Source: Geodermatophilus sp. DSM 44513
Lineage (GTDB): Bacteria; Actinomycetota; Actinomycetes; Mycobacteriales; Geodermatophilaceae
Length of the DNA: 64,000 nucleotides
Reading direction: 5' to 3'
Assembly (NCBI RefSeq): GCF_032460525.1
Contig: NZ_CP135963.1
Coordinates: 2,480,001 to 2,544,000, forward strand
Shown: positions 1 to 64,000 of the stretch, one piece after another
Layout of the letters: every line of letters begins with the position of its first letter
Numbering within the stretch: position 1 is the first letter of the stretch
Notes under the pieces: model-generated
What the model saw: only the letters and a program-made list of their open reading frames with translations
What the model was told of the DNA's origin: nothing
The model's database searches: none
Program-made: the position numbers and the translations under genes

Positions 1-690
1 GACGCCGTAGCCGCGGGCGCCGTCCAGGACGCGCGGCCCGCAGGCCGTGCCCACGCAGTGCGTGCCGTGCCCGTGCCCGTCCTGCGCGGACTCGCCCGGG
101 ACGAACGACGTCGCCGTGAGCGCGCGCCCGGCGAGGTCGGGGTGGGCCAGGTCGACCCCGGTGTCGAGCACCGCGACCCGGATGCCGCGCCCGGTGCGCG
201 GCGAGGTGGCGGCCTCGGTGGCCTGCAGCCCCCAGGTGTGCTGCGGGGTGTCGGCGTACAGCGGCGCGGTCGGCGCCGGGGCCGCGGCCGCCCCGAGCAG
301 GCGCCCGGTGAGGTCGGCGACGGCGTCCCGGTAACCGGCCAGGTAGCCCTCGGGGACCTCCGGCAGCACGTGGTGCACCAGCTCCGGGGTGACCGCGAGC
401 ACCGCCGCGTCGCCGGCCAGCCGCTGCGGGTCCACGGTGGCCACGGCCAGCCCGAGACCGGGGAAGACGACTGCCTCGGCGTCGCGCAGCCGGCCCGCGT
501 CGACGTCGCCGGGCTCGACGTCGCGGGAGTCCGCGACGTCGGACAGCCCCGCGATCCGGCGCATCGCGGCCGCGGTGTCCTCGGCGGGGTCGGCGAAGAC
601 CACCACCGAGCGACCGGTCGTCGCGGCCGGCGGCAGTGCGCCGGCCCGGTCGCGGCCGGGTCGCGCTCCGGGCGTCGGTCGTCCGATCAC
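1..690 (-). CDS. S8 family (subtilisin-like) serine peptidase, 3' part outside window
   Basis: The N-terminal 230 residues of a subtilase are visible; the gene runs off the left edge. The catalytic Asp motif (VAVLDTGVDLAHPDL, about residue 175) and the catalytic His motif (HGHGTHCVGTACG, about residue 210) are present. The Ser region lies outside. Before the Asp motif there is a propeptide-like segment of about 165 residues without a clear signal peptide, so the protein may be cytoplasmic or use another route. The GTG start at 690 follows GGAGG at 5 bases. Repeat copy A and the end of the TPP-enzyme gene lie upstream on the same strand. Family assignment is secure; substrate is unknown. Confidence 0.88.
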   Translation of the reverse strand, partial: MIGRPTPGARPGRDRAGALPPAATTGRSVVVFADPAEDTAAAMRRIAGLSDVADSRDVEPGDVDAGRLRDAEAVVFPGLGLAVATVDPQRLAGDAAVLAVTPELVHHVLPEVPEGYLAGYRDAVADLTGRLLGAAAAPAPTAPLYADTPQHTWGLQATEAATSPRTGRGIRVAVLDTGVDLAHPDLAGRALTATSFVPGESAQDGHGHGTHCVGTACGPRVLDGARGYGV

Positions 691-797
691 GGCTGCCTCC
701 TCGTCCGGTGGGGCACCGGGCGGGAGCCCGGCACGAGAGCCATCGTGACCCGGTGCGACCTCCTCCGCCCCCTCGGCAGCCAGCGGCGGGCTGGAAC

Positions 798-857
798 GGC
801 CTCCCCGCAGGGGCCCGCCGCGAGCTCGCGAGCGGTGGGGGGCAGGGAGGTCCTTCT
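798..857 (-). repeat. Dispersed stop-codon-anchored hairpin repeat, copy A
   Basis: A roughly 60-base GC-rich element starting directly after the TGA of the TPP-enzyme gene. It shares a long near-identical core (GCTCGCGAGCTCGCGGCGGG, preceded by a C-run) with the copy at 40053-40112. Ends AGGACCTCCCTGC and GCGGGGAGGCC form an imperfect inverted repeat, so it can fold as a large stem and may act as a terminator. The three copies suggest a REP/MITE-like family; that class name is inference. Confidence 0.8.
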
Positions 858-2522
858 TCAGTGGCCGCGGAAGGCCTCCGCCAGCCACCACGACGGCTCC
901 TCGGCGGCCACCTTGGCGTCCACGAGCAGCGGCGTGCTGCGCGGGCCGGCCACCCAGGAGGCCACCCCCGCGAGGTCCCCGGGCGCCCGCACCGTGACCG
1001 CGGTGAACCCGTGGCCGCGGGCGATCGAGGCGAAGTCGGTCTCCGGGAAGCGCACTGTGTCCAGCGGGTGCCCGTGCGGGCCGAAGTGGTGCACCTCGGC
1101 GCCGTACGCGGCGTCGTCGTAGACCACGACCACCATCGGCAGGCCCAGCCGCACCACGGTCTCCAGCTCCGCGGCCCCCATCAGCGCGCCGCCGTCGCCG
1201 AGTGCCGCGACCGGCAGCCGGTCCGGCCGGGCCAGCGCCGCGCCGATCGCCGTGGCCAGCCCCAGGCCGACGGACTGGAAGGCCTGGGTGAAGCAGGACC
1301 CGGCCTCGTCGGGGACGTCGAGGAACGCGCTCGGGTAGCCCATGAAGTTGCCCGAGTCGACCGCGACCACCCGCTCGGCCGGCAGCAGGTCGTCCAGCCC
1401 GATGGTCAGCGTGCGCGGGTCGATCCGGCCCGGGACGGCGGCGGGGGTGAACGGCACGTCCCGCCAGCGCCCCCGCTGGGCGATCGCCGTCCGCACCTCC
1501 CCGGAGCGGTAACCGGGGACGGCGGGACCGCCGAGCGCGGCCTCGACGGCCGCCGCGGTCAGCCCGACGTCCCCGACCACGCCGACGGCGACCGGGCGGT
1601 GCGCGCCGACGGCGGCCGGGTCGTCGTCGACCTGCGCGACGACGGCGCCCTCGGCGATGAGCCGGCCGTGCCGCATCGTCCACATGTTCAGCGCGCAGCC
1701 CCAGCCGACCACCAGGTCCGCACCGCCGATCAGCTCGGCGGCCAGCGGGGAGGCGAAGCCGCCGGACACGCCCACCGACCACGGGTGACCGGCGAACAGG
1801 CCGCGCACCACCGCCGAGGTGGCCAGCAGCGCGCCGCACCGCTCGGCCAGCGCCGCCAGCTCCGCCCGCGCGCCGCGGGCCCCCCGGCCGGCCACGAACA
1901 CCGGGCGCCGGGCGGCGCGCAGCGCGGCCGCCAGCCGCTCCACCGCCTCCGCGTCGGGCGGGACCGGGGCGGGCGCGGGCAGCGGCGGGAGCGCGGCCGG
2001 GGTGGTGAGCTCCTGGGCCTGCACGTCCAGCGGCAGGTTGACCAGCACGGTGCGCCGTCCGGAGACGGCGGTGCCCACGGCGGCGGCGACCGTGTCCAGC
2101 GCCCCGGCGGCCGAGGCGACCCGCATCGGCACCGCGCCCACGGCGGCGGCCAGGGCGGACTGGTCGACGGCGAAGTTGGACAGCGGCGAGCCCGCCTCGG
2201 CGGCGAGCACCACCAGCGGGGTGCGGCTCTTGGCCGCCTCGGTGATGCCGGTCAGCGCGTTGGTCAGCCCGCAGCCCTGGTGCAGCGTCAGCGCGGTGGG
2301 CCGGCCGGTCACCCGCGCGTGCGCGTCGGCCATGGTCGCGGCCCCGCCTTCGTGGCGGGCGGCCACGAACCGCGCCCCGGCGGCGACCATCGCGTTGGTC
2401 ACCAGGAAGTTGCCCGACCCGACGACGCCGAACGCGGTGTCCACGCCCCAGTCGGCCAGCGCCGTCCCCACCGCCTCGGCGACCGTGCCGCCCTGTCCCC
2501 CGCCCGCCCCCGGCCGCGTCAC
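858..2522 (-). CDS. Thiamine pyrophosphate-dependent enzyme (acetolactate synthase/benzoylformate decarboxylase-like)
   Basis: A 554-residue protein with the three-domain layout of TPP enzymes. The N-terminal pyrimidine-binding domain carries the catalytic-Glu motif RHEGGAATMADAHAR, a central domain follows, and the C-terminal PP-binding domain has the GDGGALMGAAE motif. The usual second metal-ligand Asn pair (NN) reads DD in VVVYDDAAYG. The GTG start overlaps the stop of the upstream cyclase gene by GTGA, so the two are probably translationally coupled. Pairing with a cyclase/formamidase-type hydrolase suggests breakdown of a keto or cyclic acid. The substrate cannot be read from the sequence; 2-keto acid decarboxylation or ligation is the family expectation. 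Confidence 0.85.
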   Translation of the reverse strand: MTRPGAGGGQGGTVAEAVGTALADWGVDTAFGVVGSGNFLVTNAMVAAGARFVAARHEGGAATMADAHARVTGRPTALTLHQGCGLTNALTGITEAAKSRTPLVVLAAEAGSPLSNFAVDQSALAAAVGAVPMRVASAAGALDTVAAAVGTAVSGRRTVLVNLPLDVQAQELTTPAALPPLPAPAPVPPDAEAVERLAAALRAARRPVFVAGRGARGARAELAALAERCGALLATSAVVRGLFAGHPWSVGVSGGFASPLAAELIGGADLVVGWGCALNMWTMRHGRLIAEGAVVAQVDDDPAAVGAHRPVAVGVVGDVGLTAAAVEAALGGPAVPGYRSGEVRTAIAQRGRWRDVPFTPAAVPGRIDPRTLTIGLDDLLPAERVVAVDSGNFMGYPSAFLDVPDEAGSCFTQAFQSVGLGLATAIGAALARPDRLPVAALGDGGALMGAAELETVVRLGLPMVVVVYDDAAYGAEVHHFGPHGHPLDTVRFPETDFASIARGHGFTAVTVRAPGDLAGVASWVAGPRSTPLLVDAKVAAEEPSWWLAEAFRGH

Positions 2523-3295
2523 CCGCGCTCGACCAGGGCCAGCACCCGCGCCGGGGACCCCGAGCCGGAGACGATCGGCAGCGGCGCGGCCACCAGCACC
2601 GCGCCGGTCGGTGGCAGCAGCGCCAGGTTCTGCAGCTGGGTCAGCCCGTACTTCCCGCTGCCCATGAGCCCGGCGTGGCAGGGGAACGGCGGGTCGAAGG
2701 AGTGCGCGGCGCCGGCGTCGGTCCCGACGGTCTCCACGCCCAGGCCGAGCACCGGTGCCTCCTCGGCCAGCCAGCGCGCGCACTCCGGGGAGACGCCGGG
2801 GGTGTGCGGGCCGGTGTCGTCGGCGTTGAGGAAGTCCTCCTGCGAGGCGCTGCGGGCGTCCCAGCCGGTGCGGTACAGCAGCCAGCCGCCGGTGGGTAGC
2901 GGACCGTGCTCGGCCTCCCAGGCGCGCACGTGGTCGACCTCCAGCAGGAAGTCGGGGTCGGCCGCGGCCTCGGCGGAGAAGTCGAGGACGGCGGCCGGCG
3001 CGACCAGCCGGGCCGCCGGGACGGATGCGACGTCCTCCCCGCCGGCGCCGGTGACCCAGTGGTTGGGCGCGTCGAAGTGCGTGCCGGTGTGCTCCCCGGT
3101 GCGGAAGTTGTTCCAGTACCAGGCCGGGCCGCGGTCGTCGTACCGGCTGAGCTCCTCCAGCTCGAAGCGCGCGGTCTGCGCGAACTGCGGCGGCAGGGCG
3201 ATGACCGGGGTCTGCGCCGACAGCGGGGCGGTGAGGTCGACGACCTCGATGCCCCCGCCGGCCAGCGCGGCGGCGAACGCGGACAGGGCGGACAT
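2519..3295 (-). CDS. Cyclase family protein (kynurenine formamidase-like hydrolase, PF04199 type)
   Basis: 258 residues. The family metal-binding signature HTGTHFDAPNHW is present near residue 80, with a second conserved zone around VGTDAGAAHSFDPP. Members hydrolyse amides or lactones using a bound divalent metal. ATG at 3295 is preferred because GGAGG sits 8 bases upstream; an in-frame ATG 17 codons earlier lacks such a site. Its stop overlaps the start of the TPP-enzyme gene (GTGA), implying one operon. Between this gene and the phosphatase gene on the same strand there are 54 bases. Substrate is not predictable beyond the family level. Confidence 0.86.
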   Translation of the reverse strand: MSALSAFAAALAGGGIEVVDLTAPLSAQTPVIALPPQFAQTARFELEELSRYDDRGPAWYWNNFRTGEHTGTHFDAPNHWVTGAGGEDVASVPAARLVAPAAVLDFSAEAAADPDFLLEVDHVRAWEAEHGPLPTGGWLLYRTGWDARSASQEDFLNADDTGPHTPGVSPECARWLAEEAPVLGLGVETVGTDAGAAHSFDPPFPCHAGLMGSGKYGLTQLQNLALLPPTGAVLVAAPLPIVSGSGSPARVLALVERG

Positions 3296-3349
3296 CGGGA
3301 GGGCCTCCACGGGGTCGCAGGGTGCGGCCCGGAGAGCATGCCGCACGCG

Positions 3350-5002
3350 CTACTGCGCCCCGCAGCGGACGGCGACGACGGCGACGTCGTCCTCCGGGTG
3401 GTTGCCGACGATCCGCTCGATGAGCGCGTCGCACAGCCGGTCCGGCGGGACCGGGCCGAGCTCGCGGACGGCGGCCACCAGCCGCTCGGTGCCCTCGTCG
3501 ATGCCGGTGCGGCCCTGCTCGACCAGCCCGTCGGTGTGGAACAGCAGGGTGTCGCCGGCGCCGATCCGCACGACGGAGTCGGTGCGCGGCCGGGTGGACT
3601 CCGCCCCCAGCAGGGTCTGCGGCTCGGCCGACAGCAGGTCCACCCGGCCGTCGGCGTGCAGCAGCAGCGGCGGCAGGTGGCCGGCCGACGACCAGCGCAG
3701 CAGCCGCCGTCCGCTGCCGGTCAGCTCGGCGGGCTGCTCGATGCGGGCGATCAGCGCGGTGGCCAGGGTGCCGATGCGCAGGCCGGTGAGCGCGGCGTCG
3801 ACCCGGGTGAGCACCTGCGCCGGCTCCTCCTGCCGGTCGTAGGCGATGCCGCGCAGGATGCTGCGCACCTGGCCCATGGCGGCCGCGGCGTCCACGTTGT
3901 GGCCGACGACGTCGCCGATGACCAGCAGCGTCGCGCCGTCGGGCTGCTGGAAGGCGTCGTACCAGTCACCGCCCACGTGCAGGCTGCTCGACGCCGGCAG
4001 GTAGCGGACGGCGATCTCCAGGTCGTCGGGCTGCGGCGGCGGGGTCAGCAGGCTGCGCTGCAGGGTCTCCGCGACGGCCAGCTGCCGGTCGTAGAGCCGG
4101 GCGTTGTCGATGGCCAGCGCGGCGCGGCGGGCGACCTCCACCGCGGTGGCGATCTCCATTTCGCCGTGCTGGGGGCGGTCGACGCCGTTGACCAGGGCGA
4201 TGACGCCGATGGTCTCGGTGCGCGCCCGCAGCGGGACGACGGTCATGGAGCCCGCGCCCAGCCGCTCCCAGGCCGCCCGCAGCTCGGGCCGCCCGCCGAG
4301 GCTGGGCTCGACGATCGCCGGGTCGATGGTGGGCAGGTGGATCGGCTCGCCGGTGAGCAGCGCGGTCACCAGCGGGTTGTCCTCCGCGGCCCCCCGGGTG
4401 CGGTTGTCCAGGTAGAAGTCGAGGTCGGCCCGCCCGGCCGGGTCGCGGTGCGCCCGGCCCTCCGCGACCGGCGCGCCGTCCTCCCCGAGCACGCTGACCA
4501 TCGACCAGTCGGCCAGCCGGGGCACCACCAGCTCGGCGAGCGTGGCCACCGACTGGGCGGGGTCCAGGGTGCTGGACATGGCCTCGCTGACCTCGGCGAG
4601 GAACCGCAGCCGGTCGTACTCGGCCACGTCGGCGACCGGGTCACCGGGGCCGTCGGGTACCGGGCCGGCGCTGCGCCGCAGCCACACGTGCAGCGCGTCG
4701 CCGTCCCGCTGCGCCGTGGCGTCGATCCAGGCGCTCACCGGCGGGTAGAAGCCCCGCCAGGTCACCCGGCCACCGGCGCTGCGCGCGTGCAGCAGGAAGC
4801 TGTGGAAGATCGTGCCGGCCAGCTCGGGCAGCGCGATCCAGATGTTGCGCCCGGCCAGCTCCTCGTGGCGGCGGCCGAGCAGGTCGGCCGTGGCCTGGTC
4901 GACCGACACCAGCGTCCAGTCGCCGTCGAAGACCGCGACCGCCGGCTGCCGGGTGGCCGCCGGCGCGGTGACGAGCGCCGCGGGCACTGCCGCATCCGTC
5001 AC
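3350..5002 (-). CDS. PAS-GAF-PP2C (SpoIIE/RsbU-type) serine phosphatase
   Basis: 550 residues from a GTG with GGAGG about 11 bases upstream. An N-terminal PAS-like domain (about 15-100: VAVFDGDWTLVSVDQATADLLGR, split over a sensory fold) is followed by a GAF domain (about 130-290) and a PP2C-SIG domain (about 320-550). The PP2C part has the metal-binding motifs HVGGDWYDAF, VIGDVVGHN, FHTDGLVE and EDDVAVVAV. Such proteins dephosphorylate anti-anti-sigma factors in stress signalling, in response to a signal sensed by PAS/GAF. No sigma-factor partner gene lies nearby, so the target is unknown. A longer start at 5083 is open but has no ribosome site. Confidence 0.88.
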   Translation of the reverse strand: MTDAAVPAALVTAPAATRQPAVAVFDGDWTLVSVDQATADLLGRRHEELAGRNIWIALPELAGTIFHSFLLHARSAGGRVTWRGFYPPVSAWIDATAQRDGDALHVWLRRSAGPVPDGPGDPVADVAEYDRLRFLAEVSEAMSSTLDPAQSVATLAELVVPRLADWSMVSVLGEDGAPVAEGRAHRDPAGRADLDFYLDNRTRGAAEDNPLVTALLTGEPIHLPTIDPAIVEPSLGGRPELRAAWERLGAGSMTVVPLRARTETIGVIALVNGVDRPQHGEMEIATAVEVARRAALAIDNARLYDRQLAVAETLQRSLLTPPPQPDDLEIAVRYLPASSSLHVGGDWYDAFQQPDGATLLVIGDVVGHNVDAAAAMGQVRSILRGIAYDRQEEPAQVLTRVDAALTGLRIGTLATALIARIEQPAELTGSGRRLLRWSSAGHLPPLLLHADGRVDLLSAEPQTLLGAESTRPRTDSVVRIGAGDTLLFHTDGLVEQGRTGIDEGTERLVAAVRELGPVPPDRLCDALIERIVGNHPEDDVAVVAVRCGAQ

Positions 5003-5077
5003 GTCGTCCTGCGCCTCCGGTCCGGTGCAACCTGCGTTGTCGCCGGGAGGAGGGTACGCCCCCGGTGGGGCACGTGC

Positions 5078-5191
5078 GGCCACCCTTCAGGGGCCCGCGT
5101 CGAGCCCACGTGGCCTTCCTGCAGGGCCCCGCCGCGAGCCTGCGAGTGGTGGGGGGGCAGGGAGGTCCTTCCTGGGGGGAAGGGTGGTCCT
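5078..5191 (-). repeat. Dispersed stop-anchored repeat, copy B: one element nested in another
   Basis: Starts next to the stop codon of the YceI gene. The outer copy occupies 5174-5191 and 5078-5111, with ends GGACCACCCTTC and GAAGGGTGGCC that pair almost perfectly. A second, complete element (5112-5173) with ends AGGACCTCCCTGC and GCAGGAAGGCC interrupts it at the C-run. Removing 5112-5173 restores an outer sequence that aligns to copies A and C. This is direct sequence evidence for insertion of one member into another. Confidence 0.75.
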
Positions 5192-5194
5192 CTT

Positions 5195-5794
5195 TCAGGT
5201 GACCCGGACGGCGGAGACGTCGAACTCGATCTGGATGCGGTCGCTGACCAGCACCCCGCCGGTGTCCAGCGGCGTGTTCCAGGTCAGGCCCCAGTCGCTG
5301 CGCCGGATGGCCAGCGCCCCCTCGAAGCCGACCCGCAGGGCGCCGAACGGGTCCCGGGCCGAGCCGGTCAGCGTGAAGTCGACCGACACCGGGCGGGTGG
5401 TGTCGCGGATGGTGAGGTCGCCGGTGACCGCGTAGGTCTGCGGGTCCACCTGCTCCACGTCGGTGGAGCGGAACACGATCTCGGGGTGGCCCTCGACGTC
5501 GAGGAAGTCCGCGGAGCGCAGGTGCGCGTCCCGGTCGGGCACGCCGGTGTCGATGCTGGCCGCGGCGATGCGCAGCTGCACCGAGCTGGCCGGCGGGTCG
5601 GCGACGTCGAGGTGCGCGGTGCCGGAGAACTCACCGAACGACCCGCGCACGGTGGTCACCATGGCGTGGCGGGCCCGGATGCCGATGCGGGTGTGCGCGG
5701 CGTCGACCTCGTAGTCCCCGGTGACGTCGTCGAGCGCGATGGTGGCCGCGTCGAAGTCGGTGGGGTCCGCGTCAGGTGCCCGGTGCTTGCCCAC
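5195..5794 (-). CDS. YceI family protein
   Basis: 199 residues covering a whole YceI domain. Typical stretches include the opening YEVDAAHTRIGIRARHAMVTT, the middle DVEGHPEIVFRST and the end VSDRIQIEFDVSAVRV. YceI proteins form a lipocalin-like barrel that binds long isoprenoid or amide ligands. There is no signal peptide, as is usual for the short actinobacterial forms, so a cytoplasmic location is expected. The GTG start follows GAGG with a 6-base spacer. The stop abuts the nested repeat. It stands 76 bases from the crotonase gene stop and is probably a separate transcription unit. Role is not known for this subgroup. Confidence 0.9.
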   Translation of the reverse strand: MGKHRAPDADPTDFDAATIALDDVTGDYEVDAAHTRIGIRARHAMVTTVRGSFGEFSGTAHLDVADPPASSVQLRIAAASIDTGVPDRDAHLRSADFLDVEGHPEIVFRSTDVEQVDPQTYAVTGDLTIRDTTRPVSVDFTLTGSARDPFGALRVGFEGALAIRRSDWGLTWNTPLDTGGVLVSDRIQIEFDVSAVRVT

Positions 5795-5870
5795 GGTGGG
5801 CCTCCTCCCCCAGGGTCCGCGCCCATCCTGACGGATCCGCCGGGACCGGACCCGCCAGGGTCCCGCCGGC

Positions 5871-6632
5871 TCAGCGGCCCCGCCAGACCGGCGGCCGCTT
5901 CTCGGCGAAGGCCGCCGCCCCCTCCCGGGCGTCCTCGCTGGCGAACACCGGGGCCACGAGCTGGGCCTGCCGGTCCCAGCCCTCGGTGGGGCCCCAGTCG
6001 GCGCTGCCGCGGACCACCGCCTTGGTCGCGGCCAGGGCCAGCGGCCCGTTGGCCGCGACGGTCGCGGCCAGGGCGAGGGCGCCGTCCAGCGCGCCGCCTT
6101 CGGGAGTGAGCCGGTTGACCAGCCCGATCTCCGCGGCCCGCCGGGCGTCGATCGGGTCGCCGGTCAGCAGCATCTCCATCGCCACGTTGGCCGGGACGCG
6201 GTGCGGCAGCAGCAGCGCGCCCCCGGCGGCGGCCACTAGCGAGCGCTTGACCTCCGGCACGCCGAAGCGGGCGGTCTCGGCGGCCACGACGAGGTCGCAG
6301 GCGAGCACCAGCTCGAAGCCGCCGGCCAGCGCCCAGCCCTCGACCGCGGCGACCAGCGGCTTGCGCGGCGGGGTGCGGGTGATGCCGCCCAGCCCGCGGC
6401 CCTCGATGGCCGGGGACTCCCCGCGCAGGAACGCCTTGAGGTCCATGCCGGCGGAGAAGGTGCCCCCCGCCCCGGTGAGCACGCCGACCGCGAGGTCGTC
6501 GTCGGCGTCGAGCTCGTCGACCGCCGCGGCCATCGCCTCCGCGACGGCGCGGGTCAGGGCGTTGCGCGCCTGCGGCCGGTCGATGGTGATCACCTGGACG
6601 GCGTCCCGCCGCTCGACCCGCACCTCGTCCAC
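5871..6632 (-). CDS. Enoyl-CoA hydratase/isomerase (crotonase) family protein
   Basis: 253 residues, full crotonase length. The oxyanion-hole motif AGGTFSAGMDLKAF (about 55-68) and the second motif GWALAGGFELVLACD (about 100-114) are present, followed by FGVPEVKRSLVAAAGG, which holds the usual acidic residue. The C-terminal FAEKRPPVWRGR tail is typical of actinobacterial EchA paralogs. The GTG start has GGAGG upstream and lies 9 bases after the stop of the CoA-transferase gene, so the two form an operon. Expected chemistry is hydration or isomerisation of an enoyl-CoA. Together with the neighbouring CoA-transferase and MaoC it suggests acyl-CoA breakdown of an unidentified acid. Confidence 0.9.
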   Translation of the reverse strand: MDEVRVERRDAVQVITIDRPQARNALTRAVAEAMAAAVDELDADDDLAVGVLTGAGGTFSAGMDLKAFLRGESPAIEGRGLGGITRTPPRKPLVAAVEGWALAGGFELVLACDLVVAAETARFGVPEVKRSLVAAAGGALLLPHRVPANVAMEMLLTGDPIDARRAAEIGLVNRLTPEGGALDGALALAATVAANGPLALAATKAVVRGSADWGPTEGWDRQAQLVAPVFASEDAREGAAAFAEKRPPVWRGR

Positions 6633-6641
6633 CCGACCTCC

Positions 6642-7796
6642 TCAGTCCGCCTGGACGACGGCGCCGGCGGCCAGCAGGCCGGCCACCTCGTCCTCGTCGA
6701 AGCCCCACGCGGCCAGCGCCGCGCGGGTGTCCTGGCCGGGGGTGCGCGGCTCGCCGCGGACCGCACCCGGGGTGCGCGAGAAGCGCGGCGCCGGCGCCGG
6801 CTCGGGGTGCCCGCCGCGGTCGGTGAAGGTGCCCCGGGCGGCCAGGTGCGGGTGCTGGGGGGCCTCGGTGAGCCCGAGGACCGGGCTGACGCAGGCGTCG
6901 GTGCCGGCGAACGCCTCGGTCCACTCGTCGCGGCTGCGGGTGGCGAAGCGGGCGGCGATCCGCGCCCGCTGCTCCGGCCAGCGGGCGACGTCGAGCTGGT
7001 CGCCGTGCCCGTCGGCGTCGAGGTCCAGGCCGGCGAGCAGCTGGGCGTGGAACTGCGGCTCGATGGCGCCCACGGCGACGTGCCGGCCGTCGGCGCAGGC
7101 GTAGGTGCCGTAGAACGGCGCCGCCCCGTCGAGCAGGTTGGCCGCGCGCCGGTCGGTCCAGCGGCCGGCACCGAGCAGGCCGTACACCATCGTGACCAGG
7201 GAGCTGGCGCCGTCCACCATGGCCGCGTCGACCACCTGGCCGACCCCGCTGCCCTGCCGCTCCAGCAGGGCGGCCAGCACGCCGACGACGAGGAACACCG
7301 CCCCCCCGCCGAAGTCGGCGCCGATGTTCAGCGGCGGCACCGGGGTCTCCGCCGTGCCGATGGCGTGCAGGGCACCGGTGAGCCCCAGGTAGTTGATGTC
7401 GTGCCCGGCCCGGCCGGCCAGCGGGCCGTCCTGCCCCCAGCCGGTCATCCGCGCGTAGACCAGCCGCGGGTTGCGGGCCAGGCAGGCGTCCGGCCCGACG
7501 CCGAGCCGCTCGGTGACGCCCGGGCGCAGCCCCTCGACCAGCACGTCGGCGGACTCCACCAGCCGCAGGACGACGTCCCGGCCGGCCGGGCTCTTCAGGT
7601 CGACGGCGACCGACGGGCGGCTGCGGCCCAGCGCGTCCTGCTCGGGCGGCAGCAGCAGCGTGCCACCGCCGGGGCGGTCCACCCGGACGACGTCGGCACC
7701 CAGCTCGGCCAGCAACAGGCACGCGTAGGGCGCCGGCCCGAGCCCGGCCAGCTCGACGACGCGGGTCCCCGCCAGGGGGCCGGTGGGCGGCAGCAC
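6642..7796 (-). CDS. CaiB/BaiF family CoA-transferase (alpha-methylacyl-CoA racemase-like)
   Basis: 384 residues of a class III CoA-transferase. The N-terminus GPLAGTRVVELAGLGPAPY and LADLGADVVRVDRP-like segment, and the central GHDINYLGLTGALH, match the racemase (Amacr/Mcr) branch. The GTG at 7796 was chosen over longer open starts because the family begins here and a TACGGT box sits 7 bases before it, suggesting a leaderless transcript. The catalytic Asp is expected in the VVDAAMVDGASS region. It precedes crotonase in an operon and is divergent from MaoC across a palindromic spacer. Function is either racemisation of 2-methylacyl-CoA or CoA transfer; the sequence favours the former modestly. 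Confidence 0.87.
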   Translation of the reverse strand: MLPPTGPLAGTRVVELAGLGPAPYACLLLAELGADVVRVDRPGGGTLLLPPEQDALGRSRPSVAVDLKSPAGRDVVLRLVESADVLVEGLRPGVTERLGVGPDACLARNPRLVYARMTGWGQDGPLAGRAGHDINYLGLTGALHAIGTAETPVPPLNIGADFGGGAVFLVVGVLAALLERQGSGVGQVVDAAMVDGASSLVTMVYGLLGAGRWTDRRAANLLDGAAPFYGTYACADGRHVAVGAIEPQFHAQLLAGLDLDADGHGDQLDVARWPEQRARIAARFATRSRDEWTEAFAGTDACVSPVLGLTEAPQHPHLAARGTFTDRGGHPEPAPAPRFSRTPGAVRGEPRTPGQDTRAALAAWGFDEDEVAGLLAAGAVVQAD

Positions 7797-7927
7797 GGGG
7801 CCGACCGTAGCGCCGGGCCCACCCGCTCGCCGCGACGGTGTGCGCCGGGGCCCCGGTCGTTCGACGGGGACCGGGCCCCGGCGCACACCGTCGGCCCCCG
7901 GACCGGCCGGCCGTAGGGTCGCAGCCC
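7797..7927. promoter_or_regulatory. Divergent promoter region with a 61-base palindrome
   Basis: The spacer between the CoA-transferase (leftward) and MaoC (rightward) genes. Each gene has a -10-like box close to its start: TACGGT at 7809-7804 for the leftward gene and TAGGGT at 7914-7919 for the rightward gene. Between them lies a large inverted repeat, 7833-7858 against 7869-7893, 25 pairs with one extra G and a 10-base loop. It fills the space between the two expected -35 positions, so a shared operator or cruciform is the simplest reading. Confidence 0.65.
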
Positions 7928-8383
7928 ATGAGCGAGGACCGCTGGTTCGAGGACTACGTGCCCGGGACGACCGCCGAGCACGGCCCGCTGCGGGTGACCG
8001 AGGACGACGTCGTCGACTTCGGCCGCCGGTTCGACCCGCAGCCGTTCCACGTCGACGCGCAGGCCGCGGCGGCCGGCCCGTTCGGCGGGCTGATCGCCAG
8101 CGGGTGGCACACCTGCGCGCTGATGATGCGGCTGCTGGCCGACGAGTACCTCTCCCCCGTCTCCAGCCTGGGCTCGCCGGGCATCGACGAGCTGCGCTGG
8201 CGGGCCCCGGTGCGCCCCGGCGACGAGCTCACGCTGCGGACCACCGTCGCCGACGCCGTGCCGTCGCGGTCGAAGCCCGACCGGGGTCTGGTGCGCACCG
8301 GCATCGAGCTGGTCCGCCAGGACGGCACCGCGGTGCTCAGCATGACGGCGATGAACCTGGTCCTCCGCCGCCCCGCCGGCTGA
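7928..8383 (+). CDS. MaoC family dehydratase (hot-dog fold)
   Basis: 151 residues. The opening RWFEDYVPGTTAEHGPLRVTEDDVVDFG and the hydratase-2 motif region FDPQPFHVDAQAAAA (split, about 35-50) followed by GGLIASGWHTCALMMR are diagnostic of MaoC-type (R)-specific enoyl-CoA hydratases. The Asp/His pair of the hydratase dyad is in DPQPFHVD. ATG at 7928 has TAGGGT 8 bases upstream and no clear ribosome site, so a leaderless mRNA is likely. Divergent from the CoA-transferase/crotonase operon, it probably acts in the same acyl-CoA pathway. Its stop codon lies in the stem of a shared terminator. Confidence 0.88.
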   Translation: MSEDRWFEDYVPGTTAEHGPLRVTEDDVVDFGRRFDPQPFHVDAQAAAAGPFGGLIASGWHTCALMMRLLADEYLSPVSSLGSPGIDELRWRAPVRPGDELTLRTTVADAVPSRSKPDRGLVRTGIELVRQDGTAVLSMTAMNLVLRRPAG

Positions 8384-8405
8384 GCCTGCCCGGGGGCGGG
8401 CTCAG
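8380..8405. terminator. Bidirectional hairpin between convergent genes
   Basis: Inverted repeat CTGAGCC (8380-8386) and GGCTCAG (8399-8405) around a GC-rich loop. The TGA of maoC and the TGA of the opposite hypothetical gene are both inside the stem. No T-run follows, which is usual in this G+C range. Confidence 0.6.
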
Positions 8406-8770
8406 CCCAGGCGGCGCAGCAGCCGCCCGACCAGCGCGGCCGCGGCGGCCCGGGCGTCGTCGACCGCCCGCCGGGCGGGCGGTGTGTGCAGCCGGGCCTC
8501 CAGCCCGGCCAGCCGGTCCTCGACGGCGGCCAGCCGGGCGGCGTCCGGTGCCGGGGGCCCGGTGAGCCGCGCCAGGCCCTCGGTGAGGGCGCCCACCAGC
8601 TCGGCGGCCTCGTCCGGCCGCAGCTTGACCGTGCCCACGCACACGTCGTCCCGCCACAGGCTCAGGTTGAGCAGGCCGGCCGTGCCGTGGGTGGACACCC
8701 GGACCGCGCGGGTCCGGTCGCGGGCGTCCCACACCCACCGTCCGCGGTCGGGGAGGGGCAGCACCGTCAT
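8402..8770 (-). CDS. Hypothetical protein
   Basis: 122 residues, no family recognised. The N-terminal half is beta-rich and resembles a small ligand-independent module (VLPLPDRGRWVWDARD, then LNLSLWRDDVCVGTVKL). The C-terminal half is helical with an Ala/Arg/Leu-rich stretch. No signal peptide or membrane segment. The ATG at 8770 is favoured because TTGACG, a 17-base spacer and CACGCT lie directly upstream, with 6 bases to the start, fitting a leaderless promoter. A GTG two codons earlier is also possible. It ends in a hairpin shared with maoC. Coding potential is strong from GC-biased third positions. Confidence 0.7.
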   Translation of the reverse strand: MTVLPLPDRGRWVWDARDRTRAVRVSTHGTAGLLNLSLWRDDVCVGTVKLRPDEAAELVGALTEGLARLTGPPAPDAARLAAVEDRLAGLEARLHTPPARRAVDDARAAAAALVGRLLRRLG

Positions 8771-8813
8771 CTGCACAGCGTGGCCGCCCCACCCCGCACC
8801 GTCAACGCGGCGC

Positions 8814-9938
8814 TCACCGGAAGACGACGAGCCCCCGGATGTTGCGGCCGGCCTTCATGTCGTCGAAGCCCTCGGCGACCTGGTCCAGCGTGTAGGTCCG
8901 GGTGACGAGCTCGTCGAGCTTGAGCGTGCCGGCCGTGTACTGGGCGAGCAGCTGGGGGATGTCCCACCGGGGGTTGCAGCCGCCGAACAGCGCACCCTGC
9001 AGCCGCTTCTGGAACACGGTGAACATGGTGTGGTTGACCGGGATGCCGCCCCCGTGGCGCATGCTCCCCGTCCCGGTGAGGACGACGGTGCCGGCCTTGC
9101 GGATGGAGTTGACCGCCTCGCCGACGTGGTCGCCGGTGACGACGCCGACCGCCACGATGGTCGCGTCGGCGCCCTGGCCGTTGGTCAGGGAGCGGGCGAG
9201 CTCGGTGGCCTCGGCCATCGTCCCGGCGGCGTGCGTGGCCCCGAGGTCGAGGGCGGTCTTCTGCTTGAACTCGACCGGGTCGACGGCGATGACGGCGCGG
9301 GCGCCGATGGCCCGGGCGGCCTGCACGCTGTTGATGCCGATCCCGCCGACGCCCATGACGATGACCACGTCGCCGTCCCGGGCGTCGGACATCTTGGTGA
9401 CCGACCCCCACCCGGTCGGGACGCCGCAGCCCACCAGCGCGGCCTTGTCCAGCGGCACGCCCGGGTCGATCTTCACCGCGGACCGGGCGTCGACGACGGT
9501 GTGCTCGCTCAGCGCGGACAGGCCGTAGGCCTGGCCCACCGGCTTGCCCTGGTAGGACATCCGGAAGCTGGTCGGGTCCTCGATCCGGGCGCCACTGAAC
9601 AGCCGCGCCCCGAGGTCGCAGAGGTTCTGCCGACCGGTGGAGCACATCCGGCACCGTCCGCAGACCGCGACGAAGCTGAGCACCACGTGGTCGCCCTCGG
9701 CCCAGCCGGGGGTGTGCGGCCCGACGCCCACGACGACGCCGGCGCCCTCGTGGCCCCCGGCCCAGGGCAGCCGCAGGGGCGGGGCACTGCCCGGCGGGAC
9801 GTCGTGGTCGTCGGTGTGGCACAGCCCGACGGCGGCCATCTCGACGAGCAGTTCGCCCTCGCGGGGTCCGTCGAGGTCGACCTCGGTCACCTCGTACCGG
9901 CCGGGCTGGGTGTGGAGTACTGCACTGCGTGTCTTCAC
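8814..9938 (-). CDS. Zinc-dependent alcohol dehydrogenase, NDMA-dependent/class III-like (Rxyl_3153-type)
   Basis: 374 residues of the medium-chain dehydrogenase family. Catalytic zinc ligands are in GLCHTDDHD and GGHEGAGVV, with Cys in VGCGVPTGWGSV. The structural zinc lobe is intact (four Cys in CGRCRMCSTGRQNLCD). The coenzyme motif is MGVGGIGINSVQAARAIGA. The subgroup oxidises alcohols and is often recycled by a tightly bound cofactor in actinobacteria. GTG at 9938 has GGAG 6 bases upstream; the frame is open 15 codons further but without a ribosome site. It is followed after 43 bases by the hypothetical gene on the same strand. The physiological alcohol is unknown. Confidence 0.9.
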   Translation of the reverse strand: MKTRSAVLHTQPGRYEVTEVDLDGPREGELLVEMAAVGLCHTDDHDVPPGSAPPLRLPWAGGHEGAGVVVGVGPHTPGWAEGDHVVLSFVAVCGRCRMCSTGRQNLCDLGARLFSGARIEDPTSFRMSYQGKPVGQAYGLSALSEHTVVDARSAVKIDPGVPLDKAALVGCGVPTGWGSVTKMSDARDGDVVIVMGVGGIGINSVQAARAIGARAVIAVDPVEFKQKTALDLGATHAAGTMAEATELARSLTNGQGADATIVAVGVVTGDHVGEAVNSIRKAGTVVLTGTGSMRHGGGIPVNHTMFTVFQKRLQGALFGGCNPRWDIPQLLAQYTAGTLKLDELVTRTYTLDQVAEGFDDMKAGRNIRGLVVFR

Positions 9939-10060
9939 GGCCGCTCCGTCCGTCGCGGTCCCCGGCTCGGCTGCCGGTGACACCGGGACCGGAGGCTAGT
10001 GACGTACCTGTGAGTTTGCTGCACGTCCTGACCTGCTGGTTCGCGTTGCCGCGCGTCGCG

Positions 10061-10861
10061 TCAGGGGTTGATCGCGGCCAGTAGTCGCCGCCGGGCCGGG
10101 CCGAGCGAGGGGCCGTACCAGGTGAGGTCCCGGCCGGACACCAGCGCCGTCCGCAGGCCGGCGGGGAAGGCCTCGGGGCCGTCGTCGGCGGTGAACAGGT
10201 AGGGCTCGTCGGGGAGCACGACGACGTCGGGGCCGGCGGCCACGACGTCGGTGGGGTCCACCTTCGGGTACCGGTCGGCGGCGTCGGCGAAGACGTTGAC
10301 CAGCCCGAGGCGGGCCAGCACGTCGCCGGTGAAGGTGCGCGCGCCGACGACCATCCACGGGTCGCGCCAGACCGGCACGGCGACCCGCAGCCCGGTCGGG
10401 GGCGGGGGCTGTGCCCACACCGCGGCGGCCTCGGCCAGCCAGTCCGGCGTCCCGACGTCGAGGACCTCGCCGAACAGCCGGCGCATCGAGGCCAGCGCCT
10501 CGTCCACGGACTCGATGACGGTCACCCACACCGGGGTGCCGGCCGCGCGCAGCCGGTCGACGTCCAACCGGCGGTTCTCCTCCCGGTTGCACACCACGAG
10601 GTCCGGCTGCAGCGCGGCGATCGCGGCCCGGTCGGGGTTCTTGGTGCCCCGGACCCGCGCGACGTCGAGGCCGGCCGGGTGGGTGCACCAGTCGGTGGCC
10701 CCGACCAGCCGCTCGGGCACGGTGACCGCGAGCGCCTCGGTCAGCGAGGGCACCAGCGAGACCACCCGCCGCGGCGGCGCCGGCAGCTCGACCGGGTGCC
10801 CCAGGTCGTCGACGGCGCCTTTGTCGCGACATTGGCGACCGTCGGACGGGGGGGCGGCCAT
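10061..10861 (-). CDS. Helical-backbone metal receptor / BtuF-like substrate-binding protein without signal peptide
   Basis: 266 residues with the two-lobe fold of periplasmic-binding-protein family 2 (RVVSLVPSLTEALAV near 35-50; LQPDLVVCNREENR; GPDVVVLPDEPYLF). These domains bind cobalamin, haem or siderophores for ABC uptake. Here there is no signal peptide or lipobox, and no permease or ATPase gene is adjacent. Its ATG overlaps the stop of icmF by ATGA, so it is co-translated with a B12-dependent mutase. A cytosolic cobalamin-binding or cofactor-supply role is therefore plausible, but that is inference from context. Comparable signal-less proteins occur in actinobacteria and are usually annotated only as cobalamin-binding. 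Confidence 0.75.
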   Translation of the reverse strand: MAAPPSDGRQCRDKGAVDDLGHPVELPAPPRRVVSLVPSLTEALAVTVPERLVGATDWCTHPAGLDVARVRGTKNPDRAAIAALQPDLVVCNREENRRLDVDRLRAAGTPVWVTVIESVDEALASMRRLFGEVLDVGTPDWLAEAAAVWAQPPPPTGLRVAVPVWRDPWMVVGARTFTGDVLARLGLVNVFADAADRYPKVDPTDVVAAGPDVVVLPDEPYLFTADDGPEAFPAGLRTALVSGRDLTWYGPSLGPARRRLLAAINP

Positions 10862-13800
10862 CAGACGTTGCGCCGGTACTGGCCGCCCACCTCGAAGAAG
10901 GCGTCGGAGATCTGCCCGAGCGAGCAGACCCGGACGGCGTCCATCAGCGCGGCGAAGACGTTGCCGCCCTGCGTCGCCGCCCGCTGCAGCTCGGCCAGCG
11001 CGGCCGGCGCCTCCTCGGCGTGCCGGGCGTGGAAGTCCGCGAGCCGCTGCAGCTGGGACTGCTTCTCCGCCTCGGTGGCCCGGGCGAGCTCCACCGGCTT
11101 GGGCGGCGTCTCGCCGGCGTGCGGGTCCAGGAAGGTGTTGACACCGACGATGGGCAGGCTGCCGTCGTGCTTGCGGTGCTCGTAGAGCATCGACTCGTCC
11201 TGGATCTTCCCGCGCTGGTAGCCGGTCTCCATGGCACCGAGGACGCCGCCGCGCTCGGCGATCCGGTCGAACTCGGCCAGCACCGCCTCCTCGACCAGGT
11301 CGGTGAGCTCCTCGACCACGAAAGAGCCCTGCAGCGGGTTCTCGTTGCCGGCCAGCCCCCACTCGCGGTCGATGATCATCTGGATGGCCAGCGCGCGGCG
11401 CACGGAGTGCTCCGACGGGGTCGTCACCGCCTCGTCGTAGGCGTTGGTGTGCAGGCTGTTGGCGTTGTCGTAGACGGCGCACAGGGCCTGCAGCGTGGTG
11501 CGGATGTCGTTGAAGTCCATCTCCTGCGCGTGCAGCGACCGGCCCGACGTCTGCACGTGGTACTTCAGCTGCTGCGAGCGGGCGCCCGCGCCGTAGCGCT
11601 CCCGCATGGCGACCGCCCAGATGCGGCGGGCGACCCGGCCGATGACGGAGTACTCGGCGTCCATGCCGTTGGAGAAGAAGAAGGACAGGTTGGGCGCGAA
11701 GTCGTCGATGGCCATGCCGCGGGCCAGGTAGGCCTCCACGTAGGTGAAGCCGTTGGCCAGGGTGAAGGCGAGCTGGCTGATCGGGTTCGCCCCGGCCTCG
11801 GCGATGTGGTACCCGGAGATCGACACCGAGTAGAAGTTGCGCACCCGGTGCTCGATGAACCACTGCTGGATGTCGGCCATGCAGCGCAGCGCGAACTCGG
11901 TGGAGAAGATGCAGGTGTTCTGGCCCTGGTCCTCCTTGAGGATGTCGGCCTGCACGGTGCCGCGCGCGGTGGACAGCACGAACGCCCGGATCTCCTCGGC
12001 CTCCGCCGCGTCGGGCTCGCGGCCCTCCTCGGCGCGGAAGCGCTCCAGCCGCTGGTCGATCGCGGTGTTGAGGAACATCGCCAGGACGGCCGGGGCGGGG
12101 CCGTTGATGGTCATCGACACCGAGGTGGTCGGGTCGCACAGGTCGAAGCCGCCGTAGAGCACCTGCATGTCGTCGAGCGTGGCGATGGAGACCCCGGAGG
12201 TGCCGACCTTGCCGTAGACGTCGGGGCGCGGGTCGGGGTCGCGGCCGTAGAGGGTGACCGAGTCGAACGCCGTCGACAGCCGGGTGGCCGTGTTGCCGGC
12301 GGACAGCATCTGGAAGCGGCGGTTGGTGCGGAAGGCGTCGCCCTCGCCGGCGAACATCCGCGCCGGGGCCTCACCGGTCCGCTTGAACGGGAAGACGCCG
12401 GCGGTGAACGGATAGGCCCCGGGCAGGTTCTCCCGGCGCAGGAAGCGCAGCAGCTCGGCCTCGTCCTGGGTGCGCGGCAGCGACACCCGGCGCACCTGGT
12501 TGCCCGACAGCGTCTCGCGGGTCAGCGGAGTGCGGACCTCCTTGCCACGGACGGTGTAGACGTACTCCTCCCCGGAGTAGGCCTGCACCCGGGCCGGCCA
12601 CTCCTCGAGCAGGTCGCGCACCTCGGGCAGCAGCTCGCGGTCGGCGGCGTCCGCCGCGGCCCGCGCGGCCACGGCGGCGTCCCCCTCCAGGACCTCGGCG
12701 GCGGTGCGCAGGTGCTGGCGGCGGCGGACCACCGCCGCCTGGGCCTCGGTCCGGGTGTGGTGGCCGCGCACCGCCTCGGCGATCTCGGCCAGGTACCGCG
12801 ACCGCTGCGCGGGGACGACGCTGGTCAGCCCCGAGGAGGCCCGGACGTCGACCCGCGGCAGGACGCCGGAGCCCGCGGGCAGCCCCGCCTCGACCAGCAG
12901 GCCGAGCAGGTGCTGGTAGAGCGCGGTCACGCCGTCGTCGTCGAACCGGGCGGCGCTGGTGCCGAAGACCGGCATCTGCTCCCACGGCTGCCCGAAGGCC
13001 TCGCGGTTGCGCACCAGCTGGCGGGCGACGTCGCGGCGGGCGTCCTCGGCCCCGCGCCGCTCGTACTTGTTGATCGCCACGACGTCGGCGAAGTCGAGCA
13101 TGTCGATCTTCTCCAGCTGCGACGCGGCGCCGAACTCCGGCGTCATCACGTACAGCGCGACGTCGCTGAACGGCACGATGCCGGCGTCGCCCTGCCCGAT
13201 GCCCGGCGTCTCCACGACCACCAGGTCGAACCCGGCCGCCTTCACCGCGCACAGCACGTCGTCGAGGTGCTGCGGCACCTCCGCGCCGGCCGAGCGGGTG
13301 GCCAGCGAGCGGAAGAAGGTGTGGCTGCCCTCCCCGGTCTCCAGGGCGTTCATCCGGATGCGGTCGCCGAGCAGCGCGCCGCCGCCGCGGCGCCGGGTGG
13401 GGTCGATGGCCAGGACGGCGACCCGGAGCTTGTCCTCCTGGTCCAGCCGCAGCCGGCGCAGCAGCTCGTCGGTCAGCGAGGACTTGCCCGACCCGCCGGT
13501 GCCGGTGATGCCGAGCACCGGCACCGTCCGGCCGGTGGCCGCCTCGCGCACCCGGGCGGCGAGGGCGTCGTCGCGGCCGGACTCGAGCACGGTGATCGCG
13601 CGGGCCAGCGCGGCGGGGTCGCCGGTGAGCAGCGCGTCGACGTCCGGACCGCTGGTGGTCAGGTCGACGTCGCACTCGCGGACCAGCTCGTTGATCATCC
13701 CGGGTAGACCCAGGCGCTGGCCGTCCTCGGGGCTGAAGATGCGCACGCCCTTGGCGCGCAGCAGCGCGATCTCCTCGGGCACGATCACCCCGCCGCCACC

Positions 13801-14094
13801 GCCGAACACCTTGACGTGCCCGGCGCCGGCCTCGGCGAGGCGCTCGACCAGGTAGCCGAAGTACTCGACGTGCCCACCCTGGTAGGAGGAGATGGCCACC
13901 CCCTGCACGTCCTCCTCCAGCGCCGCCCGCACGACGCTGTCGACGCTGCGGTCGTGGCCCAGGTGCACCACCTCGGCGCCCTGGCTCTGCAGCAGCCGGC
14001 GCATCACGTTGATCGCCGCGTCGTGCCCGTCGAACAGGCTGGCCGCGGTCACGAACCGGACCGGGTGGGTGGGGACGTACAGGTCGGACGGCAT
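10861..14094 (-). CDS. icmF: Fused isobutyryl-CoA mutase with GTPase domain
   Basis: 1077 residues in the order known for IcmF. A cobalamin-binding domain (about 1-140) has Asp22 and His24 in FDGHDAAINVMRR. A MeaI-type G-protein chaperone follows (about 190-410) with P-loop GITGTGGSGKSS at 195-206. The C-terminal part (about 500-1077) is the substrate-binding TIM barrel with SISGYHIAEAGANP and the FFFSNGMDAEYS motif. The enzyme interconverts isobutyryl- and n-butyryl-CoA (or isovaleryl/pivalyl-CoA) by a radical mechanism and repairs itself through the GTPase. GGGAG precedes the ATG at 14094. A palindromic operator candidate lies just upstream. It overlaps the BtuF-like gene at its stop. Confidence 0.96.
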   Translation of the reverse strand: MPSDLYVPTHPVRFVTAASLFDGHDAAINVMRRLLQSQGAEVVHLGHDRSVDSVVRAALEEDVQGVAISSYQGGHVEYFGYLVERLAEAGAGHVKVFGGGGGVIVPEEIALLRAKGVRIFSPEDGQRLGLPGMINELVRECDVDLTTSGPDVDALLTGDPAALARAITVLESGRDDALAARVREAATGRTVPVLGITGTGGSGKSSLTDELLRRLRLDQEDKLRVAVLAIDPTRRRGGGALLGDRIRMNALETGEGSHTFFRSLATRSAGAEVPQHLDDVLCAVKAAGFDLVVVETPGIGQGDAGIVPFSDVALYVMTPEFGAASQLEKIDMLDFADVVAINKYERRGAEDARRDVARQLVRNREAFGQPWEQMPVFGTSAARFDDDGVTALYQHLLGLLVEAGLPAGSGVLPRVDVRASSGLTSVVPAQRSRYLAEIAEAVRGHHTRTEAQAAVVRRRQHLRTAAEVLEGDAAVAARAAADAADRELLPEVRDLLEEWPARVQAYSGEEYVYTVRGKEVRTPLTRETLSGNQVRRVSLPRTQDEAELLRFLRRENLPGAYPFTAGVFPFKRTGEAPARMFAGEGDAFRTNRRFQMLSAGNTATRLSTAFDSVTLYGRDPDPRPDVYGKVGTSGVSIATLDDMQVLYGGFDLCDPTTSVSMTINGPAPAVLAMFLNTAIDQRLERFRAEEGREPDAAEAEEIRAFVLSTARGTVQADILKEDQGQNTCIFSTEFALRCMADIQQWFIEHRVRNFYSVSISGYHIAEAGANPISQLAFTLANGFTYVEAYLARGMAIDDFAPNLSFFFSNGMDAEYSVIGRVARRIWAVAMRERYGAGARSQQLKYHVQTSGRSLHAQEMDFNDIRTTLQALCAVYDNANSLHTNAYDEAVTTPSEHSVRRALAIQMIIDREWGLAGNENPLQGSFVVEELTDLVEEAVLAEFDRIAERGGVLGAMETGYQRGKIQDESMLYEHRKHDGSLPIVGVNTFLDPHAGETPPKPVELARATEAEKQSQLQRLADFHARHAEEAPAALAELQRAATQGGNVFAALMDAVRVCSLGQISDAFFEVGGQYRRNV

Positions 14095-14137
14095 GCCGCT
14101 CCCGGGGGTCGGACGCCGGCGCCGCCGCCGCGCCGAT

Positions 14138-14157
14138 CTAGTAGGACGTCCTAGTAT
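14138..14157 (-). promoter_or_regulatory. Palindromic operator candidate upstream of icmF
   Basis: The perfect 12-base palindrome TAGGACGTCCTA (14142-14153) is flanked by direct CTAGTA copies. On the leftward strand a TAGATC-like -10 follows immediately, so the palindrome would lie between -35 and -10 and about 45 bases before the icmF start. This fits a repressor site controlling icmF; the regulator is unknown. Confidence 0.5.
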
Positions 14158-14174
14158 CTCCCGGCCCGGCCGCG

Positions 14175-14218
14175 CTGTCCACGCGCGTGGCCAGGGCCCG
14201 TCCCACGCGCGTGGACAG
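14175..14218 (-). terminator. Hairpin after the acetyltransferase gene
   Basis: Perfect 16-base inverted repeat, 14175-14190 and 14203-14218, with a 12-base loop. It begins 3 bases beyond the TGA of the acetyltransferase gene. Each arm contains the self-palindromic CCACGCGCGTGG, so each could also be a protein-binding site. No T-run. Confidence 0.65.
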
Positions 14219-14221
14219 GGC

Positions 14222-14764
14222 TCAGTGCGGGAGCGCCGGGGGGCCGCCCTCGTCGTCCGCGTGGTCCCCGAGCGGCCGCTGGTACCAGGTGACGTCGTGC
14301 CAGCGGCCGAGCTTCCAGGCCACCCGGCGGTAGGTGCCGACCGGCTCGAACCCCATCGCCAGGTGCAGGCCGGCGCTGGCCGCGTTGGGCAGCGCGACCC
14401 CGGCCAGCGCGGTCCGGTAGCCGCGCGCGGCCAGCCGCTGGAACAGCGCGGTGTAGAGAGCCCGACCGGCGCCGGTGCGCTGCAGGCCCGGCTCGGTGTA
14501 GACGCTGACCGACGTCGACCAGCGGTAGCCGCCGCGGGCGTTGAAGGTGCTGCCGTAGGCGTAGCCGACGACCCGGCCCGCGTCCTCGACGACCAGCCAG
14601 GCGTGCGTGGCCAGGGCGGCCTCGATGCGCCCGGCCACCTCGGCCGCGGTGGGCGGCTCCAGCTCGAAGGAGATCACCGTGTCGCGGACGTAGGGGGCGT
14701 AGACCTCCGCGCAGCGGGCCGCGTCCCCGATCGTTGCGTCCCTGACCAGCCGACCGGTGCCCAC
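14222..14764 (-). CDS. GNAT family N-acetyltransferase (phosphinothricin acetyltransferase-like)
   Basis: 180 residues covering one GNAT domain. The acetyl-CoA loop is QRTGAGRALYTALFQRL (about 115-131). The N-terminal YAPYVRDTVISFELEPPT and later YGSTFNARGGYRWSTSVSVYT match the PAT/YncA branch that acetylates small amines such as phosphinothricin or methionine derivatives. A GTG at 14764 is chosen: TTGGAT lies 6 bases before it, giving a leaderless arrangement; a TTG four codons earlier is the alternative. The following hairpin ends the transcript. Divergent from the DedA-like gene. Substrate is uncertain. Confidence 0.87.
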   Translation of the reverse strand: MGTGRLVRDATIGDAARCAEVYAPYVRDTVISFELEPPTAAEVAGRIEAALATHAWLVVEDAGRVVGYAYGSTFNARGGYRWSTSVSVYTEPGLQRTGAGRALYTALFQRLAARGYRTALAGVALPNAASAGLHLAMGFEPVGTYRRVAWKLGRWHDVTWYQRPLGDHADDEGGPPALPH

Positions 14765-14952
14765 GCCGCCATCCAACCCGGTCCGGTGACACCGGCGCGG
14801 CCGGGACCACCGACCTGGTGACCGGTGTCCCCCGCACGGGCGGCGGACACCACCCGGACGGGCCGGGCGCCGGACCGCGGGACGCCGGGGTGCGCGGCCA
14901 CGGTGTCGCCGTAGCGTGGAGCCGTGCGCCCCTGCCCCGGACCCCGCCGGCC

Positions 14953-15555
14953 GTGCCGGTAGAGCCGGCCGGGCCGGTGGAGCCGGTGGACTCGCCGGAG
15001 GCTCCTGCCGGGCGCCGGGTGTGGCTGCGGCTGGCCCTCCTCGGCCTGCTGATCGCCGCCGCAGCCGTGGTGGCGCTGACGGTGGACCGGCCCGGGGTGC
15101 CGGCGCTGCGGGGCTGGCTGGACGGCGCGGGACCGCTGGGCTGGACCGCCGTCGTGCTGGTGGCGTCCGCGGCGCACCTGACGCCGGTCCCGCGGACGGC
15201 GCTGGCGATCCTGCTGGGTGCCGCGGCCGGGTTCCCCGCGGGGCTGGCGGTCGCCGTGGGCGCCGGCTGGCTCGGCGGCACGGCCGGGTTCGCGCTGGGC
15301 CGCCACCTCGGCCGCGACGCCGTCGCGCGGTTCGCCGGCCGGCGGCTGGCCCGGGCCGACCGGCTGTTCCGGCACCGCGGGTTCCTCGCCGTCGCGCTCG
15401 CCCGGGTCAGCCCGGTGCCGTTCTGGATCGTCAGCTACGCCGCCGGGCTGTCCAGCATCCGCTGGGCCCCGGCCGTGCTGGGCACCCTGGTCGGGGTGGT
15501 GCCGGGCTCGGTGCTGCACGTGGCCGTCGGCGCCTCCCTCATCAGCTGGTTCTGA
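14953..15555 (+). CDS. TVP38/TMEM64 (VTT domain, DedA-like) membrane protein
   Basis: About 200 residues with a first membrane segment (WLRLALLGLLIAAAAVVAL) and a VTT domain. The domain shows VASAAHLTPVPRTALAILLG, GGTAGFALGRHLGRDAV and FWIVSYAAGLSSI, the classic family blocks with reentrant helices and several further segments. Family members are inner-membrane lipid-flipping or transport proteins. The start is uncertain: GTG codons at 14818, 14953 and 14977 are in frame and none has a strong ribosome site. A TAGCGT box at 14912-14917 favours a start downstream of it. That box also precedes a separate 12-codon GTG reading frame at 14924, which may be a leader. Confidence 0.8.
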   Translation: MPVEPAGPVEPVDSPEAPAGRRVWLRLALLGLLIAAAAVVALTVDRPGVPALRGWLDGAGPLGWTAVVLVASAAHLTPVPRTALAILLGAAAGFPAGLAVAVGAGWLGGTAGFALGRHLGRDAVARFAGRRLARADRLFRHRGFLAVALARVSPVPFWIVSYAAGLSSIRWAPAVLGTLVGVVPGSVLHVAVGASLISWF

Positions 15556-15649
15556 CCCTCCCCCTTCGAGCGAGATCGGGCGCACGACGAGCGCCGGCGA
15601 CCGACCGCTGTCACTATGGTGAACAGAAGGTTAACGAGAGGTGTATGAG

Positions 15650-15793
15650 GTGCGTACGAGCAGCTGTCCGCAGGCCCGGTGGGTCCCCGTCGTCGACCAT
15701 GCCGGTCACCGGCACCTGGAGATGCGCTGGAGCGTCCCGGCCCGGCCGGCGGCGCCACCGGCTGCCGCACCTGCCGTACTGCGCGCCGCCTGA
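15650..15793 (+). CDS. Small hypothetical protein (47 residues)
   Basis: A short frame starting at GTG 15650 with GAGAGG 8 bases upstream and a TATGGT -10-like box at 15615-15620. The product begins with a Cys-containing segment, then WVPVVDHAGHRHLEMRWSVP, and ends in a Pro/Ala-rich tail. The aromatic and acidic pattern looks like a real small protein rather than chance translation. No family name can be given. It ends before the strong hairpin at 15879-15941, which would terminate it. Confidence 0.5.
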   Translation: MRTSSCPQARWVPVVDHAGHRHLEMRWSVPARPAAPPAAAPAVLRAA

Positions 15794-15878
15794 CGCCCGG
15801 GGGCCGCTCTTCCAGCGGCTCGGCCGGCGGCGGCCCAGCCGGAGCGGCGAGGCCGGCAGTGGCCCGGCCGGAGCGGCT

Positions 15879-15941
15879 CGGAGCGTGTGCGCGGACGCCC
15901 CGTCCCGACCGCGGTAGCGGGGCGTGGGCGCACCCGCTCCG
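15879..15941. terminator. Long hairpin between convergent genes
   Basis: Inverted repeat of 24 bases with three mismatches (15879-15902 and 15918-15941) and a 15-base loop. It sits between the small rightward gene and the end of the leftward cysteine-ligase-like gene, so it may terminate both. Confidence 0.65.
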
Positions 15942-15958
15942 GGTGTCCGACCCGGAGG

Positions 15959-17146
15959 TCAACCCAGGGCCAGCACCCGGACCAGCTGGCGGGCGGCGTC
16001 CCCGCCGTCGGTGAGGGCGACCTCCAGGGCGCCCGGGACGTCGAGGTCGTCCAGCAACCGGTCGGCCACCGCGCTCCCGGCCGCCCGGGAGGAGCCGGGC
16101 CGGCCGGCGGCGGCGTACAGCGCGTCCAGCCGCGTGCCGGCCGCCTCGAGCAGCTCCGGGCGGTACTCCCACGGCTGTGACCACGGCCGGTCGAGCACCA
16201 GCAGCCGCAGCACCGGCCCGGTGGTGTCCCGCAGCAGGTCGGACACCAGCGTGAGGTTCCCGGTCGACTTGGCCATCTTCGCGCCGTCCTGCGACACCGA
16301 CCCGACGTGCACCCGGCTGCGGGCGAACGGCGCCACCCCCGACGCCGCCTCGGCCATCGCCGCCTGGTGCGCGTGGTGCGGGAAGGCGAGGTCGGCGCCG
16401 CCCACCAGGACGTCGATGCCGCGGCCGAGGGTCGCGGTCGCCATGGCCGCGCACTCGGCGTGCCAGCCCGGCCGGCCCCAGCCCCAGGGCGAGGGCCAGG
16501 CGGGGTCGCGCTCCCCGGAGGGCCGCCACACCGGCACGTCGAACGGGTGGTCGCGCAACGGCTCGGCGGGGTCCTCACCGGCGAGGTCGCCGAACTCCAC
16601 GGCCAGCGCCCGCGCCCGCTCCTCCGTCAACCCGGAGGCGGCGACCACCCCGTCGCCGCGGGAGAAGACGTGCCCCTCCCGCTCGTAGGCCCGGCCAGCA
16701 CGCAGCAGGGCCACCGCCAGCTGCTGGACGTGCGTCACGTGGTGCCGGGCGCGCGGCGCGTGCGTCGGCGGCCGGACGCCGAGGGCCCGCATGTCCTGCT
16801 CGAAGGAGAACTCCTGGGCGAGCGCGAACTCGTCGAAGTTCCGGCCGCGTTCGTCGGCGGCCCGGGTCAGCACGTCGTCCACGTCGGTGACGTTGCGGCT
16901 GGTGACCACCTCGGCCCCGGCCATCCGCAGCACCGACCCCAGGACGTCGGCCCACACGAACGTCGCCGCGTGGCCCAGGTGGGTCACGTCGTAGGGCGTG
17001 ATGCCGCAGACGTACACGCGGGCGGGGCTGGTGACCGGCAGCGGGCGACCGGCCAGCCGCAGGTCGGCGGTGCGCACCTCGACCGGCTCGGGCGTGCGGT
17101 CGGCGGTGCCGACGACACCGGAGGAGCGGGCGGGGTGCAGGGCCAT
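15959..17146 (-). CDS. Class I cysteine ligase paralog (CysS/MshC-like)
   Basis: 395 residues with a cysteinyl-tRNA synthetase-type catalytic core. VYVCGITPYDVTHLGHAATF carries the zinc Cys47 and the HIGH-type motif HLGH. RNVTDVDDVL, GWHAECAAM and FPHHAHQ supply further active-site and zinc residues. The second signature reads KMAKS instead of KMSKS. The length and lack of a long C-terminal anticodon domain resemble MshC, which joins cysteine to GlcN-inositol in mycothiol synthesis, but the middle region differs from standard MshC. It may be MshC, a divergent CysS or another cysteine ligase. CAGGAT 6 bases before the ATG suggests a leaderless start. Divergent from pdxY by 38 bases. Confidence 0.72.
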   Translation of the reverse strand: MALHPARSSGVVGTADRTPEPVEVRTADLRLAGRPLPVTSPARVYVCGITPYDVTHLGHAATFVWADVLGSVLRMAGAEVVTSRNVTDVDDVLTRAADERGRNFDEFALAQEFSFEQDMRALGVRPPTHAPRARHHVTHVQQLAVALLRAGRAYEREGHVFSRGDGVVAASGLTEERARALAVEFGDLAGEDPAEPLRDHPFDVPVWRPSGERDPAWPSPWGWGRPGWHAECAAMATATLGRGIDVLVGGADLAFPHHAHQAAMAEAASGVAPFARSRVHVGSVSQDGAKMAKSTGNLTLVSDLLRDTTGPVLRLLVLDRPWSQPWEYRPELLEAAGTRLDALYAAAGRPGSSRAAGSAVADRLLDDLDVPGALEVALTDGGDAARQLVRVLALG

Positions 17147-17184
17147 GGCCCCATCCTGCCGGGCGGCTGTGCGACCGTTCCGGC

Positions 17185-18036
17185 ATGGTCGCCGTCCTCT
17201 CCGTCCAGTCGCACGTCGCCTACGGCCACGTCGGCAACTCCTCGGCCGTCTTCCCGCTGCAGCGCCTGGGCATCGAGGTGTGGCCGGTGCACACCGTGCA
17301 GTTCTCAAACCACACCGGCTACGGCGAGTGGCGGGGGCGGGTGTTCGACGGCCAGGCGATCGAGGAGGTCGTCGACGGCATCGCCGACCGCGGCGTGCTG
17401 GGCGGCTGCGACGCCGTCCTGTCCGGGTACCTCGGCTCGGCCGACATCGGCCACGCCGTCGTGGCGACCGCGCAGCGGGTGCGCCGGGCCAACCCGGCGG
17501 CGGTGTACTGCTGCGACCCGGTGATCGGCGACGTCGGCCGCGGCGTGTTCGTCCGCCCCGGCATCCCGGAGTTCATGCGCGAGGTCGCCGTGCCCGCCGC
17601 CGACCTGGTCACCCCCAACCACTTCGAGCTCGACCTCCTGGCCGGGACGACGACGAAGACGCTGCCCGACGTGAAGGACGCCGTCGCCGCCGTCCAGGCG
17701 CTGGGCCCGCGGGTGGTGCTCACCACCTCGCTGGACACCGAGGACACCCCCGCGGACGCCGTGGACCTGTTGGCCTCCGAGGGCGGCCGGCACGTCCGGG
17801 TGCGCACCCCGCGGCTGGACGTCGCGGTCAACGGCGCCGGTGACGCGATCGCCGCGCTGTTCCTCGCCCACTGGCTGGCATCGCGGGACGCCGGCACCGC
17901 GCTGGCTGCCGCGGCGGCCTCGGTGCACGGACTGCTGGCCGCCACCGAGCGCGCCGGGTCGCGGGAGATCGTGCTGGTCGCCGCCCAGGAGGAGGTCGTG
18001 GCACCCAGCCGCACCTTCCCCGTCGAAGAGGTGTGA
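17185..18036 (+). CDS. pdxY: Pyridoxal kinase
   Basis: 283 residues matching PdxY/PdxK of the ribokinase superfamily. Recognisable parts are the start VAVLSVQSHVAYGHVGNSS, FSNHTGYGEWRG (substrate side), VLSGYLGSADIG, CDPVIGD, LVTPNHFELDLL and the ATP/anion-hole motif VNGAGDAIAALFLAHW with catalytic Asp. It phosphorylates pyridoxal in the PLP salvage route. GACCGT lies 6 bases before the ATG and may be a degenerate -10 box of a leaderless promoter. The 38-base spacer to the cysteine-ligase-like gene therefore seems to hold two back-to-back promoters. Two hairpins follow the stop. Confidence 0.93.
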   Translation: MVAVLSVQSHVAYGHVGNSSAVFPLQRLGIEVWPVHTVQFSNHTGYGEWRGRVFDGQAIEEVVDGIADRGVLGGCDAVLSGYLGSADIGHAVVATAQRVRRANPAAVYCCDPVIGDVGRGVFVRPGIPEFMREVAVPAADLVTPNHFELDLLAGTTTKTLPDVKDAVAAVQALGPRVVLTTSLDTEDTPADAVDLLASEGGRHVRVRTPRLDVAVNGAGDAIAALFLAHWLASRDAGTALAAAAASVHGLLAATERAGSREIVLVAAQEEVVAPSRTFPVEEV

Positions 18037-18046
18037 CGCCCCCGAT

Positions 18047-18121
18047 GACCAGCTGAGCTGGTCGTGCCGGGTCCTGGCTCACGGTCGGCGGTGAGCCAGG
18101 ACCCGCGGCGGTGAGCCAGGA
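18047..18121 (+). terminator. Tandem hairpins after pdxY
   Basis: GACCAGC/GCTGGTC with a 3-base loop (18047-18063) is followed by a perfect 14-base inverted repeat 18069-18082 / 18091-18104. A further GTGAGCCAGGA at 18111-18121 repeats the second arm and could pair alternatively. Probably terminates pdxY. Confidence 0.65.
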
Positions 18122-18171
18122 CGGTGTGACCTGCGTCGGCCGCCGGGCGGGCCGGTGCTGCCGCGACCAGC

Positions 18172-19638
18172 ATGGGTCGGGTGCAACTGTTCCGTACGAA
18201 ACCGGTCGAGCGCCTCGGTGACGATGCCACCGACGGGGTCGGCTCCCTCCGCAAGCGGCTGACCGCCCGGCACCTGGTCGGCTTCGGCATCGGCGTGGTG
18301 ATCGGCACCGGCATATTCACCCTCACCGGCACCGCCGCCCGTGACACCGCGGGCCCGGCGGTGGTGGTCTCCTTCGCCATCGCCGGTGTGGTCGCCCTGC
18401 TGGCCGCCCTCTGCTACGCCGAGCTGGCCTCCTCGGCCCCGACGGCCGGCAGTGCCTACTCCTACGCCTACGTGACCGCCGGTGAGCTGGTCGCCTGGGT
18501 GATCGGCTGGGACCTGTTCCTGGAGTTCGCCCTCGGTGCGGCGGTGGTCGCCCGCGGCTGGTCGGGCTACGTGGGCAACCTGCTGGACCTCCCTCCCTCG
18601 CTGTTCGGCGAGCAGGCGACGGTCAACGTGGGCGCCGCGCTGGTCGTGGTGCTGCTGACCGCCGTCGCGGTGCTGGGCATCCGCGAGTCCGCCCGGGTCA
18701 CCGCGCTGCTCGTGGTGGTCAAGGTCGCCGTCTGCGTCTTCGTCGTCGCGGCCGGGGCGTGGTTCGTCCGCGGCGCCAACCTCACCCCGTTCGTCCCGCC
18801 GGGCCGGCCGGCCGAGGACGGCGACAGCGGGCTGGCCCAGCCGCTCATCCAGGCCGTCCTCGGGCTGGACCCGGTCGTGTTCGGCGTCGGCGGGGTGCTC
18901 ACCGCGGCGGCGGTCGTGTTCTTCTCCTACACCGGCTTCGAGGCCGTGGCCAACCTCGGGGAGGAGACCCGCCGGCCCGGTCGTGACCTGCCGCTGGGCC
19001 TGTTCGGCACCCTGGGGCTGGCCACCGTGCTCTACGTCGGCGTCTCGCTGGTGGTGGTCGGGATGGTCCCCTACGACCGGATCGACCCGGGCGCCCCGAT
19101 CGCCGACGCCTTCGACCAGGTGGGGCTGGGCTGGGCGGCCGTGCTGGTCTCCCTGGCCGCGGTGGCCGGGCTGACCTCGGTGATCCTGGTCGACCTGATC
19201 ACCGTGGGGCGGATCGGCTTCGCCATGGGCCGCGACGGCCTGCTGCCGCAGTCGGTGGCCCGGGTCAGCCCGCGCACCGGCACCCCGGCGCGGGTCACCC
19301 TGCTGTTCGCCGTCCTGGTGCTGGTCATGGCGACGTTCGTGCCGCTGGGCGCGCTGGCCGACCTGGTGAGCATCGGGACGCTGTTCGCCTTCCTGCTGGT
19401 CTCGGTCGCCGTCGTCGTGCTGCGCCGCACCCGGCCGGAGCTGCACCGCCCGTTCCGCGTGCCGTTCTCCCCGGTCGTCCCCGTGCTGTCAGCGCTGGCC
19501 TGCCTCTACCTCATGGCCAACCTGAGCATCGAGACCTGGCTGCGCTTCCTGGCCTGGTTGGCGCTGGGGCTGGTCGTCTACGCGGGCTACGGCTACCGGC
19601 ACTCCCGGCTGCGCCGCGACGAGCTGGTCGGCGGCTAG
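18172..19638 (+). CDS. APC family amino acid permease (cationic amino acid transporter-like)
   Basis: 488 residues with about 12-13 hydrophobic segments. The first helix contains the unwound substrate site GFGIGVVIGTGIFTLTG (about 38-54). YAELASSAPTAGSAYSYAYV and FFSYTGFEAVANLGEETRRPGRDLP are hallmarks of the YfnA/CAT branch that imports basic or neutral amino acids with protons. The N-terminal tail (FRTKPVERL) and the C-terminal Arg-rich end face the cytoplasm. The ATG start lacks a strong ribosome site. It follows pdxY after its terminators and appears to be a separate unit. Specific amino acid is unknown. Confidence 0.92.
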   Translation: MGRVQLFRTKPVERLGDDATDGVGSLRKRLTARHLVGFGIGVVIGTGIFTLTGTAARDTAGPAVVVSFAIAGVVALLAALCYAELASSAPTAGSAYSYAYVTAGELVAWVIGWDLFLEFALGAAVVARGWSGYVGNLLDLPPSLFGEQATVNVGAALVVVLLTAVAVLGIRESARVTALLVVVKVAVCVFVVAAGAWFVRGANLTPFVPPGRPAEDGDSGLAQPLIQAVLGLDPVVFGVGGVLTAAAVVFFSYTGFEAVANLGEETRRPGRDLPLGLFGTLGLATVLYVGVSLVVVGMVPYDRIDPGAPIADAFDQVGLGWAAVLVSLAAVAGLTSVILVDLITVGRIGFAMGRDGLLPQSVARVSPRTGTPARVTLLFAVLVLVMATFVPLGALADLVSIGTLFAFLLVSVAVVVLRRTRPELHRPFRVPFSPVVPVLSALACLYLMANLSIETWLRFLAWLALGLVVYAGYGYRHSRLRRDELVGG

Positions 19639-19814
19639 GGTCCGCTCGCCGATCGCGGCGGCCGTCGGGGTGGGCGTGTACCTCCTGGGGACGTGGCCGG
19701 CGGCCGTCCTGGGCGGCGTCCTGCTCGGGACGGCGGGTGTGCTGCGCACGCTCACCCGGCGCCGCGGGCCTCGTCGCCGGTCGGAGCTGCGCACCGCTGG
19801 CTACCGTGCCGGCC
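19639..19814 (+). other. Spacer with an open hydrophobic reading frame
   Basis: Translation of 19641-19775 gives a hydrophobic stretch (VYLLGTWPAAVLGGVLLG) followed by an Arg-rich end, like the last helix of a small membrane protein. The frame has no nearby stop and runs into the next gene out of frame, so it is not called as a gene. It may be a decayed relative of the following small membrane protein. TACCGT at 19802-19807 is the -10-like box of that gene. Confidence 0.3.
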
Positions 19815-20180
19815 GTGACCATGCAACGGGGGGCCGAGCAGCGACCGGACGAGCTGTTCCTCGTCCTGGCAGCCTTGTTCACCGTCGTGGCCGCCGTGGG
19901 TCTGGGCCTGGCCGCCTGGGACGGCGGCTCCCTGCCCTTGTCGGTCGGCATCTCCTCTGGCTTCTTCGCGGTGCTCTTCTGGGCCCATCACCGGGACCGC
20001 TCAGGAGCCGGCTCGGTCCGCCGGCTGCTCATCGCCCTCGGCCTCGGCGTCGTCGCGCTGGTCGTGCTCGTCCTGGGGCAGCAGTGGTGGTACGCCGCCT
20101 GCGTCGGCCTGGCCGTGGGGGTCAACGCGGTGCGCCTCGGGCGGCCGAGTGGATCGGACGGAGGCTCTCGAGGGGTCTGA
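19815..20180 (+). CDS. Small hypothetical membrane protein
   Basis: 121 residues with four predicted hydrophobic segments (ELFLVLAALFTVVAAVGLGLAA, split; SVGISSGFFAVLFW; LLIALGLGVVALVVLVLG; WWYAACVGLAVGVNAVRLG) and charged ends. GTG at 19815 lies 7 bases after TACCGT, fitting a leaderless promoter; ATG at 19821 is the alternative. No family recognised. No transporter or enzyme motif is visible. Neighbours give no functional hint. Confidence 0.65.
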   Translation: MTMQRGAEQRPDELFLVLAALFTVVAAVGLGLAAWDGGSLPLSVGISSGFFAVLFWAHHRDRSGAGSVRRLLIALGLGVVALVVLVLGQQWWYAACVGLAVGVNAVRLGRPSGSDGGSRGV

Positions 20181-20456
20181 CGACGTCCGAGCCCGTCGCA
20201 GGTGCCCGGACGAGACCATCGGTGAGCACACCCACGAGTGTCAGCCGTGCCGGCCGGGACGTTCCCGCGGAAACGCCTCACTGCCCAGCCAGAGCTGTTG
20301 CGACGGAGCGAGGTCGGCCGACCGCTGAGCCATGGCGGCCCCGTCCTGGTGGCCCGAACGCATCCTGCGGCGTCGTCGGAGTCGACGTTCCTCTGCGACG
20401 GCCTACCACGGGACACAGAGCCGCGCTCCGACGCGGGTCGGTACCGCCGGGCGCGG

Positions 20457-20804
20457 TCAGTGGTGCCAGGTGAGGACGACCAGGGCGTCGCCGTCGGGTG
20501 ACTCCCAGCGCCCGGCAGTGACGACGGATCCACCGCGGGGTGGACGCGGACGGTCACTGGTGACCTGGGCTCGGGCGCTCTCCCACGCGGCTCTCGCGTC
20601 TGCTCCGTCGTGCCAGACGACCCGCGTCCTCTCGGGCAACCCGCCGGGCCACCAGGTGACCACTGGGCAACCGGACTCCACGAGGAACGCGGCTTCCTGT
20701 CGCTTCATGCGAGTCGTCCGGCGGCTGTAGGTGACGCCGGTCGGAGCGCTCAACTGGCCTCCGTCGACGGCGCCCCACTGGTCGCCGGAGAGGTCCTGGA
20801 GCAC
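20457..20804 (-). CDS. Hypothetical protein
   Basis: 115 residues from a GTG with TACCGT 6 bases upstream, the same leaderless geometry as several neighbours. Soluble, with Trp-rich parts (VVTWWPGGLPERTRVVWHDG) and a beta-strand-like C-terminus ending VVLTWHH. A longer frame back to 20948 is open but Arg-rich and unlike a protein. No family is recognised. The bases at 20181-20456 and 20805-21066 on either side hold nothing I can identify. Confidence 0.6.
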   Translation of the reverse strand: MLQDLSGDQWGAVDGGQLSAPTGVTYSRRTTRMKRQEAAFLVESGCPVVTWWPGGLPERTRVVWHDGADARAAWESARAQVTSDRPRPPRGGSVVTAGRWESPDGDALVVLTWHH

Positions 20805-21066
20805 GGCGGCACGGTAGCGCCGGCGCCTGTCCCGCCCGCCCTGAGCAGCCCATGACGGGACACGGGTCCGGTCCGGCCGCCCGCCGACCGCGTGCCCGCA
20901 CCAATCCTCCAGCGACTCCGTCGGAGGTGCCGGAGCGTCCGTGCCCACAGCTCGCCCACTGATCGGTGGTCGGGCCGGCGCTCCGCCGTGCCCGCCTCCA
21001 CGACCGACGGAGGTGGCGATGGAGGGCGAGGGCCGCAGGCTCTCCTCGAGCCACCTCCAGGTCCGC

Positions 21067-21348
21067 TCAGCGCGGGGTGGAGGACTCCTGCGCCCGCCCC
21101 TCGTCGTCCATCCGCCTGCGGAAGTAGCGGTTGCCGCACAGGGCGAACGTGAACAGCACCAGCCCGAGCAGGCTGATCAGCCATCTCCCCGCCGGGACCG
21201 CGAGGTCCTCCGCAGGGACGAACCACGCGCACACGGCCACGAGCACGCTGAGCCCCATACCGATCCACGTGACGACGTACTTCGTCGAGGGCGGGATCGA
21301 GCCGCCCCCGAACACCTCGTCACCGAGAGTCACGCTGCAGCCCCCCAT
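21067..21348 (-). CDS. Small two-helix membrane protein
   Basis: 93 residues with two clear membrane segments (VTWIGMGLSVLVAVCAWFV and WLISLLGLVLFTFALCG) and a basic, charged C-terminus (NRYFRRRMDDEGR). The ATG at 21348 is preferred to an open extension that is Arg/Gly-rich. The topology probably puts both ends in the cytoplasm. No known domain. It lies alone between a hypothetical gene and the oxidoreductase pair. Confidence 0.6.
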   Translation of the reverse strand: MGGCSVTLGDEVFGGGSIPPSTKYVVTWIGMGLSVLVAVCAWFVPAEDLAVPAGRWLISLLGLVLFTFALCGNRYFRRRMDDEGRAQESSTPR

Positions 21349-21495
21349 CGCCCGGCCCGCATCCACGCGACACCCTCGCACGAGGGTCGGTCCTGCACAG
21401 GGGGCACGGTCGCTGCCTGCCGCCACTCCTGGCGTGCGCGGAGGCCTCCAGCGGTCAGCCGCCTCGCCGCGTGCACGACCTGTCCGGCCACGGTC

Positions 21496-22428
21496 CTAGG
21501 GGACGAGCACCAGCTTGCCGTGGGTGTGCCCGGCCATCCCCCGCCGGTGCGCCTCGGCGACGTCGGCCAAGGGGAAGACGCCGGCGACGACGACCTCGAG
21601 CCGGCCGGACCCGGCCAGGTCGAGCAGCTTCGCGCGGGCAGCGTCCCGGAGCTCGGTTCCCGGGTCGGCGCCCGGGCCGCCGCCCAGCGCGCGGATGCCG
21701 TCGGCGGCGGCCCGGTCGAAGGCAGCGATCGTGGCGATGCGCCCCCGGTCGGCGACCAGCTCCAGGGAGACGTCCACGGCCTCGTCGGTGCCCACGCAGT
21801 CGACCGCGGCGGCCACGCCGTCCGGGGCGAGTGCGCGCACCCGGTCGGCCAGCCCGTCGCCGTAGCGCACCGGCTCGCCGCCGAACCGGGTGACCAGGTC
21901 CGCGCCGTCGCCGCCGACGGTGCCCACGACGCGGGCGCCACGCAGCACCGCGAGCTGCACCGCCATGAGCCCGACCCCGCCGGCGGCACCGTGCACGAGC
22001 ACGGTGTCGCCCTCGCCCACGCCGGTCGCGGTCAGCAGGTGCACCGCGGTGGCGCCGGCCAGCAGCAGCCCGGCCGCCGGCTCCCACGCCAGGGACGTGG
22101 GCTTGGGCAGCAGCGCCGAGGCGGGGACGACGAGCTCGTCGACGTAGCCGCCGCTGACCCGGAACCCCACGACCTCGTCACCGACGGAGACGCCGGCGTC
22201 CGACCCGGCCGCGGTGACCACGCCGGCCACCTCGAACCCGAGCCGCCGGGGCAGCTGCGCGGGGTCGGTACCGAAGGCGCCGGTGTAGCTCTTCCAGTCC
22301 GCCGGGTTCACCCCGGCGGCGCGCACGGCCACCCGCGCCTGCCCCGGGCCGGGCTCGCCCACCGGCTCGTCGACGACGGTGAGCACCTCCGGCCCGCCGT
22401 AGGCACGGGCCAGGACGACGCGGCTCAC
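21496..22428 (-). CDS. NADP-dependent quinone oxidoreductase-like medium-chain reductase
   Basis: 310 residues of the zinc-free MDR branch. The N-terminus AYGGPEVLTVVDEPVGEPGPGQ and VRAAGVNPADWKSYTG are typical of QOR. The nucleotide-binding motif is HGAAGGVGLMAVQLAVLRGA. No catalytic zinc Cys/His set is present. The GTG start overlaps the stop of the semialdehyde dehydrogenase by GTGA, so the two are co-translated. Likely reduces quinones or alpha,beta-unsaturated carbonyls with NADPH, possibly handling reactive aldehyde products of the partner enzyme; that link is inference. Confidence 0.88.
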   Translation of the reverse strand: MSRVVLARAYGGPEVLTVVDEPVGEPGPGQARVAVRAAGVNPADWKSYTGAFGTDPAQLPRRLGFEVAGVVTAAGSDAGVSVGDEVVGFRVSGGYVDELVVPASALLPKPTSLAWEPAAGLLLAGATAVHLLTATGVGEGDTVLVHGAAGGVGLMAVQLAVLRGARVVGTVGGDGADLVTRFGGEPVRYGDGLADRVRALAPDGVAAAVDCVGTDEAVDVSLELVADRGRIATIAAFDRAAADGIRALGGGPGADPGTELRDAARAKLLDLAGSGRLEVVVAGVFPLADVAEAHRRGMAGHTHGKLVLVP

Positions 22429-23846
22429 TCCGAGGCGGTGGCGGTGTCGCCCTCGTCCTGCCGGCTGCCGGGCGGGCCGATCCACACCGTCTTGGCGTTC
22501 ATGAACTCGTACATGCCCAGCTCGGTCAGCTCCCGGCCGTAGCCGGACTGCTTGACCCCGCCGAAGGGCAGCTCCGGGTAGCTGGTGGTCATCCCGTTGA
22601 CGAACGCCATGCCGGACTGGATGTCGCGGATGAACCGCAGCCGTTCGCCGGAGTCCTCGCTCCACAGGTTGGAGCCCAGGCCGTAGACGTGCTCGTTGGC
22701 CAGCGCGATGGCCTCGTCGAGGTCGGCGACGACGCGCAGCGCGGCCACCGGGCCGAACACCTCGTCGGTCCACAGCTCCATCTCCGGGGTCACGTCGGTC
22801 ACCAGCGTCGGCTCGTAGAACCAGCCGGGCCGGTCCACCCGCTTCCCCCCGGTGACCACGGTGGCCCCCTTGTCCACCGCGTCGGCGACGAAGCGCTCCA
22901 CGTCCTCCCGGCCGGACTCCGTGGCCAGCGGACCCACCTTGGTGTCGTCGTCCATCGGGTCACCCACCGGCAGGGCGGCCAGCTTCTCGGCGAACAGCCG
23001 GGTGAACTCCTCGGCCACCTCGGCGTGCACGAAGAACCGCTTGGCCGCGATGCAGGACTGCCCGTTGTTCTGGCAGCGCGCGGTCACGGCCACCTCCGCG
23101 GCCCGGTCCAGGTCCGCCGACGGCATCACGATGAACGGGTCGGAGCCACCCAGCTCCAGCACCGTCTTCTTGATCACGTCCCCGGCGGTCCGGGCCACCG
23201 CCTGCCCCGCGGCGTTCGACCCGGTCAGCGTGGCCGCGGCCACCCGGTCGTCGCGCAGCACCGCCTCCACCTGCCCCGACCCGATGAGGAGGGTCTGGAA
23301 GACGTCGGCGGGGAAGCCGGCCTTGCTGAACAGCTCCTCCAGGTACAGCGCGGTCTGCGGCACGTTGCTGGCGTGCTTGAGCAGGCCGACGTTGCCGGCC
23401 ATCAGCGCCGGCGCGGCGAAGCGCATCGCCTGCCACATCGGGAAGTTCCACGGCATCACCGCCAGCACCACCCCGATCGGCTGGTGCACCACGTAGGCCT
23501 CCACCGCACCGACCGCCTCGGCGTCCGCCGGCCGCGGCTGCAGCATCGCCTCACCGTGCTCGGCGTAGAACCGCAGCGCCTTGACGCACTTGCCCACCTC
23601 GGCCTGCGCGGCGGACAACGTCTTGCCCATCTCGGTGGTCATCAGCTCCGCGACGGCCTTGGTGTCGCCCTCCAGCACGTCCGCGGCACTGCGCAGCCAC
23701 CCGGCGCGCTGCGCGGCGGTGGTCAGCCGGTAGCCGTCGAACGCGGCCGCCGCGCGGGCCAGGCGCTCCTGCACCGCCTCCTCCGACAGCGGGTCGAAGG
23801 TGCGCAGCGTCTCGCCGGTGGCGGGGTTGATCGTGGCGATGGCCAT
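22425..23846 (-). CDS. NAD(P)-dependent succinate-semialdehyde dehydrogenase-like aldehyde dehydrogenase
   Basis: 473 residues of the ALDH superfamily. Catalytic residues are Glu in LELGGSDPF and Cys in NNGQSCIAAKRF. MPWNFPMWQAMRFAAPALMAGN and EVFGPVAALRV are further family blocks. The short length and the start AIATINPATGETLRTFDPLS match the GabD2/SSDH group that oxidises succinate semialdehyde in GABA or 4-hydroxybutyrate breakdown. ATG start. It is first in an operon with the quinone oxidoreductase. A glycosyltransferase gene ends 15 bases upstream on the same strand, so longer read-through transcripts are possible. Confidence 0.92.
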   Translation of the reverse strand: MAIATINPATGETLRTFDPLSEEAVQERLARAAAAFDGYRLTTAAQRAGWLRSAADVLEGDTKAVAELMTTEMGKTLSAAQAEVGKCVKALRFYAEHGEAMLQPRPADAEAVGAVEAYVVHQPIGVVLAVMPWNFPMWQAMRFAAPALMAGNVGLLKHASNVPQTALYLEELFSKAGFPADVFQTLLIGSGQVEAVLRDDRVAAATLTGSNAAGQAVARTAGDVIKKTVLELGGSDPFIVMPSADLDRAAEVAVTARCQNNGQSCIAAKRFFVHAEVAEEFTRLFAEKLAALPVGDPMDDDTKVGPLATESGREDVERFVADAVDKGATVVTGGKRVDRPGWFYEPTLVTDVTPEMELWTDEVFGPVAALRVVADLDEAIALANEHVYGLGSNLWSEDSGERLRFIRDIQSGMAFVNGMTTSYPELPFGGVKQSGYGRELTELGMYEFMNAKTVWIGPPGSRQDEGDTATASE

Positions 23847-23861
23847 GGGCGCCGTCCTCTC

Positions 23862-24971
23862 TCAGGTCGCGGGACCGCGGTGCCCCGCGCGTCGACTGTC
23901 TCGCCCCGGGCCCTTCCCCGCGCCGCCCGCGGGCACACCCGCGGCGCGGGCCAGGACGGCGAACGTCCGGCGCACCATCAGGTCCGCGTCCAGGTCGGCG
24001 ACCGCCCGCGCCCGGGCCCGCCGGGCGAGGTCCGCCCGGCGCGCGGGGTCGGCGAGCAGGCCGCCCAGCGCCGCGGCCAGCGCGCCGGCGTCCTCCGTCG
24101 GGACGACGACGACGTCCCCGCCGAGCCGCACCGCGACGTCCCCCACGTCGGTGGACACGCAGGGCAGCCCCTCGGCCATGGCCTCCAGCAGCACCAGCGG
24201 TCCGGCCTCGACGCGCGAGGACACCACGAACACGTCCAGCGCGGCGAGGAAGCCGCGGACGTCCTCGACGAAGCCGGTGAAGGTGACCGGCAGCCCCGCC
24301 GCGGCCGCGCGCAGCGCGGCACCGTCGCGTCCCTCGCCGCCGACCACCAGCGCCAGCGGGGTGCCGGCAGCGACCAGCCGCCCCACCGCCTCGAGCAGCA
24401 CGTCGAACCCCTTCTGCGCGGTGAGCCGCCCGAGCGCCCCGACCCGCGGCACCCGGTGCCCGGCCGGCCCGGCCGGGTCCGAGGGGACGTCGACGCCGTT
24501 GGGGACGACGCGCACCTGCCCGGCGGGCAGCCCGAGGTCCGCGGACACCCGCGCGGCGATGTCCGACGACGGGGTGAGCACCGCGGCCAGCCGGGTGTAC
24601 AGCGCGGCCAGGCCCGGCCGGCCGGTGTCGCCGCCCAGGTGCAGCGTGCCGACCGCCGGCGCCACGGCCAGCGCGGCCTCCACGACGGCCGCGTTGGACG
24701 CCGGGTCGACCAGGTTGACGGCCACCACGTCGGGCCGGGAGGCGGCCAGCGCGGCGCGCACGGCGGGCGCCCCGGCGGCGTGCCGGGCCACCGGGACCAC
24801 CGCGAGGCCGCCGGCCGGCGGGACGACGGGGGCCAGCCGGGCGGCCACCGGCTCGGCGGCTACGAGGGACGCCGTCCAGCCCAGTCCCGCGGCCCGCCGC
24901 AGGTGGTGGGTGAGGTGGACCTCGGCGCCGCCCCACGCGTCGGAGTCGGCGACGAAGGTCACCCGCCTCAC
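23862..24971 (-). CDS. Glycosyltransferase family 4 (GT-B)
   Basis: 369 residues in two Rossmann-like halves. The acceptor half opens with a donor-independent glycine loop (DAWGGAEVHLTHHLRR). The donor half contains VPNGVDVPSD, GALGRLTAQKGFDVLLEAV and the E-x7-E type motif SRVEAGPLVLLEAMAEGLP. This is a retaining transferase using a nucleotide sugar at the cytoplasmic membrane face. The GTG start overlaps the stop of the GT9 gene by GTGA. With the divergent pair to the right it forms a glycan assembly cluster. The glycan and sugar are unknown. Confidence 0.88.
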   Translation of the reverse strand: MRRVTFVADSDAWGGAEVHLTHHLRRAAGLGWTASLVAAEPVAARLAPVVPPAGGLAVVPVARHAAGAPAVRAALAASRPDVVAVNLVDPASNAAVVEAALAVAPAVGTLHLGGDTGRPGLAALYTRLAAVLTPSSDIAARVSADLGLPAGQVRVVPNGVDVPSDPAGPAGHRVPRVGALGRLTAQKGFDVLLEAVGRLVAAGTPLALVVGGEGRDGAALRAAAAGLPVTFTGFVEDVRGFLAALDVFVVSSRVEAGPLVLLEAMAEGLPCVSTDVGDVAVRLGGDVVVVPTEDAGALAAALGGLLADPARRADLARRARARAVADLDADLMVRRTFAVLARAAGVPAGGAGKGPGRDSRRAGHRGPAT

Positions 24972-26023
24972 GGGACGAGCTCGCGGGCCGCGGCCAGCAC
25001 GTCGGCCGGGCGCACCGAGTCCGCGCAGCGGAAGTCGATGGGGCAGACCAGGTGCGGGCACGGGGCACAGGGCACGTCGGCAGCGAGCGCCCGGTGCCGC
25101 GGCCCGCCGTGCGCCCAGCGGACCGGCTCGCCGGGCAGGAACACCGTGACGCTGCGCGCGCCGACCGCGGCGGCCAGGTGCGCCGACCCGGTGTCGTTGC
25201 CGACCAGCACCGCCGCGTCGCGCAGCAGCGCGGCCAGCCCGCCCAGGCCGGTGGCACCGGTGAGGTCGACGGCCGGGGCCTGCATGGCGGCCACCACGGC
25301 GGCGGCGACGTCCCGCTCGCCGGGGACGCCGGTGACCACGACGGCCAGCCCGTCGGCGGCCAGCGCGTCGCCGACGGCGGCGTACCGCTCGGCGGGCCAG
25401 CGCCGGGTGGCCGCCGAGGCGCCCGGGTGCAGGACGGCGTACCGGCCGGGCACCAGGCCGTGCCGGGCCAGCAGCGCGGCCTGGGCGGCCTCGTCGTCGG
25501 CGCCGACCGGGAAGTGCATCGGCGGGGGGTCGCCCTCCGGCAGGCCGAGGTGGGTGAGCAGCGCCAGGTGCCGCTGCGCCTCGTGCAGGTGCAGCGGGTA
25601 GCGCAGGTGCAGGTGCTCGGCTCCCGCCGGTGGCTCCCAGCCGGTCGGGGCGAACCCGCCGACCAGCCGGGCCCCGAGCGCCGCGGTCACCCGGTTGGCC
25701 ACCGGCCGGTCGCCGTAGACCTGCAGCGCCAGGTCGAACCGACGCTCGACGGCCGCGGCCACGAACGGTGCCCACCCGGCGGGGTCCGGCGTCCGCTCGG
25801 GGATGCCCTCGGCGCCGGGGAAGGGCAGCAGCTCGTCGACCCCGCCCAGCCGGTCCACGACCGGCGCCATCTCGCCGTAGGTGACCAGCGTGACGTGCAG
25901 GTCGGGGCGGGCGGCGCGCAGCCGGCGCAGCGCGGGACCGGAGCACAGCAGGTCACCGAGGCCCACGCGCAGCCGGACGAGCGCCACCCGGCGCACGGAG
26001 GGGTCCAGGAGGGGGCCGGTCAC
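24968..26023 (-). CDS. Glycosyltransferase family 9 (heptosyltransferase-like)
   Basis: 351 residues. Typical GT9 parts are VALVRLRVGLGDLLCSGPALRRL near the N-terminus (split motif), AVLHPGASAATRRWPAERYAAV, and VGNDTGSAHLAAAVGARSVTVF, the ADP-heptose:LPS transferase signature region. Two Cys pairs occur in CAPCPHLVCPIDFRC near the end. A GTG at 26023 with GGAAGGGGG upstream was chosen; an upstream GTG at 26068 is in frame. Gram-positive members act on cell-surface glycans other than LPS. Divergent from the GT4 gene at 26114 across a short spacer. Confidence 0.85.
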   Translation of the reverse strand: MTGPLLDPSVRRVALVRLRVGLGDLLCSGPALRRLRAARPDLHVTLVTYGEMAPVVDRLGGVDELLPFPGAEGIPERTPDPAGWAPFVAAAVERRFDLALQVYGDRPVANRVTAALGARLVGGFAPTGWEPPAGAEHLHLRYPLHLHEAQRHLALLTHLGLPEGDPPPMHFPVGADDEAAQAALLARHGLVPGRYAVLHPGASAATRRWPAERYAAVGDALAADGLAVVVTGVPGERDVAAAVVAAMQAPAVDLTGATGLGGLAALLRDAAVLVGNDTGSAHLAAAVGARSVTVFLPGEPVRWAHGGPRHRALAADVPCAPCPHLVCPIDFRCADSVRPADVLAAARELVP

Positions 26024-26113
26024 CCGCGCCCCCTTCCCGGGCGCGGACCGTCCGTAACTCTGTTTCACTGCGGTCCGCCCAGGTCGTTCGAGTCACTCCA
26101 CCCGGAGGTCCGC

Positions 26114-27313
26114 GTGCCCGTCCACGTGCTGCGGCTGTGCAGCGTCTTCGAGCCGGCCCCGACCGGCTCGGGCGTCGACGGGCGGACCGCGCGCTACGAC
26201 CCGATCGGCGGGATGCAGAACCACACCGCCACGCTGACCCGCTGCCTGGACGACCAGGGGCTGGCGCAGACGGTGGTCACCTCCCGGCTGGCCGGCCGGC
26301 GTGGCAGGACGCCGCTGGGCGGGGCGGCCGTCGTGCACCGCACCGGGCTCCCGGTCCCGGCGCTGCGCCAGCTGTGGGCCCTGGACGCGCTGCGCGTCGT
26401 CCTGCGGCGACGGGTCCGGCCGGTCGACGTGGTGCACGCCCACCAGGGCGAGGACGTCGCGACCCTGCTGCTCGCCCGGCTGGCCGCCCGGCGGCACGGC
26501 TGCCCCCTGGTGGTGACCGTGCACTGCAGCGTCGGGCACACGCTGCGCGGGCGGGGCGTGCGCACCCGGCTGCTGCGGGCACTGGGCGGGGCCGTCGAGC
26601 GCTCGGCGCTGCGCGCGGCCGACGCGGTCGTCGTGCTCACCGCCCGGACGGCGGCGGCGCTGCGCGGGGACGGCGTCCCGGCGGCGCGGGTCGCCACCAT
26701 CCCGTCGGGGTTCGACCCGGCGCTGTTCGCCGCCGCCGGGCACGCCGACGTCCTGCCCGGTGCCGGCCGGCCGCGGATCGGCTACGTCGGCCGGCTGGCC
26801 CCGCAGAAGCGGGCCGACCGGCTGGTCGAGGCGTTCGGGCGGATGCGCGAGCCGGCGACCCTCGTCGTGGTCGGCGACGGGCCGGACCGCGCGCGGGTGC
26901 ACGCGCTGGCCGCCGGGCTGCCGCGGGTGCACCTCACCGGCTTCGTCGAGCACACCGCCGTCCCGGCCGTGCTGGCGGCGCTGGACGTGCTGGTGCTGCC
27001 CTCGGACTACGAGGAGATGGGCTCGGTGCTCACCGAGGCGCTGGCCTCGGGCCTGCCGGTGGTGGCCAGCGACGTCGGCGGCATCCCCGAGGTGGTGCGC
27101 GACGGGGAGACCGGCCTGCTCGTGCCGCCCGGGGACGTCGCCGCGCTGGCCGCCGCGCTGGACCGGCTGGCCGCCGACCCCGTCCTGCGCGCCCGGCTGG
27201 CGGCCGGTGCGCGGGCCCGCGCCGCCGACTACGCCTGGCCGGCGCTGGCCGCCCGGGTGGCCGCCGTCTACGCGCGGGTGCGGGGGGAGGCGCCGGTCGA
27301 GGTGGCCGCGTGA
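26114..27313 (+). CDS. Glycosyltransferase family 4 (GT-B)
   Basis: 399 residues. The N-terminal acceptor lobe has GGMQNHTATLTRCLDDQG and VDVVHAHQGEDVATLLLA. The donor lobe has IPSGFDPALF, IGYVGRLAPQKRADRLVEAF and the E-x7-E motif SDYEEMGSVLTEALASGLP. It resembles the glycogen/mannosyl-transferase-like GT4 branch that uses nucleoside diphosphate sugars. GTG at 26114 follows GGAGG with a 5-base spacer. The GT2 fusion gene begins inside its stop (GTGA), so both are co-translated. Glycan product unknown; the four-gene cluster points to a surface polysaccharide or glycolipid. Confidence 0.9.
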   Translation: MPVHVLRLCSVFEPAPTGSGVDGRTARYDPIGGMQNHTATLTRCLDDQGLAQTVVTSRLAGRRGRTPLGGAAVVHRTGLPVPALRQLWALDALRVVLRRRVRPVDVVHAHQGEDVATLLLARLAARRHGCPLVVTVHCSVGHTLRGRGVRTRLLRALGGAVERSALRAADAVVVLTARTAAALRGDGVPAARVATIPSGFDPALFAAAGHADVLPGAGRPRIGYVGRLAPQKRADRLVEAFGRMREPATLVVVGDGPDRARVHALAAGLPRVHLTGFVEHTAVPAVLAALDVLVLPSDYEEMGSVLTEALASGLPVVASDVGGIPEVVRDGETGLLVPPGDVAALAAALDRLAADPVLRARLAAGARARAADYAWPALAARVAAVYARVRGEAPVEVAA

Positions 27314-29109
27314 GCGCCGCCGTCGGCGTGCTGCTGCCGGTGCACGACCAGGCCGCCTTCCTGCCCCGCGCGCTGGAGTCGCTGCTCGCCCAGACCTGGG
27401 GCGACTGGACGGCGCTGGTGCTCGACGACGGCTCGCCGGACCCGTCGGCGGTCGCCGCGGTGCTCGCCGCGCTGCCCGACCCGCGGGTGCGGCCGGTGCG
27501 CTGGGCGGACAACCGCGGCCTGGGCGCGACCCTCAACACCGGCCTGGACGCGCTGGGCACCCCGCTGGTCGCCTACCTCCCCGCCGACGACGTGTGGTCG
27601 CCAGACCACCTCGCCGCGCTGCTCGGCTGCCTGGTCGACCCGGCCGTCGTCCTGGCCCGGTCGGGGCTGGCGGAGCCGTCGGACACCGGCTACGCGCAGC
27701 TGGTGCAGGTCGCCCACCGGGTCACCGCCGAGCGGTGGACCGAGCGGGCGGAGCTGGAGACCGACGACCTCGGCCGGCTGATGTGGGACCGGCTGGGCGG
27801 GCGGACGGCGGACACCGGCCGGGTCACCTGCACCTGGACCCGGCACCCGGCGCAGCGCTCGGCGGCGCTGCGCGAGTCGCGGGACGGCGGGCTGAACGTC
27901 TTCCGCAGCCGCTACCGGGTGCGCGAGCCGCTGCGCTTCGCCTCCTCCGACGGCGGGGACGTCGACGAGGTGGCCCGCTACGCCCGGTTCCGGTCGCGGG
28001 CGTACCCGCCGTCGCCGGACGGGCTGCGGGTGCTCGTGGTCGGCGAGCTGGCGTTCAACCCCGAGCGGGTGCTGGCGCTGGCCGAGCGCGGGCACCGGCT
28101 CACCGGCCTGTGGACGACCGACGGGCTGGGCGACGCCACCGTCGGGCCGCTGCCGTTCGGCCACGTGCCGGACCTGCCCGGCGACGACTGGCGCGCCGGC
28201 GTCCGGGAGCTGGCGCCGGACGTGATATGGGCGCAGCTGAACTGGCGCGCGGTCCCGCTGGCGCACGCGGTGCGGTCGGCGTTCCCGGAGCTGCCGTTCG
28301 TGTGGACGTTCAAGGAGGCCCCGCAGCGCAGCGTCGTCCGCGGTGAGTGGCCGCTGCTGGCCGACCTGGTGACCCGGGCATCGGCGTCCCTGTTCGCCAC
28401 CGAGGAGGAGCACGACTGGTTCGCCCTCGCGCTGGCCGGCCGGGTCGACCCCGACCGGCTCGGCGTGCTCGACGGCGACCTGCCCAAGCGCGACTGGCTG
28501 GACGCGCCGCTGTCGGCGAAGCTGTCCGACCGCGACGGGCAGCCGCACACCGTCGTCGCCGGCCGGCCCGCCGGGCTGGACCTGGACCTCGTGCTGGCGC
28601 TGGCCCGCCGCGGAGTGCACGTGCACCTGCACGGGCAGAAGCGGGCGCCCGGGCCGACGGGGTCCTGGACCGGCTGGCTGGACGCCGCGCTGGCCGCCGC
28701 GCCGGGGTTCGTGCACGTGCACCCCGCGGTGGGTCCGGAGGAGTGGGTGGGGGTGCTGTCGCGCTACGACGCCGGCTGGCTGCACCGCTTCGACAGCGCC
28801 AACGGTGGCGACCTGCGGCGGGCGACGTGGGACGACCTCAACTCCCCCGCGCGGCTGCCGGTGTACCTGGCCGCCGGGCTGCCGGTGCTGCAGCAGGCCA
28901 ACCCCGGGTCGCTGGTGTCGGTGGAGCGGGTGCTGCGCCGCGACGGCACCGGCCTGCTCTACCGGTCGGCGGAGGACGTCCCCGAGGTGTTGGCCGGGGA
29001 GCTGGCGTCACGGCGGGGCGCCGCGGCGGCGCTGGCCGTCCGGGAGCAGCACACCTTCGACGCGCACGCCGACCGCCTGGTCGAGCTGTTCCACGCGGTC
29101 GCCCGCTGA
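27310..29109 (+). CDS. Two-domain glycosyltransferase: GT2 (GT-A) fused to a GT-B-like domain
   Basis: 599 residues. Residues 1-about 125 are a GT2 domain with LLPVHDQAAFLPRALESLLAQTW, the first Asp pair at 39-40 (VLDDGSPD) and DXD-type Asp93-Asp94 (PADDVWSP). The GT2 part is short on its C-side. From about 240 a second, GT-B-like region follows: LRVLVVGELAFNPERVLALAERGH, then VDAGWLHR-like and LPVYLAAGLPVLQQANPGS, ending in LLYRSAEDVPEVLAGEL. The second part resembles a donor lobe of GT4-type enzymes without a clear E-x7-E. It may build a disaccharide or use the second domain for acceptor binding. The GTGA overlap couples it to the GT4 gene. Confidence 0.8.
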   Translation: MSAAVGVLLPVHDQAAFLPRALESLLAQTWGDWTALVLDDGSPDPSAVAAVLAALPDPRVRPVRWADNRGLGATLNTGLDALGTPLVAYLPADDVWSPDHLAALLGCLVDPAVVLARSGLAEPSDTGYAQLVQVAHRVTAERWTERAELETDDLGRLMWDRLGGRTADTGRVTCTWTRHPAQRSAALRESRDGGLNVFRSRYRVREPLRFASSDGGDVDEVARYARFRSRAYPPSPDGLRVLVVGELAFNPERVLALAERGHRLTGLWTTDGLGDATVGPLPFGHVPDLPGDDWRAGVRELAPDVIWAQLNWRAVPLAHAVRSAFPELPFVWTFKEAPQRSVVRGEWPLLADLVTRASASLFATEEEHDWFALALAGRVDPDRLGVLDGDLPKRDWLDAPLSAKLSDRDGQPHTVVAGRPAGLDLDLVLALARRGVHVHLHGQKRAPGPTGSWTGWLDAALAAAPGFVHVHPAVGPEEWVGVLSRYDAGWLHRFDSANGGDLRRATWDDLNSPARLPVYLAAGLPVLQQANPGSLVSVERVLRRDGTGLLYRSAEDVPEVLAGELASRRGAAAALAVREQHTFDAHADRLVELFHAVAR

Positions 29110-29114
29110 GGCGG

Positions 29115-29636
29115 CTACTCCCCCGTGGCCCCGTCGATGGCCTCGCGGAGCAGGTCGGCGTGGCCGTTGTGCCGGGCGTACTCCTCGACCAGGTGCAGCA
29201 GGATCCAGCGCAGCGAGCACTCGTCGTCCCGGCGCCACGGCCGGTCCACCGTGTCCGGCGGGAGCCGGGCGACGACGGTGCCGACCGCGTCCGCCACCGC
29301 TCGCCAGGTCGCCCACGCCGCGTCGACGTCGTCCTGCGTGACGGTGGCCGGGTCGACGCGGAACTGTTCGTCGCGGTCCCGGACCACGTCGGGCCAGCTG
29401 TCGTACGGCAGCCCGCCGAAGCCGACCAGCCAGCCGGTCTCCACCGCGGCGAGGTGGCGGACCACGCCCAGCAGGGTCAGGTCGGAGGTCGGGACGGCGC
29501 GGGTGGCCAGCTGTTGCGGCGTGAGCCCCGCGCACTTCCAGGCCAGCGTCTGCCGCTGGTACTCCAGGAAGCCGGTGAGCAGCGTGCCCTCGTCCCCGGT
29601 CAGCGGGGCCTGGGTGCGGGTGTCCTCGGGCGTCAC
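29115..29636 (-). CDS. DinB family protein (DUF664-type)
   Basis: 173 residues of a four-helix DinB-like bundle. Family blocks include TGFLEYQRQTLAWKCAGLT, LTLLGVVRHLAAVETGWL (with the first metal His) and SLRWILLHLVEEYARHNGHADLLRE (with the HNGH metal motif). Such proteins include mycothiol-dependent enzymes (maleylpyruvate isomerase, S-transferases) in actinobacteria. GTG at 29636 has GAGGAGG upstream at 6 bases. It converges with the glycosyltransferase fusion with only 5 bases between the stop codons. Exact activity not predictable. Confidence 0.88.
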   Translation of the reverse strand: MTPEDTRTQAPLTGDEGTLLTGFLEYQRQTLAWKCAGLTPQQLATRAVPTSDLTLLGVVRHLAAVETGWLVGFGGLPYDSWPDVVRDRDEQFRVDPATVTQDDVDAAWATWRAVADAVGTVVARLPPDTVDRPWRRDDECSLRWILLHLVEEYARHNGHADLLREAIDGATGE

Positions 29637-29711
29637 CGTCCACCTCCTCGTCCGGTGCTGCCCTGGCGGAGTCTGTCGCACCGGGCGCCGGCCGCCCTGC
29701 GACGGGCGGGG

Positions 29712-30242
29712 TCAGGCGGCGCGCAGGTGCTGCCACGCGCGGCGGGCCTCCGGCAGCGCGAGCGCGAGGGAGGCGACGGACGCCGCGGTCGCGCCCTGGC
29801 ACCACGCGCACAGCGCCCGGTTGTCCCGCCACTCCTCGCGGGCCAGCGCCAGGTCGGTGACCACGTCGGCGGCGACCTTGGCGGTCATCAGCAGGGGCAG
29901 CACCGGCCGGTGGCGGGCGCGGTCCTGCCCGCCGGCGCCGGCCAGCCAGGCGGTGACCGCGTAGGTGAGCACCATGATCAGCCCGTCCGGGCTGGCGGCG
30001 CGCCGGTAGGCGTAGTCGGAGGCGTCCACGCGGTCGCTGTCGAACGGGCCGACCGGTGGGTCGGGCAGGTGCCGCAGGATCCCGGTCTGGTAGGCCCCGA
30101 CGACCTGGCCGATGCCCGCACCGAGCAGCGACAGGCCCACGATCCAGCGGCGCCGCCGCAGGACGGGGTCCGAGGCGGTGCGCAGGTAGCGGGACAGCTG
30201 CGACGGGCTGGGGCTCGCGCCCCCGTAGCGCGGGTCGGTCAC
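29712..30242 (-). CDS. VKOR-like four-helix membrane protein
   Basis: 176 residues with four hydrophobic segments (about 33-52, 86-104, 113-134, 144-164). The last begins with Cys145-Ala-Trp-Cys148 followed by a small-residue helix, which resembles the CxxC helix of bacterial vitamin K epoxide reductases. The loop cysteines of classic VKOR are absent, and the first half is only loosely similar. If the assignment holds, it would exchange disulfides with a quinone at the membrane. GTG at 30242 has GAGGAGA upstream. The His/Pro-rich membrane protein gene lies 93 bases upstream on the same strand. Confidence 0.55.
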   Translation of the reverse strand: MTDPRYGGASPSPSQLSRYLRTASDPVLRRRRWIVGLSLLGAGIGQVVGAYQTGILRHLPDPPVGPFDSDRVDASDYAYRRAASPDGLIMVLTYAVTAWLAGAGGQDRARHRPVLPLLMTAKVAADVVTDLALAREEWRDNRALCAWCQGATAASVASLALALPEARRAWQHLRAA

Positions 30243-30335
30243 GGGCCTCTCCTCGGGACGTCGGTGCGCAGGCTGTGCCCGCGCACGACCGGCCCGAACC
30301 CGGCGACCCGGCGGCACCGGGACGCCGGCCCGGGG

Positions 30336-30728
30336 TCAGGGCGTGGACCGCTCGTCGTCGCGCGTCGTCGTGTGCCGCCGCCACCGGGTCGGGCGGGGCA
30401 GGCGGAGGCCCGGCAGGTGGGGGTGCGGCAGGTGGAGGTCCGGCAGGCGGGGGTGCGGCCGGTGCAGCGCCGCCCACGTGTGGGCGACCCGCTCGGCGAC
30501 CCACGGCGGCAGGTGCACGTGCGGCAGGTGGGCGGGGTGCGGGTGCGGCACCCGCTGGGCGACCAGTGCCGCCGCCCGCGCCCGCAGCCCCGCCTGCTCG
30601 TGCTCCCGGACCGCGGCCCGGGCGGCCCGGTGGTCGCGCTCCCACCGGGCGGTGCTGCTGCGCGCCAGCCCGATGACCACGCCGGTCACGAGCGCGAAGC
30701 CGAGGACGCTGACGATCGCCCACCCCAT
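30336..30728 (-). CDS. Single-helix membrane protein with His/Pro-rich repeat tail
   Basis: 130 residues. One N-terminal membrane helix (WAIVSVLGFALVTGVVIGLA) is followed by a charged Ala/Arg helix (30-60) and a tail built of His, Pro and Leu. The tail contains HPHPAHLPHVHLPPW and then pentapeptides of the form [HR]LPx[LP] (RLPDL, HLPHP, HLPGL, RLPRP). With about 15 His residues the tail could bind divalent metals. The ATG at 30728 is internal to a longer open frame that is implausible upstream. No family recognised. Position next to a VKOR-like gene is noted without a known link. Confidence 0.6.
   Translation of the reverse strand: MGWAIVSVLGFALVTGVVIGLARSSTARWERDHRAARAAVREHEQAGLRARAAALVAQRVPHPHPAHLPHVHLPPWVAERVAHTWAALHRPHPRLPDLHLPHPHLPGLRLPRPTRWRRHTTTRDDERSTP
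30400..30459. repeat. 15-base tandem repeat, four units
   Basis: Four imperfect 15-base units (consensus AGGyGGrGGyCCGGC/AGGyGGGGGTGCGGC alternating) lie in the 3' part of the His/Pro-rich membrane protein gene and encode its pentapeptide repeats in frame. Confidence 0.7.
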
Positions 30729-30841
30729 GACGACCCACTCCCGTGCCGCCGCGGCAGCCCGGTCCACCCGGCGTCCATGGCGGTGTGACCAGGGTCCGCC
30801 ACCGTGGGTCACGGGGCAAGGCCCCGACGGAGGAGCCGGGG

Positions 30842-31948
30842 TCAGAAGCGCAGCACGGCCTGCAGCGGCGGGGCGGCCAGCCGGCGGCCGGCGAGGTCGG
30901 CCAGCAGCCGCGGCCCGTCGTCGAACGGCAGGACGTCGGTGACCACGTGCCGGCGGATCTCCGCCCCCCGCGCCCGCAGCAGGTCGAGGGTGACCTGCGC
31001 CAGCGCCGTCCGCGGCCAGCTGCCGGCCATGCCGCGGGGCACCCGGCTGATCTGGGCGCAGACCACCGCCAGGCCGTTGTGGTGGAACTCCTCGCCGAGC
31101 CGCACCGCCTCGGCACCGGCCTGGTAGAAGCCCAGGTCGACGACGGTGCCCTGCGGGCGCAGCGCCTTGAGCGCGGTGGCCAGCGCGGTGTCGTGCCCCC
31201 GGCACTGCAGGACGACGTCGGCGCCGGCGTCCCCCGGCCCGTGCCGCCACCGCTCCTTGACCGCGCGCCAGGCCGTGCCGTCGTCCCGGAGGGTGGCCAG
31301 GCCCAGCACCTCGGCGACCGCGCGGCGCTCGGCTGAGGGCTCGGCGACGACGACGTCCGCGGCACCGTGCTGCACGGCCAGCAGCGCGGTCAGCAGCCCG
31401 ACGACCCCGGCGCCGGTGACCAGCACGTGCCGGTCGCGCACCCCGGCGTCGACACCGGCCGCAGGGCCGGCGGCGGAGGCCGCCGCGTGCAGCAGGCCGT
31501 TCACGCAGATCGGCCCCATCTGGGCCAGGTAGACCCCGAGCAGCGGGTCGAGGTCGTCGGGCACCCCGATCACCGGCCGGGCCGAGGGGTCGGCGCAGGT
31601 GCCGGTGCGGTGCCCGTAGGCCATGGCCACCAGCGCGCCCTCGGCGAGGGAGGCGGTGCGGCTCTCGGTGACCCGGCCGACCTCCATGTAGCCCAGCCCG
31701 GTCACCGGGTAGGCGGCGGGCGGCCCGGCGTCGTCGAAGGAGCGCAGCTCGGGGTCCCAGTGCAGCACGTGGTGCGGGTCGGTGCCGCGGACGATCGCCA
31801 CCTCGGTACCGGCGCTGACCCCGCTCCACTCCGTCTGCACCCAGGCCTGGCCGGGGCCGGGCTCGGGCTCCTCGGCGTCCAGGACGGCGGGCTCCCCCGG
31901 CGCGAGCACCCCGATCGTGCGGACGGTGCGGCTGCTCCTCGTCGGCAT
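30842..31948 (-). CDS. Medium-chain dehydrogenase/reductase, zinc-site-lacking (BchC-like)
   Basis: 368 residues. The N-terminal half shows WSGVSAGTEVAIVRGTD and YPVTGLGYMEVGRV, where normal zinc Cys/His positions are replaced by Ser/Tyr-type residues. The nucleotide-binding fold is VTGAGVVGLLTALLAVQHGA. The group contains bacteriochlorophyllide dehydrogenase-like and threonine-dehydrogenase-like oxidoreductases annotated as zinc-binding only by homology. Divergent from the zinc alcohol dehydrogenase at 32066; the spacer is 117 bases. No ribosome site is obvious at the ATG. The substrate could be a sugar or lipid alcohol; this is a guess from the fold. Confidence 0.82.
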   Translation of the reverse strand: MPTRSSRTVRTIGVLAPGEPAVLDAEEPEPGPGQAWVQTEWSGVSAGTEVAIVRGTDPHHVLHWDPELRSFDDAGPPAAYPVTGLGYMEVGRVTESRTASLAEGALVAMAYGHRTGTCADPSARPVIGVPDDLDPLLGVYLAQMGPICVNGLLHAAASAAGPAAGVDAGVRDRHVLVTGAGVVGLLTALLAVQHGAADVVVAEPSAERRAVAEVLGLATLRDDGTAWRAVKERWRHGPGDAGADVVLQCRGHDTALATALKALRPQGTVVDLGFYQAGAEAVRLGEEFHHNGLAVVCAQISRVPRGMAGSWPRTALAQVTLDLLRARGAEIRRHVVTDVLPFDDGPRLLADLAGRRLAAPPLQAVLRF

Positions 31949-32065
31949 GCCGGGCCGGTGCCCGGGACGGTCGCCGCACAACCGCTCGGTGGGCACCGGC
32001 CGGTGGATGGGACGTCCGCCACCGGGTAGGGCACGACCTCCTGACCCCGTGCGAGGAGGCATCCC

Positions 32066-33277
32066 GTGAAGGCAGTCGTGTGGCACGGCGTCGGCGACAT
32101 CCGGCTCGACGACGTCCCCGACCCGACCATCCAGGACCCGACCGACGCGATCGTGGAGATCACCGCGAGCGCCATCTGCGGCACCGACCTGCACTTCGTG
32201 CGCGGCACGATGGCCGGCATGGTCGAGGGCACCGTCCTCGGCCACGAGGCCGTCGGCGTCGTCCGCGAGACCGGCCCCGGGGTGCGGAACCTGCGCCCCG
32301 GCGACCGGGTCGTCATCCCCTCGACCGTCGGCTGCGGGTACTGCTCCTACTGCCGGGCCGGCTACTACGCGCAGTGCGACAACGCCAACCCCAACGGCCC
32401 GGCGGCCGGCACCTGCTTCTTCGGCGGCCCGCAGACCACCGGCCCGGTCGACGGCCTGCAGGCCCAGTACGCCCGCATCCCGTACGCCAACGTGGGCCCG
32501 GTGTGGCTGCCCGAGGAGGTCGGCGACGACGCGGCGATCATGCTGTCCGACATCTACCCGACCGCCTGGTTCGGCGCCCGGCTGGCGGAGGTCGGCACCG
32601 GCGACACCGTGCTGGTGCTCGGCGCCGGGCCGGTCGGCCAGTTCGCCGTGACCAGCGCCTTCCAGCAGGGCGCCGGCCGGGTCCTGGTGGTCGACGGTGT
32701 CGCCAGCAGGCTGGAGCAGGCCCGCGCCCGGGGAGCGGAGGCCGTCGACTTCACCGCCGAGGACCCGGTCGCCGTCGTCCAGGAGCTCACCGGCGGCACC
32801 GGCGTGGACCGGGTCATCGAGGCCGTGGGCGTCGACGCGCAGCGGCCGCGGAGCGGCCCCGCCGCGGAGGCCGCCGAGCAGCAGGCGGGGCAGTTCGAGG
32901 CCGAGCGCGGGCAGGTCGCCCCCGAGCAGAACCCGCAGGACGGCACCTGGGTGGCCGGCGACGCGCCGAGCCAGGCGCTGCAGTGGGCCGTGGAGACCGT
33001 GGCCAAGGCCGGCACGATCGGCATCATCGGCGTCTACCCGCCGCAGGCGACGAGCTTCCCCATCGGGGCGGCCATGAACAAGAACCTCACCGTGAAGATG
33101 GGCAACTGCAACCACCGCCGCTACGTCCCCGAGCTGCTCACCCTGGTGCGCACCGGCGCGGTCGACCCGTCCACGGTGCTCACCCAGGTCGGCGACCTGC
33201 CCTCGGTGCTGGACGCCTACGAGACGTTCGACCGGCGCGAGTCCGGCTGGACGAAGGTGGTCCTCGACCCGTCCTGA
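32066..33277 (+). CDS. Zinc-dependent alcohol dehydrogenase, glutathione-independent formaldehyde dehydrogenase-like
   Basis: 403 residues. ICGTDLHFVRG and GHEAVGVV carry catalytic zinc ligands. The structural zinc Cys set is in VGCGYCSYCRAGYYAQCD. The coenzyme loop is LGAGPVGQFAVTSAFQQGA. An insertion rich in Gln/Glu/Pro (about 275-310) is typical of the formaldehyde-dismutase/FdhA-like group. Such enzymes keep NAD tightly bound and oxidise or dismutate aldehydes. GTG at 32066 is preceded by GAGGAGG at 6 bases. Downstream rightward genes at 33355, 34044 and 34718 have their own ribosome sites and may share its transcript. Confidence 0.9.
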   Translation: MKAVVWHGVGDIRLDDVPDPTIQDPTDAIVEITASAICGTDLHFVRGTMAGMVEGTVLGHEAVGVVRETGPGVRNLRPGDRVVIPSTVGCGYCSYCRAGYYAQCDNANPNGPAAGTCFFGGPQTTGPVDGLQAQYARIPYANVGPVWLPEEVGDDAAIMLSDIYPTAWFGARLAEVGTGDTVLVLGAGPVGQFAVTSAFQQGAGRVLVVDGVASRLEQARARGAEAVDFTAEDPVAVVQELTGGTGVDRVIEAVGVDAQRPRSGPAAEAAEQQAGQFEAERGQVAPEQNPQDGTWVAGDAPSQALQWAVETVAKAGTIGIIGVYPPQATSFPIGAAMNKNLTVKMGNCNHRRYVPELLTLVRTGAVDPSTVLTQVGDLPSVLDAYETFDRRESGWTKVVLDPS

Positions 33278-33354
33278 CCGCTGCGGCCGCGGCGTGCCAG
33301 GTTCGTGCCCGGGCCTCGACGGGTCGGCCCGGTCCACCGCGCCGAGGAGGGTCC

Positions 33355-34014
33355 GTGTCCGCTCCCCCGCCGTTCGCCGACCGGACCGCGGCCGGCCGGG
33401 CCCTGGCCGCCCGGCTGGCCGGGCACGCCGCGCCGGACCTGCTGGTGCTCGGCCTGCCCCGCGGCGGGGTGGTGGTCGCCGCGGAGGTGGCCCGCGCGCT
33501 GGGTGCCGCGCTGGACCTGGTCGTCGTCCGCAAGGTGGCCGCGCCCGGCCGCCCGGAGCTGGCCATGGGGGCGATCGCCGCCGTGGACGGCGAGGTGGAG
33601 ACCGTGCGCGAGGAGCGCGTGCTCGGCCGGGCCGACGTGGACGGCGCGGCCTTCGACGGCGTCCGGGAGCGCGAGCTCGCCGAGCTGCGCCGCCGGGAGG
33701 CCGCCTACCGGCAGGGCCGCCCGGCGGCGTTCCCGGCCGGGCGGCCGGTCCTGCTGGTGGACGACGGCCTGGCCACCGGCTCGACCATGCGAGCCGCGGT
33801 CGCCGCGGTCCGCCGGCAGGGCCCGGCCCGGGTGACCGTCGCCGCCCCGGTCGGGGCACCGAGCGCCTGCGCCCGGCTCGCCGCCGAGGTGGACGACGTG
33901 GTGTGCCTGTGGACGCCGACGCCGTTCCGCGCCGTCGGCCAGGGGTACGCCGACTTCCGCGCCACCACCGACGACGAGGTCCGCGCGGCGCTGGCCCGCT
34001 CGCCCGGGGGATGA
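33355..34014 (+). CDS. Phosphoribosyltransferase domain protein
   Basis: 219 residues of the type I PRTase fold. The N-terminal hood has LVLGLPRGGVVVAAEVARALGA, and the PRPP loop is LLVDDGLATGSTMRAAVAAVR. An AVGQGYADFRATTDDEV tail is common in actinobacterial stand-alone members, often linked to stress or dienelactone-hydrolase fusions. Base specificity is unknown. GTG at 33355 follows GAGGAGG closely. The dehalogenase gene begins 29 bases after the stop with a strong ribosome site. Confidence 0.88.
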   Translation: MSAPPPFADRTAAGRALAARLAGHAAPDLLVLGLPRGGVVVAAEVARALGAALDLVVVRKVAAPGRPELAMGAIAAVDGEVETVREERVLGRADVDGAAFDGVRERELAELRRREAAYRQGRPAAFPAGRPVLLVDDGLATGSTMRAAVAAVRRQGPARVTVAAPVGAPSACARLAAEVDDVVCLWTPTPFRAVGQGYADFRATTDDEVRAALARSPGG

Positions 34015-34043
34015 TCGCGGCCCGCGCCGACCCAGGAGGACCC

Positions 34044-34715
34044 GTGGCCGACCGACTCCCCGTGATCGTGTTCGACGTCAACGAGACGCTGTCCGACATG
34101 ACGCCGCTGGCCCGGCGCTTCGCCGACGTCGGGGCACCGGAGCACCTCGCGGCGCTGTGGTTCAGCTCCGTGCTCCGGGACGGCTTCGCGCTCACCGCCG
34201 CGGGGTCGCAGCAGCCGTTCGCGGCGATCGCGACCGGCGTGCTGCGGACGCTGTTCAGCGGCCTGGACCTGACGCGGGACACCGACGCGGCGATCGAGCA
34301 CGTGGTGCAGGGCTTCGGCGAGCTCGGCACGCACCCCGACGTCGTGGCCGGCGTCCGTGCCCTGCACGAGGCCGGCTTCCGGCTGGTGACGCTGAGCAAC
34401 GGGGCAGCGCGGGTGGCCGAGGGGCTGCTCACCCGCGCCGGCATCCGGGACCGCTTCGAGCGGCTGCTGTCGGTGGAGGACGCCGGGGCGTGGAAGCCCG
34501 CCCACGCCGCGTACGCGCACGCCGCCGACACCTGCGGGGTCGACCTGTCGGACACGCTGCTGGTCGCCGTCCACCCGTGGGACCTCGACGGCGCCGCCCG
34601 CGCCGGCATGGCCACCGCGTACGTCGACCGCACCGGCGCGCCCTACCCGGCCCACCTCACCGCGCCGACGCACACCGTCGCGGCACTCCCCGACCTGGTC
34701 GACCGGCTGGTCTGA
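34044..34715 (+). CDS. Haloacid dehalogenase type II (HAD superfamily)
   Basis: 223 residues. The HAD motif I is VIVFDVNETLSDMTPL with nucleophile Asp in FDVNETL. Motif II is VTLSNGAA, and the Lys/Asp motifs are WKPAHAAYAHAAD and AVHPWDLDGAARAGM. These match L-2-haloacid dehalogenase; related members act on other small acids. GTG at 34044 has GGAGG 4 bases upstream. An ATG at 34011 overlaps the previous stop but has no site. The methyltransferase gene starts 2 bases after this stop. Confidence 0.9.
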   Translation: MADRLPVIVFDVNETLSDMTPLARRFADVGAPEHLAALWFSSVLRDGFALTAAGSQQPFAAIATGVLRTLFSGLDLTRDTDAAIEHVVQGFGELGTHPDVVAGVRALHEAGFRLVTLSNGAARVAEGLLTRAGIRDRFERLLSVEDAGAWKPAHAAYAHAADTCGVDLSDTLLVAVHPWDLDGAARAGMATAYVDRTGAPYPAHLTAPTHTVAALPDLVDRLV

Positions 34716-34717
34716 GG

Positions 34718-35383
34718 GTGTCCTGGCCCGCTGGTACGCCGGAGGCGTTCGCGCTGGTCCGGGCGGGCTACGACCGCATCGGTCCCCGCTACCGCGACGG
34801 GTCCAGGGACAACGCCGTGCGGCTGCACTTCGTGCAGACCCTGCTCGACCGGCTCGGGCCGGGCAGCGTCGTGGTCGACCTGGGGTGCGGGTCCGGGGAG
34901 CCGGCCACCCGGGTGCTGGCCGGACACCACCGGGTCGTCGGGGTCGACGGCTCGCTGGGGCAGCTGCGACTGGCCCGCAGCGCCGCCCCCACGGCGGCGC
35001 TCGTCCAGGCCGACATGACCCGGCTCGCGCTGCGCCCGGGCAGCGTGGACGCCGTCGCGTCCTTCTACGCGCTCGGGCACGTCCCGGCTGCCGAGCACGC
35101 GCACCTGTTCGCGTCCATCGCGTCGTGGCTGCGCCCCGGCGGCATCCTGCTCACCAGTGCCCCCGTCGTCGCCGGTGACGGCAGACAGGAGGACTGGCTC
35201 GGCGTCCCCATGTTCTTCGGCGGCATCGGCCCGGAGGCGACCCGGCAGGCCGTCGAGGCGGCCGGACTGGAGGTCGAGGGATGGGAGACCGTCGCGGAGG
35301 ACGAGGGGGACGGCAGGACGGTGTCCTTCCTGTGGATCACCGCCCGCCGGGCGACCGGGGAGCGCAGAGGACCGGGACGGTGA
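34718..35383 (+). CDS. Class I SAM-dependent methyltransferase
   Basis: 221 residues. Motif I is VVVDLGCGSGEPATRVL, with post-I VVGVDGS and motif IV region VDAVASFYALGHVP. The rest follows the usual Rossmann order with WLRPGGILLTSAPV. GTG at 34718 is right after the HAD stop. The substrate is unknown. It converges with the alpha/beta hydrolase gene, leaving 19 bases between stops. Confidence 0.87.
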   Translation: MSWPAGTPEAFALVRAGYDRIGPRYRDGSRDNAVRLHFVQTLLDRLGPGSVVVDLGCGSGEPATRVLAGHHRVVGVDGSLGQLRLARSAAPTAALVQADMTRLALRPGSVDAVASFYALGHVPAAEHAHLFASIASWLRPGGILLTSAPVVAGDGRQEDWLGVPMFFGGIGPEATRQAVEAAGLEVEGWETVAEDEGDGRTVSFLWITARRATGERRGPGR

Positions 35384-35402
35384 CGCCGGGTCACCGCACC
35401 GG

Positions 35403-36350
35403 TCAGAGGTGCGCGGCGAAGTGCGCCGCGGCCCGGTCGACGGCGTCGTCGACGTGGGTGTCGCCGTCGTAGAAGTCGAACTGGGTGCCGTCCCGCCACT
35501 CCACGGTCGCCGGGGCGGGGAGGGCGTCGGCGAAGCGATGGGCACCGGCGGGGATGGCCCCCTGCTCGCTGTGCACGACCAGGACGGGCTGGCGGACCCG
35601 GGGGGCCAGGGCGACCGGGTCGTAGGTGAGCCAGCCGGGCCAGGCCATGACGGCGAACCGGTTGGGCCAGGCGGGCACCCCGCCGCGCTGCGGGTCCTGG
35701 TAGAAGTCCAGGTCGAACGGCATGGCCGCGAGCGGGTCGCCGGCGCCCACGGCCGGCACGTACTCGACGTCACCCGGGTCGCCGGTGGCCTCGTACCGGC
35801 TGCGGGCCAGCGCGGCGGCGCGCATCCGCTCGGCGACGCCGTCCGGGCCGCCGTAGGCCTCCGCCACGACGTCCGCGTCGTGCAGCCAGGGCGCGACCAG
35901 GGCCAGGGCGCGCACCCGGGGGTCGGCCACGGCGTTGCTGGCGGTGTAGCCGGCCGAGGCGCACACCCCCAGCGCGGCCAGCCGGGCGGCGTCGACCGCG
36001 TCCGGGCGCTGGGCGAGGAAGCCGACCGCCGCGGAGATGTCGCGGGCCTTGAGCGCCGGGGACTCGTAGTCCCGCAGCGCGCCGCCGCTGGCGCCGTAGC
36101 CGGTGTGGTCGAAGGCCAGCGTGGCGTACCCGCGGGCGGCCAGGCGAGCGGCGTACCGGTCGGCCATCTGCTCGCGCACGCTGGTCCAGGTGCCGGTCAC
36201 CACGACGCCGGGCAGCGGCCCGGTCGCGTCGCCGGGCCGGTAGAGGACCCCGGCCAGCGGTGTGCCGGCGGCGGGGAAGACCACGGCCTCGGCGGTGACG
36301 CCGTCGGCGCGGCGGCGGGCCTCGTCGCGGGTGTGGGCCGGGCTGCTCAT
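35403..36350 (-). CDS. Alpha/beta hydrolase (dienelactone hydrolase-like)
   Basis: 315 residues. The oxyanion strand is VVVTGTWTSVREQMADRYA, followed by YATLAFDHTGYGASGG. The nucleophile elbow is LGVCASAGYTASN with Ser in CASAG; the acid and His lie in VVHSEQGAIP and FYDGDTHVDDA. This resembles the YcjY-type peptidase/esterase group. ATG at 36350 overlaps the stop of the SnoaL-like gene by ATGA, and GGAGG is upstream, so both are co-translated. The LysR-type gene next to the pair has lost its DNA-binding domain. Substrate unknown. Confidence 0.87.
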   Translation of the reverse strand: MSSPAHTRDEARRRADGVTAEAVVFPAAGTPLAGVLYRPGDATGPLPGVVVTGTWTSVREQMADRYAARLAARGYATLAFDHTGYGASGGALRDYESPALKARDISAAVGFLAQRPDAVDAARLAALGVCASAGYTASNAVADPRVRALALVAPWLHDADVVAEAYGGPDGVAERMRAAALARSRYEATGDPGDVEYVPAVGAGDPLAAMPFDLDFYQDPQRGGVPAWPNRFAVMAWPGWLTYDPVALAPRVRQPVLVVHSEQGAIPAGAHRFADALPAPATVEWRDGTQFDFYDGDTHVDDAVDRAAAHFAAHL

Positions 36351-36793
36351 CTGTCTCCTCCGGGAGGGTCGGTGGCGGGAGGGTCGGTGGCGGGCGGGTC
36401 GGTGGCGGGCGGGTCGGTGGTGGGCAGGGTGAAGGCGGCGGCGAGCCGGTCCCCGCCGAACGCCCGCTGCAGGACCAGCGGGTCGAAGTACTCGCGGAAC
36501 AGCACGATGGCGCCGTCGACGACGTGGAACAGTCCGGCGTAGCCGTTGTCGTAGCGGGAGCTGTCCCGCTGCGTGATGCGGCCGCGGTACTCCAGCAGCA
36601 CCCACTCCGGGTCGGCCATCGGGCGCACGGCGGAGACGTCGAAGCGCATGTCGGCGTAGGCCTCGGGCAGGCCGCCGTACTGGCGGCGCAGCGCGGCCAT
36701 CCCGTCCAGCCGGTCGGGGAAGCCGGGCGGGGCGAATGGCATCTCCTGCGTCCCGTCCTCGGCGAAGCACCGCAGGGCGGCGTCGACGTCCAT
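36347..36793 (-). CDS. SnoaL-like (NTF2 fold) protein, N-terminally shortened
   Basis: 148 residues. The SnoaL/NTF2 core is recognisable in DVDAALRCFAEDGTQEMPF, FPDRLDGMAALRRQYGGLP, VLLEYRGRIT and GLFHVVDGAIVLFREYFDP. The usual first helix before this block is missing: translation upstream of the ATG continues for a few family-like residues (ALEE) and then becomes Arg/Pro-rich without a start. GGAGGAG immediately before the ATG could still allow initiation. The C-terminus is extended by four (A/T)TDPP repeats. Overlaps the hydrolase start. See the adjoining LysR remnant for the likely deletion. Confidence 0.75.
   Translation of the reverse strand: MDVDAALRCFAEDGTQEMPFAPPGFPDRLDGMAALRRQYGGLPEAYADMRFDVSAVRPMADPEWVLLEYRGRITQRDSSRYDNGYAGLFHVVDGAIVLFREYFDPLVLQRAFGGDRLAAAFTLPTTDPPATDPPATDPPATDPPGGDR
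36362..36421. repeat. 15-base tandem repeat, four units
   Basis: Four near-identical 15-base units encode the (A/T)TDPP repeats at the C-terminus of the SnoaL-like protein. Units differ at one or two positions. Length change by slippage would stay in frame. Confidence 0.85.
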
Positions 36794-36810
36794 CTCCTCC
36801 AGGGCTGAGC

Positions 36811-37497
36811 CGGTGGGCGCAGGCCGAGCGTGACGTCGCCGTGGCCGCGGCCGCCGACGCGGCCGTGCTCACCGTGGGCTTCGCCACCGCCGTCGCCCGC
36901 GGGCTGCTCGCCGCGGCCGCCGAGCGGTTCCGGACGGACAACCCCGGCTGGCGGCTGCAGCTGCGGCAGGTCCCGTGGAGCGACCCGTCGGCGGGCCTGG
37001 CCGACGCCACCGCCGACGTCGCGGTGCTGTGGCTGCCGCTCGCCGACCCCCGGCGCCTCGCCTGGACCGAGCTGGCCAGCGAGCCCCGCCACGTCGCCCT
37101 GCCCCGCGACCACCCGCTCGCCGGCCGGGCCGAGGTCGCCTTCGCCGACCTGCTCGGCGAGCCGTTCCTCGCGCTGCCCGACAGCGCCGGTGCGCTGCGC
37201 GACTTCTGGCTCGCCGTCGACGCCCGCGGCGGCCGGCCCCCGGTGGTCGGCGGCGTCGTGACCACCGGCGAGGAGACGTTCGAGGCGGTCGCGGGCGGGG
37301 CGGGGGTGGCGCTGCTCAGCGCCGGCAACGCGGAGATCTACCGGCACTCCGGCGTGGTCACCCGGCCGGTCACCGGGCTGGCCCCCAGCCGGCTGGCCGT
37401 CGCCTGGCGCCGCGACGACGACCGCCCCGTCACGGCGAGCTTCGTGCGGGCCTGCACCGGCGCCGCGCGATCGGACGGAGTCCCGGTCGCGCGGTGA
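36811..37497 (+). pseudogene. LysR-type regulator remnant (substrate-binding domain only)
   Basis: The frame matches a LysR effector-binding domain (VLTVGFATAVARGLLAAAAERF; ADVAVLWLPLADP; EPRHVALPRDHPLAGR; GVALLSAGNAEIYRHSGVV) from the linker helix onward. The N-terminal helix-turn-helix of about 60 residues is absent. Upstream in frame is sequence antisense to the SnoaL-like gene. No good start codon or ribosome site precedes the domain. The junction is near 36800-36815, exactly where the opposite gene also loses its N-terminus, so one deletion probably removed the shared promoter and both 5' ends. Confidence 0.72.
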
Positions 37498-37604
37498 GGG
37501 TCACGAGCCGGGGACTCGCCGTGGGGTGGCCGGACGGCGCCCCGAGGGGTGTCCGCCCTGATCAGACGGGTGGAACTGTCGTACCCGGTCCGTAGGTTCG
37601 GGGC

Positions 37605-39113
37605 GTGGAGTTGGTCGCCGGGCAGGTCTCGTCCGCGGAGGGCGTGCTGATCGACTGGGCGGTCGCCCGGCCGGTGGACCTGCCGCGGCTGCCGGTGTCG
37701 TTGCTGTCCCGGGAGCAGAAGGCCGCCGAGCTGGCCCGGGTGCGCGCGCAGCGGGCCAAGACCGCCGCCTACGAGGCGCAGCTGGTGATGGCCCTGGCCG
37801 ACGACACCCCCGACACCCTGGACCCCCCACCCGGGCACCCCGGCGCGAGTACCGGGTCGTGGGCGCCGGACGGCGAGCTGCCCGGGGTCAGTGAGTTCTT
37901 CACCGCCGAACTGGCGGTGATCCTGAACTGTGGCCGCGGCACCGCCGCACACCTGGCCACCCGGGCCGCGGTGTGGCGGGAACGGCTGCCGGCCACCCTG
38001 GCCGCCATGTCCGCCGGGGTGCTCGACGAGGCGCGCGCGAAGGTGCTCGCCGAGGCCTGCCAGCACATCCACGGGGGGATCGCCGGTCAGCTGGAGGTCC
38101 GGTTGCTGCCCGAGGCCGCCGGGCTGTCGATGCGGCGGCTGCGCGCCCGCGCCACCGAGCTGCTCATCGAGCTGGACGCCGACGCCGTCGACGCCCGCCG
38201 CGAGGAGGCGCAGCGGCAGGCCGACGTGCGCACCTGGCCCTCCCACCTGGAGGGCATGGCCACCTTCGCTGCCGAGCTGCCCGCCGACGAGGCCGCCGAG
38301 GCCTACGACCTGGTCGACCAGCTCGCCCAGATGGCCAAGGCCGACGGCGACACCCGGCCGATCGGGCAGCTGCGCACCGAGATCTGCTCGCTGCTGCTGC
38401 GCCGCCCCGCCGACTCCGGTCTCCCGGCGGCCACCGCGCACGTCACCGTCACCGCCACCCTCGACGCCGTCGAGGGCCGCACGAACACCCCCGGGTCGGT
38501 GGACGGGCTGCCCATCACCGCCGGCCACCTGCGCGACCTGCTGCACCGCGCCGGCGCGCTGGGCCTGCAGGCCCCACCCGGCGGGTCGCTCACCTTTGCC
38601 CTCACCGACCAGAGTGGGCGGCTGCTGGCCACCGCCGACCCGAACCGGCTGCGCCGGGCCGCCCGCCGCGGCTGCCCCACCCACCCCGGCGGACAGTGCG
38701 GCTGCGCGGTGCTCGGGCGGCCGCCGGCGACCGACGCCTACACCCCCACCGCAGCGCAGACCGCCTTCGTGACCACCCGCGACCGCGGCTGCCGGTTCCC
38801 CAACTGCGGCCAGCGGGCCGCCTGGGCCGATCGCGACCACGTCGTCCCGCACGCCGGCGGCGGCCCCACCGACTGCGCCAACCTCTGCTGCCTGTGCCGG
38901 AGCCACCACCGGCTCAAGACCCACGCCCGCGGCTGGACCTTCGTCATGCTGGCCGACGGCACCCTGCACGTCACCACCCCGTCCGGCGTCACCCGCACCA
39001 CGAGGCCACCCGGACTGCGGCCACCGAGACCACGGACTGCCGAGACACCCGGGGAGGAGCCTGCAGGACGGGAGCCCCTGTCGACGGCCGACGACGAGCC
39101 GCCGCCGTTCTAG
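37605..39113 (+). CDS. DUF222 / HNH endonuclease domain protein (13E12 repeat-like)
   Basis: 502 residues. The N-terminal DUF222 region covers about 40-330 (for example AELARVRAQRAKTAAYEAQL; TAAHLATRAAVWRERLPATL). A C-terminal HNH domain has CRFPNCGQRAAWADRDHVVPH and CANLCCLCRSHHRLKTHARGW, with zinc Cys pairs and the DH/HH catalytic residues. This family is highly expanded in Geodermatophilaceae and mycobacteria and sometimes lies in mobile REP13E12 elements; no repeat ends are seen here. TAGGTT 6 bases before GTG 37605 suggests a leaderless start. Role unknown. Confidence 0.93.
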   Translation: MELVAGQVSSAEGVLIDWAVARPVDLPRLPVSLLSREQKAAELARVRAQRAKTAAYEAQLVMALADDTPDTLDPPPGHPGASTGSWAPDGELPGVSEFFTAELAVILNCGRGTAAHLATRAAVWRERLPATLAAMSAGVLDEARAKVLAEACQHIHGGIAGQLEVRLLPEAAGLSMRRLRARATELLIELDADAVDARREEAQRQADVRTWPSHLEGMATFAAELPADEAAEAYDLVDQLAQMAKADGDTRPIGQLRTEICSLLLRRPADSGLPAATAHVTVTATLDAVEGRTNTPGSVDGLPITAGHLRDLLHRAGALGLQAPPGGSLTFALTDQSGRLLATADPNRLRRAARRGCPTHPGGQCGCAVLGRPPATDAYTPTAAQTAFVTTRDRGCRFPNCGQRAAWADRDHVVPHAGGGPTDCANLCCLCRSHHRLKTHARGWTFVMLADGTLHVTTPSGVTRTTRPPGLRPPRPRTAETPGEEPAGREPLSTADDEPPPF

Positions 39114-39172
39114 CGCCTGCTCTCCGCGTCGAGGTCGTTCGTCCGACTCGTCAGACGGCCTACGTTCGCGCG

Positions 39173-39523
39173 GTGGACGTGATCGTGGAGGTGGGTGGCT
39201 GGGAGCACGCCTGCTGTGGCCCGGCCATCGAGCGCGACCGGGTCGTCGACCTGGGCTGCACCCGCTGGTCGGATCCGCACGGCCGGAGCCGTCTCACGGA
39301 GACTCACCACCACGTCGACCCCGAGGTGCGGGTCCAGGGACGGGTGACCGAGATCCAGGTGCGCGACGGAGCGACCGTCCTGCCGATCCTGCGTGTCCCG
39401 AGCGGGCGAGCGCTGCGGGGCCTCGACGAGGACGACGACGGCCACCTGGAGGACCCCTGGACCGGCGCCGTCGTCACGCCGGCCAGCGGGGACTTCCTCG
39501 TGACCGTCAGGACACCCGGTTGA
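39173..39523 (+). CDS. Small hypothetical protein (tentatively DUF6578-like)
   Basis: 116 residues. The start VIVEVGGWEHACCGPAIERDRVV, with a Cys-Cys-Gly after a Trp, recalls a group of small actinobacterial proteins (DUF6578) from memory only. A His-rich stretch (ETHHHVDPEV) and an acidic loop (DEDDDGHLED) follow, then beta-strand-like VRVPSGRAL. TACGTT at 39161-39166 lies 6 bases before the GTG, so a leaderless start is likely. The cysteines and histidines could bind a metal. Function unknown. Confidence 0.6.
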   Translation: MDVIVEVGGWEHACCGPAIERDRVVDLGCTRWSDPHGRSRLTETHHHVDPEVRVQGRVTEIQVRDGATVLPILRVPSGRALRGLDEDDDGHLEDPWTGAVVTPASGDFLVTVRTPG

Positions 39524-39638
39524 CGGGCCTCGTCCCGCCTGTCGGGTGACCACGGCGTGGCCGCGTCCCGGGCCGACCGGCCGACAGGGCGGCGGCCGCA
39601 CCCGCGTGGCGGTCGATGGAGCGGGTACAGACCCGGCC

Positions 39639-40052
39639 ATGGCTGACACCCAGGACGGACCCGAGCTGCACCCGGTCACCCGCGAGCTGGCCGAGGGCCG
39701 CAACTTCGCCGCGATCAGCACGCTGCTGCCCAGCGGCCGCATCCAGACCCAGTACATCTGGGTGGGCGTCGAGGACGGCGCGCTGTTCGTGAACACCGAG
39801 GTGCACCGGCAGAAGTACAAGGACGTCGAGCGCGACCCGCGGGTCACCCTGGCCATCCGCGACGAGGCCAACCCCTACCGGTACGCCGAGGTGCGCGGCC
39901 ACGTCGTGCGCACCGAGACCGGTGAGCGGGCCCGCGCGCAGATCGACGAGCTGTCCCAGAAGTACGAGAACCGGCCCTACCCGGCCGAGAACATCTCTTC
40001 CGAGCGGGTCAGCCTCTACATCGAGCCGGAACGCCAGACCATCGCCGGCTGA
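39639..40052 (+). CDS. PPOX class F420/FMN-dependent oxidoreductase
   Basis: 137 residues of the split-barrel flavin fold. Characteristic parts are NFAAISTLLPSGRIQTQYIWVG, LFVNTEVHRQKYKDVERDPRV and RYAEVRGHVV. The last two regions bind the cofactor phosphate in F420-dependent PPOX proteins. The ATG follows a TACAGA box at 7 bases. The TGA is directly followed by repeat copy C. Substrate is not known; biliverdin-like and other roles occur in the family. Confidence 0.9.
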   Translation: MADTQDGPELHPVTRELAEGRNFAAISTLLPSGRIQTQYIWVGVEDGALFVNTEVHRQKYKDVERDPRVTLAIRDEANPYRYAEVRGHVVRTETGERARAQIDELSQKYENRPYPAENISSERVSLYIEPERQTIAG

Positions 40053-40112
40053 AGAAGGACCTCCCTGCCCCCCACCGCTCGCGAGCTCGCGGCGGGCCCC
40101 TGCACGGAGGCC
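40053..40112 (+). repeat. Dispersed stop-anchored hairpin repeat, copy C
   Basis: Begins immediately after the PPOX stop codon with AGAAGGACCTCCCTGC and ends in CACGGAGGCC four bases short of the opposite gene's stop. The core matches copy A closely. Between two convergent genes it would serve as a shared terminator. Confidence 0.8.
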
Positions 40113-40116
40113 AGGG

Positions 40117-41733
40117 TCACCCGCCGGCGGTCACCACGACCGCGTCGCCGACCGGGCGCTCGCCGGCGGTGTCCGACGGGCTGGAGGCCAGCTGCCCGTC
40201 GACGGCGAGGGTGGTCGACCCGCCGCCGTCCAGGTTCACCGCCTCGACCATGCCCAGGGCGCGGGCCACCGCGGCGGTCTCCGGCACCGACAGGCCCAGG
40301 TGGTCGACCTGCCGGCCGTCCGCGACGACCAGCAGCAGCCGGCCGTCGGCGTCCACACCGGCGAAGGTGCGCGGGTTGCGCTGCAGCGCCCACCCGTACT
40401 GGAACGACGGGTTGCCCGGGTGCACCATGCCGTCGCGGGCCAGGGTCACGTGCTCCCGGCCGTCGCGGACCAGTTCCGGCCCGCCGTTGACCACGGTCCG
40501 GTCGGCGACGTCCAGCCGCATGCCGTCCCGGTCGACCAGCGCGGCGCGGACGTCGACCCGCTCGCCGGCGTCCAGCGTGGCCAGCGCCTCGCCGTACACC
40601 CCGGTGCCCTGCACCGAGGTCTGCCCCTCGGCCAGCGCCACCCCGCGGCCGGCCCGCACCTCGACGACCACGTCGTCGTCGAGCACCACCTCGGTGCCCT
40701 CGCCGGCCGGGGTGGTCGCGCCGAAGGCCGGCGTGAACGCGACCAGTTCGGCGTCGTCGGTGCAGGTGACGTCGTGCCGCGGCTGCCAGGTCGGCGCGTC
40801 GTCGACCGTGCCGCCGCAGTTGCGGACCAGACCGGGCACCCGGTTGGTGCCGTCCAGGGTGAGCAGCAGCTCGGCAGAGACCAGCTCGCCCCGCCAGCGG
40901 GGGCGGTCCACGTCCGCCTCGCCGGTCCCCTCGTCGACGACCAGCGCCGGGCGGGCGCCGACCGGCTCGCTCTCCAGCGACCCGTCGTAGACGCCGACCC
41001 CGGCCGGGTCGCCCTCGGCCCCGGCCTGCGGGTCGAACACGAAGAACCCGCCGTTGACCGCGACCGAGGCGTCCGCGAGCGCGGCCAGCCCGGTGGTCGG
41101 CTCGCGGCGCTCCAGGTCCGGGCCGTAGGTGGCACGCACCTCGCCGTCGAACCGGGCCGGGTCCACGGTGACTACGTCGACCGTCCACGGCCCGCCTGCC
41201 GCCGTGCCGCCGTCCCAGCCGGTGTACCAGGACCGCCCGGCCGACCCCGCCGCGGCCAGCCGGGCCACCGCGTCGTCGGCGGCCTGCTGGGTGGCGAACC
41301 GCTCGGTCAGCCGCACCCGGTACCCGATCGTGCCGCCGGGGACGTCGGCCAGCTCCGGCTGCTGCACCGGCTGCACCTCCGCGGGCAGGCCGGCCGCGGC
41401 GAGCGTGGCCGCGTGCGCCCGCGCGGCGGCCTCGTCCTGCACCGCCCGCGGCGCGGCGGCCGGGTCCGGGCTGGTCGGCGCGGAGGGGACCGCCACCTCG
41501 ACCACCCAGTGCAGCGCCGGGTCGGGCGCGCCGCGGACGACCCGGGTCAGCGTCACCCCCGGCTGCAGGGTCGTGGTGGTGCGGGTCTCGGCCAGCCCGG
41601 GCGCGCCCAGGGGCAGCGCCTCCGGGGCGGGCACCGGGGCGGAGGCGGCGGGCGCGGGCAGGGTGCAGGTGCCGGTCAGGACGAGCACCGAGGTGCCCAC
41701 CAGGGCGGCACGCCGCAGGGGCGTCGAGGTCAC
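40117..41733 (-). CDS. Secreted phosphodiester glycosidase family (NAGPA domain) protein
   Basis: 538 residues. A signal peptide (basic start, hydrophobic ALVGTSVLVLTGTC, then AASA) targets it for export. A SPOR-like segment is around 130-175 (GYRVRLTERFATQQAADDAV). The C-terminal NAGPA domain has VAVNGGFFVFD, FAGVDADGRLLLVVADGR and the hallmark VEAVNLDGGGSTTLAVDG. In animals the domain uncovers mannose-6-phosphate tags; bacterial members cleave phosphodiester-linked sugars in surface polymers. TAGCGT is 8 bases before the GTG. It converges with the PPOX gene at repeat C. Confidence 0.86.
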   Translation of the reverse strand: MTSTPLRRAALVGTSVLVLTGTCTLPAPAASAPVPAPEALPLGAPGLAETRTTTTLQPGVTLTRVVRGAPDPALHWVVEVAVPSAPTSPDPAAAPRAVQDEAAARAHAATLAAAGLPAEVQPVQQPELADVPGGTIGYRVRLTERFATQQAADDAVARLAAAGSAGRSWYTGWDGGTAAGGPWTVDVVTVDPARFDGEVRATYGPDLERREPTTGLAALADASVAVNGGFFVFDPQAGAEGDPAGVGVYDGSLESEPVGARPALVVDEGTGEADVDRPRWRGELVSAELLLTLDGTNRVPGLVRNCGGTVDDAPTWQPRHDVTCTDDAELVAFTPAFGATTPAGEGTEVVLDDDVVVEVRAGRGVALAEGQTSVQGTGVYGEALATLDAGERVDVRAALVDRDGMRLDVADRTVVNGGPELVRDGREHVTLARDGMVHPGNPSFQYGWALQRNPRTFAGVDADGRLLLVVADGRQVDHLGLSVPETAAVARALGMVEAVNLDGGGSTTLAVDGQLASSPSDTAGERPVGDAVVVTAGG

Positions 41734-41904
41734 GGGCGCGGACGCTAGGGCCGCCGGGACGCCCCCGAGTGGCCACCGGGTGAACGCCGGGCGCGGGGCA
41801 GGGGAACCCGCCCGCCGCGCGGGACGCCGTCACCGTCCGGCACCGGGCGGGTGGGACGGCGGCCCGGCGGGTACCCCGTCGTCCCGACCCCCAGGGAGGC
41901 CCCC

Positions 41905-42753
41905 GTGCACGACCACCGCGTCGGCATGATCGTGCCGAGCTCGAACCTGACCATGGAGACCGAGCTGCCGCGGATGCTGCACGCCCGCGAGCAGGTGGTG
42001 CCCGGCGAGCGGTTCACGTTCCACTCCAGCCGGATGCGCATGAAGCACGTGACGCCGGAGGAGCTGGTGCGGATGAACGCGCAGACCGAGCGCGCCTCGC
42101 TGGAGCTCGCCGACGCCCGCCCCGACGTCGTCGCCTCGGCTTGCCTGGTGGCGATCATGGCGCAGGGGACGGGCTACCACCGCTCGGCGGAGGCGCAGAT
42201 CAGCGGCGTGCTGCAGGGCGAGGGCCTCGACGTCCCCGTCGTGTCCAGCGCCGGGGCGCTGCTGCGCGCGCTGGACGCGATGGGGGCGCGCAAGGTCGCC
42301 ATGGTCACCCCGTACATGAAGCCGCTGACCCGGCTGGTCGCCGACTACGTCGAGGACGCCGGGGTGGAGGTGTGCGACGCGCTGAGCCTGGAGGTGTCGG
42401 ACAACCTCGCCGTCGCCGCGCTGGACCCCGAGGACCTGCGCGAGCACTGGCGCCGGGTCGACGTCGGTGACGCCGACGCCCTGGTGCTCTCGGCGTGCGT
42501 GCAGATGCCCTCGCTGGCCGCCGTCCAGCCGGTCGAGGACGCCGCCGGCCTGCCGGTGCTGTCGGCGGCGACCGCGACGGTGTTCACGATCCTCACCGAG
42601 CTGGGCCTGGAGCCGGTCGTCCCGGGCGCCGGCCGGCTGCTGTCCGGTGAGGTGCGGATGGCGCCGGCGCCGCGGCCGGCCCCCGAGCCGGTGGACGCCG
42701 GGCCCGCACCCGCCCCGCCGCTGCCCGAGCCCTACCCCGCCGCGGCCCAGTAG
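41905..42753 (+). CDS. Maleate isomerase / Asp-Glu racemase superfamily (arylmalonate decarboxylase-like)
   Basis: 282 residues. The start VGMIVPSSNLTMETELP is diagnostic of maleate cis-trans isomerase and arylmalonate decarboxylase. One active-site Cys is in ASACLVAIMAQG, the other in LVLSACVQMPS, at the spacing needed for a two-Cys mechanism. A Pro/Ala-rich tail of about 30 residues follows the fold and is not part of the family. GTG at 41905 has AGGGAGG 5 bases upstream. It faces the decayed xanthine-dehydrogenase-type gene. Nicotinate or maleate breakdown is possible but unsupported by neighbours. Confidence 0.87.
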   Translation: MHDHRVGMIVPSSNLTMETELPRMLHAREQVVPGERFTFHSSRMRMKHVTPEELVRMNAQTERASLELADARPDVVASACLVAIMAQGTGYHRSAEAQISGVLQGEGLDVPVVSSAGALLRALDAMGARKVAMVTPYMKPLTRLVADYVEDAGVEVCDALSLEVSDNLAVAALDPEDLREHWRRVDVGDADALVLSACVQMPSLAAVQPVEDAAGLPVLSAATATVFTILTELGLEPVVPGAGRLLSGEVRMAPAPRPAPEPVDAGPAPAPPLPEPYPAAAQ

Positions 42754-42766
42754 CCCGCAGCCCCGG

Positions 42767-43996
42767 TCAGGACGGCTCGGGCAGGCCGGGCAGCAGCTTG
42801 TCGAGGGTCACCGGCAGGTCCCGCACGCGGACGCCGGTGGCCCGGTGCACGGCGTTGGCTACCGCGGCGGCGGTGCCGACGATGCCGATCTCGCCGATGC
42901 CCTTGCTGCCCATGGCGTTGGCGTACGGGTCGGAGATGCCCAGCCAGTGCGCCTGCACGTCGCCGACGTCGGCGTTGACCGCGATGTGGTACTCGGCGAG
43001 GTCGTGGTTGGCGACCTGGCCGATCCGCGGGTCCCAGACGCTGTTCTCGTGCAGGGCCATGGACAGCCCCATGGTCATCCCGCCGATGAACTGCGACCGC
43101 GCGGTGCGGGGGTTGACGATCCGGCCGGCGTCGAACACCCCGAGCAGCCGCGGCACCCGGACCTCCCCGGTGTCGGCGTGCACCCGCGCCTCGACGAACT
43201 GCGCGCCGAAGGCGTACGCGGCGTGCTCGTCGTCCGTGGCGGCCTGGTCGACGTCGCCGGAGACCTCGTCGCCGTCGTCGGGGGTGGCGCCGAACTCCTC
43301 CCGGAACGCGCCGGCCGCGACGACGAGGGCCGAGCCCCAGGTGTTGGTGCCCGACGAGCCGCCCGCGACGGAGGCGACGGGGAGGTCGGTGTCGCCGATG
43401 CGCACCTCGACGTCCTCCACCGGCACGTCGAGGGCGTCGGCGGCGATCTGCGGGAGCACCGTCCACGCGCCGGTGCCCAGGTCCGCGGCGCCGGGGTCGG
43501 CGACGTAGCGGCCGCCGGTGAACCGGATCCGCGCCGTCGACGGCGCCATCCGGTGGACCGGGTAGATCGAGCTGGCGACGCCGGTGCCGACCAGCCAGTC
43601 GCCTTCGCGGTGCCCCGCCGGGGGGCGGTCGGCCCAGCCGAAGCGCCGCGCGCCCTCGCGCAGGCACTCCACCAGGTGCTGGCTGGACCACGGCCGGCCG
43701 CTCTCCGGGTCGACGTCGGGCTCGTTGCGCACGCGCAGCTCGACCGGGTCGATGCCGAGGGCCTCGGCGAGCTCGTCCATCGCCACCTCGGGGCCGAACA
43801 TGCCCGGGCACTCCCCCGGCGCGCGCATCCAGGAGTTGACCGGCACGTCCAGGGCGGCCAGCCGGTGCGTGGTGCGCCGGTTCGGTGCGGCGTACAGGAC
43901 CCGGGTGGGCACGCCGGTCTGCTCGGCGAACTCCTTGACCCTGGAGGTCTGCTCGACCACGTCGAGGGCGATGGCCTGCAGCGCGCCGGTGCGGTC
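42767..43996 (-). pseudogene. Xanthine dehydrogenase family molybdopterin-binding subunit, truncated
   Basis: About 400 residues match the C-terminal half of XdhA/CoxL-type subunits: LDVPVNSWMRAPGECPGMFGPE, SVAGGSSGTNTWGSAL, DAGRIVNPRTARSQFIGGM and GIGEIGIVGTAAAVANAVH. The family is normally 700-790 residues; the first half is missing and the homology stops near 43996, where sequence becomes unrelated. A second loss is visible inside: after VVAAGAF the usual 60-residue block is replaced by a short acidic stretch. No small or FAD subunit genes are adjacent. The remaining frame is open, so a fragment could be made, but it should lack the cofactor domain. Confidence 0.78.
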
Positions 43997-44098
43997 GGCG
44001 GGAGGAGCCGATCGCCCGCCCGGCCGAGGACGGGCCCGGCTGCGGGTGACCGACGGGCCGGGCCGCCGGTTCCCCGGCTGGGCGGGCGCACCGGCCCC

Positions 44099-44440
44099 TC
44101 ACGCCTCCTCCCCGGACCGGTCCCCCCGGGCACCCAGCTCGTCGCGGACCAGCGGCTCGCCGACGCCGGCCCGGTGCGCGGCACGCCCGATCAGGTGGCT
44201 GAGCACCGGCGCGGTCACCGCCTGGAACGCCACGACCAGGACCAGCTTCCAGGAGTCGGCGGTGGGCACCAGCACCGCGGCCCCGGCCACGAGGGCCACC
44301 AGGCCGGGCAGCTGCAGCAGCGTCGCCGCCTGCAGCCGCGCGCCGACGTCGGGCAGCCGCAGCAGCCCCAGCGCGGCGAGGACGGCGAGCAGCGCACCAC
44401 CGAGCAGCAGGACCGACGCGAGCACCTCCTGGCCGGTCAC
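44099..44440 (-). CDS. mrpG: Na+(K+)/H+ antiporter subunit G
   Basis: 113 residues with three membrane helices. The family core is LLLGGALLAVLAALGLLRLPDVGARLQAAT (split), where LRLPDVxxRLHAAT-like is the MnhG signature; a second helix VLVVAFQAVTAPVLSHLIGRAA follows. It is the last gene of the mrpA-G operon, and its GTG overlaps the mrpF stop by GTGA. The C-terminal tail is acidic. MrpG is needed for assembly of the multisubunit antiporter. The pseudogene of the molybdenum enzyme lies about 100 bases downstream. Confidence 0.92.
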   Translation of the reverse strand: MTGQEVLASVLLLGGALLAVLAALGLLRLPDVGARLQAATLLQLPGLVALVAGAAVLVPTADSWKLVLVVAFQAVTAPVLSHLIGRAAHRAGVGEPLVRDELGARGDRSGEEA

Positions 44441-44697
44441 CGCTGGTCCTCGACGTCGAACCGCAGCACCGACATCGTGCTGAGGAAGGCCACCAGCGTG
44501 ACCACGGCCAGCAGGACGACGTCCGCGATCCGGTCCCGCCACAGGGCCTCGACCAGGATGCCGCCCAGCACGACGAGGGTGAGCACGTCGAGGGCGACCA
44601 GCCGGTCGTACACGGTGGGGCCCCGGAACAGCCGGATCAGGACGAGCACCCCGGCGACCAGCAGCAACCCGGCGGTGACGGTCAGGACCGCGGTCAC
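44437..44697 (-). CDS. mrpF: Na+(K+)/H+ antiporter subunit F
   Basis: 86 residues, three helices. IRLFRGPTVYDRLVALDVLT is the MnhF signature, and FLSTMSVLRFDVEDQR ends the protein. GTG start overlaps mrpE stop (GTGA), and its stop overlaps the mrpG start. MrpF packs against MrpA in the cation path of the complex. Normal length. Confidence 0.93.
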   Translation of the reverse strand: MTAVLTVTAGLLLVAGVLVLIRLFRGPTVYDRLVALDVLTLVVLGGILVEALWRDRIADVVLLAVVTLVAFLSTMSVLRFDVEDQR

Positions 44698-45215
44698 GGG
44701 CGGACCCCCGGGCGCGACCCGGTGTGCCCGGCGGCTCCCAGCACCTCGTCCACCGTCCGGGCGACGTCCCGCCGGGCGTCCTCGAGGCCGGCCTCGTCGA
44801 CGTCGAGGACGTAGACGAGGAGGGTGCCGGAGGGCCGGTCGACGTCGACGGTGAGCGTCGCCGGGGTCAGGGACAACCGGTTGGCGATCGTGGCCACGAG
44901 CAGGTCCGACGGCGGCACCGACCGCTCGGGCAGCCGCACCGCCAGGACGGCCGAGCGGGCGGCCGGTCCGCGGCGCAGCACCGCCCGGGCCACGTCCACC
45001 GTGGACGTCAGCTGGTCCACCGCGAAGCGCCCCAGCGCGCGCAGCGAGGCCAGGGCCCGCGGTCGCGACCGCGTGCCGAGGGCCGGCAGCCGGCAGGCCG
45101 CCAGGCACAGGGGCGCGACCAGCAGCCCGGACAGCAGCACCGCCGGCGACAGGCTGCCCCACAGCAGCACCCAGACGACCAGCAGCCAGCCGGTGGTCAG
45201 GACGCGGCCGGTCAC
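44694..45215 (-). CDS. mrpE: Na+(K+)/H+ antiporter subunit E
   Basis: 173 residues. Two N-terminal membrane helices (VVWVLLWGSLSPAVLLSGLL) precede a soluble domain with AVLAVRLPERSVPPSDLLVATIANRLSLTPATLT (split), the MnhE signature where RLSLTPGT usually occurs. The C-terminal VLDVDEAGLEDARRDVARTVDEVLG is typical. GTG overlaps the mrpD stop. Part of the Mrp complex in the membrane. Confidence 0.92.
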   Translation of the reverse strand: MTGRVLTTGWLLVVWVLLWGSLSPAVLLSGLLVAPLCLAACRLPALGTRSRPRALASLRALGRFAVDQLTSTVDVARAVLRRGPAARSAVLAVRLPERSVPPSDLLVATIANRLSLTPATLTVDVDRPSGTLLVYVLDVDEAGLEDARRDVARTVDEVLGAAGHTGSRPGVRP

Positions 45216-46747
45216 GGCTGCGCCTCCTCGCCGAGCACGGCCGCCCGGTAGCCCGCGCGGTCCGCGAGGTCGGCCGCGGCCCGGCCGGCGTAGGCCGACA
45301 GCGGGCCGGCGGCGGCGGCGAGGGTCAGGCCGGCCACCACCGCGAGGACGGCGGCCGCGGTCATGAGCCCGCCCGCGCGGCGGGTCGCCGTCGCCGCCCC
45401 GACGCCGCCGCGCCGCTCCTCCCCCGGTGGCTCCCCCCAGAAGGCGCGCGCCCACACCCGGGCCACGGCGGCCAGCGTAAGCAGGCTGGTGAGCAGCGCG
45501 ACCGCCGCGACGGCCAGCACCGCCGCCGTCCCGTCGCCCACCGCGGCCTGCAGCAGTGCCAGCTTCCCGATGAAGCCGGCCAGCGGGGGGATGCCGCCGA
45601 TGCTCAGCGCCGGCACGAGGAACAGGACGGCGACCAGCGGCGCGCTGCGGGCCAGCCCGCCCAGCTGCGCCAGCGCCGTCCCGGAGCGCTCCCGCTCGGC
45701 CAGGCCGGCGGTCAGGAACAGCGCCGACTGCACCGTGACGTGGTGGACGAAGTACAGGATCGTCCCGGTGAGCCCGGCGACCGACGACACGGCCAGGCCG
45801 AACAGCATGAACCCGATGTGCGAGACGAGCACGAAGGAGAGCACCCGGTTGAGGTCCTCCTGCACTAGCGCGCCGAGGACGCCCACCAGCATCGTCGCCG
45901 CGGCCAGCGCGAGCAGCACCGCCCACGGCTCGTCCCGGGGGAACAGCAGCGTCTGGGTGCGCACGATCGCGAACACGGCGACCTTGGTCAGCAGGGCCGC
46001 GAACACCGCAGTCACCGGGGCCGGCGCGGCCGGGTAGCTGTCGGGCAGCCACCAGTGCAGCGGCACCACGGCGGCCTTGACGCCCAGGACGGTGAGCAGC
46101 AGGAGCCCGAGGAACTGGCGCAGACCCGGGTCCAGCGCGGGCACGGCGGCGGCCAGCTGGGCCAGGTTCAGGGTGCCGGTGACGGCGTAGACCAGCCCGA
46201 TCGTGGTGAGCAGCAGCAGCGTGGCCGTGAGGCTGGAGCTCACGTACACCATGCCGGCCCGCACCCGCTCCGACGTGGGCCCCAGCGTGGTCAGCACGTA
46301 GCTGGCCATGAGCATGACCTCGAGGCCGACGAACAGGGTGAACAGGTCGCCGGTGACCAGCACCAGCGAGATGCCGGCGACCAGGACGAGGTAGGCCGGG
46401 TGGAACACCGACGGCACGTTCTCGATCCGCCGCTCCGCGCTGCCCTGCCCGATGGCGTAGAGCAGGACGGCCAGGCACACCACCACCGCGACGAGCAGCG
46501 CCAGCGCGGCGAAGCGGTCCGCGACCAGGGTGATGCCCAGCGGTGGCGCGTGCCCGCCGGCCTGGAGCACCTGCCGTCCCGAGGTGTCGACGACGGCGAG
46601 CAGCACGGCGGCGTCGACCAGGACGGCGACGAGGACGGCCAGGCCGAGGACCCGCTGGGCGGTGGGCCGGGGGCTCAGCAGCAGCGAGAGCGCCGCGCCG
46701 AGGAGCGGCAGCGCCACCGGCGTGGACACCAGCAGGGTGGCGCTCAC
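45212..46747 (-). CDS. mrpD: Na+(K+)/H+ antiporter subunit D (NuoN/M-like)
   Basis: 511 residues with about 14 helices. The proton-path residues are kept: Glu143 in LFVGLEVMLMASY and Lys224 in LGVKAAVVPLHWWLPD. Further marks are AALLTKVAVFAIVRT, SFVLVSHIGFMLFG and FFVHHVTVQSALF-like. MrpD is one of two antiporter-like subunits related to complex I NuoM/N. The start overlaps the mrpC stop and its stop overlaps mrpE. The C-terminal loop between helices is Arg/Gly-rich, somewhat long. Confidence 0.95.
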   Translation of the reverse strand: MSATLLVSTPVALPLLGAALSLLLSPRPTAQRVLGLAVLVAVLVDAAVLLAVVDTSGRQVLQAGGHAPPLGITLVADRFAALALLVAVVVCLAVLLYAIGQGSAERRIENVPSVFHPAYLVLVAGISLVLVTGDLFTLFVGLEVMLMASYVLTTLGPTSERVRAGMVYVSSSLTATLLLLTTIGLVYAVTGTLNLAQLAAAVPALDPGLRQFLGLLLLTVLGVKAAVVPLHWWLPDSYPAAPAPVTAVFAALLTKVAVFAIVRTQTLLFPRDEPWAVLLALAAATMLVGVLGALVQEDLNRVLSFVLVSHIGFMLFGLAVSSVAGLTGTILYFVHHVTVQSALFLTAGLAERERSGTALAQLGGLARSAPLVAVLFLVPALSIGGIPPLAGFIGKLALLQAAVGDGTAAVLAVAAVALLTSLLTLAAVARVWARAFWGEPPGEERRGGVGAATATRRAGGLMTAAAVLAVVAGLTLAAAAGPLSAYAGRAAADLADRAGYRAAVLGEEAQP

Positions 46748-47133
46748 CGGGTCTCCTCGACCGGGGGCTGCCGGTCCCCGCCGTCCCCGGCGAGGGCGTC
46801 CTCCACCGCGTCGGGGACGTCGTCGTCCCCGTGCAGCGTCACGCTGCGGTCGGCGAGGGCGAGCAGCAGCGCGGTCACCGCGAGGGTGATGACGACGGCG
46901 GTGACGGCCAGGGCCTGTGGGAGGGGGTCCGCCGCCTCGCGCGGCGCCACCTCGCCCACCACGGGCGCCGGGCCCGCCGGGCCGCCGGCAACGAGCAGCA
47001 CCAGGTTGGCCCCGTGCCCGATCAGCACGAAGCCCAGGACGACGCGCAGCAGGCTGCGCTGCAGCAGCAGGTAGGCGCCCCCGGCGAACAGCGCCCCGAC
47101 GACCAGGGACAGCGTCACGTTGCCCGTGCTCAC
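46744..47133 (-). CDS. mrpC: Na+(K+)/H+ antiporter subunit C (NuoK-like)
   Basis: 129 residues. Three helices with LLLQRSLLRVVLGFVLIGHGANLVLL and PLPQALAVTAVVITLAVTALLLAL (split), where DPLPQALVLTAIVI is the MnhC signature. Related to NuoK. GTG overlaps the mrpB stop. A C-terminal acidic tail of about 30 residues extends it beyond the usual 110. Conserved acid residues for proton transfer are less obvious than in NuoK. Confidence 0.93.
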   Translation of the reverse strand: MSTGNVTLSLVVGALFAGGAYLLLQRSLLRVVLGFVLIGHGANLVLLVAGGPAGPAPVVGEVAPREAADPLPQALAVTAVVITLAVTALLLALADRSVTLHGDDDVPDAVEDALAGDGGDRQPPVEETR

Positions 47134-47654
47134 GCGACCCCCTCGGCGTCCTCGTCGGAGGGCTCGCCGGCGCCGAGCACCCGCAGCACGTCGGCGGTGA
47201 GCCCGACGACGACCAGGGCGGTCCCCGACTCGAAGACCAGCGAGGACGGCACCTCGACCGGGCCGAGCAGCCAGACCTCGCCGTGCCACACCGCGCCGGC
47301 CAGCAGCTCGTCGGTGAGCACCACCCCCGTCAGGGCGTACCCGGAGACGAGCAGCAGCCCGGTCCCGAGCACCAGGCCGGCCGGCAGCGGGCTGGCCGCC
47401 GCCAGCTCGCGCGGCCCGCCGGCCAGCCGGCGCAGCACCAGCCCGAGGCCGGCGACCAGGCCCGCGATGAAGCCGCCGCCGGGGTGGTGCAGGCCCACCA
47501 CGAGCAGGTACACGGCGACCACCAGGATGCCGGGGTGCAGCACCCGGGCCAGGCCCTCCAACAGCAGGGACCGCTCGGCGGGGTCCTGGTGCTCCGCGGC
47601 CGGGAGCAGCCGCTCGCCGGGCGCCGCCGCCGGCCACCGGTGTGCGTCGGTCAC
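47130..47654 (-). CDS. mrpB: Na+(K+)/H+ antiporter subunit B
   Basis: 174 residues. The MnhB domain shows LARVLHPGILVVAVYLLVVGLHHPGGGFIAG (split) and FESGTALVVVGLTADVLRVLG. HHPGGGFIAGL is the hallmark. The first 35 residues are a soluble extension. GTG overlaps the mrpA stop (GTGA) and its stop overlaps mrpC. Confidence 0.93.
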   Translation of the reverse strand: MTDAHRWPAAAPGERLLPAAEHQDPAERSLLLEGLARVLHPGILVVAVYLLVVGLHHPGGGFIAGLVAGLGLVLRRLAGGPRELAAASPLPAGLVLGTGLLLVSGYALTGVVLTDELLAGAVWHGEVWLLGPVEVPSSLVFESGTALVVVGLTADVLRVLGAGEPSDEDAEGVA

Positions 47655-50008
47655 GCCGTCTCCCTCTCCTGCTCGGGCTCCTGCCGGGCTGCCTCGGCCT
47701 CTCGCGGGGCACCCGGCGGCGGGGCGCCGGCGCGGGGCGTGCCGCGCAGCCGGCTGGTCACCAGCACGAGGCTGGCCACCCCGGACGCGGCGATGGTCAG
47801 CACGGTGACCTCCCCGAGGGTGTCCAGCGCCCGGAACTCGCTGATGATCACGTTGACCACGTTGGGGCCGCCCTCGGCCGGTGCCTGGGCGAAGTAGCCC
47901 TCGACCGAGCGGGACCGCACGTGCCGGGCCGAGGCGGTGAGCGTGGCCAGGGTGGCGAAGGCCCCCACGAGCAGGGCGGCGACGGCGCGCAGCGCCCACA
48001 GCGGCTGCGGCGGCCGGCGCACCTCCGCCGGCATCCGCCGGATCACCAGCACGAAGACCAGCAGGGTCAGCGTCTCGACGAGCAGCTGGGTGAGCGCGAG
48101 GTCCGGCGCCCCGTGGACGAGGAACAGCAGCGCGACCAGGTAGCCGACGGCGGACAGGACCAGGACGGCGGTCAGCCGGCGCCGGATGAGCACCACGCCG
48201 GCCGCGCCGGCCACGACGGCGGCGCCGACCACGGCCTGGGCCGGCACGTCCCACGGCCGGAACCGGTCCGGGACGCCGGACTGCACGAGCAGCACGCCGC
48301 CCGGGCCGAGGGAGACGACGAGCAGGACCGCGAGCAGGTAGCCCGGCAGCGAGCCGACCTGGGTCCGCCGGGTGAGCACCCCGGCCGCGGCGATCAGCCA
48401 GCCGGCCAGCCGGTCCTGACCGCGCTCGGCGTCCGGCAGCGCGGGCAGCGCGCGGCGCGCCGCGTCGACCCGGTCGCGGGCCAGGTGCACGGCCACCCCG
48501 CCCACCAGCGTGAGGACCGACAGCGCCAGCGCCGGCCCGAGGCCGTGCCAGAGGGCCAGGTGGTGGTCCGGACCGGTGTAGCCGTCGGCGTACCCGGCGG
48601 CCAGCGCGTCGACCGCGGACGGCAGGAGCCCGCCGACGACACCGGCGACGGCCAGCACCGCCGCCGGGACGACCAGCCCCGGCGACGGGCGGTGCGCCAT
48701 CGGCTGCTCGACGCCCGGCCGGTCGGCGAAGGCCCCCCACAGGAAGCGTGCGGTGTACGCCACGGTCAGCACCGACCCCGCGACGATGCCGGCCAGCACC
48801 CAGCCGTGCCCGGCCCCCGGCTCCAGGAACGCCTCGAAGGCGGCCTCCTTGCCCAGGTAGCCCAGCGTCGGCGGCAGCCCGGCCATGGACAGGCAGGCCA
48901 GCCCGGCGACCGCGGCGAGGGCCGGCGCCCGCCGGCCGACCCCGCTGAGCGCACGGAGGTCCCTCGTGCCGGCCTCGTGGTCGATGACGCCGACCACGCA
49001 GAACAGCGTCGCCTTGAACGCCGCGTGCGCCAGCAGCATCCCGGCGCCGGCCAGGGCCGCGGTGCGGGTGCCCGCGCCCAGCAGCACGACGAGGAAGCCC
49101 AGCTGGGCGATGGTGCCGTAGGCCAGCAGCCGCTTGAGGTCGGTCTGGGCCAGCGCGCGCCAGCCCCCCAGCAGCATCGTGACCACGCCGACGACGAGCA
49201 CGACCGGCCGCCACGGCAGCACCTCGGCCAGCGCCGGGGCGAGCCGGGCCACCAGGTAGACGCCGGCCTTCACCATCGCCGCGGCGTGCAGGTAGGCGCT
49301 GACCGGGGTCGGGGCCACCATGGCCGCCGGCAGCCAGGGGTGCAGCGGCGCCTGGGCGGACTTGGCGAACGCGCCGACCAGCACGAGGACGGCGGCGGCC
49401 GCGGCCTGCGTCCCGGTCGGTGGCGACGCCACGATCGCGGACAGGCGGTAGGTGCCGGCCGCGTCCCCGAGCAGCAGCAGGCCGGCCAGCAGCGCGAAGC
49501 CGGCACCGGTGGTGACCAGCAGCGCCCGGACCGCCGCCGTCCGGTGCTCCCGGTCGGGCCCCCCGTCGCCGATCAGCAGGAACGAGCAGACGGTGGTCAG
49601 CTCCCAGGCCACGTACAGGGCCAGCACGTCGTCGGCGAGGACGAGCGCGAGCATGGCGCCGGCGAAGAACACCAGCACGCCGGCCGTCCGCGCCATCCCG
49701 TCCCGGCGGTCGGCGAAGTAGCGGACGCCGTAGGACAGCACGAGCGTCCCGACCCCGGTCACGACGAGGCCGAGCAGCAGCGACAGGCCGTCCAGCCGCA
49801 GCGGCACCTCCAGGCCCAGGGCCGGCGCCCAGCTGAGCGACGCCTCCGCGGGGCGGCCGGCCAGGACGTCCGGCGCGACGGCGACCAGCCAGCCGAACGA
49901 CGCGGCCGGGGCCAGTGCACCCACGGCGAGTGCCCGGGAGCCGAGGCGGGGGGCGAGGGCGGCGGCGCCCACGGCGAGCAGCAGGTGGGCGGTGAGGAGG
50001 GCGATCAC
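47651..50008 (-). CDS. mrpA: Na+(K+)/H+ antiporter subunit A (NuoL-like)
   Basis: 785 residues. The NuoL-like part has Glu136 in YVAWELTTVCSFLLIG and Lys216 in GAFAKSAQAPLHPWLP. STPVSAYLHAAAMVKAGVYL-like and LAYGTIAQLGFLVVLL follow. The C-terminal third carries the MbhD/E-type extension (VGYLVALLFLVHGAPDLALTQLLVE; FRALDTLGEVTVLTIAASG), as in all MrpA proteins. First gene of the operon; the GTG start faces a 628-base spacer shared with the complex I-like operon. Expected to exchange Na+ or K+ for protons with MrpB-G. Confidence 0.95.
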   Translation of the reverse strand: MIALLTAHLLLAVGAAALAPRLGSRALAVGALAPAASFGWLVAVAPDVLAGRPAEASLSWAPALGLEVPLRLDGLSLLLGLVVTGVGTLVLSYGVRYFADRRDGMARTAGVLVFFAGAMLALVLADDVLALYVAWELTTVCSFLLIGDGGPDREHRTAAVRALLVTTGAGFALLAGLLLLGDAAGTYRLSAIVASPPTGTQAAAAAVLVLVGAFAKSAQAPLHPWLPAAMVAPTPVSAYLHAAAMVKAGVYLVARLAPALAEVLPWRPVVLVVGVVTMLLGGWRALAQTDLKRLLAYGTIAQLGFLVVLLGAGTRTAALAGAGMLLAHAAFKATLFCVVGVIDHEAGTRDLRALSGVGRRAPALAAVAGLACLSMAGLPPTLGYLGKEAAFEAFLEPGAGHGWVLAGIVAGSVLTVAYTARFLWGAFADRPGVEQPMAHRPSPGLVVPAAVLAVAGVVGGLLPSAVDALAAGYADGYTGPDHHLALWHGLGPALALSVLTLVGGVAVHLARDRVDAARRALPALPDAERGQDRLAGWLIAAAGVLTRRTQVGSLPGYLLAVLLVVSLGPGGVLLVQSGVPDRFRPWDVPAQAVVGAAVVAGAAGVVLIRRRLTAVLVLSAVGYLVALLFLVHGAPDLALTQLLVETLTLLVFVLVIRRMPAEVRRPPQPLWALRAVAALLVGAFATLATLTASARHVRSRSVEGYFAQAPAEGGPNVVNVIISEFRALDTLGEVTVLTIAASGVASLVLVTSRLRGTPRAGAPPPGAPREAEAARQEPEQERETA

Positions 50009-50636
50009 AGGCGTCGGCGGCCCGGCGTCGCGCCGGACCGTCCGTTCCCGCGCCAGGCGGCCCCTCGGTCCCTCACACGGCCCCCCGGTGCCCGACCGCC
50101 CGCGACCTCACCCGTCCGGCCCGGCGCAGGACGGTCGGCTGCGGCGCCAGCTGGGTCACGTCACTCCCCGGACGGCGGTGCGCCGTCGTCCACCCGGGCC
50201 GTGGACCGGGACAGCCGGTGCGGGACCGCTCGGGGCTGGAACGGCGACCGGCTGACCCGAACCTACGGCGACCCCCGAGGCGACGCGACCGGTGAGGGTG
50301 GTCCGGAGATGACGATCCGGTGACGGACTGCAGGCGCGGGCCGCGGGGCGCGGGCAGCGACGGCCCCGCAGCGAGGGGTGAGCCCGACCGGACCGGGTAA
50401 GGGGTGGACGGCCGTGGAGCGGCCGCCCGGGGTCGCCGGACGACCCCCAGGACGACAGCCGGCCGTCCGCCCCGTCCGAGCGCCGACGCGCCGGTCGGCC
50501 GCCGGTCCGCGAGGACGACCTGGGTCACCGACGCCCGCGTCATCCGTACAGTCGTCCGGGTGTCTGGGCCGCCAGCCCAGGCCGACCGCCCGCCGACCAC
50601 GCCCGTGCCCGCAGGACCGACCGGAGGTGCGTGCCC
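50009..50636. other. 628-base divergent spacer between mrpA and the complex I-like operon
   Basis: No convincing gene was found on either strand. Open frames here are Arg/Gly/Pro-rich and look like chance translation. TACAGT at 50547-50552 could be a -10 box for the rightward operon, about 70 bases upstream of its ribosome site, with a weak GTCACC at the -35 position. The size leaves room for regulators of both operons. Confidence 0.4.
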
Positions 50637-50981
50637 GTGCTCCTCGCTGCTGCCCTCATGGCGCTGCTCGGCCTGGGCGGTGCGGCCGTGGCCGTGCTGG
50701 TGCACCGGTCGACCGCGGTGGCCCCCACGGCGGTCCCCTCGCTGCCGTTCCAGTCCGGGTGGCGGCCGCGGGAGCACGCGCTGTCCCGCTTCCACGCGCG
50801 CTACTACCCGCTCACCCTGCTGTTCCTGGCCTTCGACGTGGAGATGCTCTACATGTACCCGTGGGCCACGGTGGTGGCCCGCGTCGGCGTCTCGGCGGTC
50901 GTCGAGATGTTCGCCTTCCTCGCCGTGCTGATGGGCGGCGTCGTGTGGGCCTGGCGCGAGGGGGCCCTGCGGTGGACCTGA
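50637..50981 (+). CDS. Complex I-like subunit A (NuoA-like)
   Basis: 114 residues with three membrane helices. The NuoA signature is ALSRFHARYYPLTLLFLAFDVEMLYMYPWA (split), with the acidic FDVEM motif intact; the canonical form is FLIFDVEVAFLYPWA. FAFLAVLMGGVVWAWREGALRW ends the protein. GTG at 50637 is 9 bases after GGAGG; a GTG two codons earlier is also in frame. In complex I NuoA helps hold the quinone module to the membrane arm. The next gene starts inside this one (10-base overlap). Confidence 0.9.
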   Translation: MLLAAALMALLGLGGAAVAVLVHRSTAVAPTAVPSLPFQSGWRPREHALSRFHARYYPLTLLFLAFDVEMLYMYPWATVVARVGVSAVVEMFAFLAVLMGGVVWAWREGALRWT

Positions 50982-52144
50982 ACCGCCGGCTGGCCACCGC
51001 CGCGGCCGGCCGGGTCGCGGCGCTCGTGGTGACCGTGCCGGGCTGGGAGGTCACCCGCTACGCCGTCGAGCGCCTGCTCCGGGAGCGCGGCTGGCGGGCG
51101 GCCCTGTCCCCCGCCGACGCCGACGTGCTGGTCGTCTGCGGCCCGCCCGGCCGGCGGCTGTCCCGGGCCGTCGACCTGGTGTGGGACCAGCTGCCCGGGC
51201 CGCGGGCCCGCGTGACCGCAGTGGTCGCGTCCGCGGCCGGCGCGGCCCTGGACCAGGCGGTCACCGAGCTGCTGGACGGTGACCGGCAGCGCGGGGACGC
51301 CGCCGGCCGGCCGGCCGACCCGGTGATGGGCACGCTCCCGGACGAGGACCCGGACGCCGAGGAACCCGACGCCGAGGACCCCCACGGGGAGGACCCCCAC
51401 GGGGAGGACCCGGACGGCAGCGACACGGACCACGGCGACCACGGCGACACGGACCACGGCGACCACGGCGACATGGACCACGGCGACATGGACATGGAGA
51501 GCGACATGGCGCCCGGGGGCATCCCGCTCGCCGAGGGCGGTACGGGTGACCGGGACGGCCTGGACCTCGACGTCCTGCACGTCCCGCTGGGCCCGGTGCT
51601 GCCCTGCTGGCCGGCCGGGCTGCTGCTGCACTGCACGCTGTCCGGCGACGTCGTGACCGACGTGCGACCGGAGGTGCTCGGGCCCGCCGACGGTGCGGCA
51701 CCGGGCCGGTCGGCGTCCGGGACGCCGGTGGACCGGCTGGACCGTGCCGCTCAGCTGCTGACCCTGGCCGGCTGGGCAGCGGCGGCCACCGAGGCGGCCC
51801 GGCTGCGGGACGACCTGCTCGCCGACGGTGCCGGCCCGGACGTCGCGGCGCGGCTGGACCGGCTCGCCCGCCGGGTGGGCCGGTCGCGGCTGCTGCGCTG
51901 GTCGCTGCGCGGGACCGGGGCGGTCGACGCCGGCACCTGCACCGCGCTGGGGATCGACCCCCGGGCCGTCGGCGATGTACACGACCGGCTGGTCGGGCTG
52001 CTCGCCGGCGCCCGCGACGCCACCGACGCACCGTCCGTCCCGCTGGCCGCGCTCCCCTCCCTGCTGCGCGGCCTCGAGCTCGGCGCCCTGCGGCTGACCG
52101 TCGCCAGCCTCGACCTCGACCCGAGCCCGGCGGTCGTGCCGTGA
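50972..52144 (+). CDS. Degenerate NuoB-like/NuoD-like fusion with His/Asp-rich linker
   Basis: 390 residues. Residues 1-105 resemble NuoB by WEVTRYAVERLL, PADADVLVVCGPPG and VWDQLPGPRARVTAV (canonical: RQADVxIVAG, LYDQMPEPKWVI). None of the four N2-cluster cysteines is at its expected position. Residues 120-180 are an acidic, His-rich linker with repeats GEDPH and DHGD. Residues 195-390 look like a shrunken NuoD or group 4 hydrogenase large subunit: VPLGPVLPCWPAGLLL replaces MGPQHPSTHGVL, and LPSLLRGLELGALRLTVASLD matches the C-terminus (ASLDP). The catalytic middle is absent. No Fe-S or Ni ligand set is seen. Overlaps nuoA-like and nuoH-like genes. Probably a structural coupling subunit; that is inference. 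Confidence 0.65.
   Translation: MDLNRRLATAAAGRVAALVVTVPGWEVTRYAVERLLRERGWRAALSPADADVLVVCGPPGRRLSRAVDLVWDQLPGPRARVTAVVASAAGAALDQAVTELLDGDRQRGDAAGRPADPVMGTLPDEDPDAEEPDAEDPHGEDPHGEDPDGSDTDHGDHGDTDHGDHGDMDHGDMDMESDMAPGGIPLAEGGTGDRDGLDLDVLHVPLGPVLPCWPAGLLLHCTLSGDVVTDVRPEVLGPADGAAPGRSASGTPVDRLDRAAQLLTLAGWAAAATEAARLRDDLLADGAGPDVAARLDRLARRVGRSRLLRWSLRGTGAVDAGTCTALGIDPRAVGDVHDRLVGLLAGARDATDAPSVPLAALPSLLRGLELGALRLTVASLDLDPSPAVVP
51370..51510. repeat. Short tandem repeats coding an Asp/His/Gly linker
   Basis: Two 15-base units for GEDPH are followed by 24-base units for DTDHGDHG and shorter DMDHG units. All are in frame and form the linker of the NuoB/NuoD-like fusion. The peptide has about seven His within 45 residues. 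Confidence 0.7.
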
Positions 52145-53082
52145 GCCCGGTCGACGTCACCCAGGTCCCCGCGGTCTGGACGCCGGTCGCCGCGGTGCTG
52201 CTGCTGGCCCTCGCCGGCGCCGCGGCGGCCCTCGACGGCGCCGTCGCCGGCCGGGCCGAGGGTCGCTCGTGGCGCGCGGGGGCCGGCGTGCCCTGGGCGG
52301 AGACCGCACGGCTGCTGCGCCAGCGGCGGCGCACGACGGTGGCCGCCGACCGGCTGCTGTGGCAGGTCGCGGTCGCCGGCCTGCTGGTCACCGCGCTGCT
52401 GAAGACCGTGGTGGTGCCCCTGGGCAGCTGGACGCTGTCCGACCTCCCGGTGGGCATCGTGTGGTTCAACGCCATGGACGTGCTCGTCTGGGCGCTGGTC
52501 TGGCTGGCCGGCTGGGGCCCGAACAGCGCCCACTCCCTCGTCGGCGGCTACCGGTTCCTCGGCCAGGCGCTGTCCTACGAGCTGCCGCTGATGTTCGCGC
52601 TCACCGCGCCGGCGGTGGCGGCGGGGAGCCTGCGGGTGGGCGACGTCGTCGCCGCCCAGCAGGGGCTGTGGTTCGCCGTCTGGATGCCGGTGGCCTTCGT
52701 CGTCTACTGCGTCGCGGTCGCCGGCTTCGCCGCCTGGGGGCCGCTCGGCGCACCGGTCGGGACCGACGTCGCCGGCGGCGTCCTCACCGAGACCTCCGGC
52801 GTCGACCGGTGGCTGCTGCAGGCCGGCCGGTGGGCGCTGCTCACCGCCGGTGCGGCGTTCGGGGTCGCCCTGTTCCTGGGCGGCGGCTCCGGCCCGCTGC
52901 TGCCGGCCTGGCTGTGGTCCGTCGGGAAGACCGCCGCGCTGCTGGCCGCGTTCGTGGTGGCCCGCCGGCACCTGCCCACGCTGCGCCCGGACCGGATCGC
53001 GCCGGCCGCGTGGCTCGTCGTCCTGCCCCTGGTGCTGGTGCAGCTGCTCGTGGTGTCCGTCGTCGTGCTGGGGAGGGGCTGA
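52141..53082 (+). CDS. Complex I-like subunit H (NuoH-like)
   Basis: 313 residues, about eight helices. NuoH-like parts are LLWQVAVAGLLVTALLKTVVVPLG, GGYRFLGQALSYELPLMFAL and VVLPLVLVQLLVVSVVVLG. The quinone-site loop is altered: the canonical NRxPFDLxEaExELVAGYhtEYSG becomes GTDVAGGVLTETSGVD-like, losing most of its acidic residues. This suggests weakened or different quinone binding. GTG overlaps the stop of the fusion gene (GTGA). The nuoJ-like gene starts 1 base after its stop. Confidence 0.85.
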   Translation: MSPVDVTQVPAVWTPVAAVLLLALAGAAAALDGAVAGRAEGRSWRAGAGVPWAETARLLRQRRRTTVAADRLLWQVAVAGLLVTALLKTVVVPLGSWTLSDLPVGIVWFNAMDVLVWALVWLAGWGPNSAHSLVGGYRFLGQALSYELPLMFALTAPAVAAGSLRVGDVVAAQQGLWFAVWMPVAFVVYCVAVAGFAAWGPLGAPVGTDVAGGVLTETSGVDRWLLQAGRWALLTAGAAFGVALFLGGGSGPLLPAWLWSVGKTAALLAAFVVARRHLPTLRPDRIAPAAWLVVLPLVLVQLLVVSVVVLGRG

Positions 53083-53083
53083 G

Positions 53084-53671
53084 GTGCTCGTCGACGTGGT
53101 GTTCTGGGTGCTCGGCGGGATCGCCGTCGCTGCCGGGGTCGCCGTCTTCACGGTGGACTCGATGGCCCGGGCCACCTACGCCCTGGCCGTGTCCTTCATC
53201 GCCGTCGGCCTGGCCCTGCTGCTGGTCGACCTGCAGTTCCTCGGCGTCATCACCGTGCTGATGATGACCATGGAGATGGCCATCATGGGCATCTACATGA
53301 TCATGTTCATGGGGATGAACCCCGCGCTCATGCCGATGAGCATGACCCACGGCAAGCGCATGGCCCTGACCGTCGCCGGCGGCACGTTCCTCCTGCTGGC
53401 CGCCGGCGCGCTGCTGGTGCCCTGGCCGGCCCGGCGGGGCGCCCCCGCGGCCGACCTCACCGTCGCCCTGGGCGAGGCGGTCATGGAGTCGAAGATGCTG
53501 GTGATGATGACCGTCAGCCCGGTCCTCTTCGCCACGATCGTCGCGGCGATCGTGCTGGCCGTCCCCCGCGGCCGCTACGACCGGTTCGGCGACGACCTGC
53601 GCGGCCGGCCCGCGCCGGCGGGGGCCATGGAGCGCACGGCGGCGGACCCGGCGGACGGGGCGCCGCGGTGA
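53084..53671 (+). CDS. Complex I-like subunit J (NuoJ-like)
   Basis: 195 residues, five helices. VDSMARATYALAVSFIAVGLALLLVDLQFLGVITVLM (split) is the NuoJ core with the pi-bulge helix region and LQFLGVxxVLVYxGAIxVL pattern. In the canonical protein a Tyr-Gly follows; here MMTMEMAIMGIYMIMFM is Met-rich instead. GTG follows GGAGGGG. The stop overlaps the nuoK-like start. The Met-rich change may affect the hinge that couples quinone chemistry to proton transfer; this is inference. Confidence 0.85.
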   Translation: MLVDVVFWVLGGIAVAAGVAVFTVDSMARATYALAVSFIAVGLALLLVDLQFLGVITVLMMTMEMAIMGIYMIMFMGMNPALMPMSMTHGKRMALTVAGGTFLLLAAGALLVPWPARRGAPAADLTVALGEAVMESKMLVMMTVSPVLFATIVAAIVLAVPRGRYDRFGDDLRGRPAPAGAMERTAADPADGAPR

Positions 53672-53970
53672 CGCTGGAGACGGTGCTGCTGGTCGCCGCG
53701 GCCCTGTTCAGCGTGGGCCTGTACGGCGCGATCTCCCAGCAGGTGGTCGTCATGGTGATGATGGGCCTGGAGCTGATGCTCAACGCCGTCATCCTGGCCG
53801 CGGCCGGCTTCTGGTGGTTCCTCTCCCCCGCCCCCGACGGGCAGGTGCTCGTCCTGGTGGTGATCACCGCCATGACGGTGGAGATGGCCATGGGCTTCGC
53901 CGTCGCCACGCTGCTGCACCGCTCGCGGGACGCGGACACGACCGACACGGCCGCGGACCTGTCCCGGTGA
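53668..53970 (+). CDS. Complex I-like subunit K (NuoK-like)
   Basis: 100 residues, three helices. Both key glutamates of NuoK are at the canonical places: Glu35 in MGLELMLNAVILA and Glu72 in MTVEMAMGFAVA. Length is normal. The retention implies that the E-channel side of the membrane arm still works. GTGA overlaps on both sides. Confidence 0.9.
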   Translation: MTLETVLLVAAALFSVGLYGAISQQVVVMVMMGLELMLNAVILAAAGFWWFLSPAPDGQVLVLVVITAMTVEMAMGFAVATLLHRSRDADTTDTAADLSR

Positions 53971-56000
53971 CCGGGGCGACCCTGCTGCTGTGGACGGTGG
54001 TGGGCCTGCCGGCCGCCGCCGGGACGGCGCTGTGCCTGGCCGGGCGGCGGGCGGACCGCGCCGCGTGGGTGGTCTCGGTCGGGACGGCGGCGCTGGTGCT
54101 GGCCGCCGCGGTCGCGGTCGCCGGGCTGCGGCCGGCGACGTCGGTCCGGTTCCTGCCCGCCGCGGGGTTCGGGCTGGGCGTCGACGCGCTGTCCGCGGTG
54201 GTGCTGCCCGCGGTGGCCGCGGTCACGCTGCTGGTGCTGCTGTTCGCCGCGGCCGACGTCGAGGAGCGACCGGCCCGGTTCGCCGGCCTGCTGCTGCTGT
54301 TCGCCGCCGCGGTCGCCGTCACCGTCACCGCCACGACGCTGCCGGCACTGCTGTTCGCCTGGGAGGTGATGGGCGCGACCTCGTTCGCGCTGATCGGCCA
54401 CTCCTGGCGCGACCCCGGCCGGGTCGCTGCCGGCACCACCGCCTTCCTCACCACCCGCGCGGCCGACCTCGGCCTGTACCTGGCCGCCGGCGCGGCGCTG
54501 GCCGGCGGCGCCGGGCTGGCGCTGGCCGACCTGCCCGCCGCGGCCGCGCCGTGGCGGGACGTCGTCGCCGCCGGCGTGCTCGTCGCGGCGCTGGGCAAGG
54601 CCGCGCAGCTGCCCTTCTCGTTCTGGCTGTCCCGCGCGATGGAGGGCCCCAGCCCGGTCAGCGCCCTGCTGCACTCCGCGGCGATGGTGGCCATGGGCGG
54701 CTACCTGCTGCTGCGGACGCACCCGCTGCTGGCCGCCACCGGCTGGGCGGCGACCACCACCGCGTGGCTCGGCGCGCTCACCGCGCTGCTGATGGGCGCG
54801 GTCGCGGTCGCCCAGCGCGACCTCAAGCAGCTGCTGGCCGCCTCCACCTCCGCGCAGCTGGGCTTCGTCGTGCTGGCCGCCGGGGTGGCCAGCGTGTCGG
54901 GCGGGGTGGCCCACCTGGTCGCGCACGCCGCGACCAAGGCGCTGCTGTTCCTGGCCGCCGGGGCCTGGCTGACCGCGCTGGGCACCCGGCAGCTGCCGGC
55001 GCTGCGCGGGGCCGCCCGGCGGTACCCGGTGGTCGGGGCGTGCGCCACCGTGGGCGCGCTGTCGCTGGCCGGCGTCGCCCCGCTGTCGCTGTGGGCGACC
55101 AAGGACGACGTCCTGGCCGCGGCGCGGGAGCGGTCCCCGGCGCTGTACGCCGTCGGGCTGGCCGCCGCCGCGCTGTCGGCCGCCTACGCCGCGAAGGTGC
55201 TGTGGACCGTCTGGCGCGAGCCGCCGGCCGACGCGGCGCGGGGGTACGACACCGAGCAGCGCGGCACCCGGCGGGTGCACCGGCTGCAGCAGGGGCCGCT
55301 CCTCGTCCTCGCCGCCGGTGCCGCCGTCCTCGGCCTGCTGGTCTGGCCACCGGTGGGCGGCGCGCTGCGGGCCGCCCTCGGCGAGACCGGCGCCCCGCGG
55401 CCGGGCGCCGCCGAGCTGGTCGTCTCCGCCGTGCTGGCCGTCGCCGTGGTCCTGGCCGTCTTCCTGGCCGGGGTGCCGGGCGGAGCGCGCCGGCCGCTGC
55501 CCGAGCCGCGCTGGGCGGCCCGCTGGCTCGGCCTGGGTGAGGCGACGCAGGCGCTGGTGGTGCGGCCGGTGCTGCGCCTGGCCGGGGCGCTGGCCCGCTT
55601 CGACGACCGGGTGCTGGACCGGGCGGTCGACGCGGCGGGCGCCGGTGTCCTCGCGCTGGCCGGCGCCGGTGCCCGCGCGGACGACGCCGTCCTGGACCGG
55701 GCGGCCGGCGCGGCAGGCGCCGGTGTCCTCGCGCTGGCCGGCGCCGCAGCCCGCGCGGACGACGCCGTCCTGGACCGCGCCGTGGACGCGACCGCCCCCG
55801 GCACCCTGCGGGCGGCGCGGCTCACCGCGGAGGTCGGCGACACCGGCTTCGACGGCGCCGTGCAGGGCCTGGCCGCGGCCACCCGCGGCCTCGGCGGCCT
55901 GGCCCGCCGCACCCAGACCGGCCAGCTGCACCACTACTACGTCCAGGCCTCCGTGGTGTTCGCCGCCGCGCTGGGGCTCCTCCTGCTCGTCGCGAGGTGA
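53967..56000 (+). CDS. Complex I-like subunit L (NuoL-like)
   Basis: 677 residues. The antiporter fold has Glu133 in LFAWEVMGATSFALIG and Lys211 in ALGKAAQLPFSFWLSRAMEGPSPVSALLHSA (split). ATKALLFLAAGAWLTALG and SLWATKDDV carry the later lysines. The C-terminal long-helix region contains three copies of a 26-residue unit (DDxVLDRAVDAAGAGVLALAGA-type, cut here) where canonical NuoL has one fD-viDg motif. It ends in a last membrane helix (QLHHYYVQASVVFAAALGLLLL). GTGA overlaps on both sides. Likely a proton or cation translocator. Confidence 0.92.
   Translation: MTGATLLLWTVVGLPAAAGTALCLAGRRADRAAWVVSVGTAALVLAAAVAVAGLRPATSVRFLPAAGFGLGVDALSAVVLPAVAAVTLLVLLFAAADVEERPARFAGLLLLFAAAVAVTVTATTLPALLFAWEVMGATSFALIGHSWRDPGRVAAGTTAFLTTRAADLGLYLAAGAALAGGAGLALADLPAAAAPWRDVVAAGVLVAALGKAAQLPFSFWLSRAMEGPSPVSALLHSAAMVAMGGYLLLRTHPLLAATGWAATTTAWLGALTALLMGAVAVAQRDLKQLLAASTSAQLGFVVLAAGVASVSGGVAHLVAHAATKALLFLAAGAWLTALGTRQLPALRGAARRYPVVGACATVGALSLAGVAPLSLWATKDDVLAAARERSPALYAVGLAAAALSAAYAAKVLWTVWREPPADAARGYDTEQRGTRRVHRLQQGPLLVLAAGAAVLGLLVWPPVGGALRAALGETGAPRPGAAELVVSAVLAVAVVLAVFLAGVPGGARRPLPEPRWAARWLGLGEATQALVVRPVLRLAGALARFDDRVLDRAVDAAGAGVLALAGAGARADDAVLDRAAGAAGAGVLALAGAAARADDAVLDRAVDATAPGTLRAARLTAEVGDTGFDGAVQGLAAATRGLGGLARRTQTGQLHHYYVQASVVFAAALGLLLLVAR
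55599..55800. repeat. 78-base tandem repeat in the nuoL-like gene
   Basis: Units start near 55602, 55680 and 55758 and are highly similar, the second and third nearly identical. They encode a 26-residue amphipathic unit (GAGVLALAGAGARADDAVLD) in the region of the lateral helix of NuoL. Confidence 0.8.
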
Positions 56001-57487
56001 GTGTGCTCAGCCTGATCGTGTTCCTCCCGCTGGCCGCCGCGGCCGTCCTGGCGGCGTCGACCGGCGTCCCCGACCGCGTCGCGCGGTGGGCGTGGCTGGC
56101 GGTGACGGTCGCCGAGCTGGGCCTGGTCGGCGCGGCGGTCGCCGCCTACGAGACCCCGCCGGCGGGCGGGCTGGCGTTCGAGGAGCGGGCGCGCTGGATC
56201 CCGTCGGTCGGCAGCAGCTACCACGTGGGGGTCGACGGGCTGTCGCTGCCGCTGCTCGCGCTGACCGCGGTCGTCTTCTGCGCCTGCGCCGTCTACGCCC
56301 TGCGCGAGCAGCGCCGCCCCCGGGTGCAGGCGGCGCTGTTCTGCTTCCTGCAGTCGGTGTGCCTGGGCGTGTTCGTCGCCCAGGACCTCATCCTGTTCTT
56401 CCTCTTCTTCGACCTGTCCATCGTGGGCATGTACGCCGTGATCGCCGGCTGGGGCCACGGGGACGCCGGCCGGTCGGCGCTGAAGTTCTTCCTCTACACC
56501 TTCCTCGGCAGTCTGGCGCTGCTGCTGGGCTTCATCGGCCTGTACCTCGCCGCCGAGCCGAACACCTTCGACATCCCGGAGCTGGTCGCCGCCGCGCCGC
56601 TGGCCGACGACCCGGTGGTCGGGGGGCTGGTGCTGGGCGCGATCCTGCTCGGGCTGGCCGTCAAGACGCCGACCGTGCCGTTCCACACCTGGCTGCCGCC
56701 GGCACACACCGACGCCCCGGCCATCGGCTCGGCCGTGCTCGCCGCGGTGCTGCTCAAGCTGGGCACCTACGGGTTCGTCCGGATCGCCATGCCGATGTTG
56801 CCCGGCGCCTGGCGGGCCTGGGCCTGGGTGGTCATCACCATCGGCGTCGTCTCGGTCCTCTACGGAGCCCTGGTCGCGCTCGCCCAGACCGACGTCAAGC
56901 GGATGATCGCCTACACCTCGGTCAACCACATGGGCTACGTCGTCCTCGGGGTGGGCGCAGCCGGGCTGGCCGGGGACGCCGCCGCGCGGGAGGTGGCCGT
57001 CACCGGGGCGGTGACCCAGATGGTCAGCCACGGCCTGATCACCGGGGCGCTGTTCCTGCTCGCCGGGGTGCTGCAGGACCGCCGCGGCAGCTACGAGATG
57101 GCCGAGTACGGCGGCCTGGCCGCGCCCGCCCCGCGCTTCGCCGCGCTGTTCGCGATCGGCGCGTTCGCCTCGCTGGGGCTGCCCGGGTTCAGCGGCTTCG
57201 TCGCCGAGTTCCAGGTCTTCGCCGGCGCGATCGGCACCGCGGCCGCCGTGGCGGTGGCGCTACCGGGCATCCTGATCACCGCCGCGTTGTTCCTGCGGGC
57301 GATCCAGCGGCTGCTGACCGGGCCGACCGGCGGACGGTCGGTCGACTTCCCCGACCTGCGCGTCCGCGAGGCGGCGCCGGTCGGCGGCCTGCTGGTGCTC
57401 GCCCTGCTCATCGGCGTCGTGCCGTGGCCGCTGCTGGACCTGATCACCCCGGGCTCGGCCGCCGTGGTCGACCTGGTCAGCCGGTGA
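55997..57487 (+). CDS. Complex I-like subunit M (NuoM-like)
   Basis: 496 residues, 14 helices. The TM5 acid is Asp139 in LFFLFFDLSIVGMY, where NuoM usually has Glu. Lys223 (LAVKTPTVPFHTWLPPAHTDAP) and Lys254 (VLLKLGTYGFVRI) are kept. SVNHMGYVVLG and VTQMVSHGLITGALFLLAG are also canonical. GTGA overlaps on both sides. A functional antiporter-like subunit is expected. Confidence 0.93.
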   Translation: MSVLSLIVFLPLAAAAVLAASTGVPDRVARWAWLAVTVAELGLVGAAVAAYETPPAGGLAFEERARWIPSVGSSYHVGVDGLSLPLLALTAVVFCACAVYALREQRRPRVQAALFCFLQSVCLGVFVAQDLILFFLFFDLSIVGMYAVIAGWGHGDAGRSALKFFLYTFLGSLALLLGFIGLYLAAEPNTFDIPELVAAAPLADDPVVGGLVLGAILLGLAVKTPTVPFHTWLPPAHTDAPAIGSAVLAAVLLKLGTYGFVRIAMPMLPGAWRAWAWVVITIGVVSVLYGALVALAQTDVKRMIAYTSVNHMGYVVLGVGAAGLAGDAAAREVAVTGAVTQMVSHGLITGALFLLAGVLQDRRGSYEMAEYGGLAAPAPRFAALFAIGAFASLGLPGFSGFVAEFQVFAGAIGTAAAVAVALPGILITAALFLRAIQRLLTGPTGGRSVDFPDLRVREAAPVGGLLVLALLIGVVPWPLLDLITPGSAAVVDLVSR

Positions 57488-58890
57488 CGATGCGCCCGCT
57501 GGCGCTGCTGCCGGAGATCTGCCTGGTCGTCGGCGCGGTCGCCACCCTGCTGGCCGGCTCGTTCCTCCCGCGGCAGCGGCAGTGGGTCGCTCGGCTGGTC
57601 GCCGTCGCGGCCCTGCTGGGTGCCGGGGTCGCCACGGCCGCCGTCCTGGGCGACCCGCCGCAGCCGGCGATGATGGGCAACTACGCCGTCGACACCGGCA
57701 CGAACGTGCTGCGGCTGGTCGTGGTGGCCGCCACCCTGCTGGTCGTCGGCCTGGGCGTGGACGAGCTGGCCGGCACCCCGCGGGAGAGCGAGACCCACGC
57801 GCTGCTGCTGCTGTCCGCGCTCGGTGCGGTGGTCCTGGGCGGGGCCAGCGACCTGCTGGTGCTGCTGGTCGCCTTCCTGCTCGGCAGCATCCCGATCTAC
57901 GGGCTGGTCGGCGTGCTGCGCTCGCCGGGGGCGGCCGAGGCGGCGATGAAGACCTACCTGCTCGGCGCGCTGTTCGGCATCGTGCTGGTGCTCGGCGTCA
58001 CGGTGCTGTCCGGCGTCGGCGGCACCACCGCCTACCCCGGCCTCGCCACCGGGCTGGCGGAGGCCCCGCCCGCGGCCGTGGCCTTCGGGGTGCTCGCCGT
58101 CGTCGGCGGGCTGATGTTCGAGGCCGGGGGCGTGCCGGGGCACTTCTGGGTGCCCGACGCGACCCAGGCCGCCGGCACGCCGGTCGCGGCCTTCCTCAGC
58201 ACCGTGCCCAAGCTCGGTGCCCTGCTCGCCGTCTTCCGCCTGGTCCCCGTCGTCCCGGACACCGTGGACGCACCGCTGCTGGTGGCGGTCCTCGCCGCGG
58301 CGACCATGACGGTGGGCAACCTCGCCGCCCTCGCGCAGACCGACGTGCGCCGGCTGCTGGGGTGGTCGACGGTCAGCCAGGTCGGCTACCTGCTCCTCCC
58401 GGTCGCGGTGGCCGGCCGCAGCGCCGACGCGCTGCCCTCGCTGCTGGTCTACCTCGGCGGCTACGCGGTCACCAACCTCGCCGCCTTCGCCGTGGTCGCC
58501 GCCACGCCCGGACGGCGCACCGTCGAGGACTCCCGCGGCCTCGCGGCCTCCTCGCCGTGGCTGGCCGGGGCGCTGGTCGTGGCCCTGCTCAGCCTGGTGG
58601 GCACGCCGCCCACCGCCGTCTTCGCCGGCAAGCTGACCACCTTCACCGCGGCCTGGGACGGCGGCCTGGCCTGGCTGGTGGTGGTCGCGGCGGTCAACAC
58701 CGTGGTCAGCCTCGTCTACTACCTGCGCTGGCTCGCGCCGGTGTTCCAGCGGCCGGAGCAGGGCGCGCAGCCGCAGCGCCCGCGCCCGTTCGCCGCCGTG
58801 GCGGCCGTGCTGGCCGCGGCCTGCGTGCTCGCGCTCGGGGTGGGTCTGGGCGCCGTGTCTCCCCTGGTCGAGGGGACCCTCGCCCGCTGA
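57484..58890 (+). CDS. Complex I-like subunit N (NuoN-like) with altered channel residues
   Basis: 468 residues, about 13-14 helices. Overall NuoN similarity is clear (AMKTYLLGALFGI; VPGHFWVPDATQAAGTPVAAFLSTVPKLGALL, split; GWSTVSQVGYLLLP). The TM5 glutamate region reads FLLGSIPIYGLVG without an acid, and the TM7 lysine before the PFHFW motif is Glu213 (LMFEAGGVPGHFW). Lys243 and Lys383 (FAGKLTTF) remain. The proton path in this subunit may therefore differ. GTG overlaps the nuoM-like stop. Last gene of the operon; 12 bases separate it from the convergent DUF421 gene. Confidence 0.88.
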   Translation: MTMRPLALLPEICLVVGAVATLLAGSFLPRQRQWVARLVAVAALLGAGVATAAVLGDPPQPAMMGNYAVDTGTNVLRLVVVAATLLVVGLGVDELAGTPRESETHALLLLSALGAVVLGGASDLLVLLVAFLLGSIPIYGLVGVLRSPGAAEAAMKTYLLGALFGIVLVLGVTVLSGVGGTTAYPGLATGLAEAPPAAVAFGVLAVVGGLMFEAGGVPGHFWVPDATQAAGTPVAAFLSTVPKLGALLAVFRLVPVVPDTVDAPLLVAVLAAATMTVGNLAALAQTDVRRLLGWSTVSQVGYLLLPVAVAGRSADALPSLLVYLGGYAVTNLAAFAVVAATPGRRTVEDSRGLAASSPWLAGALVVALLSLVGTPPTAVFAGKLTTFTAAWDGGLAWLVVVAAVNTVVSLVYYLRWLAPVFQRPEQGAQPQRPRPFAAVAAVLAAACVLALGVGLGAVSPLVEGTLAR

Positions 58891-58902
58891 CCGCCCGCGC
58901 GC

Positions 58903-59445
58903 TCAGGCCCCCGTCCGAGGCTCCCGCCCCAGGCCCTCCGCCGCCCGCACGCCCTCGAGCGCCGAGCGGTTCCCGGCCTTCTCCCGCGGGATGACGCTCA
59001 GCGAGCCGTCGGTCTCCAGCACCACCGCGGCGATCGACGACAGGTCACCGGAACCGGTGGCCCGCACGGCCTGCCGCACCTCGTCGACCGTCACCCGCTG
59101 CTCGCGCAGCGCCGTCGGCAGGACGGCGCCGTCCCGCAGCAGCAGGGTCGGCCGGGCGGTGGCCGCCGTCCGCGCGGCCGGCCACCGGACGGTGACCGAG
59201 GCGACCGCGAACTGCAGCGCCGCCAGCAGCGCCAGCGCCGTCGCGCCCTCGGCCCACGACACGTCGCTGCTGAGCAGGATGGTCGCCAGCGTGGACCCCA
59301 GCGCCACCGTGACGACGAGGTCGAAGGCGTTGAGCTTGGCCAGCGTGCGCTTGCCGGACAGCCGCAGCACGACGACCAGGGTCAGGTAGGCGGCGGCGCC
59401 CACGGCGAGGATGCGGCCCACGTCGGACCACGAGTCGAACCACAC
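58903..59445 (-). CDS. DUF421 (YetF-like) membrane protein
   Basis: 180 residues. The start VWFDSWSDVGRILAVGAAAYL and the block LRLSGKRTLAKLNAFDLVVTVALGSTLATILLS (split) are highly conserved in DUF421. Three helices are followed by a small soluble domain (LLLRDGAVLPTALREQRVTVDEV). GTG at 59445 follows GGAG. It is last in the operon that starts with the molybdopterin enzyme, 2 bases after the antiporter stop. Function in the family is unclear; spore-coat and stress roles are reported. Confidence 0.92.
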   Translation of the reverse strand: MWFDSWSDVGRILAVGAAAYLTLVVVLRLSGKRTLAKLNAFDLVVTVALGSTLATILLSSDVSWAEGATALALLAALQFAVASVTVRWPAARTAATARPTLLLRDGAVLPTALREQRVTVDEVRQAVRATGSGDLSSIAAVVLETDGSLSVIPREKAGNRSALEGVRAAEGLGREPRTGA

Positions 59446-59447
59446 GG

Positions 59448-60659
59448 TCAGCTCCGTCCTGTCGTCACTCGGCGGTACAGCACCCGGCCGGGTGCCGCGC
59501 TCGTGCCGTGCACCACGGTGCTGGCGGCCACCACCAGGCTGCCCGCCGCCAGCACGACCGGGTCGACCCCGAGCCGCTCGGCCTCCAGCGCCAGGTAGAA
59601 CAGCGCGGACACCCCGATCGGCCCGAACCAGCCCAGGTAGACCGCGTCGGGCCGGCCGAGCCCCAGGGGTCGGCGCAGCAGCCACAGCACCGGCAGCCGC
59701 CGGAGCAGCAGGACGCCGACGACGAGGGCGACCCCACGCCAGCCCAGCTCGCCCCAGGCGGCCCACGGCAGCACGAGGCCCAGGCCGACGAACAGCGGCA
59801 GGACCAGGAACCGGTTCACCGCCTCGTCGATGGGCAGGTCGTCGGTGCGGTCCGGTCCGGTCGCCGCGGCGTTGAAGGCCAGCCCGGCGACGAAGACCGC
59901 GAGGATCCCGTCGACGTGCAGCAACCCGGCCGCCCCCAGCACGGCCAGTGCCAGGACGGCGGTGAACAGCAGCCGCGGTGCCGGGTCGGTCGACCCGTGC
60001 TCCTCACCGGCGCGCAGCGCCCGCGCCCCCAGCCACCCGGCGGCCACGCCCAGCAGGACGGCGCCCGCGACCTGCCACAGCGACTCGGCCAGCGCGGCGG
60101 GGACGCCGCCGGCGCCCGCGATCGCCACGGCGAGCAGCACGAGCGGCAGGGCGAGGCCGTCGTTGGCGCCGGACTCCAGGGACAGCAGCTGCCGGTCCCG
60201 GTCGGGCAGGTCCTGCTCGGCCGGGGTCCCGGTGACCACGCTGGAGGCGAGCACCGGGTCGGTGGGGCACAGCGCGGCGCCCAGCAGCGCGGCGGCACCG
60301 AGGCCCACGCCGAGGGTCCAGGCGGCCAGCCCGGCGGTCACCAGGGCCATCGCCGGCATCACGACCGCCAGCAGGAGCAGCACCGGCCGCCACTGGGCCC
60401 GCGCCCGCCCGACCGGGTAGCGCAGCGCCACCGCCATCACCGAGACGGCCAGCAGCAGCCGGGTGACCGTGTGCAGCCAGGTGGTGTCCTCGGTCAGCGG
60501 CGGTGGGGCGAGCACCCCGAACAGCTCCGGCCCGAGCAGCACCCCCACGGCCAGGCCCAGCACCGGCTCGGACACCGGCAGGCGGCGCAGCCGCTCCGAC
60601 AGCGCCGCCACGAGCAGGCCGAGGGCGCCGGCGACGACCAGCAGGACGTCGACCAGCAC
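59448..60659 (-). CDS. CPA1 family cation:proton antiporter
   Basis: 403 residues with about 12 helices. The ion site is ALCPTDPVLASSVVTG and SLESGANDGLALPLVLLAV, where the ND pair in the second motif is the CPA1 signature. Further blocks are HVDGILAVFVAGLAFN and YLGWFGPIGVSALFYLALE. No cytoplasmic TrkA domain follows. GTG at 60659 has AGGGG 6 bases upstream. It lies 24 bases after the YaaH-like gene. Exchanges Na+ or K+ for H+ at the plasma membrane. Confidence 0.92.
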   Translation of the reverse strand: MLVDVLLVVAGALGLLVAALSERLRRLPVSEPVLGLAVGVLLGPELFGVLAPPPLTEDTTWLHTVTRLLLAVSVMAVALRYPVGRARAQWRPVLLLLAVVMPAMALVTAGLAAWTLGVGLGAAALLGAALCPTDPVLASSVVTGTPAEQDLPDRDRQLLSLESGANDGLALPLVLLAVAIAGAGGVPAALAESLWQVAGAVLLGVAAGWLGARALRAGEEHGSTDPAPRLLFTAVLALAVLGAAGLLHVDGILAVFVAGLAFNAAATGPDRTDDLPIDEAVNRFLVLPLFVGLGLVLPWAAWGELGWRGVALVVGVLLLRRLPVLWLLRRPLGLGRPDAVYLGWFGPIGVSALFYLALEAERLGVDPVVLAAGSLVVAASTVVHGTSAAPGRVLYRRVTTGRS

Positions 60660-60683
60660 GTCAGTCCCCTCCCGGCCGGCCGG

Positions 60684-61358
60684 TCACAGCTGCGGGCGGA
60701 CGCCGGCCTCGCGGGCGAGCTCCCGCGGGTCCAGCGGGCCCCGCCCGTCCACGGCCGCCCGCCCGGGCCCGCGCCGGCCGACCGGCAGCACGGTGCGTCC
60801 GGTGGTGCCCTCCAGTTCCAGGGCCAGGGCGGCGTAGACCGCGACCGCGGCCAGCGCCAGCCCGACCCACCCGGCGGCGGCCTGCCAGGCGGGCGAGCCG
60901 GTGAGCTCGGCGACCCCGGTGACCGCGAAGCGGGTGGCGGCGGTGCCCATGACCGCGGCCGGCGCCAGCTTGGCCGGTGCGGCCGCGACCGCGGGCACCA
61001 GCATGGCCACCCCGGAGACCAGCAGCAGCACGCCCAGGCCGGGGCTGGCCGTCCCCGGCGGGGAGGTGAGCGTGGTCAGCCCGGCGACCGTCCACGTCCC
61101 GGCCAGCACCCCCATGCCGGTGGCCGCCACCGGGTCGCGGGTCAGGAAGCCGACCACCGCCGCGGTGAGCTGCAGCGGCGCGGTGGCGGCCACCGCGACC
61201 AGCGCCGCGACGCGGCCCTGGTCGGCCGGGACCCAGTCCAGCTGCACCGCGCTGAACGTCGTGGTCGCCATCGCCAGCGCGAGGAAGCCCAGCGGCAGCG
61301 GGGTGGCCAGCGGCCGCAGGACGACGCGGGTGGCCGGGGCGCCCGGGTCGGCGCTCAC
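60684..61358 (-). CDS. GPR1/FUN34/YaaH-like membrane protein
   Basis: 224 residues with six hydrophobic segments. RPLATPLPLGFLALAMATTTFS, DPVAATGMGVLAGTWTVAGL and KLAPAAVMGTAATRFAVTGV resemble the actinobacterial YaaH-like group. The classic acetate-transporter motif NPAPLGL is absent, so transport of acetate is doubtful. The C-terminal 40 residues are soluble and basic. GTG overlaps the stop of the helical protein gene (GTGA). Same operon as the molybdopterin enzyme. Confidence 0.72.
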   Translation of the reverse strand: MSADPGAPATRVVLRPLATPLPLGFLALAMATTTFSAVQLDWVPADQGRVAALVAVAATAPLQLTAAVVGFLTRDPVAATGMGVLAGTWTVAGLTTLTSPPGTASPGLGVLLLVSGVAMLVPAVAAAPAKLAPAAVMGTAATRFAVTGVAELTGSPAWQAAAGWVGLALAAVAVYAALALELEGTTGRTVLPVGRRGPGRAAVDGRGPLDPRELAREAGVRPQL

Positions 61359-61861
61359 CGCGGGGCGGCCAGCGCCTGCGGTGCGGACTCCTTGAGCCTG
61401 GCGTTGGCGAACCGGACCACCCGCAGCGCCTGCGGGTGGCAACGCGTGGCCAGCGCCAGCAGCTCGCGGTCCACCAGCCCCTGGGCGCTCTGCGCGAGCA
61501 CCTCCCAGTCCAGCGACGCGCCCGAGGCCTCCAGGTAGAGCAGCCGCAGGTCGGCCAGCAGCACCAGCCCCGGCGCGTCGGCGTCCCCGATCGGCCCGCT
61601 GTCGCGGGCCCCACCGGGGCGGCCGCCGTCCCCGGCGTCGGGCAGGTCGGCGGCCAGGTCGAGGCCGTGGTCGCGCCCGGCGCGGGCCAGGCCGGCCACG
61701 TGCTCCCGCGACCAGGTGACCAGGTCGTGGCAGACGTGGTGGACCTCGTGGTCACCGCGGTGCCGCTCGGCCAGGTCGAGCAGCAGCCGGCCCACCCGGG
61801 TCGCCGAGTGGTGCACCTGTGCGACGGCCAGCGCGAGCCGATCGGTTCCCGGGCGGCTCAC
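61355..61861 (-). CDS. His-rich helical protein of unknown family
   Basis: 168 residues, almost entirely helical by composition, soluble. The first half is rich in His (QVHHSATRVGRLLLDLAERH, HEVHHVCHDLVTWSREHV) at spacings typical of four-helix metal-binding bundles. The middle is a Gly/Asp loop. The second half has LLADLRLLYLEASGASLDW and LALATRCHPQALRVVRFA. It overlaps the molybdopterin enzyme stop and the YaaH-like start, both GTGA. It could be a maturation or redox partner of the enzyme; no family was recognised. Confidence 0.65.
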   Translation of the reverse strand: MSRPGTDRLALAVAQVHHSATRVGRLLLDLAERHRGDHEVHHVCHDLVTWSREHVAGLARAGRDHGLDLAADLPDAGDGGRPGGARDSGPIGDADAPGLVLLADLRLLYLEASGASLDWEVLAQSAQGLVDRELLALATRCHPQALRVVRFANARLKESAPQALAAPR

Positions 61862-64000
61862 CGGGCACCCCCACCGAGGGTCTCCCCGGCCTCGGCGGCC
61901 GCGCCGCCCGCGGTCGGGGGCAGGTCCACCGTGACCGGCCGCGAGCCGGTGGTGGTCGGCGCCGACGACGGCTCGCCCCCGCCGCCGGCGACCAGCGTGA
62001 GGCGGGCGGCGGCGGTCTTGAAGACAGGCTGCTTGGAGCACGGGTCCCAGTCGGTGGGGGTCAGCTCGTTGGCCGCGCTGCCGTGGTCGGCGTCCGGGTC
62101 GTCCCACCAGCCGTAGTGGAAGGGCAGGAACAGCACCCCCGGCCGGATGCCGCTGACCCGCACCCGCGCGCGCACCCGCCCGCGCGGGCTGGCCACCTCC
62201 ACCAGGTCGCCCTCGCCGTACCCGCCGGCCGCGGCGTCGGCCGGCGAGACCTCCACCCACACCTCGGGTGCGGCGGCCTGCAGCTGGGGGGCGCGGCCGG
62301 TCTTGGTGCGGGTGTGGAAGTGGTACAGCGTGCGGCCGGTGATGAGGGCGAACGGGAAGTCCGCGCGCGGCTGCTCGTGCGGCGGCAGGTACTCGGCGGC
62401 CCTGAGGACCGCCTTGCCGTCGGGGTTGAGCGCCCGGTACTCGGTCTCCGACAGCGGTGCGCCGGTGACCAGGTCGCGACCGTAGGCCTCGCAGTACTCC
62501 GGCTGCGCCCAGAACCGCCCGTCGGCGTAGAGCCGCTCGGTGCCGTCGGGGTGCTCGTCGGTGCACGGCCACTGGATGCCGCTGCCGCCGCGCAGCTTCG
62601 CGTAGCTCAGCCCGGTGTAGTCGCAGGGCCGGCCGCGGCTGCACTCCTTCCACGCCTCGAAGGCGCCCTCGGGGTCGCTCCACCCCACCAGCGGGGCGCC
62701 GTCCTGGTCGCGCAGGTCCAGCCGGCGGGCGTAGTCGAGCAGGATGTCGAGGTCCGACCGGGCCTCGCCGGGCGGGTCGACGGCCTTCTCCGACAGGTGC
62801 ACCGTGCGGTCGACGTTGGTGAAGGTGCCGGTCTTCTCCCCCCACGTGGCCGCGGGCAGGACGACGTCGGCCAGCTGCGCGGTCTCGGTCAGGAAGATGT
62901 CCTGGACGACGAGGAACAGCCGCTCCTGGGTGAGGATCGACCGGACGCGCGCCAGCTCGGGCAGCGACACCGCCGGGTTGGTCGCGGTGACGTACAGGAA
63001 GCGGATCGAGCCCTCCTCCATGTACCGCAGCTGCTGCATGACGTGCGTCGGCGGGGTGAAGTGCGGCAGCCGCGCCGGGTCGATGTTCCAGATCCGCGCG
63101 AGGTCGCGGACGTGCGCCTCGTTGGTCCAGTTGCGGAAGCCCGGCAGGTCGCCGTCGGCGCCGCACTCCCGGGTGTTCTGCGCGGTCGGCTGGCCGTTCA
63201 TCTGCAGCACGCCGCAGCCCGGCCGGCCGAGCATGCCGCGCACGATGTGCAGGTTGTTCACCGAGACGGCCGCGGCGGTGGCCTGGTGGGACTGGTAGAA
63301 GCCCTGCAGCACGGTGGACAGCAGCCGCTGCGCCGTCCCCAGCAGGCGGGCCGCCTCGCGGATCTGCGCGGCGGGCACGTCGCAGACCTCCGCGGCCCGC
63401 TCGGGGGTGTACTCCGCGACCATGGCGCGCAGTTCCTCGAAGCCGACCGCGTGCTCGCGCACGTAGTCCTCGTCGACCCAGCCGTTGGCGACCACCTCGT
63501 GCAGCAGCGCGTTGACCAGCATCACATTGGTGCCGGGCCGGGGCGCGAGGTGCACGGTGGCCTCCCGGGCCACGGGGGTCAGCCGCGGGTCGACGCAGAG
63601 GACGCGCGGCGGGTCGGTCCCGGCCAGCCGGTCGAGGACGCGGGTCCACAGCACGGTCTGGGTCTCGGCCACGTTGTGCCCGAACAGGGCGATGACGTCC
63701 GCGGAGTCGACGTCGGTGTAGGAGCCGGGCTGCCCGTCGCTGCCGAAGGACTCCTTGAGCGCGGCGGCCGCGGTGGCGGTGCACAGCCGGGTGTTGCCGT
63801 CGGTGTGCACGGTGCCGATGCCGCCGTGCGCGATCAGGCCGAGGGTGTAGTACTCCTCCAGGAAGAGCTGCCCGGTGGTGTAGAAGCCGATCGCGCTGGG
63901 GCCCTGCTCGTCCAGCAGCTCCCGCGTGCGCCCGACCACGGCGTCCATCGCGGTGTCCCAGTCGGTCTCCACCAGCTCGCCGCCGCGCCGGATCAGCGGT
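61858..64000 (-). CDS. Molybdopterin oxidoreductase (NasA/FdhA-like), 5' end outside window
   Basis: About 714 residues visible; the N-terminal Fe-S part lies beyond the right edge. The protein matches the DMSO-reductase superfamily: LEEYYTLGLIAHGGIGTVHTDGNTRLC (cut here; active-site Cys in NTRLCTATA), LFGHNVAETQTVLW, VCVDPRLTPVAREA-like, GRPGCGVLQMNGQPTAQN, VVLPAATWGEKTGTFTN and the C-terminal LITGRTLYHFHTRTKTGR and FLPFHYGWW. Nitrate reductase or formate dehydrogenase are the closest types; the Cys ligand and no selenocysteine are seen. Its stop overlaps the helical protein gene. It heads an operon with two membrane proteins and an antiporter. Confidence 0.85.
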   Translation of the reverse strand, partial: PLIRRGGELVETDWDTAMDAVVGRTRELLDEQGPSAIGFYTTGQLFLEEYYTLGLIAHGGIGTVHTDGNTRLCTATAAAALKESFGSDGQPGSYTDVDSADVIALFGHNVAETQTVLWTRVLDRLAGTDPPRVLCVDPRLTPVAREATVHLAPRPGTNVMLVNALLHEVVANGWVDEDYVREHAVGFEELRAMVAEYTPERAAEVCDVPAAQIREAARLLGTAQRLLSTVLQGFYQSHQATAAAVSVNNLHIVRGMLGRPGCGVLQMNGQPTAQNTRECGADGDLPGFRNWTNEAHVRDLARIWNIDPARLPHFTPPTHVMQQLRYMEEGSIRFLYVTATNPAVSLPELARVRSILTQERLFLVVQDIFLTETAQLADVVLPAATWGEKTGTFTNVDRTVHLSEKAVDPPGEARSDLDILLDYARRLDLRDQDGAPLVGWSDPEGAFEAWKECSRGRPCDYTGLSYAKLRGGSGIQWPCTDEHPDGTERLYADGRFWAQPEYCEAYGRDLVTGAPLSETEYRALNPDGKAVLRAAEYLPPHEQPRADFPFALITGRTLYHFHTRTKTGRAPQLQAAAPEVWVEVSPADAAAGGYGEGDLVEVASPRGRVRARVRVSGIRPGVLFLPFHYGWWDDPDADHGSAANELTPTDWDPCSKQPVFKTAAARLTLVAGGGGEPSSAPTTTGSRPVTVDLPPTAGGAAAEAGETLGGGAR

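Follow-up and report, generated by a model that had tools for sequence, protein, structure and literature searches.

A compact complex I-like operon

The window, i.e. the whole stretch of 64,000 nucleotides of the Geodermatophilus sp. DSM 44513 genome that was analysed, carries on its plus strand, from 50631 to 58890, eight genes of which neighbours overlap or lie at most 2 bases apart (Table 1). Seven of the eight products matched their expected Pfam family, the exception being a NuoB/NuoD fusion. A first-pass annotation had described a tightly overlapped operon encoding homologues of NuoA, H, J, K, L, M and N together with such a fusion, and gene coordinates, Pfam and NCBIfam all agree with that description.

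Table 1 Coordinates of the operon genes, of features within them and of the nearest redox gene (window positions)
Feature	Position	Strand	Length or residues	Properties
nuoA-like gene	50631-50981	+	116 aa	PF00507 1.6e-25; E71, at the position of canonical E81, kept
NuoB/NuoD fusion gene	50972-52144	+	390 aa	shrunken NuoB, acidic His/Met-rich linker, shrunken NuoD
NuoB-like part of fusion	50972-51316	+	residues 1-115	lacks the four N2 cysteines
Fusion linker	51317-51511	+	residues 116-180	rich in Asp/Glu, His and Met
NuoD-like part of fusion	51560-52132	+	residues 197-387	about half the size of NuoD
nuoH-like gene	52141-53082	+	313 aa	Pfam 7.8e-42; canonical cytoplasmic loop ENRxPFDLPEAE replaced
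nuoJ-like gene	53084-53671	+	195 aa	Pfam 2.9e-10
NuoJ helix 3 Met/Glu stripe and loop	53261-53350	+	residues 60-89	stripe M60, M61, E64, M65, M68, M72, M76; loop M78, M85, M87, H89
nuoK-like gene	53668-53970	+	100 aa	Pfam 3.3e-14; E35, E72 kept
nuoL-like gene	53967-56000	+	677 aa	Pfam 4.6e-45; antiporter-like subunit; E133, K211, K379 kept; H236
nuoM-like gene	55997-57487	+	496 aa	Pfam 1.8e-67; above NDH_I_M cut-off; antiporter-like; K223, K254, E404 kept; D139 in place of TM5 Glu
nuoN-like gene	57484-58890	+	468 aa	Pfam 1.8e-51; antiporter-like; K243, K383; TM5 Glu lost; Glu213 for TM7 Lys
Molybdopterin oxidoreductase gene	61858-64303 (past window end)			nearest redox gene, about 3 kb downstream of operon

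The same gene order, A-BD-H-J-K-L-M-N, was sought in other genomes as had been suggested and recurs in each of the 31 other chromosomal loci that were examined, so that it is not due to chance. Individual copies call for comment: L002 lies at a contig end and begins within the fusion, L014 has frame breaks in the fusion and in NuoJ, L016 has one in the fusion, and the fusion of L057 was detected solely via reading frames. The genome search was confined to the phylum Actinomycetota, where 35 of 396 sampled genomes are carriers; 14 plasmid records also hold the operon, and the copies of 11 were read, the other three (H5, H7 and H9) being further M. avium plasmids. Carrier families lie both inside and outside the class of the window, and the sources of carriers include soil and sputum isolates. 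A single non-actinobacterial name, the Chromatiales metagenome bin P0335, possibly misbinned, appeared in the protein listings. Annotated as NADH-quinone oxidoreductase, the operon is widespread in the phylum and is already in print, where the nature of the fusion went unrecognised.

A shrunken NuoB fused to a shrunken NuoD

The fusion gave no match in Pfam and only a weak NuoB match in NCBIfam (E 7e-4), and its nature was therefore taken from profile search and AlphaFold. Homologues number at least 747, and 30 of the 120 listed entered alignment A1. The VIA-align rows for the AlphaFold model span residues 190-388; the NuoB half therefore rests on sequence and on the top Foldseek match, chain B of bovine complex I (E 1.4e-3, TM 0.53 on the target, reported with no residue range), which we take to be the NuoB homologue. 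The protein thus consists of reduced forms of NuoB and NuoD with a His/Met/acidic linker between them, and the NuoB/NuoD-like fusion first proposed is upheld.

Finding N2 ligands in the fusion by alignment had been named as evidence against the first-pass reading. None were present: the four NuoB cysteines that ligate the N2 [4Fe-4S] cluster are missing from the fusion of the window and from its aligned relatives. Cys56 is conserved in 29 of 30 sequences of A1 and aligns with an Ala of NuoB, and the near-conserved Cys221 sits in the NuoD half; neither occupies an N2 position, and 2 of 14 distant fusions contain no Cys at all. In Rubrobacteraceae, the linker contains the Pfam heavy-metal-binding domain HMBD.

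The membrane arm and its methionines

Residue checks confirmed the earlier statement that NuoK keeps both glutamates and NuoL and NuoM their Lys/Glu (or Asp) pairs (Table 1). The view that the proton-moving arm looks active thus stands for the charges of K, L and M and has to be qualified for NuoN, where a hydrophobic residue takes the place of the TM5 Glu in 32 of 32 clade members and the TM7 Lys position is K in 17 and E in 15 of the 32. Judged from these sequences, one of the three antiporter-like subunits may therefore not move protons. The first-pass annotation made no mention of this change, nor of the NuoJ methionine stripe, the metal-binding linker or the copper-resistance neighbourhood of relatives described below.

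The stripe residues of NuoJ share one helix face, and each stripe and loop residue is present in 152 of 152 clade NuoJ, a sample that leans towards the pattern because 120 of its members are the best matches of the search with alignment A2 (14 NuoJ). A listing of NuoJ homologues held at least 3157 sequences, which may include canonical NuoJ at the E-value used. Canonical NuoJ lacks the stripe, having Y at position 61 in 21 of 21 sequences and A or S at 64. Next to E71, NuoA carries Met72 and Met75 in 31 of 31 clade members, where the canonical NuoA of this genome has I and L; NuoK adds the clade-specific Met29, Met31 and Met69. The quinone-site loop of NuoH, replaced in the window, is partly kept (PFDLPTA) in Rubrobacteraceae. 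The invariant Met/Glu/His pattern of NuoJ may be considered as a putative metal path across the membrane; Met-rich membrane helices need not carry metal.

Loss of the redox side

None of NuoC, E, F, G and I was recognised among the neighbouring genes scanned, and the only matches of the genome to PF00346 (NuoD) and PF01512 (NuoF) belong to the canonical operon, 1.3 Mb away. The earlier reading that these five subunits are missing without an adjacent replacement is thereby upheld, as is, given a fusion without N2 ligands, the loss of the redox side. Partners of these types encoded elsewhere had been named as a possible objection. Canonical NuoD does occur outside the operon in 32 of 35 sampled carriers, yet two carriers with draft genomes, Arthrobacter echini and Quadrisphaera granulorum, gave no NuoF and no canonical NuoD match; modules borrowed from a canonical complex were thus dropped for these two, and on this evidence not every carrier needs partners encoded elsewhere. 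The molybdopterin oxidoreductase scores higher with formate dehydrogenase and nitrate reductase models than with NuoG (E 1.1e-17, 64 bits against a cut-off of 470), and no NuoE-, F- or I-like gene was seen by eye next to it past the window end. This formate-dehydrogenase-like gene was dropped as a partner, as it is not recurrent beside other loci.

Copper genes around relatives

Of 36 loci, 20 have a CsoR repressor within 8 kb, against 0.37 expected, with 17 of the 20 in one family (f19) that makes up 19 of the 36 counted loci. When this family is set aside, CsoR is found at 3 of 17 loci (expected 0.13), CopA at 1 of 17 (expected 0.14) and DUF305, within 12 kb, at 3 of 17 (expected 0.13). Counting or omitting one weak row among the 80 for CsoR and 11 among the 84 for DUF305, of which 4 are second pieces and 7 are weak or fragmentary, leaves the neighbour hits unchanged. 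A CsoR-cluster member at L013 that looked FrmR-like and a large P-type ATPase at L063 that looked calcium-type were left out of the copper count. A CsoR-type operator precedes nuoA at 8 of 42 loci, at three of which (L053, L070 and L074) a csoR gene upstream of nuoA could own the site. Regulators of the ArsR/SmtB type instead of CsoR adjoin five loci (two checked). No copper gene was seen in the stretch read at 16 of 31 chromosomal loci and at 3 of 11 plasmid copies.

The flanking genes of the window that were scanned (Mrp operon, YetF/DUF421, Na+/H+ exchanger, Gpr1/YaaH, molybdopterin oxidoreductase) likewise include no copper gene, no CsoR-type operator of the searched pattern was found before its nuoA, and the one CsoR gene of its genome lies about 360 kb from the operon. 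For the operon family, the association with copper is well supported. This link is new here; our literature search among openly licensed PMC papers found no paper connecting the operon to copper.

A proton-driven copper machine?

The copper-resistance genes around many relatives suggest that a respiratory engine has been turned into a copper-handling machine. Our leading reading, to which we give an even chance, is that the gene products form a machine derived from complex I that has no redox chemistry and handles copper, most probably as a proton-driven transporter of Cu(I) or a similar soft metal for copper resistance. A transporter driven by a non-redox reaction was among the options first listed, and with the redox parts lost and the arm mostly intact it has become the best one. 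The NuoBD fusion would cap the membrane arm at the former docking place of the quinone module, and its linker, with His/Met/acidic repeats or, in Rubrobacteraceae, HMBD, would catch metal on the cytoplasmic side. The metal would then enter NuoJ at its Met/His loop and methionine stripe, which Met and Glu residues from NuoA and NuoK flank; this path would replace the hydrated "E-channel" of complex I. Inward proton flow via the antiporter-like subunits would drive the metal outward by long-range coupling, the reverse of which is used by complex I. This is a model in which we infer the identity of the metal, its transport and direction, the coupling and the stoichiometry, and the window's own copy would presumably act like its copper-linked relatives. 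The complete conversion, with the electron input removed, the quinone module reshaped into a metal cap, the E-channel into a Met relay and Cu(I) export driven by proton flow, we put at slightly below an even chance. We know of no other metal transporter in the complex I superfamily, and this one would be the first.

The copper context and the operator sites suit a stress response as well as transport, and a distinctly less probable but serious reading is that the operon is a metal-gated or metal-stress-induced cation/proton antiporter, in which the linker only senses metal and the arm exchanges Na+ or K+ for H+, or moves H+ alone, protecting ion balance or pH during metal stress without transporting the metal itself. 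NuoK, L and M do keep an antiporter-like residue set, and Mrp antiporters, built from the same subunit family, run without redox input. Such an antiporter leaves unexplained why NuoJ helix 3 and its loop have some ten invariant Met and an equally invariant new Glu, and why extra Met lie beside the NuoA and NuoK glutamates, within the membrane arm rather than in a cytoplasmic sensor. An osmotic or marine role, whereby a partial NDH-1 would maintain a gradient in salt water by pumping Na+ or H+, has been proposed in print for Salinispora, Streptomyces and Kocuria, and the operon of the window is divergent from the Mrp operon; we regard this role as unlikely, since an arm without redox input can spend a gradient and cannot generate one, soil and sputum isolates are among the carriers, and the recurrent neighbours are copper genes. 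One of these reports itself disputes a purely marine role and lists an isolate from copper-rich mine fluids among the carriers (PMC6676996).

A little less likely still is a disguised redox complex whose electron-input subunits are borrowed, either from the canonical complex I operon or from another enzyme such as the molybdopterin oxidoreductase. The canonical NuoD of most carriers, the single NuoF and NuoD of this genome and the formate-dehydrogenase-like gene downstream would all fit, and a hybrid has been suggested for a different cluster, nuo2 of Streptomyces (PMC9239103). The fusion without N2 ligands, the replaced quinone-side loop of NuoH, the two draft-genome carriers without NuoF or canonical NuoD match and the molybdoenzyme, which did not recur beside other loci, all argue against it. 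Finally, the shrunken NuoB and NuoD and the frame breaks or unannotated genes seen in a few copies (L014, L016 and plasmid L075) might suggest a decaying, functionless complex I copy; for the family as a whole, conservation makes this very improbable, eight genes being kept in order across families inside and outside the class of the window, with invariant new residues in NuoJ and spread on plasmids.

If the operon is indeed a proton-driven metal transporter, it is neither an NADH-quinone oxidoreductase nor a sea-water pump, and the names of many database entries are wrong. It would represent a natural uncoupling of the complex I arm from redox chemistry, and, with the proton arm kept and the driving reaction swapped, the conserved parts would mark what coupling needs and the lost parts what only redox chemistry needs, making the operon a test of the coupling mechanism of complex I. 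For bacterial copper resistance, a proton gradient tapped via a multi-subunit antiporter would be a new energy source.

Comparison with known systems

The first-pass annotation knew of no described complex with this make-up; the operon is in fact in print, as the partial NDH-1 or partial nuo operon counted among the "marine adaptation genes" of Salinispora, Streptomyces and Kocuria (PMC3314556, PMC4018334, PMC6002675, PMC6676996). There it was interpreted as pumping protons or sodium in sea water or under osmotic stress, with its function not established. By its description, the published operon has the same order as the window, nuoA-hypothetical-nuoHJKLMN, the "hypothetical protein" corresponding to the fusion (PMC6676996). 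The passages of the four papers that deal with it mention neither the fusion nature nor metal features nor a copper context. The Streptomyces nuo2 cluster SCO4599-SCO4608 is likewise a second, partial actinobacterial nuo cluster without clear function; NuoC, D, E, F, G and L are reportedly absent from it, and it would thus keep NuoB- and NuoI-type genes and lack NuoL, which makes it a different cluster (PMC9239103).

With complex I (NDH-1) itself, the operon shares the NuoA/H/J/K/L/M/N arm, most proton-path charges and NuoB/NuoD remnants in the right place. It differs in having no adjacent NuoC/E/F/G/I, in a shrunken and fused NuoB and NuoD without N2, in the replaced quinone-side loop of NuoH, in the altered charges of NuoN, in the Met/Glu stripe of NuoJ and in a metal-binding linker. 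The Mrp cation/proton antiporter, a redox-free relative of the arm, has L/M/N- and K-type subunits in common with the operon; this family of subunits works without redox input, and Mrp contains no NuoA, NuoH or NuoBD parts. The window has a separate Mrp operon (44099-50008), and the MrpA (with MbhD/MbhE parts) to MrpG domains, absent from the nuo-like operon, are present in this neighbour (47651-50008). An 11-subunit complex I-like enzyme is described as lacking the NADH module, NuoE/F/G, as does the operon (PMC11238625). Unlike that enzyme, the operon keeps no cluster site. NuoB, C, D and I, with their Fe-S clusters, are all retained in the 11-subunit complex.

We know of no bacterial Cu(I) exporter built from complex I subunits. 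The established Cu(I) exporters, CopA P1B-ATPases and Cus RND pumps, resemble the operon family in their copper islands, in CsoR/RicR-type control, in HMBD and in Met-rich sites for metal, which are putative in the operon; unlike the operon, CopA is driven by ATP and Cus is of the RND type.

The operon and its relation to complex I

Eight genes were found where the first-pass annotation had placed a nuo-like operon. Seven of them match the expected Pfam family, while the 390-residue fusion protein matches no Pfam family and, weakly, NuoB in NCBIfam. The downstream molybdopterin oxidoreductase is similar to formate dehydrogenase or to assimilatory nitrate reductase, and its portion inside the window scores under the cut-off of every named family shown; no electron-input gene was seen by eye past it, beyond the window end. 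The MrpA of the Mrp-type operon contains MbhD and MbhE domains. In Modestobacter sp. DSM 44400 (locus L004), an ArsR-type regulator lies between nuoN and a gene similar to the YetF/DUF421 one.

Features of the window
Feature	Coordinates	Strand	Remarks
Methylmalonyl-CoA mutase fused with MeaB-type GTPase and B12-binding domain	10861-14094	-	IcmF-like
Mrp-type antiporter operon	44099-50008	-	separate; divergent from nuoA
Operon nuoA, fusion, nuoH, J, K, L, M, N	50631-58890	+	eight genes, overlapping or almost touching
nuoL	53967-56000		
YetF/DUF421 membrane protein	58903-59445	-	after nuoN
Molybdopterin oxidoreductase	61858-64303, past window end	-	814 aa; a few genes downstream of operon

A second nuo set, also raised in that annotation, was looked for in the same genome, a single contig of 4.63 Mb. 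At a distance of 1.3 Mb from the operon lie a single canonical NuoD and a single NuoF, surrounded by canonical genes for NuoA, H, J, K, L, M and N. As to INDEPENDENCE from complex I, 32 of the 35 carrier genomes have a canonical NuoD outside the operon, the match in G386 being partial; the exceptions, each less than 90% complete, are G317, which has none, and G264 and G290, where only the fusion itself is found. In the draft genomes of Arthrobacter echini and Quadrisphaera granulorum (completeness not stated), neither NuoF nor canonical NuoD was found. Thus, the operon need not borrow complex I modules.

Residues of the membrane arm

The charges noted earlier in NuoK, NuoL and NuoM hold in the window and across the clade of operon-type subunits (n = 32). 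NuoL E133, K211, H236 and K379, NuoM K223, K254 and E404, and NuoK E35 are kept in all 32. The NuoM TM5 position carries Asp in 27 members and Glu in the other 5, and NuoK keeps E72 in 30 and has Asp there in the other 2. NuoN deviates, with L, F or V instead of the TM5 Glu in 32/32 and with the TM7 Lys retained in 17 members but replaced by Glu in the other 15, the window among them. By eye in the translation, the C-terminal third of NuoL repeats a ARADDAVLDRAVDAAGAGVLALAGA-like amphipathic segment about three times, in the place of the lateral helix of complex I.

The clade is further set apart by methionines. NuoJ M60, M61, M65, M68, M72, M76, M78, M85 and M87, lying on one helix face, are clade-specific and invariant, as are E64 and H89 (152/152, of which 120 were taken as best matches of a NuoJ profile search). 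Because the window and 31 further loci were found through the fusion, the pattern was not selected for in these. Canonical NuoJ has Tyr at 61 (21/21) and Ala or Ser at 64; position 61 is where helix 3 has its pi-bulge tyrosine. The glutamates of NuoA, NuoJ and NuoK form part of the E-channel. NuoK M29, M31 and M69 (32/32) and NuoA M72 and M75 (31/31) are likewise clade-specific and invariant. Met thioethers are known ligands of Cu(I) and Ag(I).

Distribution

The NuoJ profile separates the phylum sample cleanly: 35 of its 396 genomes contain a total of 36 loci at 162 bits or more, and the next match scores 74. In the NuoJ tree, whose canonical side has long branches, the operon type forms one clade (support 100/100). 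Protein searches returned at least 747 fusions and at least 3157 NuoJ relatives, canonical NuoJ possibly among them; 14 plasmid records carry the operon. Genome G195 has two copies (L055 and L056), one on a 4.4 Mb and the other on a 205 kb contig, with CsoR and CopA near both, and the L055 fusion seems to contain two HMBD-like motifs. On two mycobacterial plasmids (L066, L071), the fusion is annotated as a "DUF4779 domain-containing protein", a label that probably arises from the His-rich linker. The gene table of an Ornithinimicrobium plasmid (L075) has no CDS for several operon genes, which may point to decay of this copy or to an incomplete table.

Association with copper genes

DUF305 proteins are linked to copper, and we counted them as copper-type genes together with CsoR, CopA-type ATPase, multicopper oxidase, Csp1-like protein and cupredoxin. 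In fetched flanks of unequal length, 15 of 31 chromosomal loci have a copper-type gene and 16 have none. Counted over whole genomes, 20/36 loci have a CsoR no more than 8 kb from NuoJ (vs 0.37 expected), 14/36 a CopA within 8 kb (vs 0.39) and 13/36 a DUF305 within 12 kb (vs 0.59), the control family Fur giving 1/36 vs 0.62. Without one family (f19, Rubrobacteraceae judging by names), the counts are 3/17 vs 0.13 for CsoR, 1/17 vs 0.14 for CopA, 3/17 vs 0.13 for DUF305 within 12 kb and 0/17 vs 0.22 for Fur. For CsoR of both L009 and L055, the best NCBIfam match is RicR, under its cut-off.

Copper or heavy-metal genes lie within 14 kb of the operon in 8 of 11 plasmids read; none were found within that distance on the Rhodococcus, Gordonia and Pseudarthrobacter plasmids. 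In the Arthrobacter sp. FB24 plasmid, a multicopper oxidase is directly 5' of nuoA, and further upstream come DUF305 and a sulfocyanin-like protein; in Curtobacterium pC1a, a multicopper oxidase, DUF305, a metal-sensitive regulator, an HMA protein and an ATPase precede the operon. Regulators of ArsR/SmtB type stand beside L004, L005, L018, L054 and L064 (checked for L005 and L064). At locus L063, a Csp1-like copper storage protein (4392-4781; DUF326, TIGR04401 under cut-off) is directly 5' of nuoA.

Among the 42 loci scanned (30 chromosomal, 11 plasmid and the window), 8 have the pattern TACCC-N5-GGGTA in the 450 bp before the estimated nuoA start; the window itself has none in that interval. 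When spacers of 2 to 8 were allowed, all eight sites kept 5. Five windows of 510 bp on the downstream side of the nuoA start contained no site, and upstream windows, which include other copper genes at some loci, gave 0, 2 and 2 loci. The candidate sites are less than 200 bp from nuoA in L008, L009, L014, L059 and L067, and further upstream, adjoining a csoR gene, in L053, L070 and L074. They agree with the published Streptomyces CsoR type 2 consensus, ATATACCCCTNAGGGGTATAT, TAC-X9-GTA (PMC3902906).

The clade's association with copper is well supported. Transport of Cu(I) by the complex itself we infer tentatively, with odds of about even or slightly less. The window copy is, by sequence, a clade member; its operon has no copper neighbourhood, and its putative role is therefore read from relatives.

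Comparison with published descriptions

The first-pass annotation knew of no described complex with this make-up, a claim that is not supported, since the gene set is already in print. Published accounts take the operon for a partial NDH-1 with a role in marine or osmotic adaptation (Penn and Jensen, PMC3314556; Ian et al., PMC4018334; Sun et al., PMC6002675; a comparison of Streptomyces, PMC6676996). The last of these gives the gene order as nuoA, hypothetical protein, nuoH, J, K, L, M, N, and PMC8622039 keeps the operon apart from a nuoABCHIJKLMN cluster. The word "copper" is absent from the main text of a 2025 complex I census (PMC12361115), and no literature tying the operon to copper was found among openly licensed papers. 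Within that literature, and as far as our searches reach, the copper interpretation of the operon is new.
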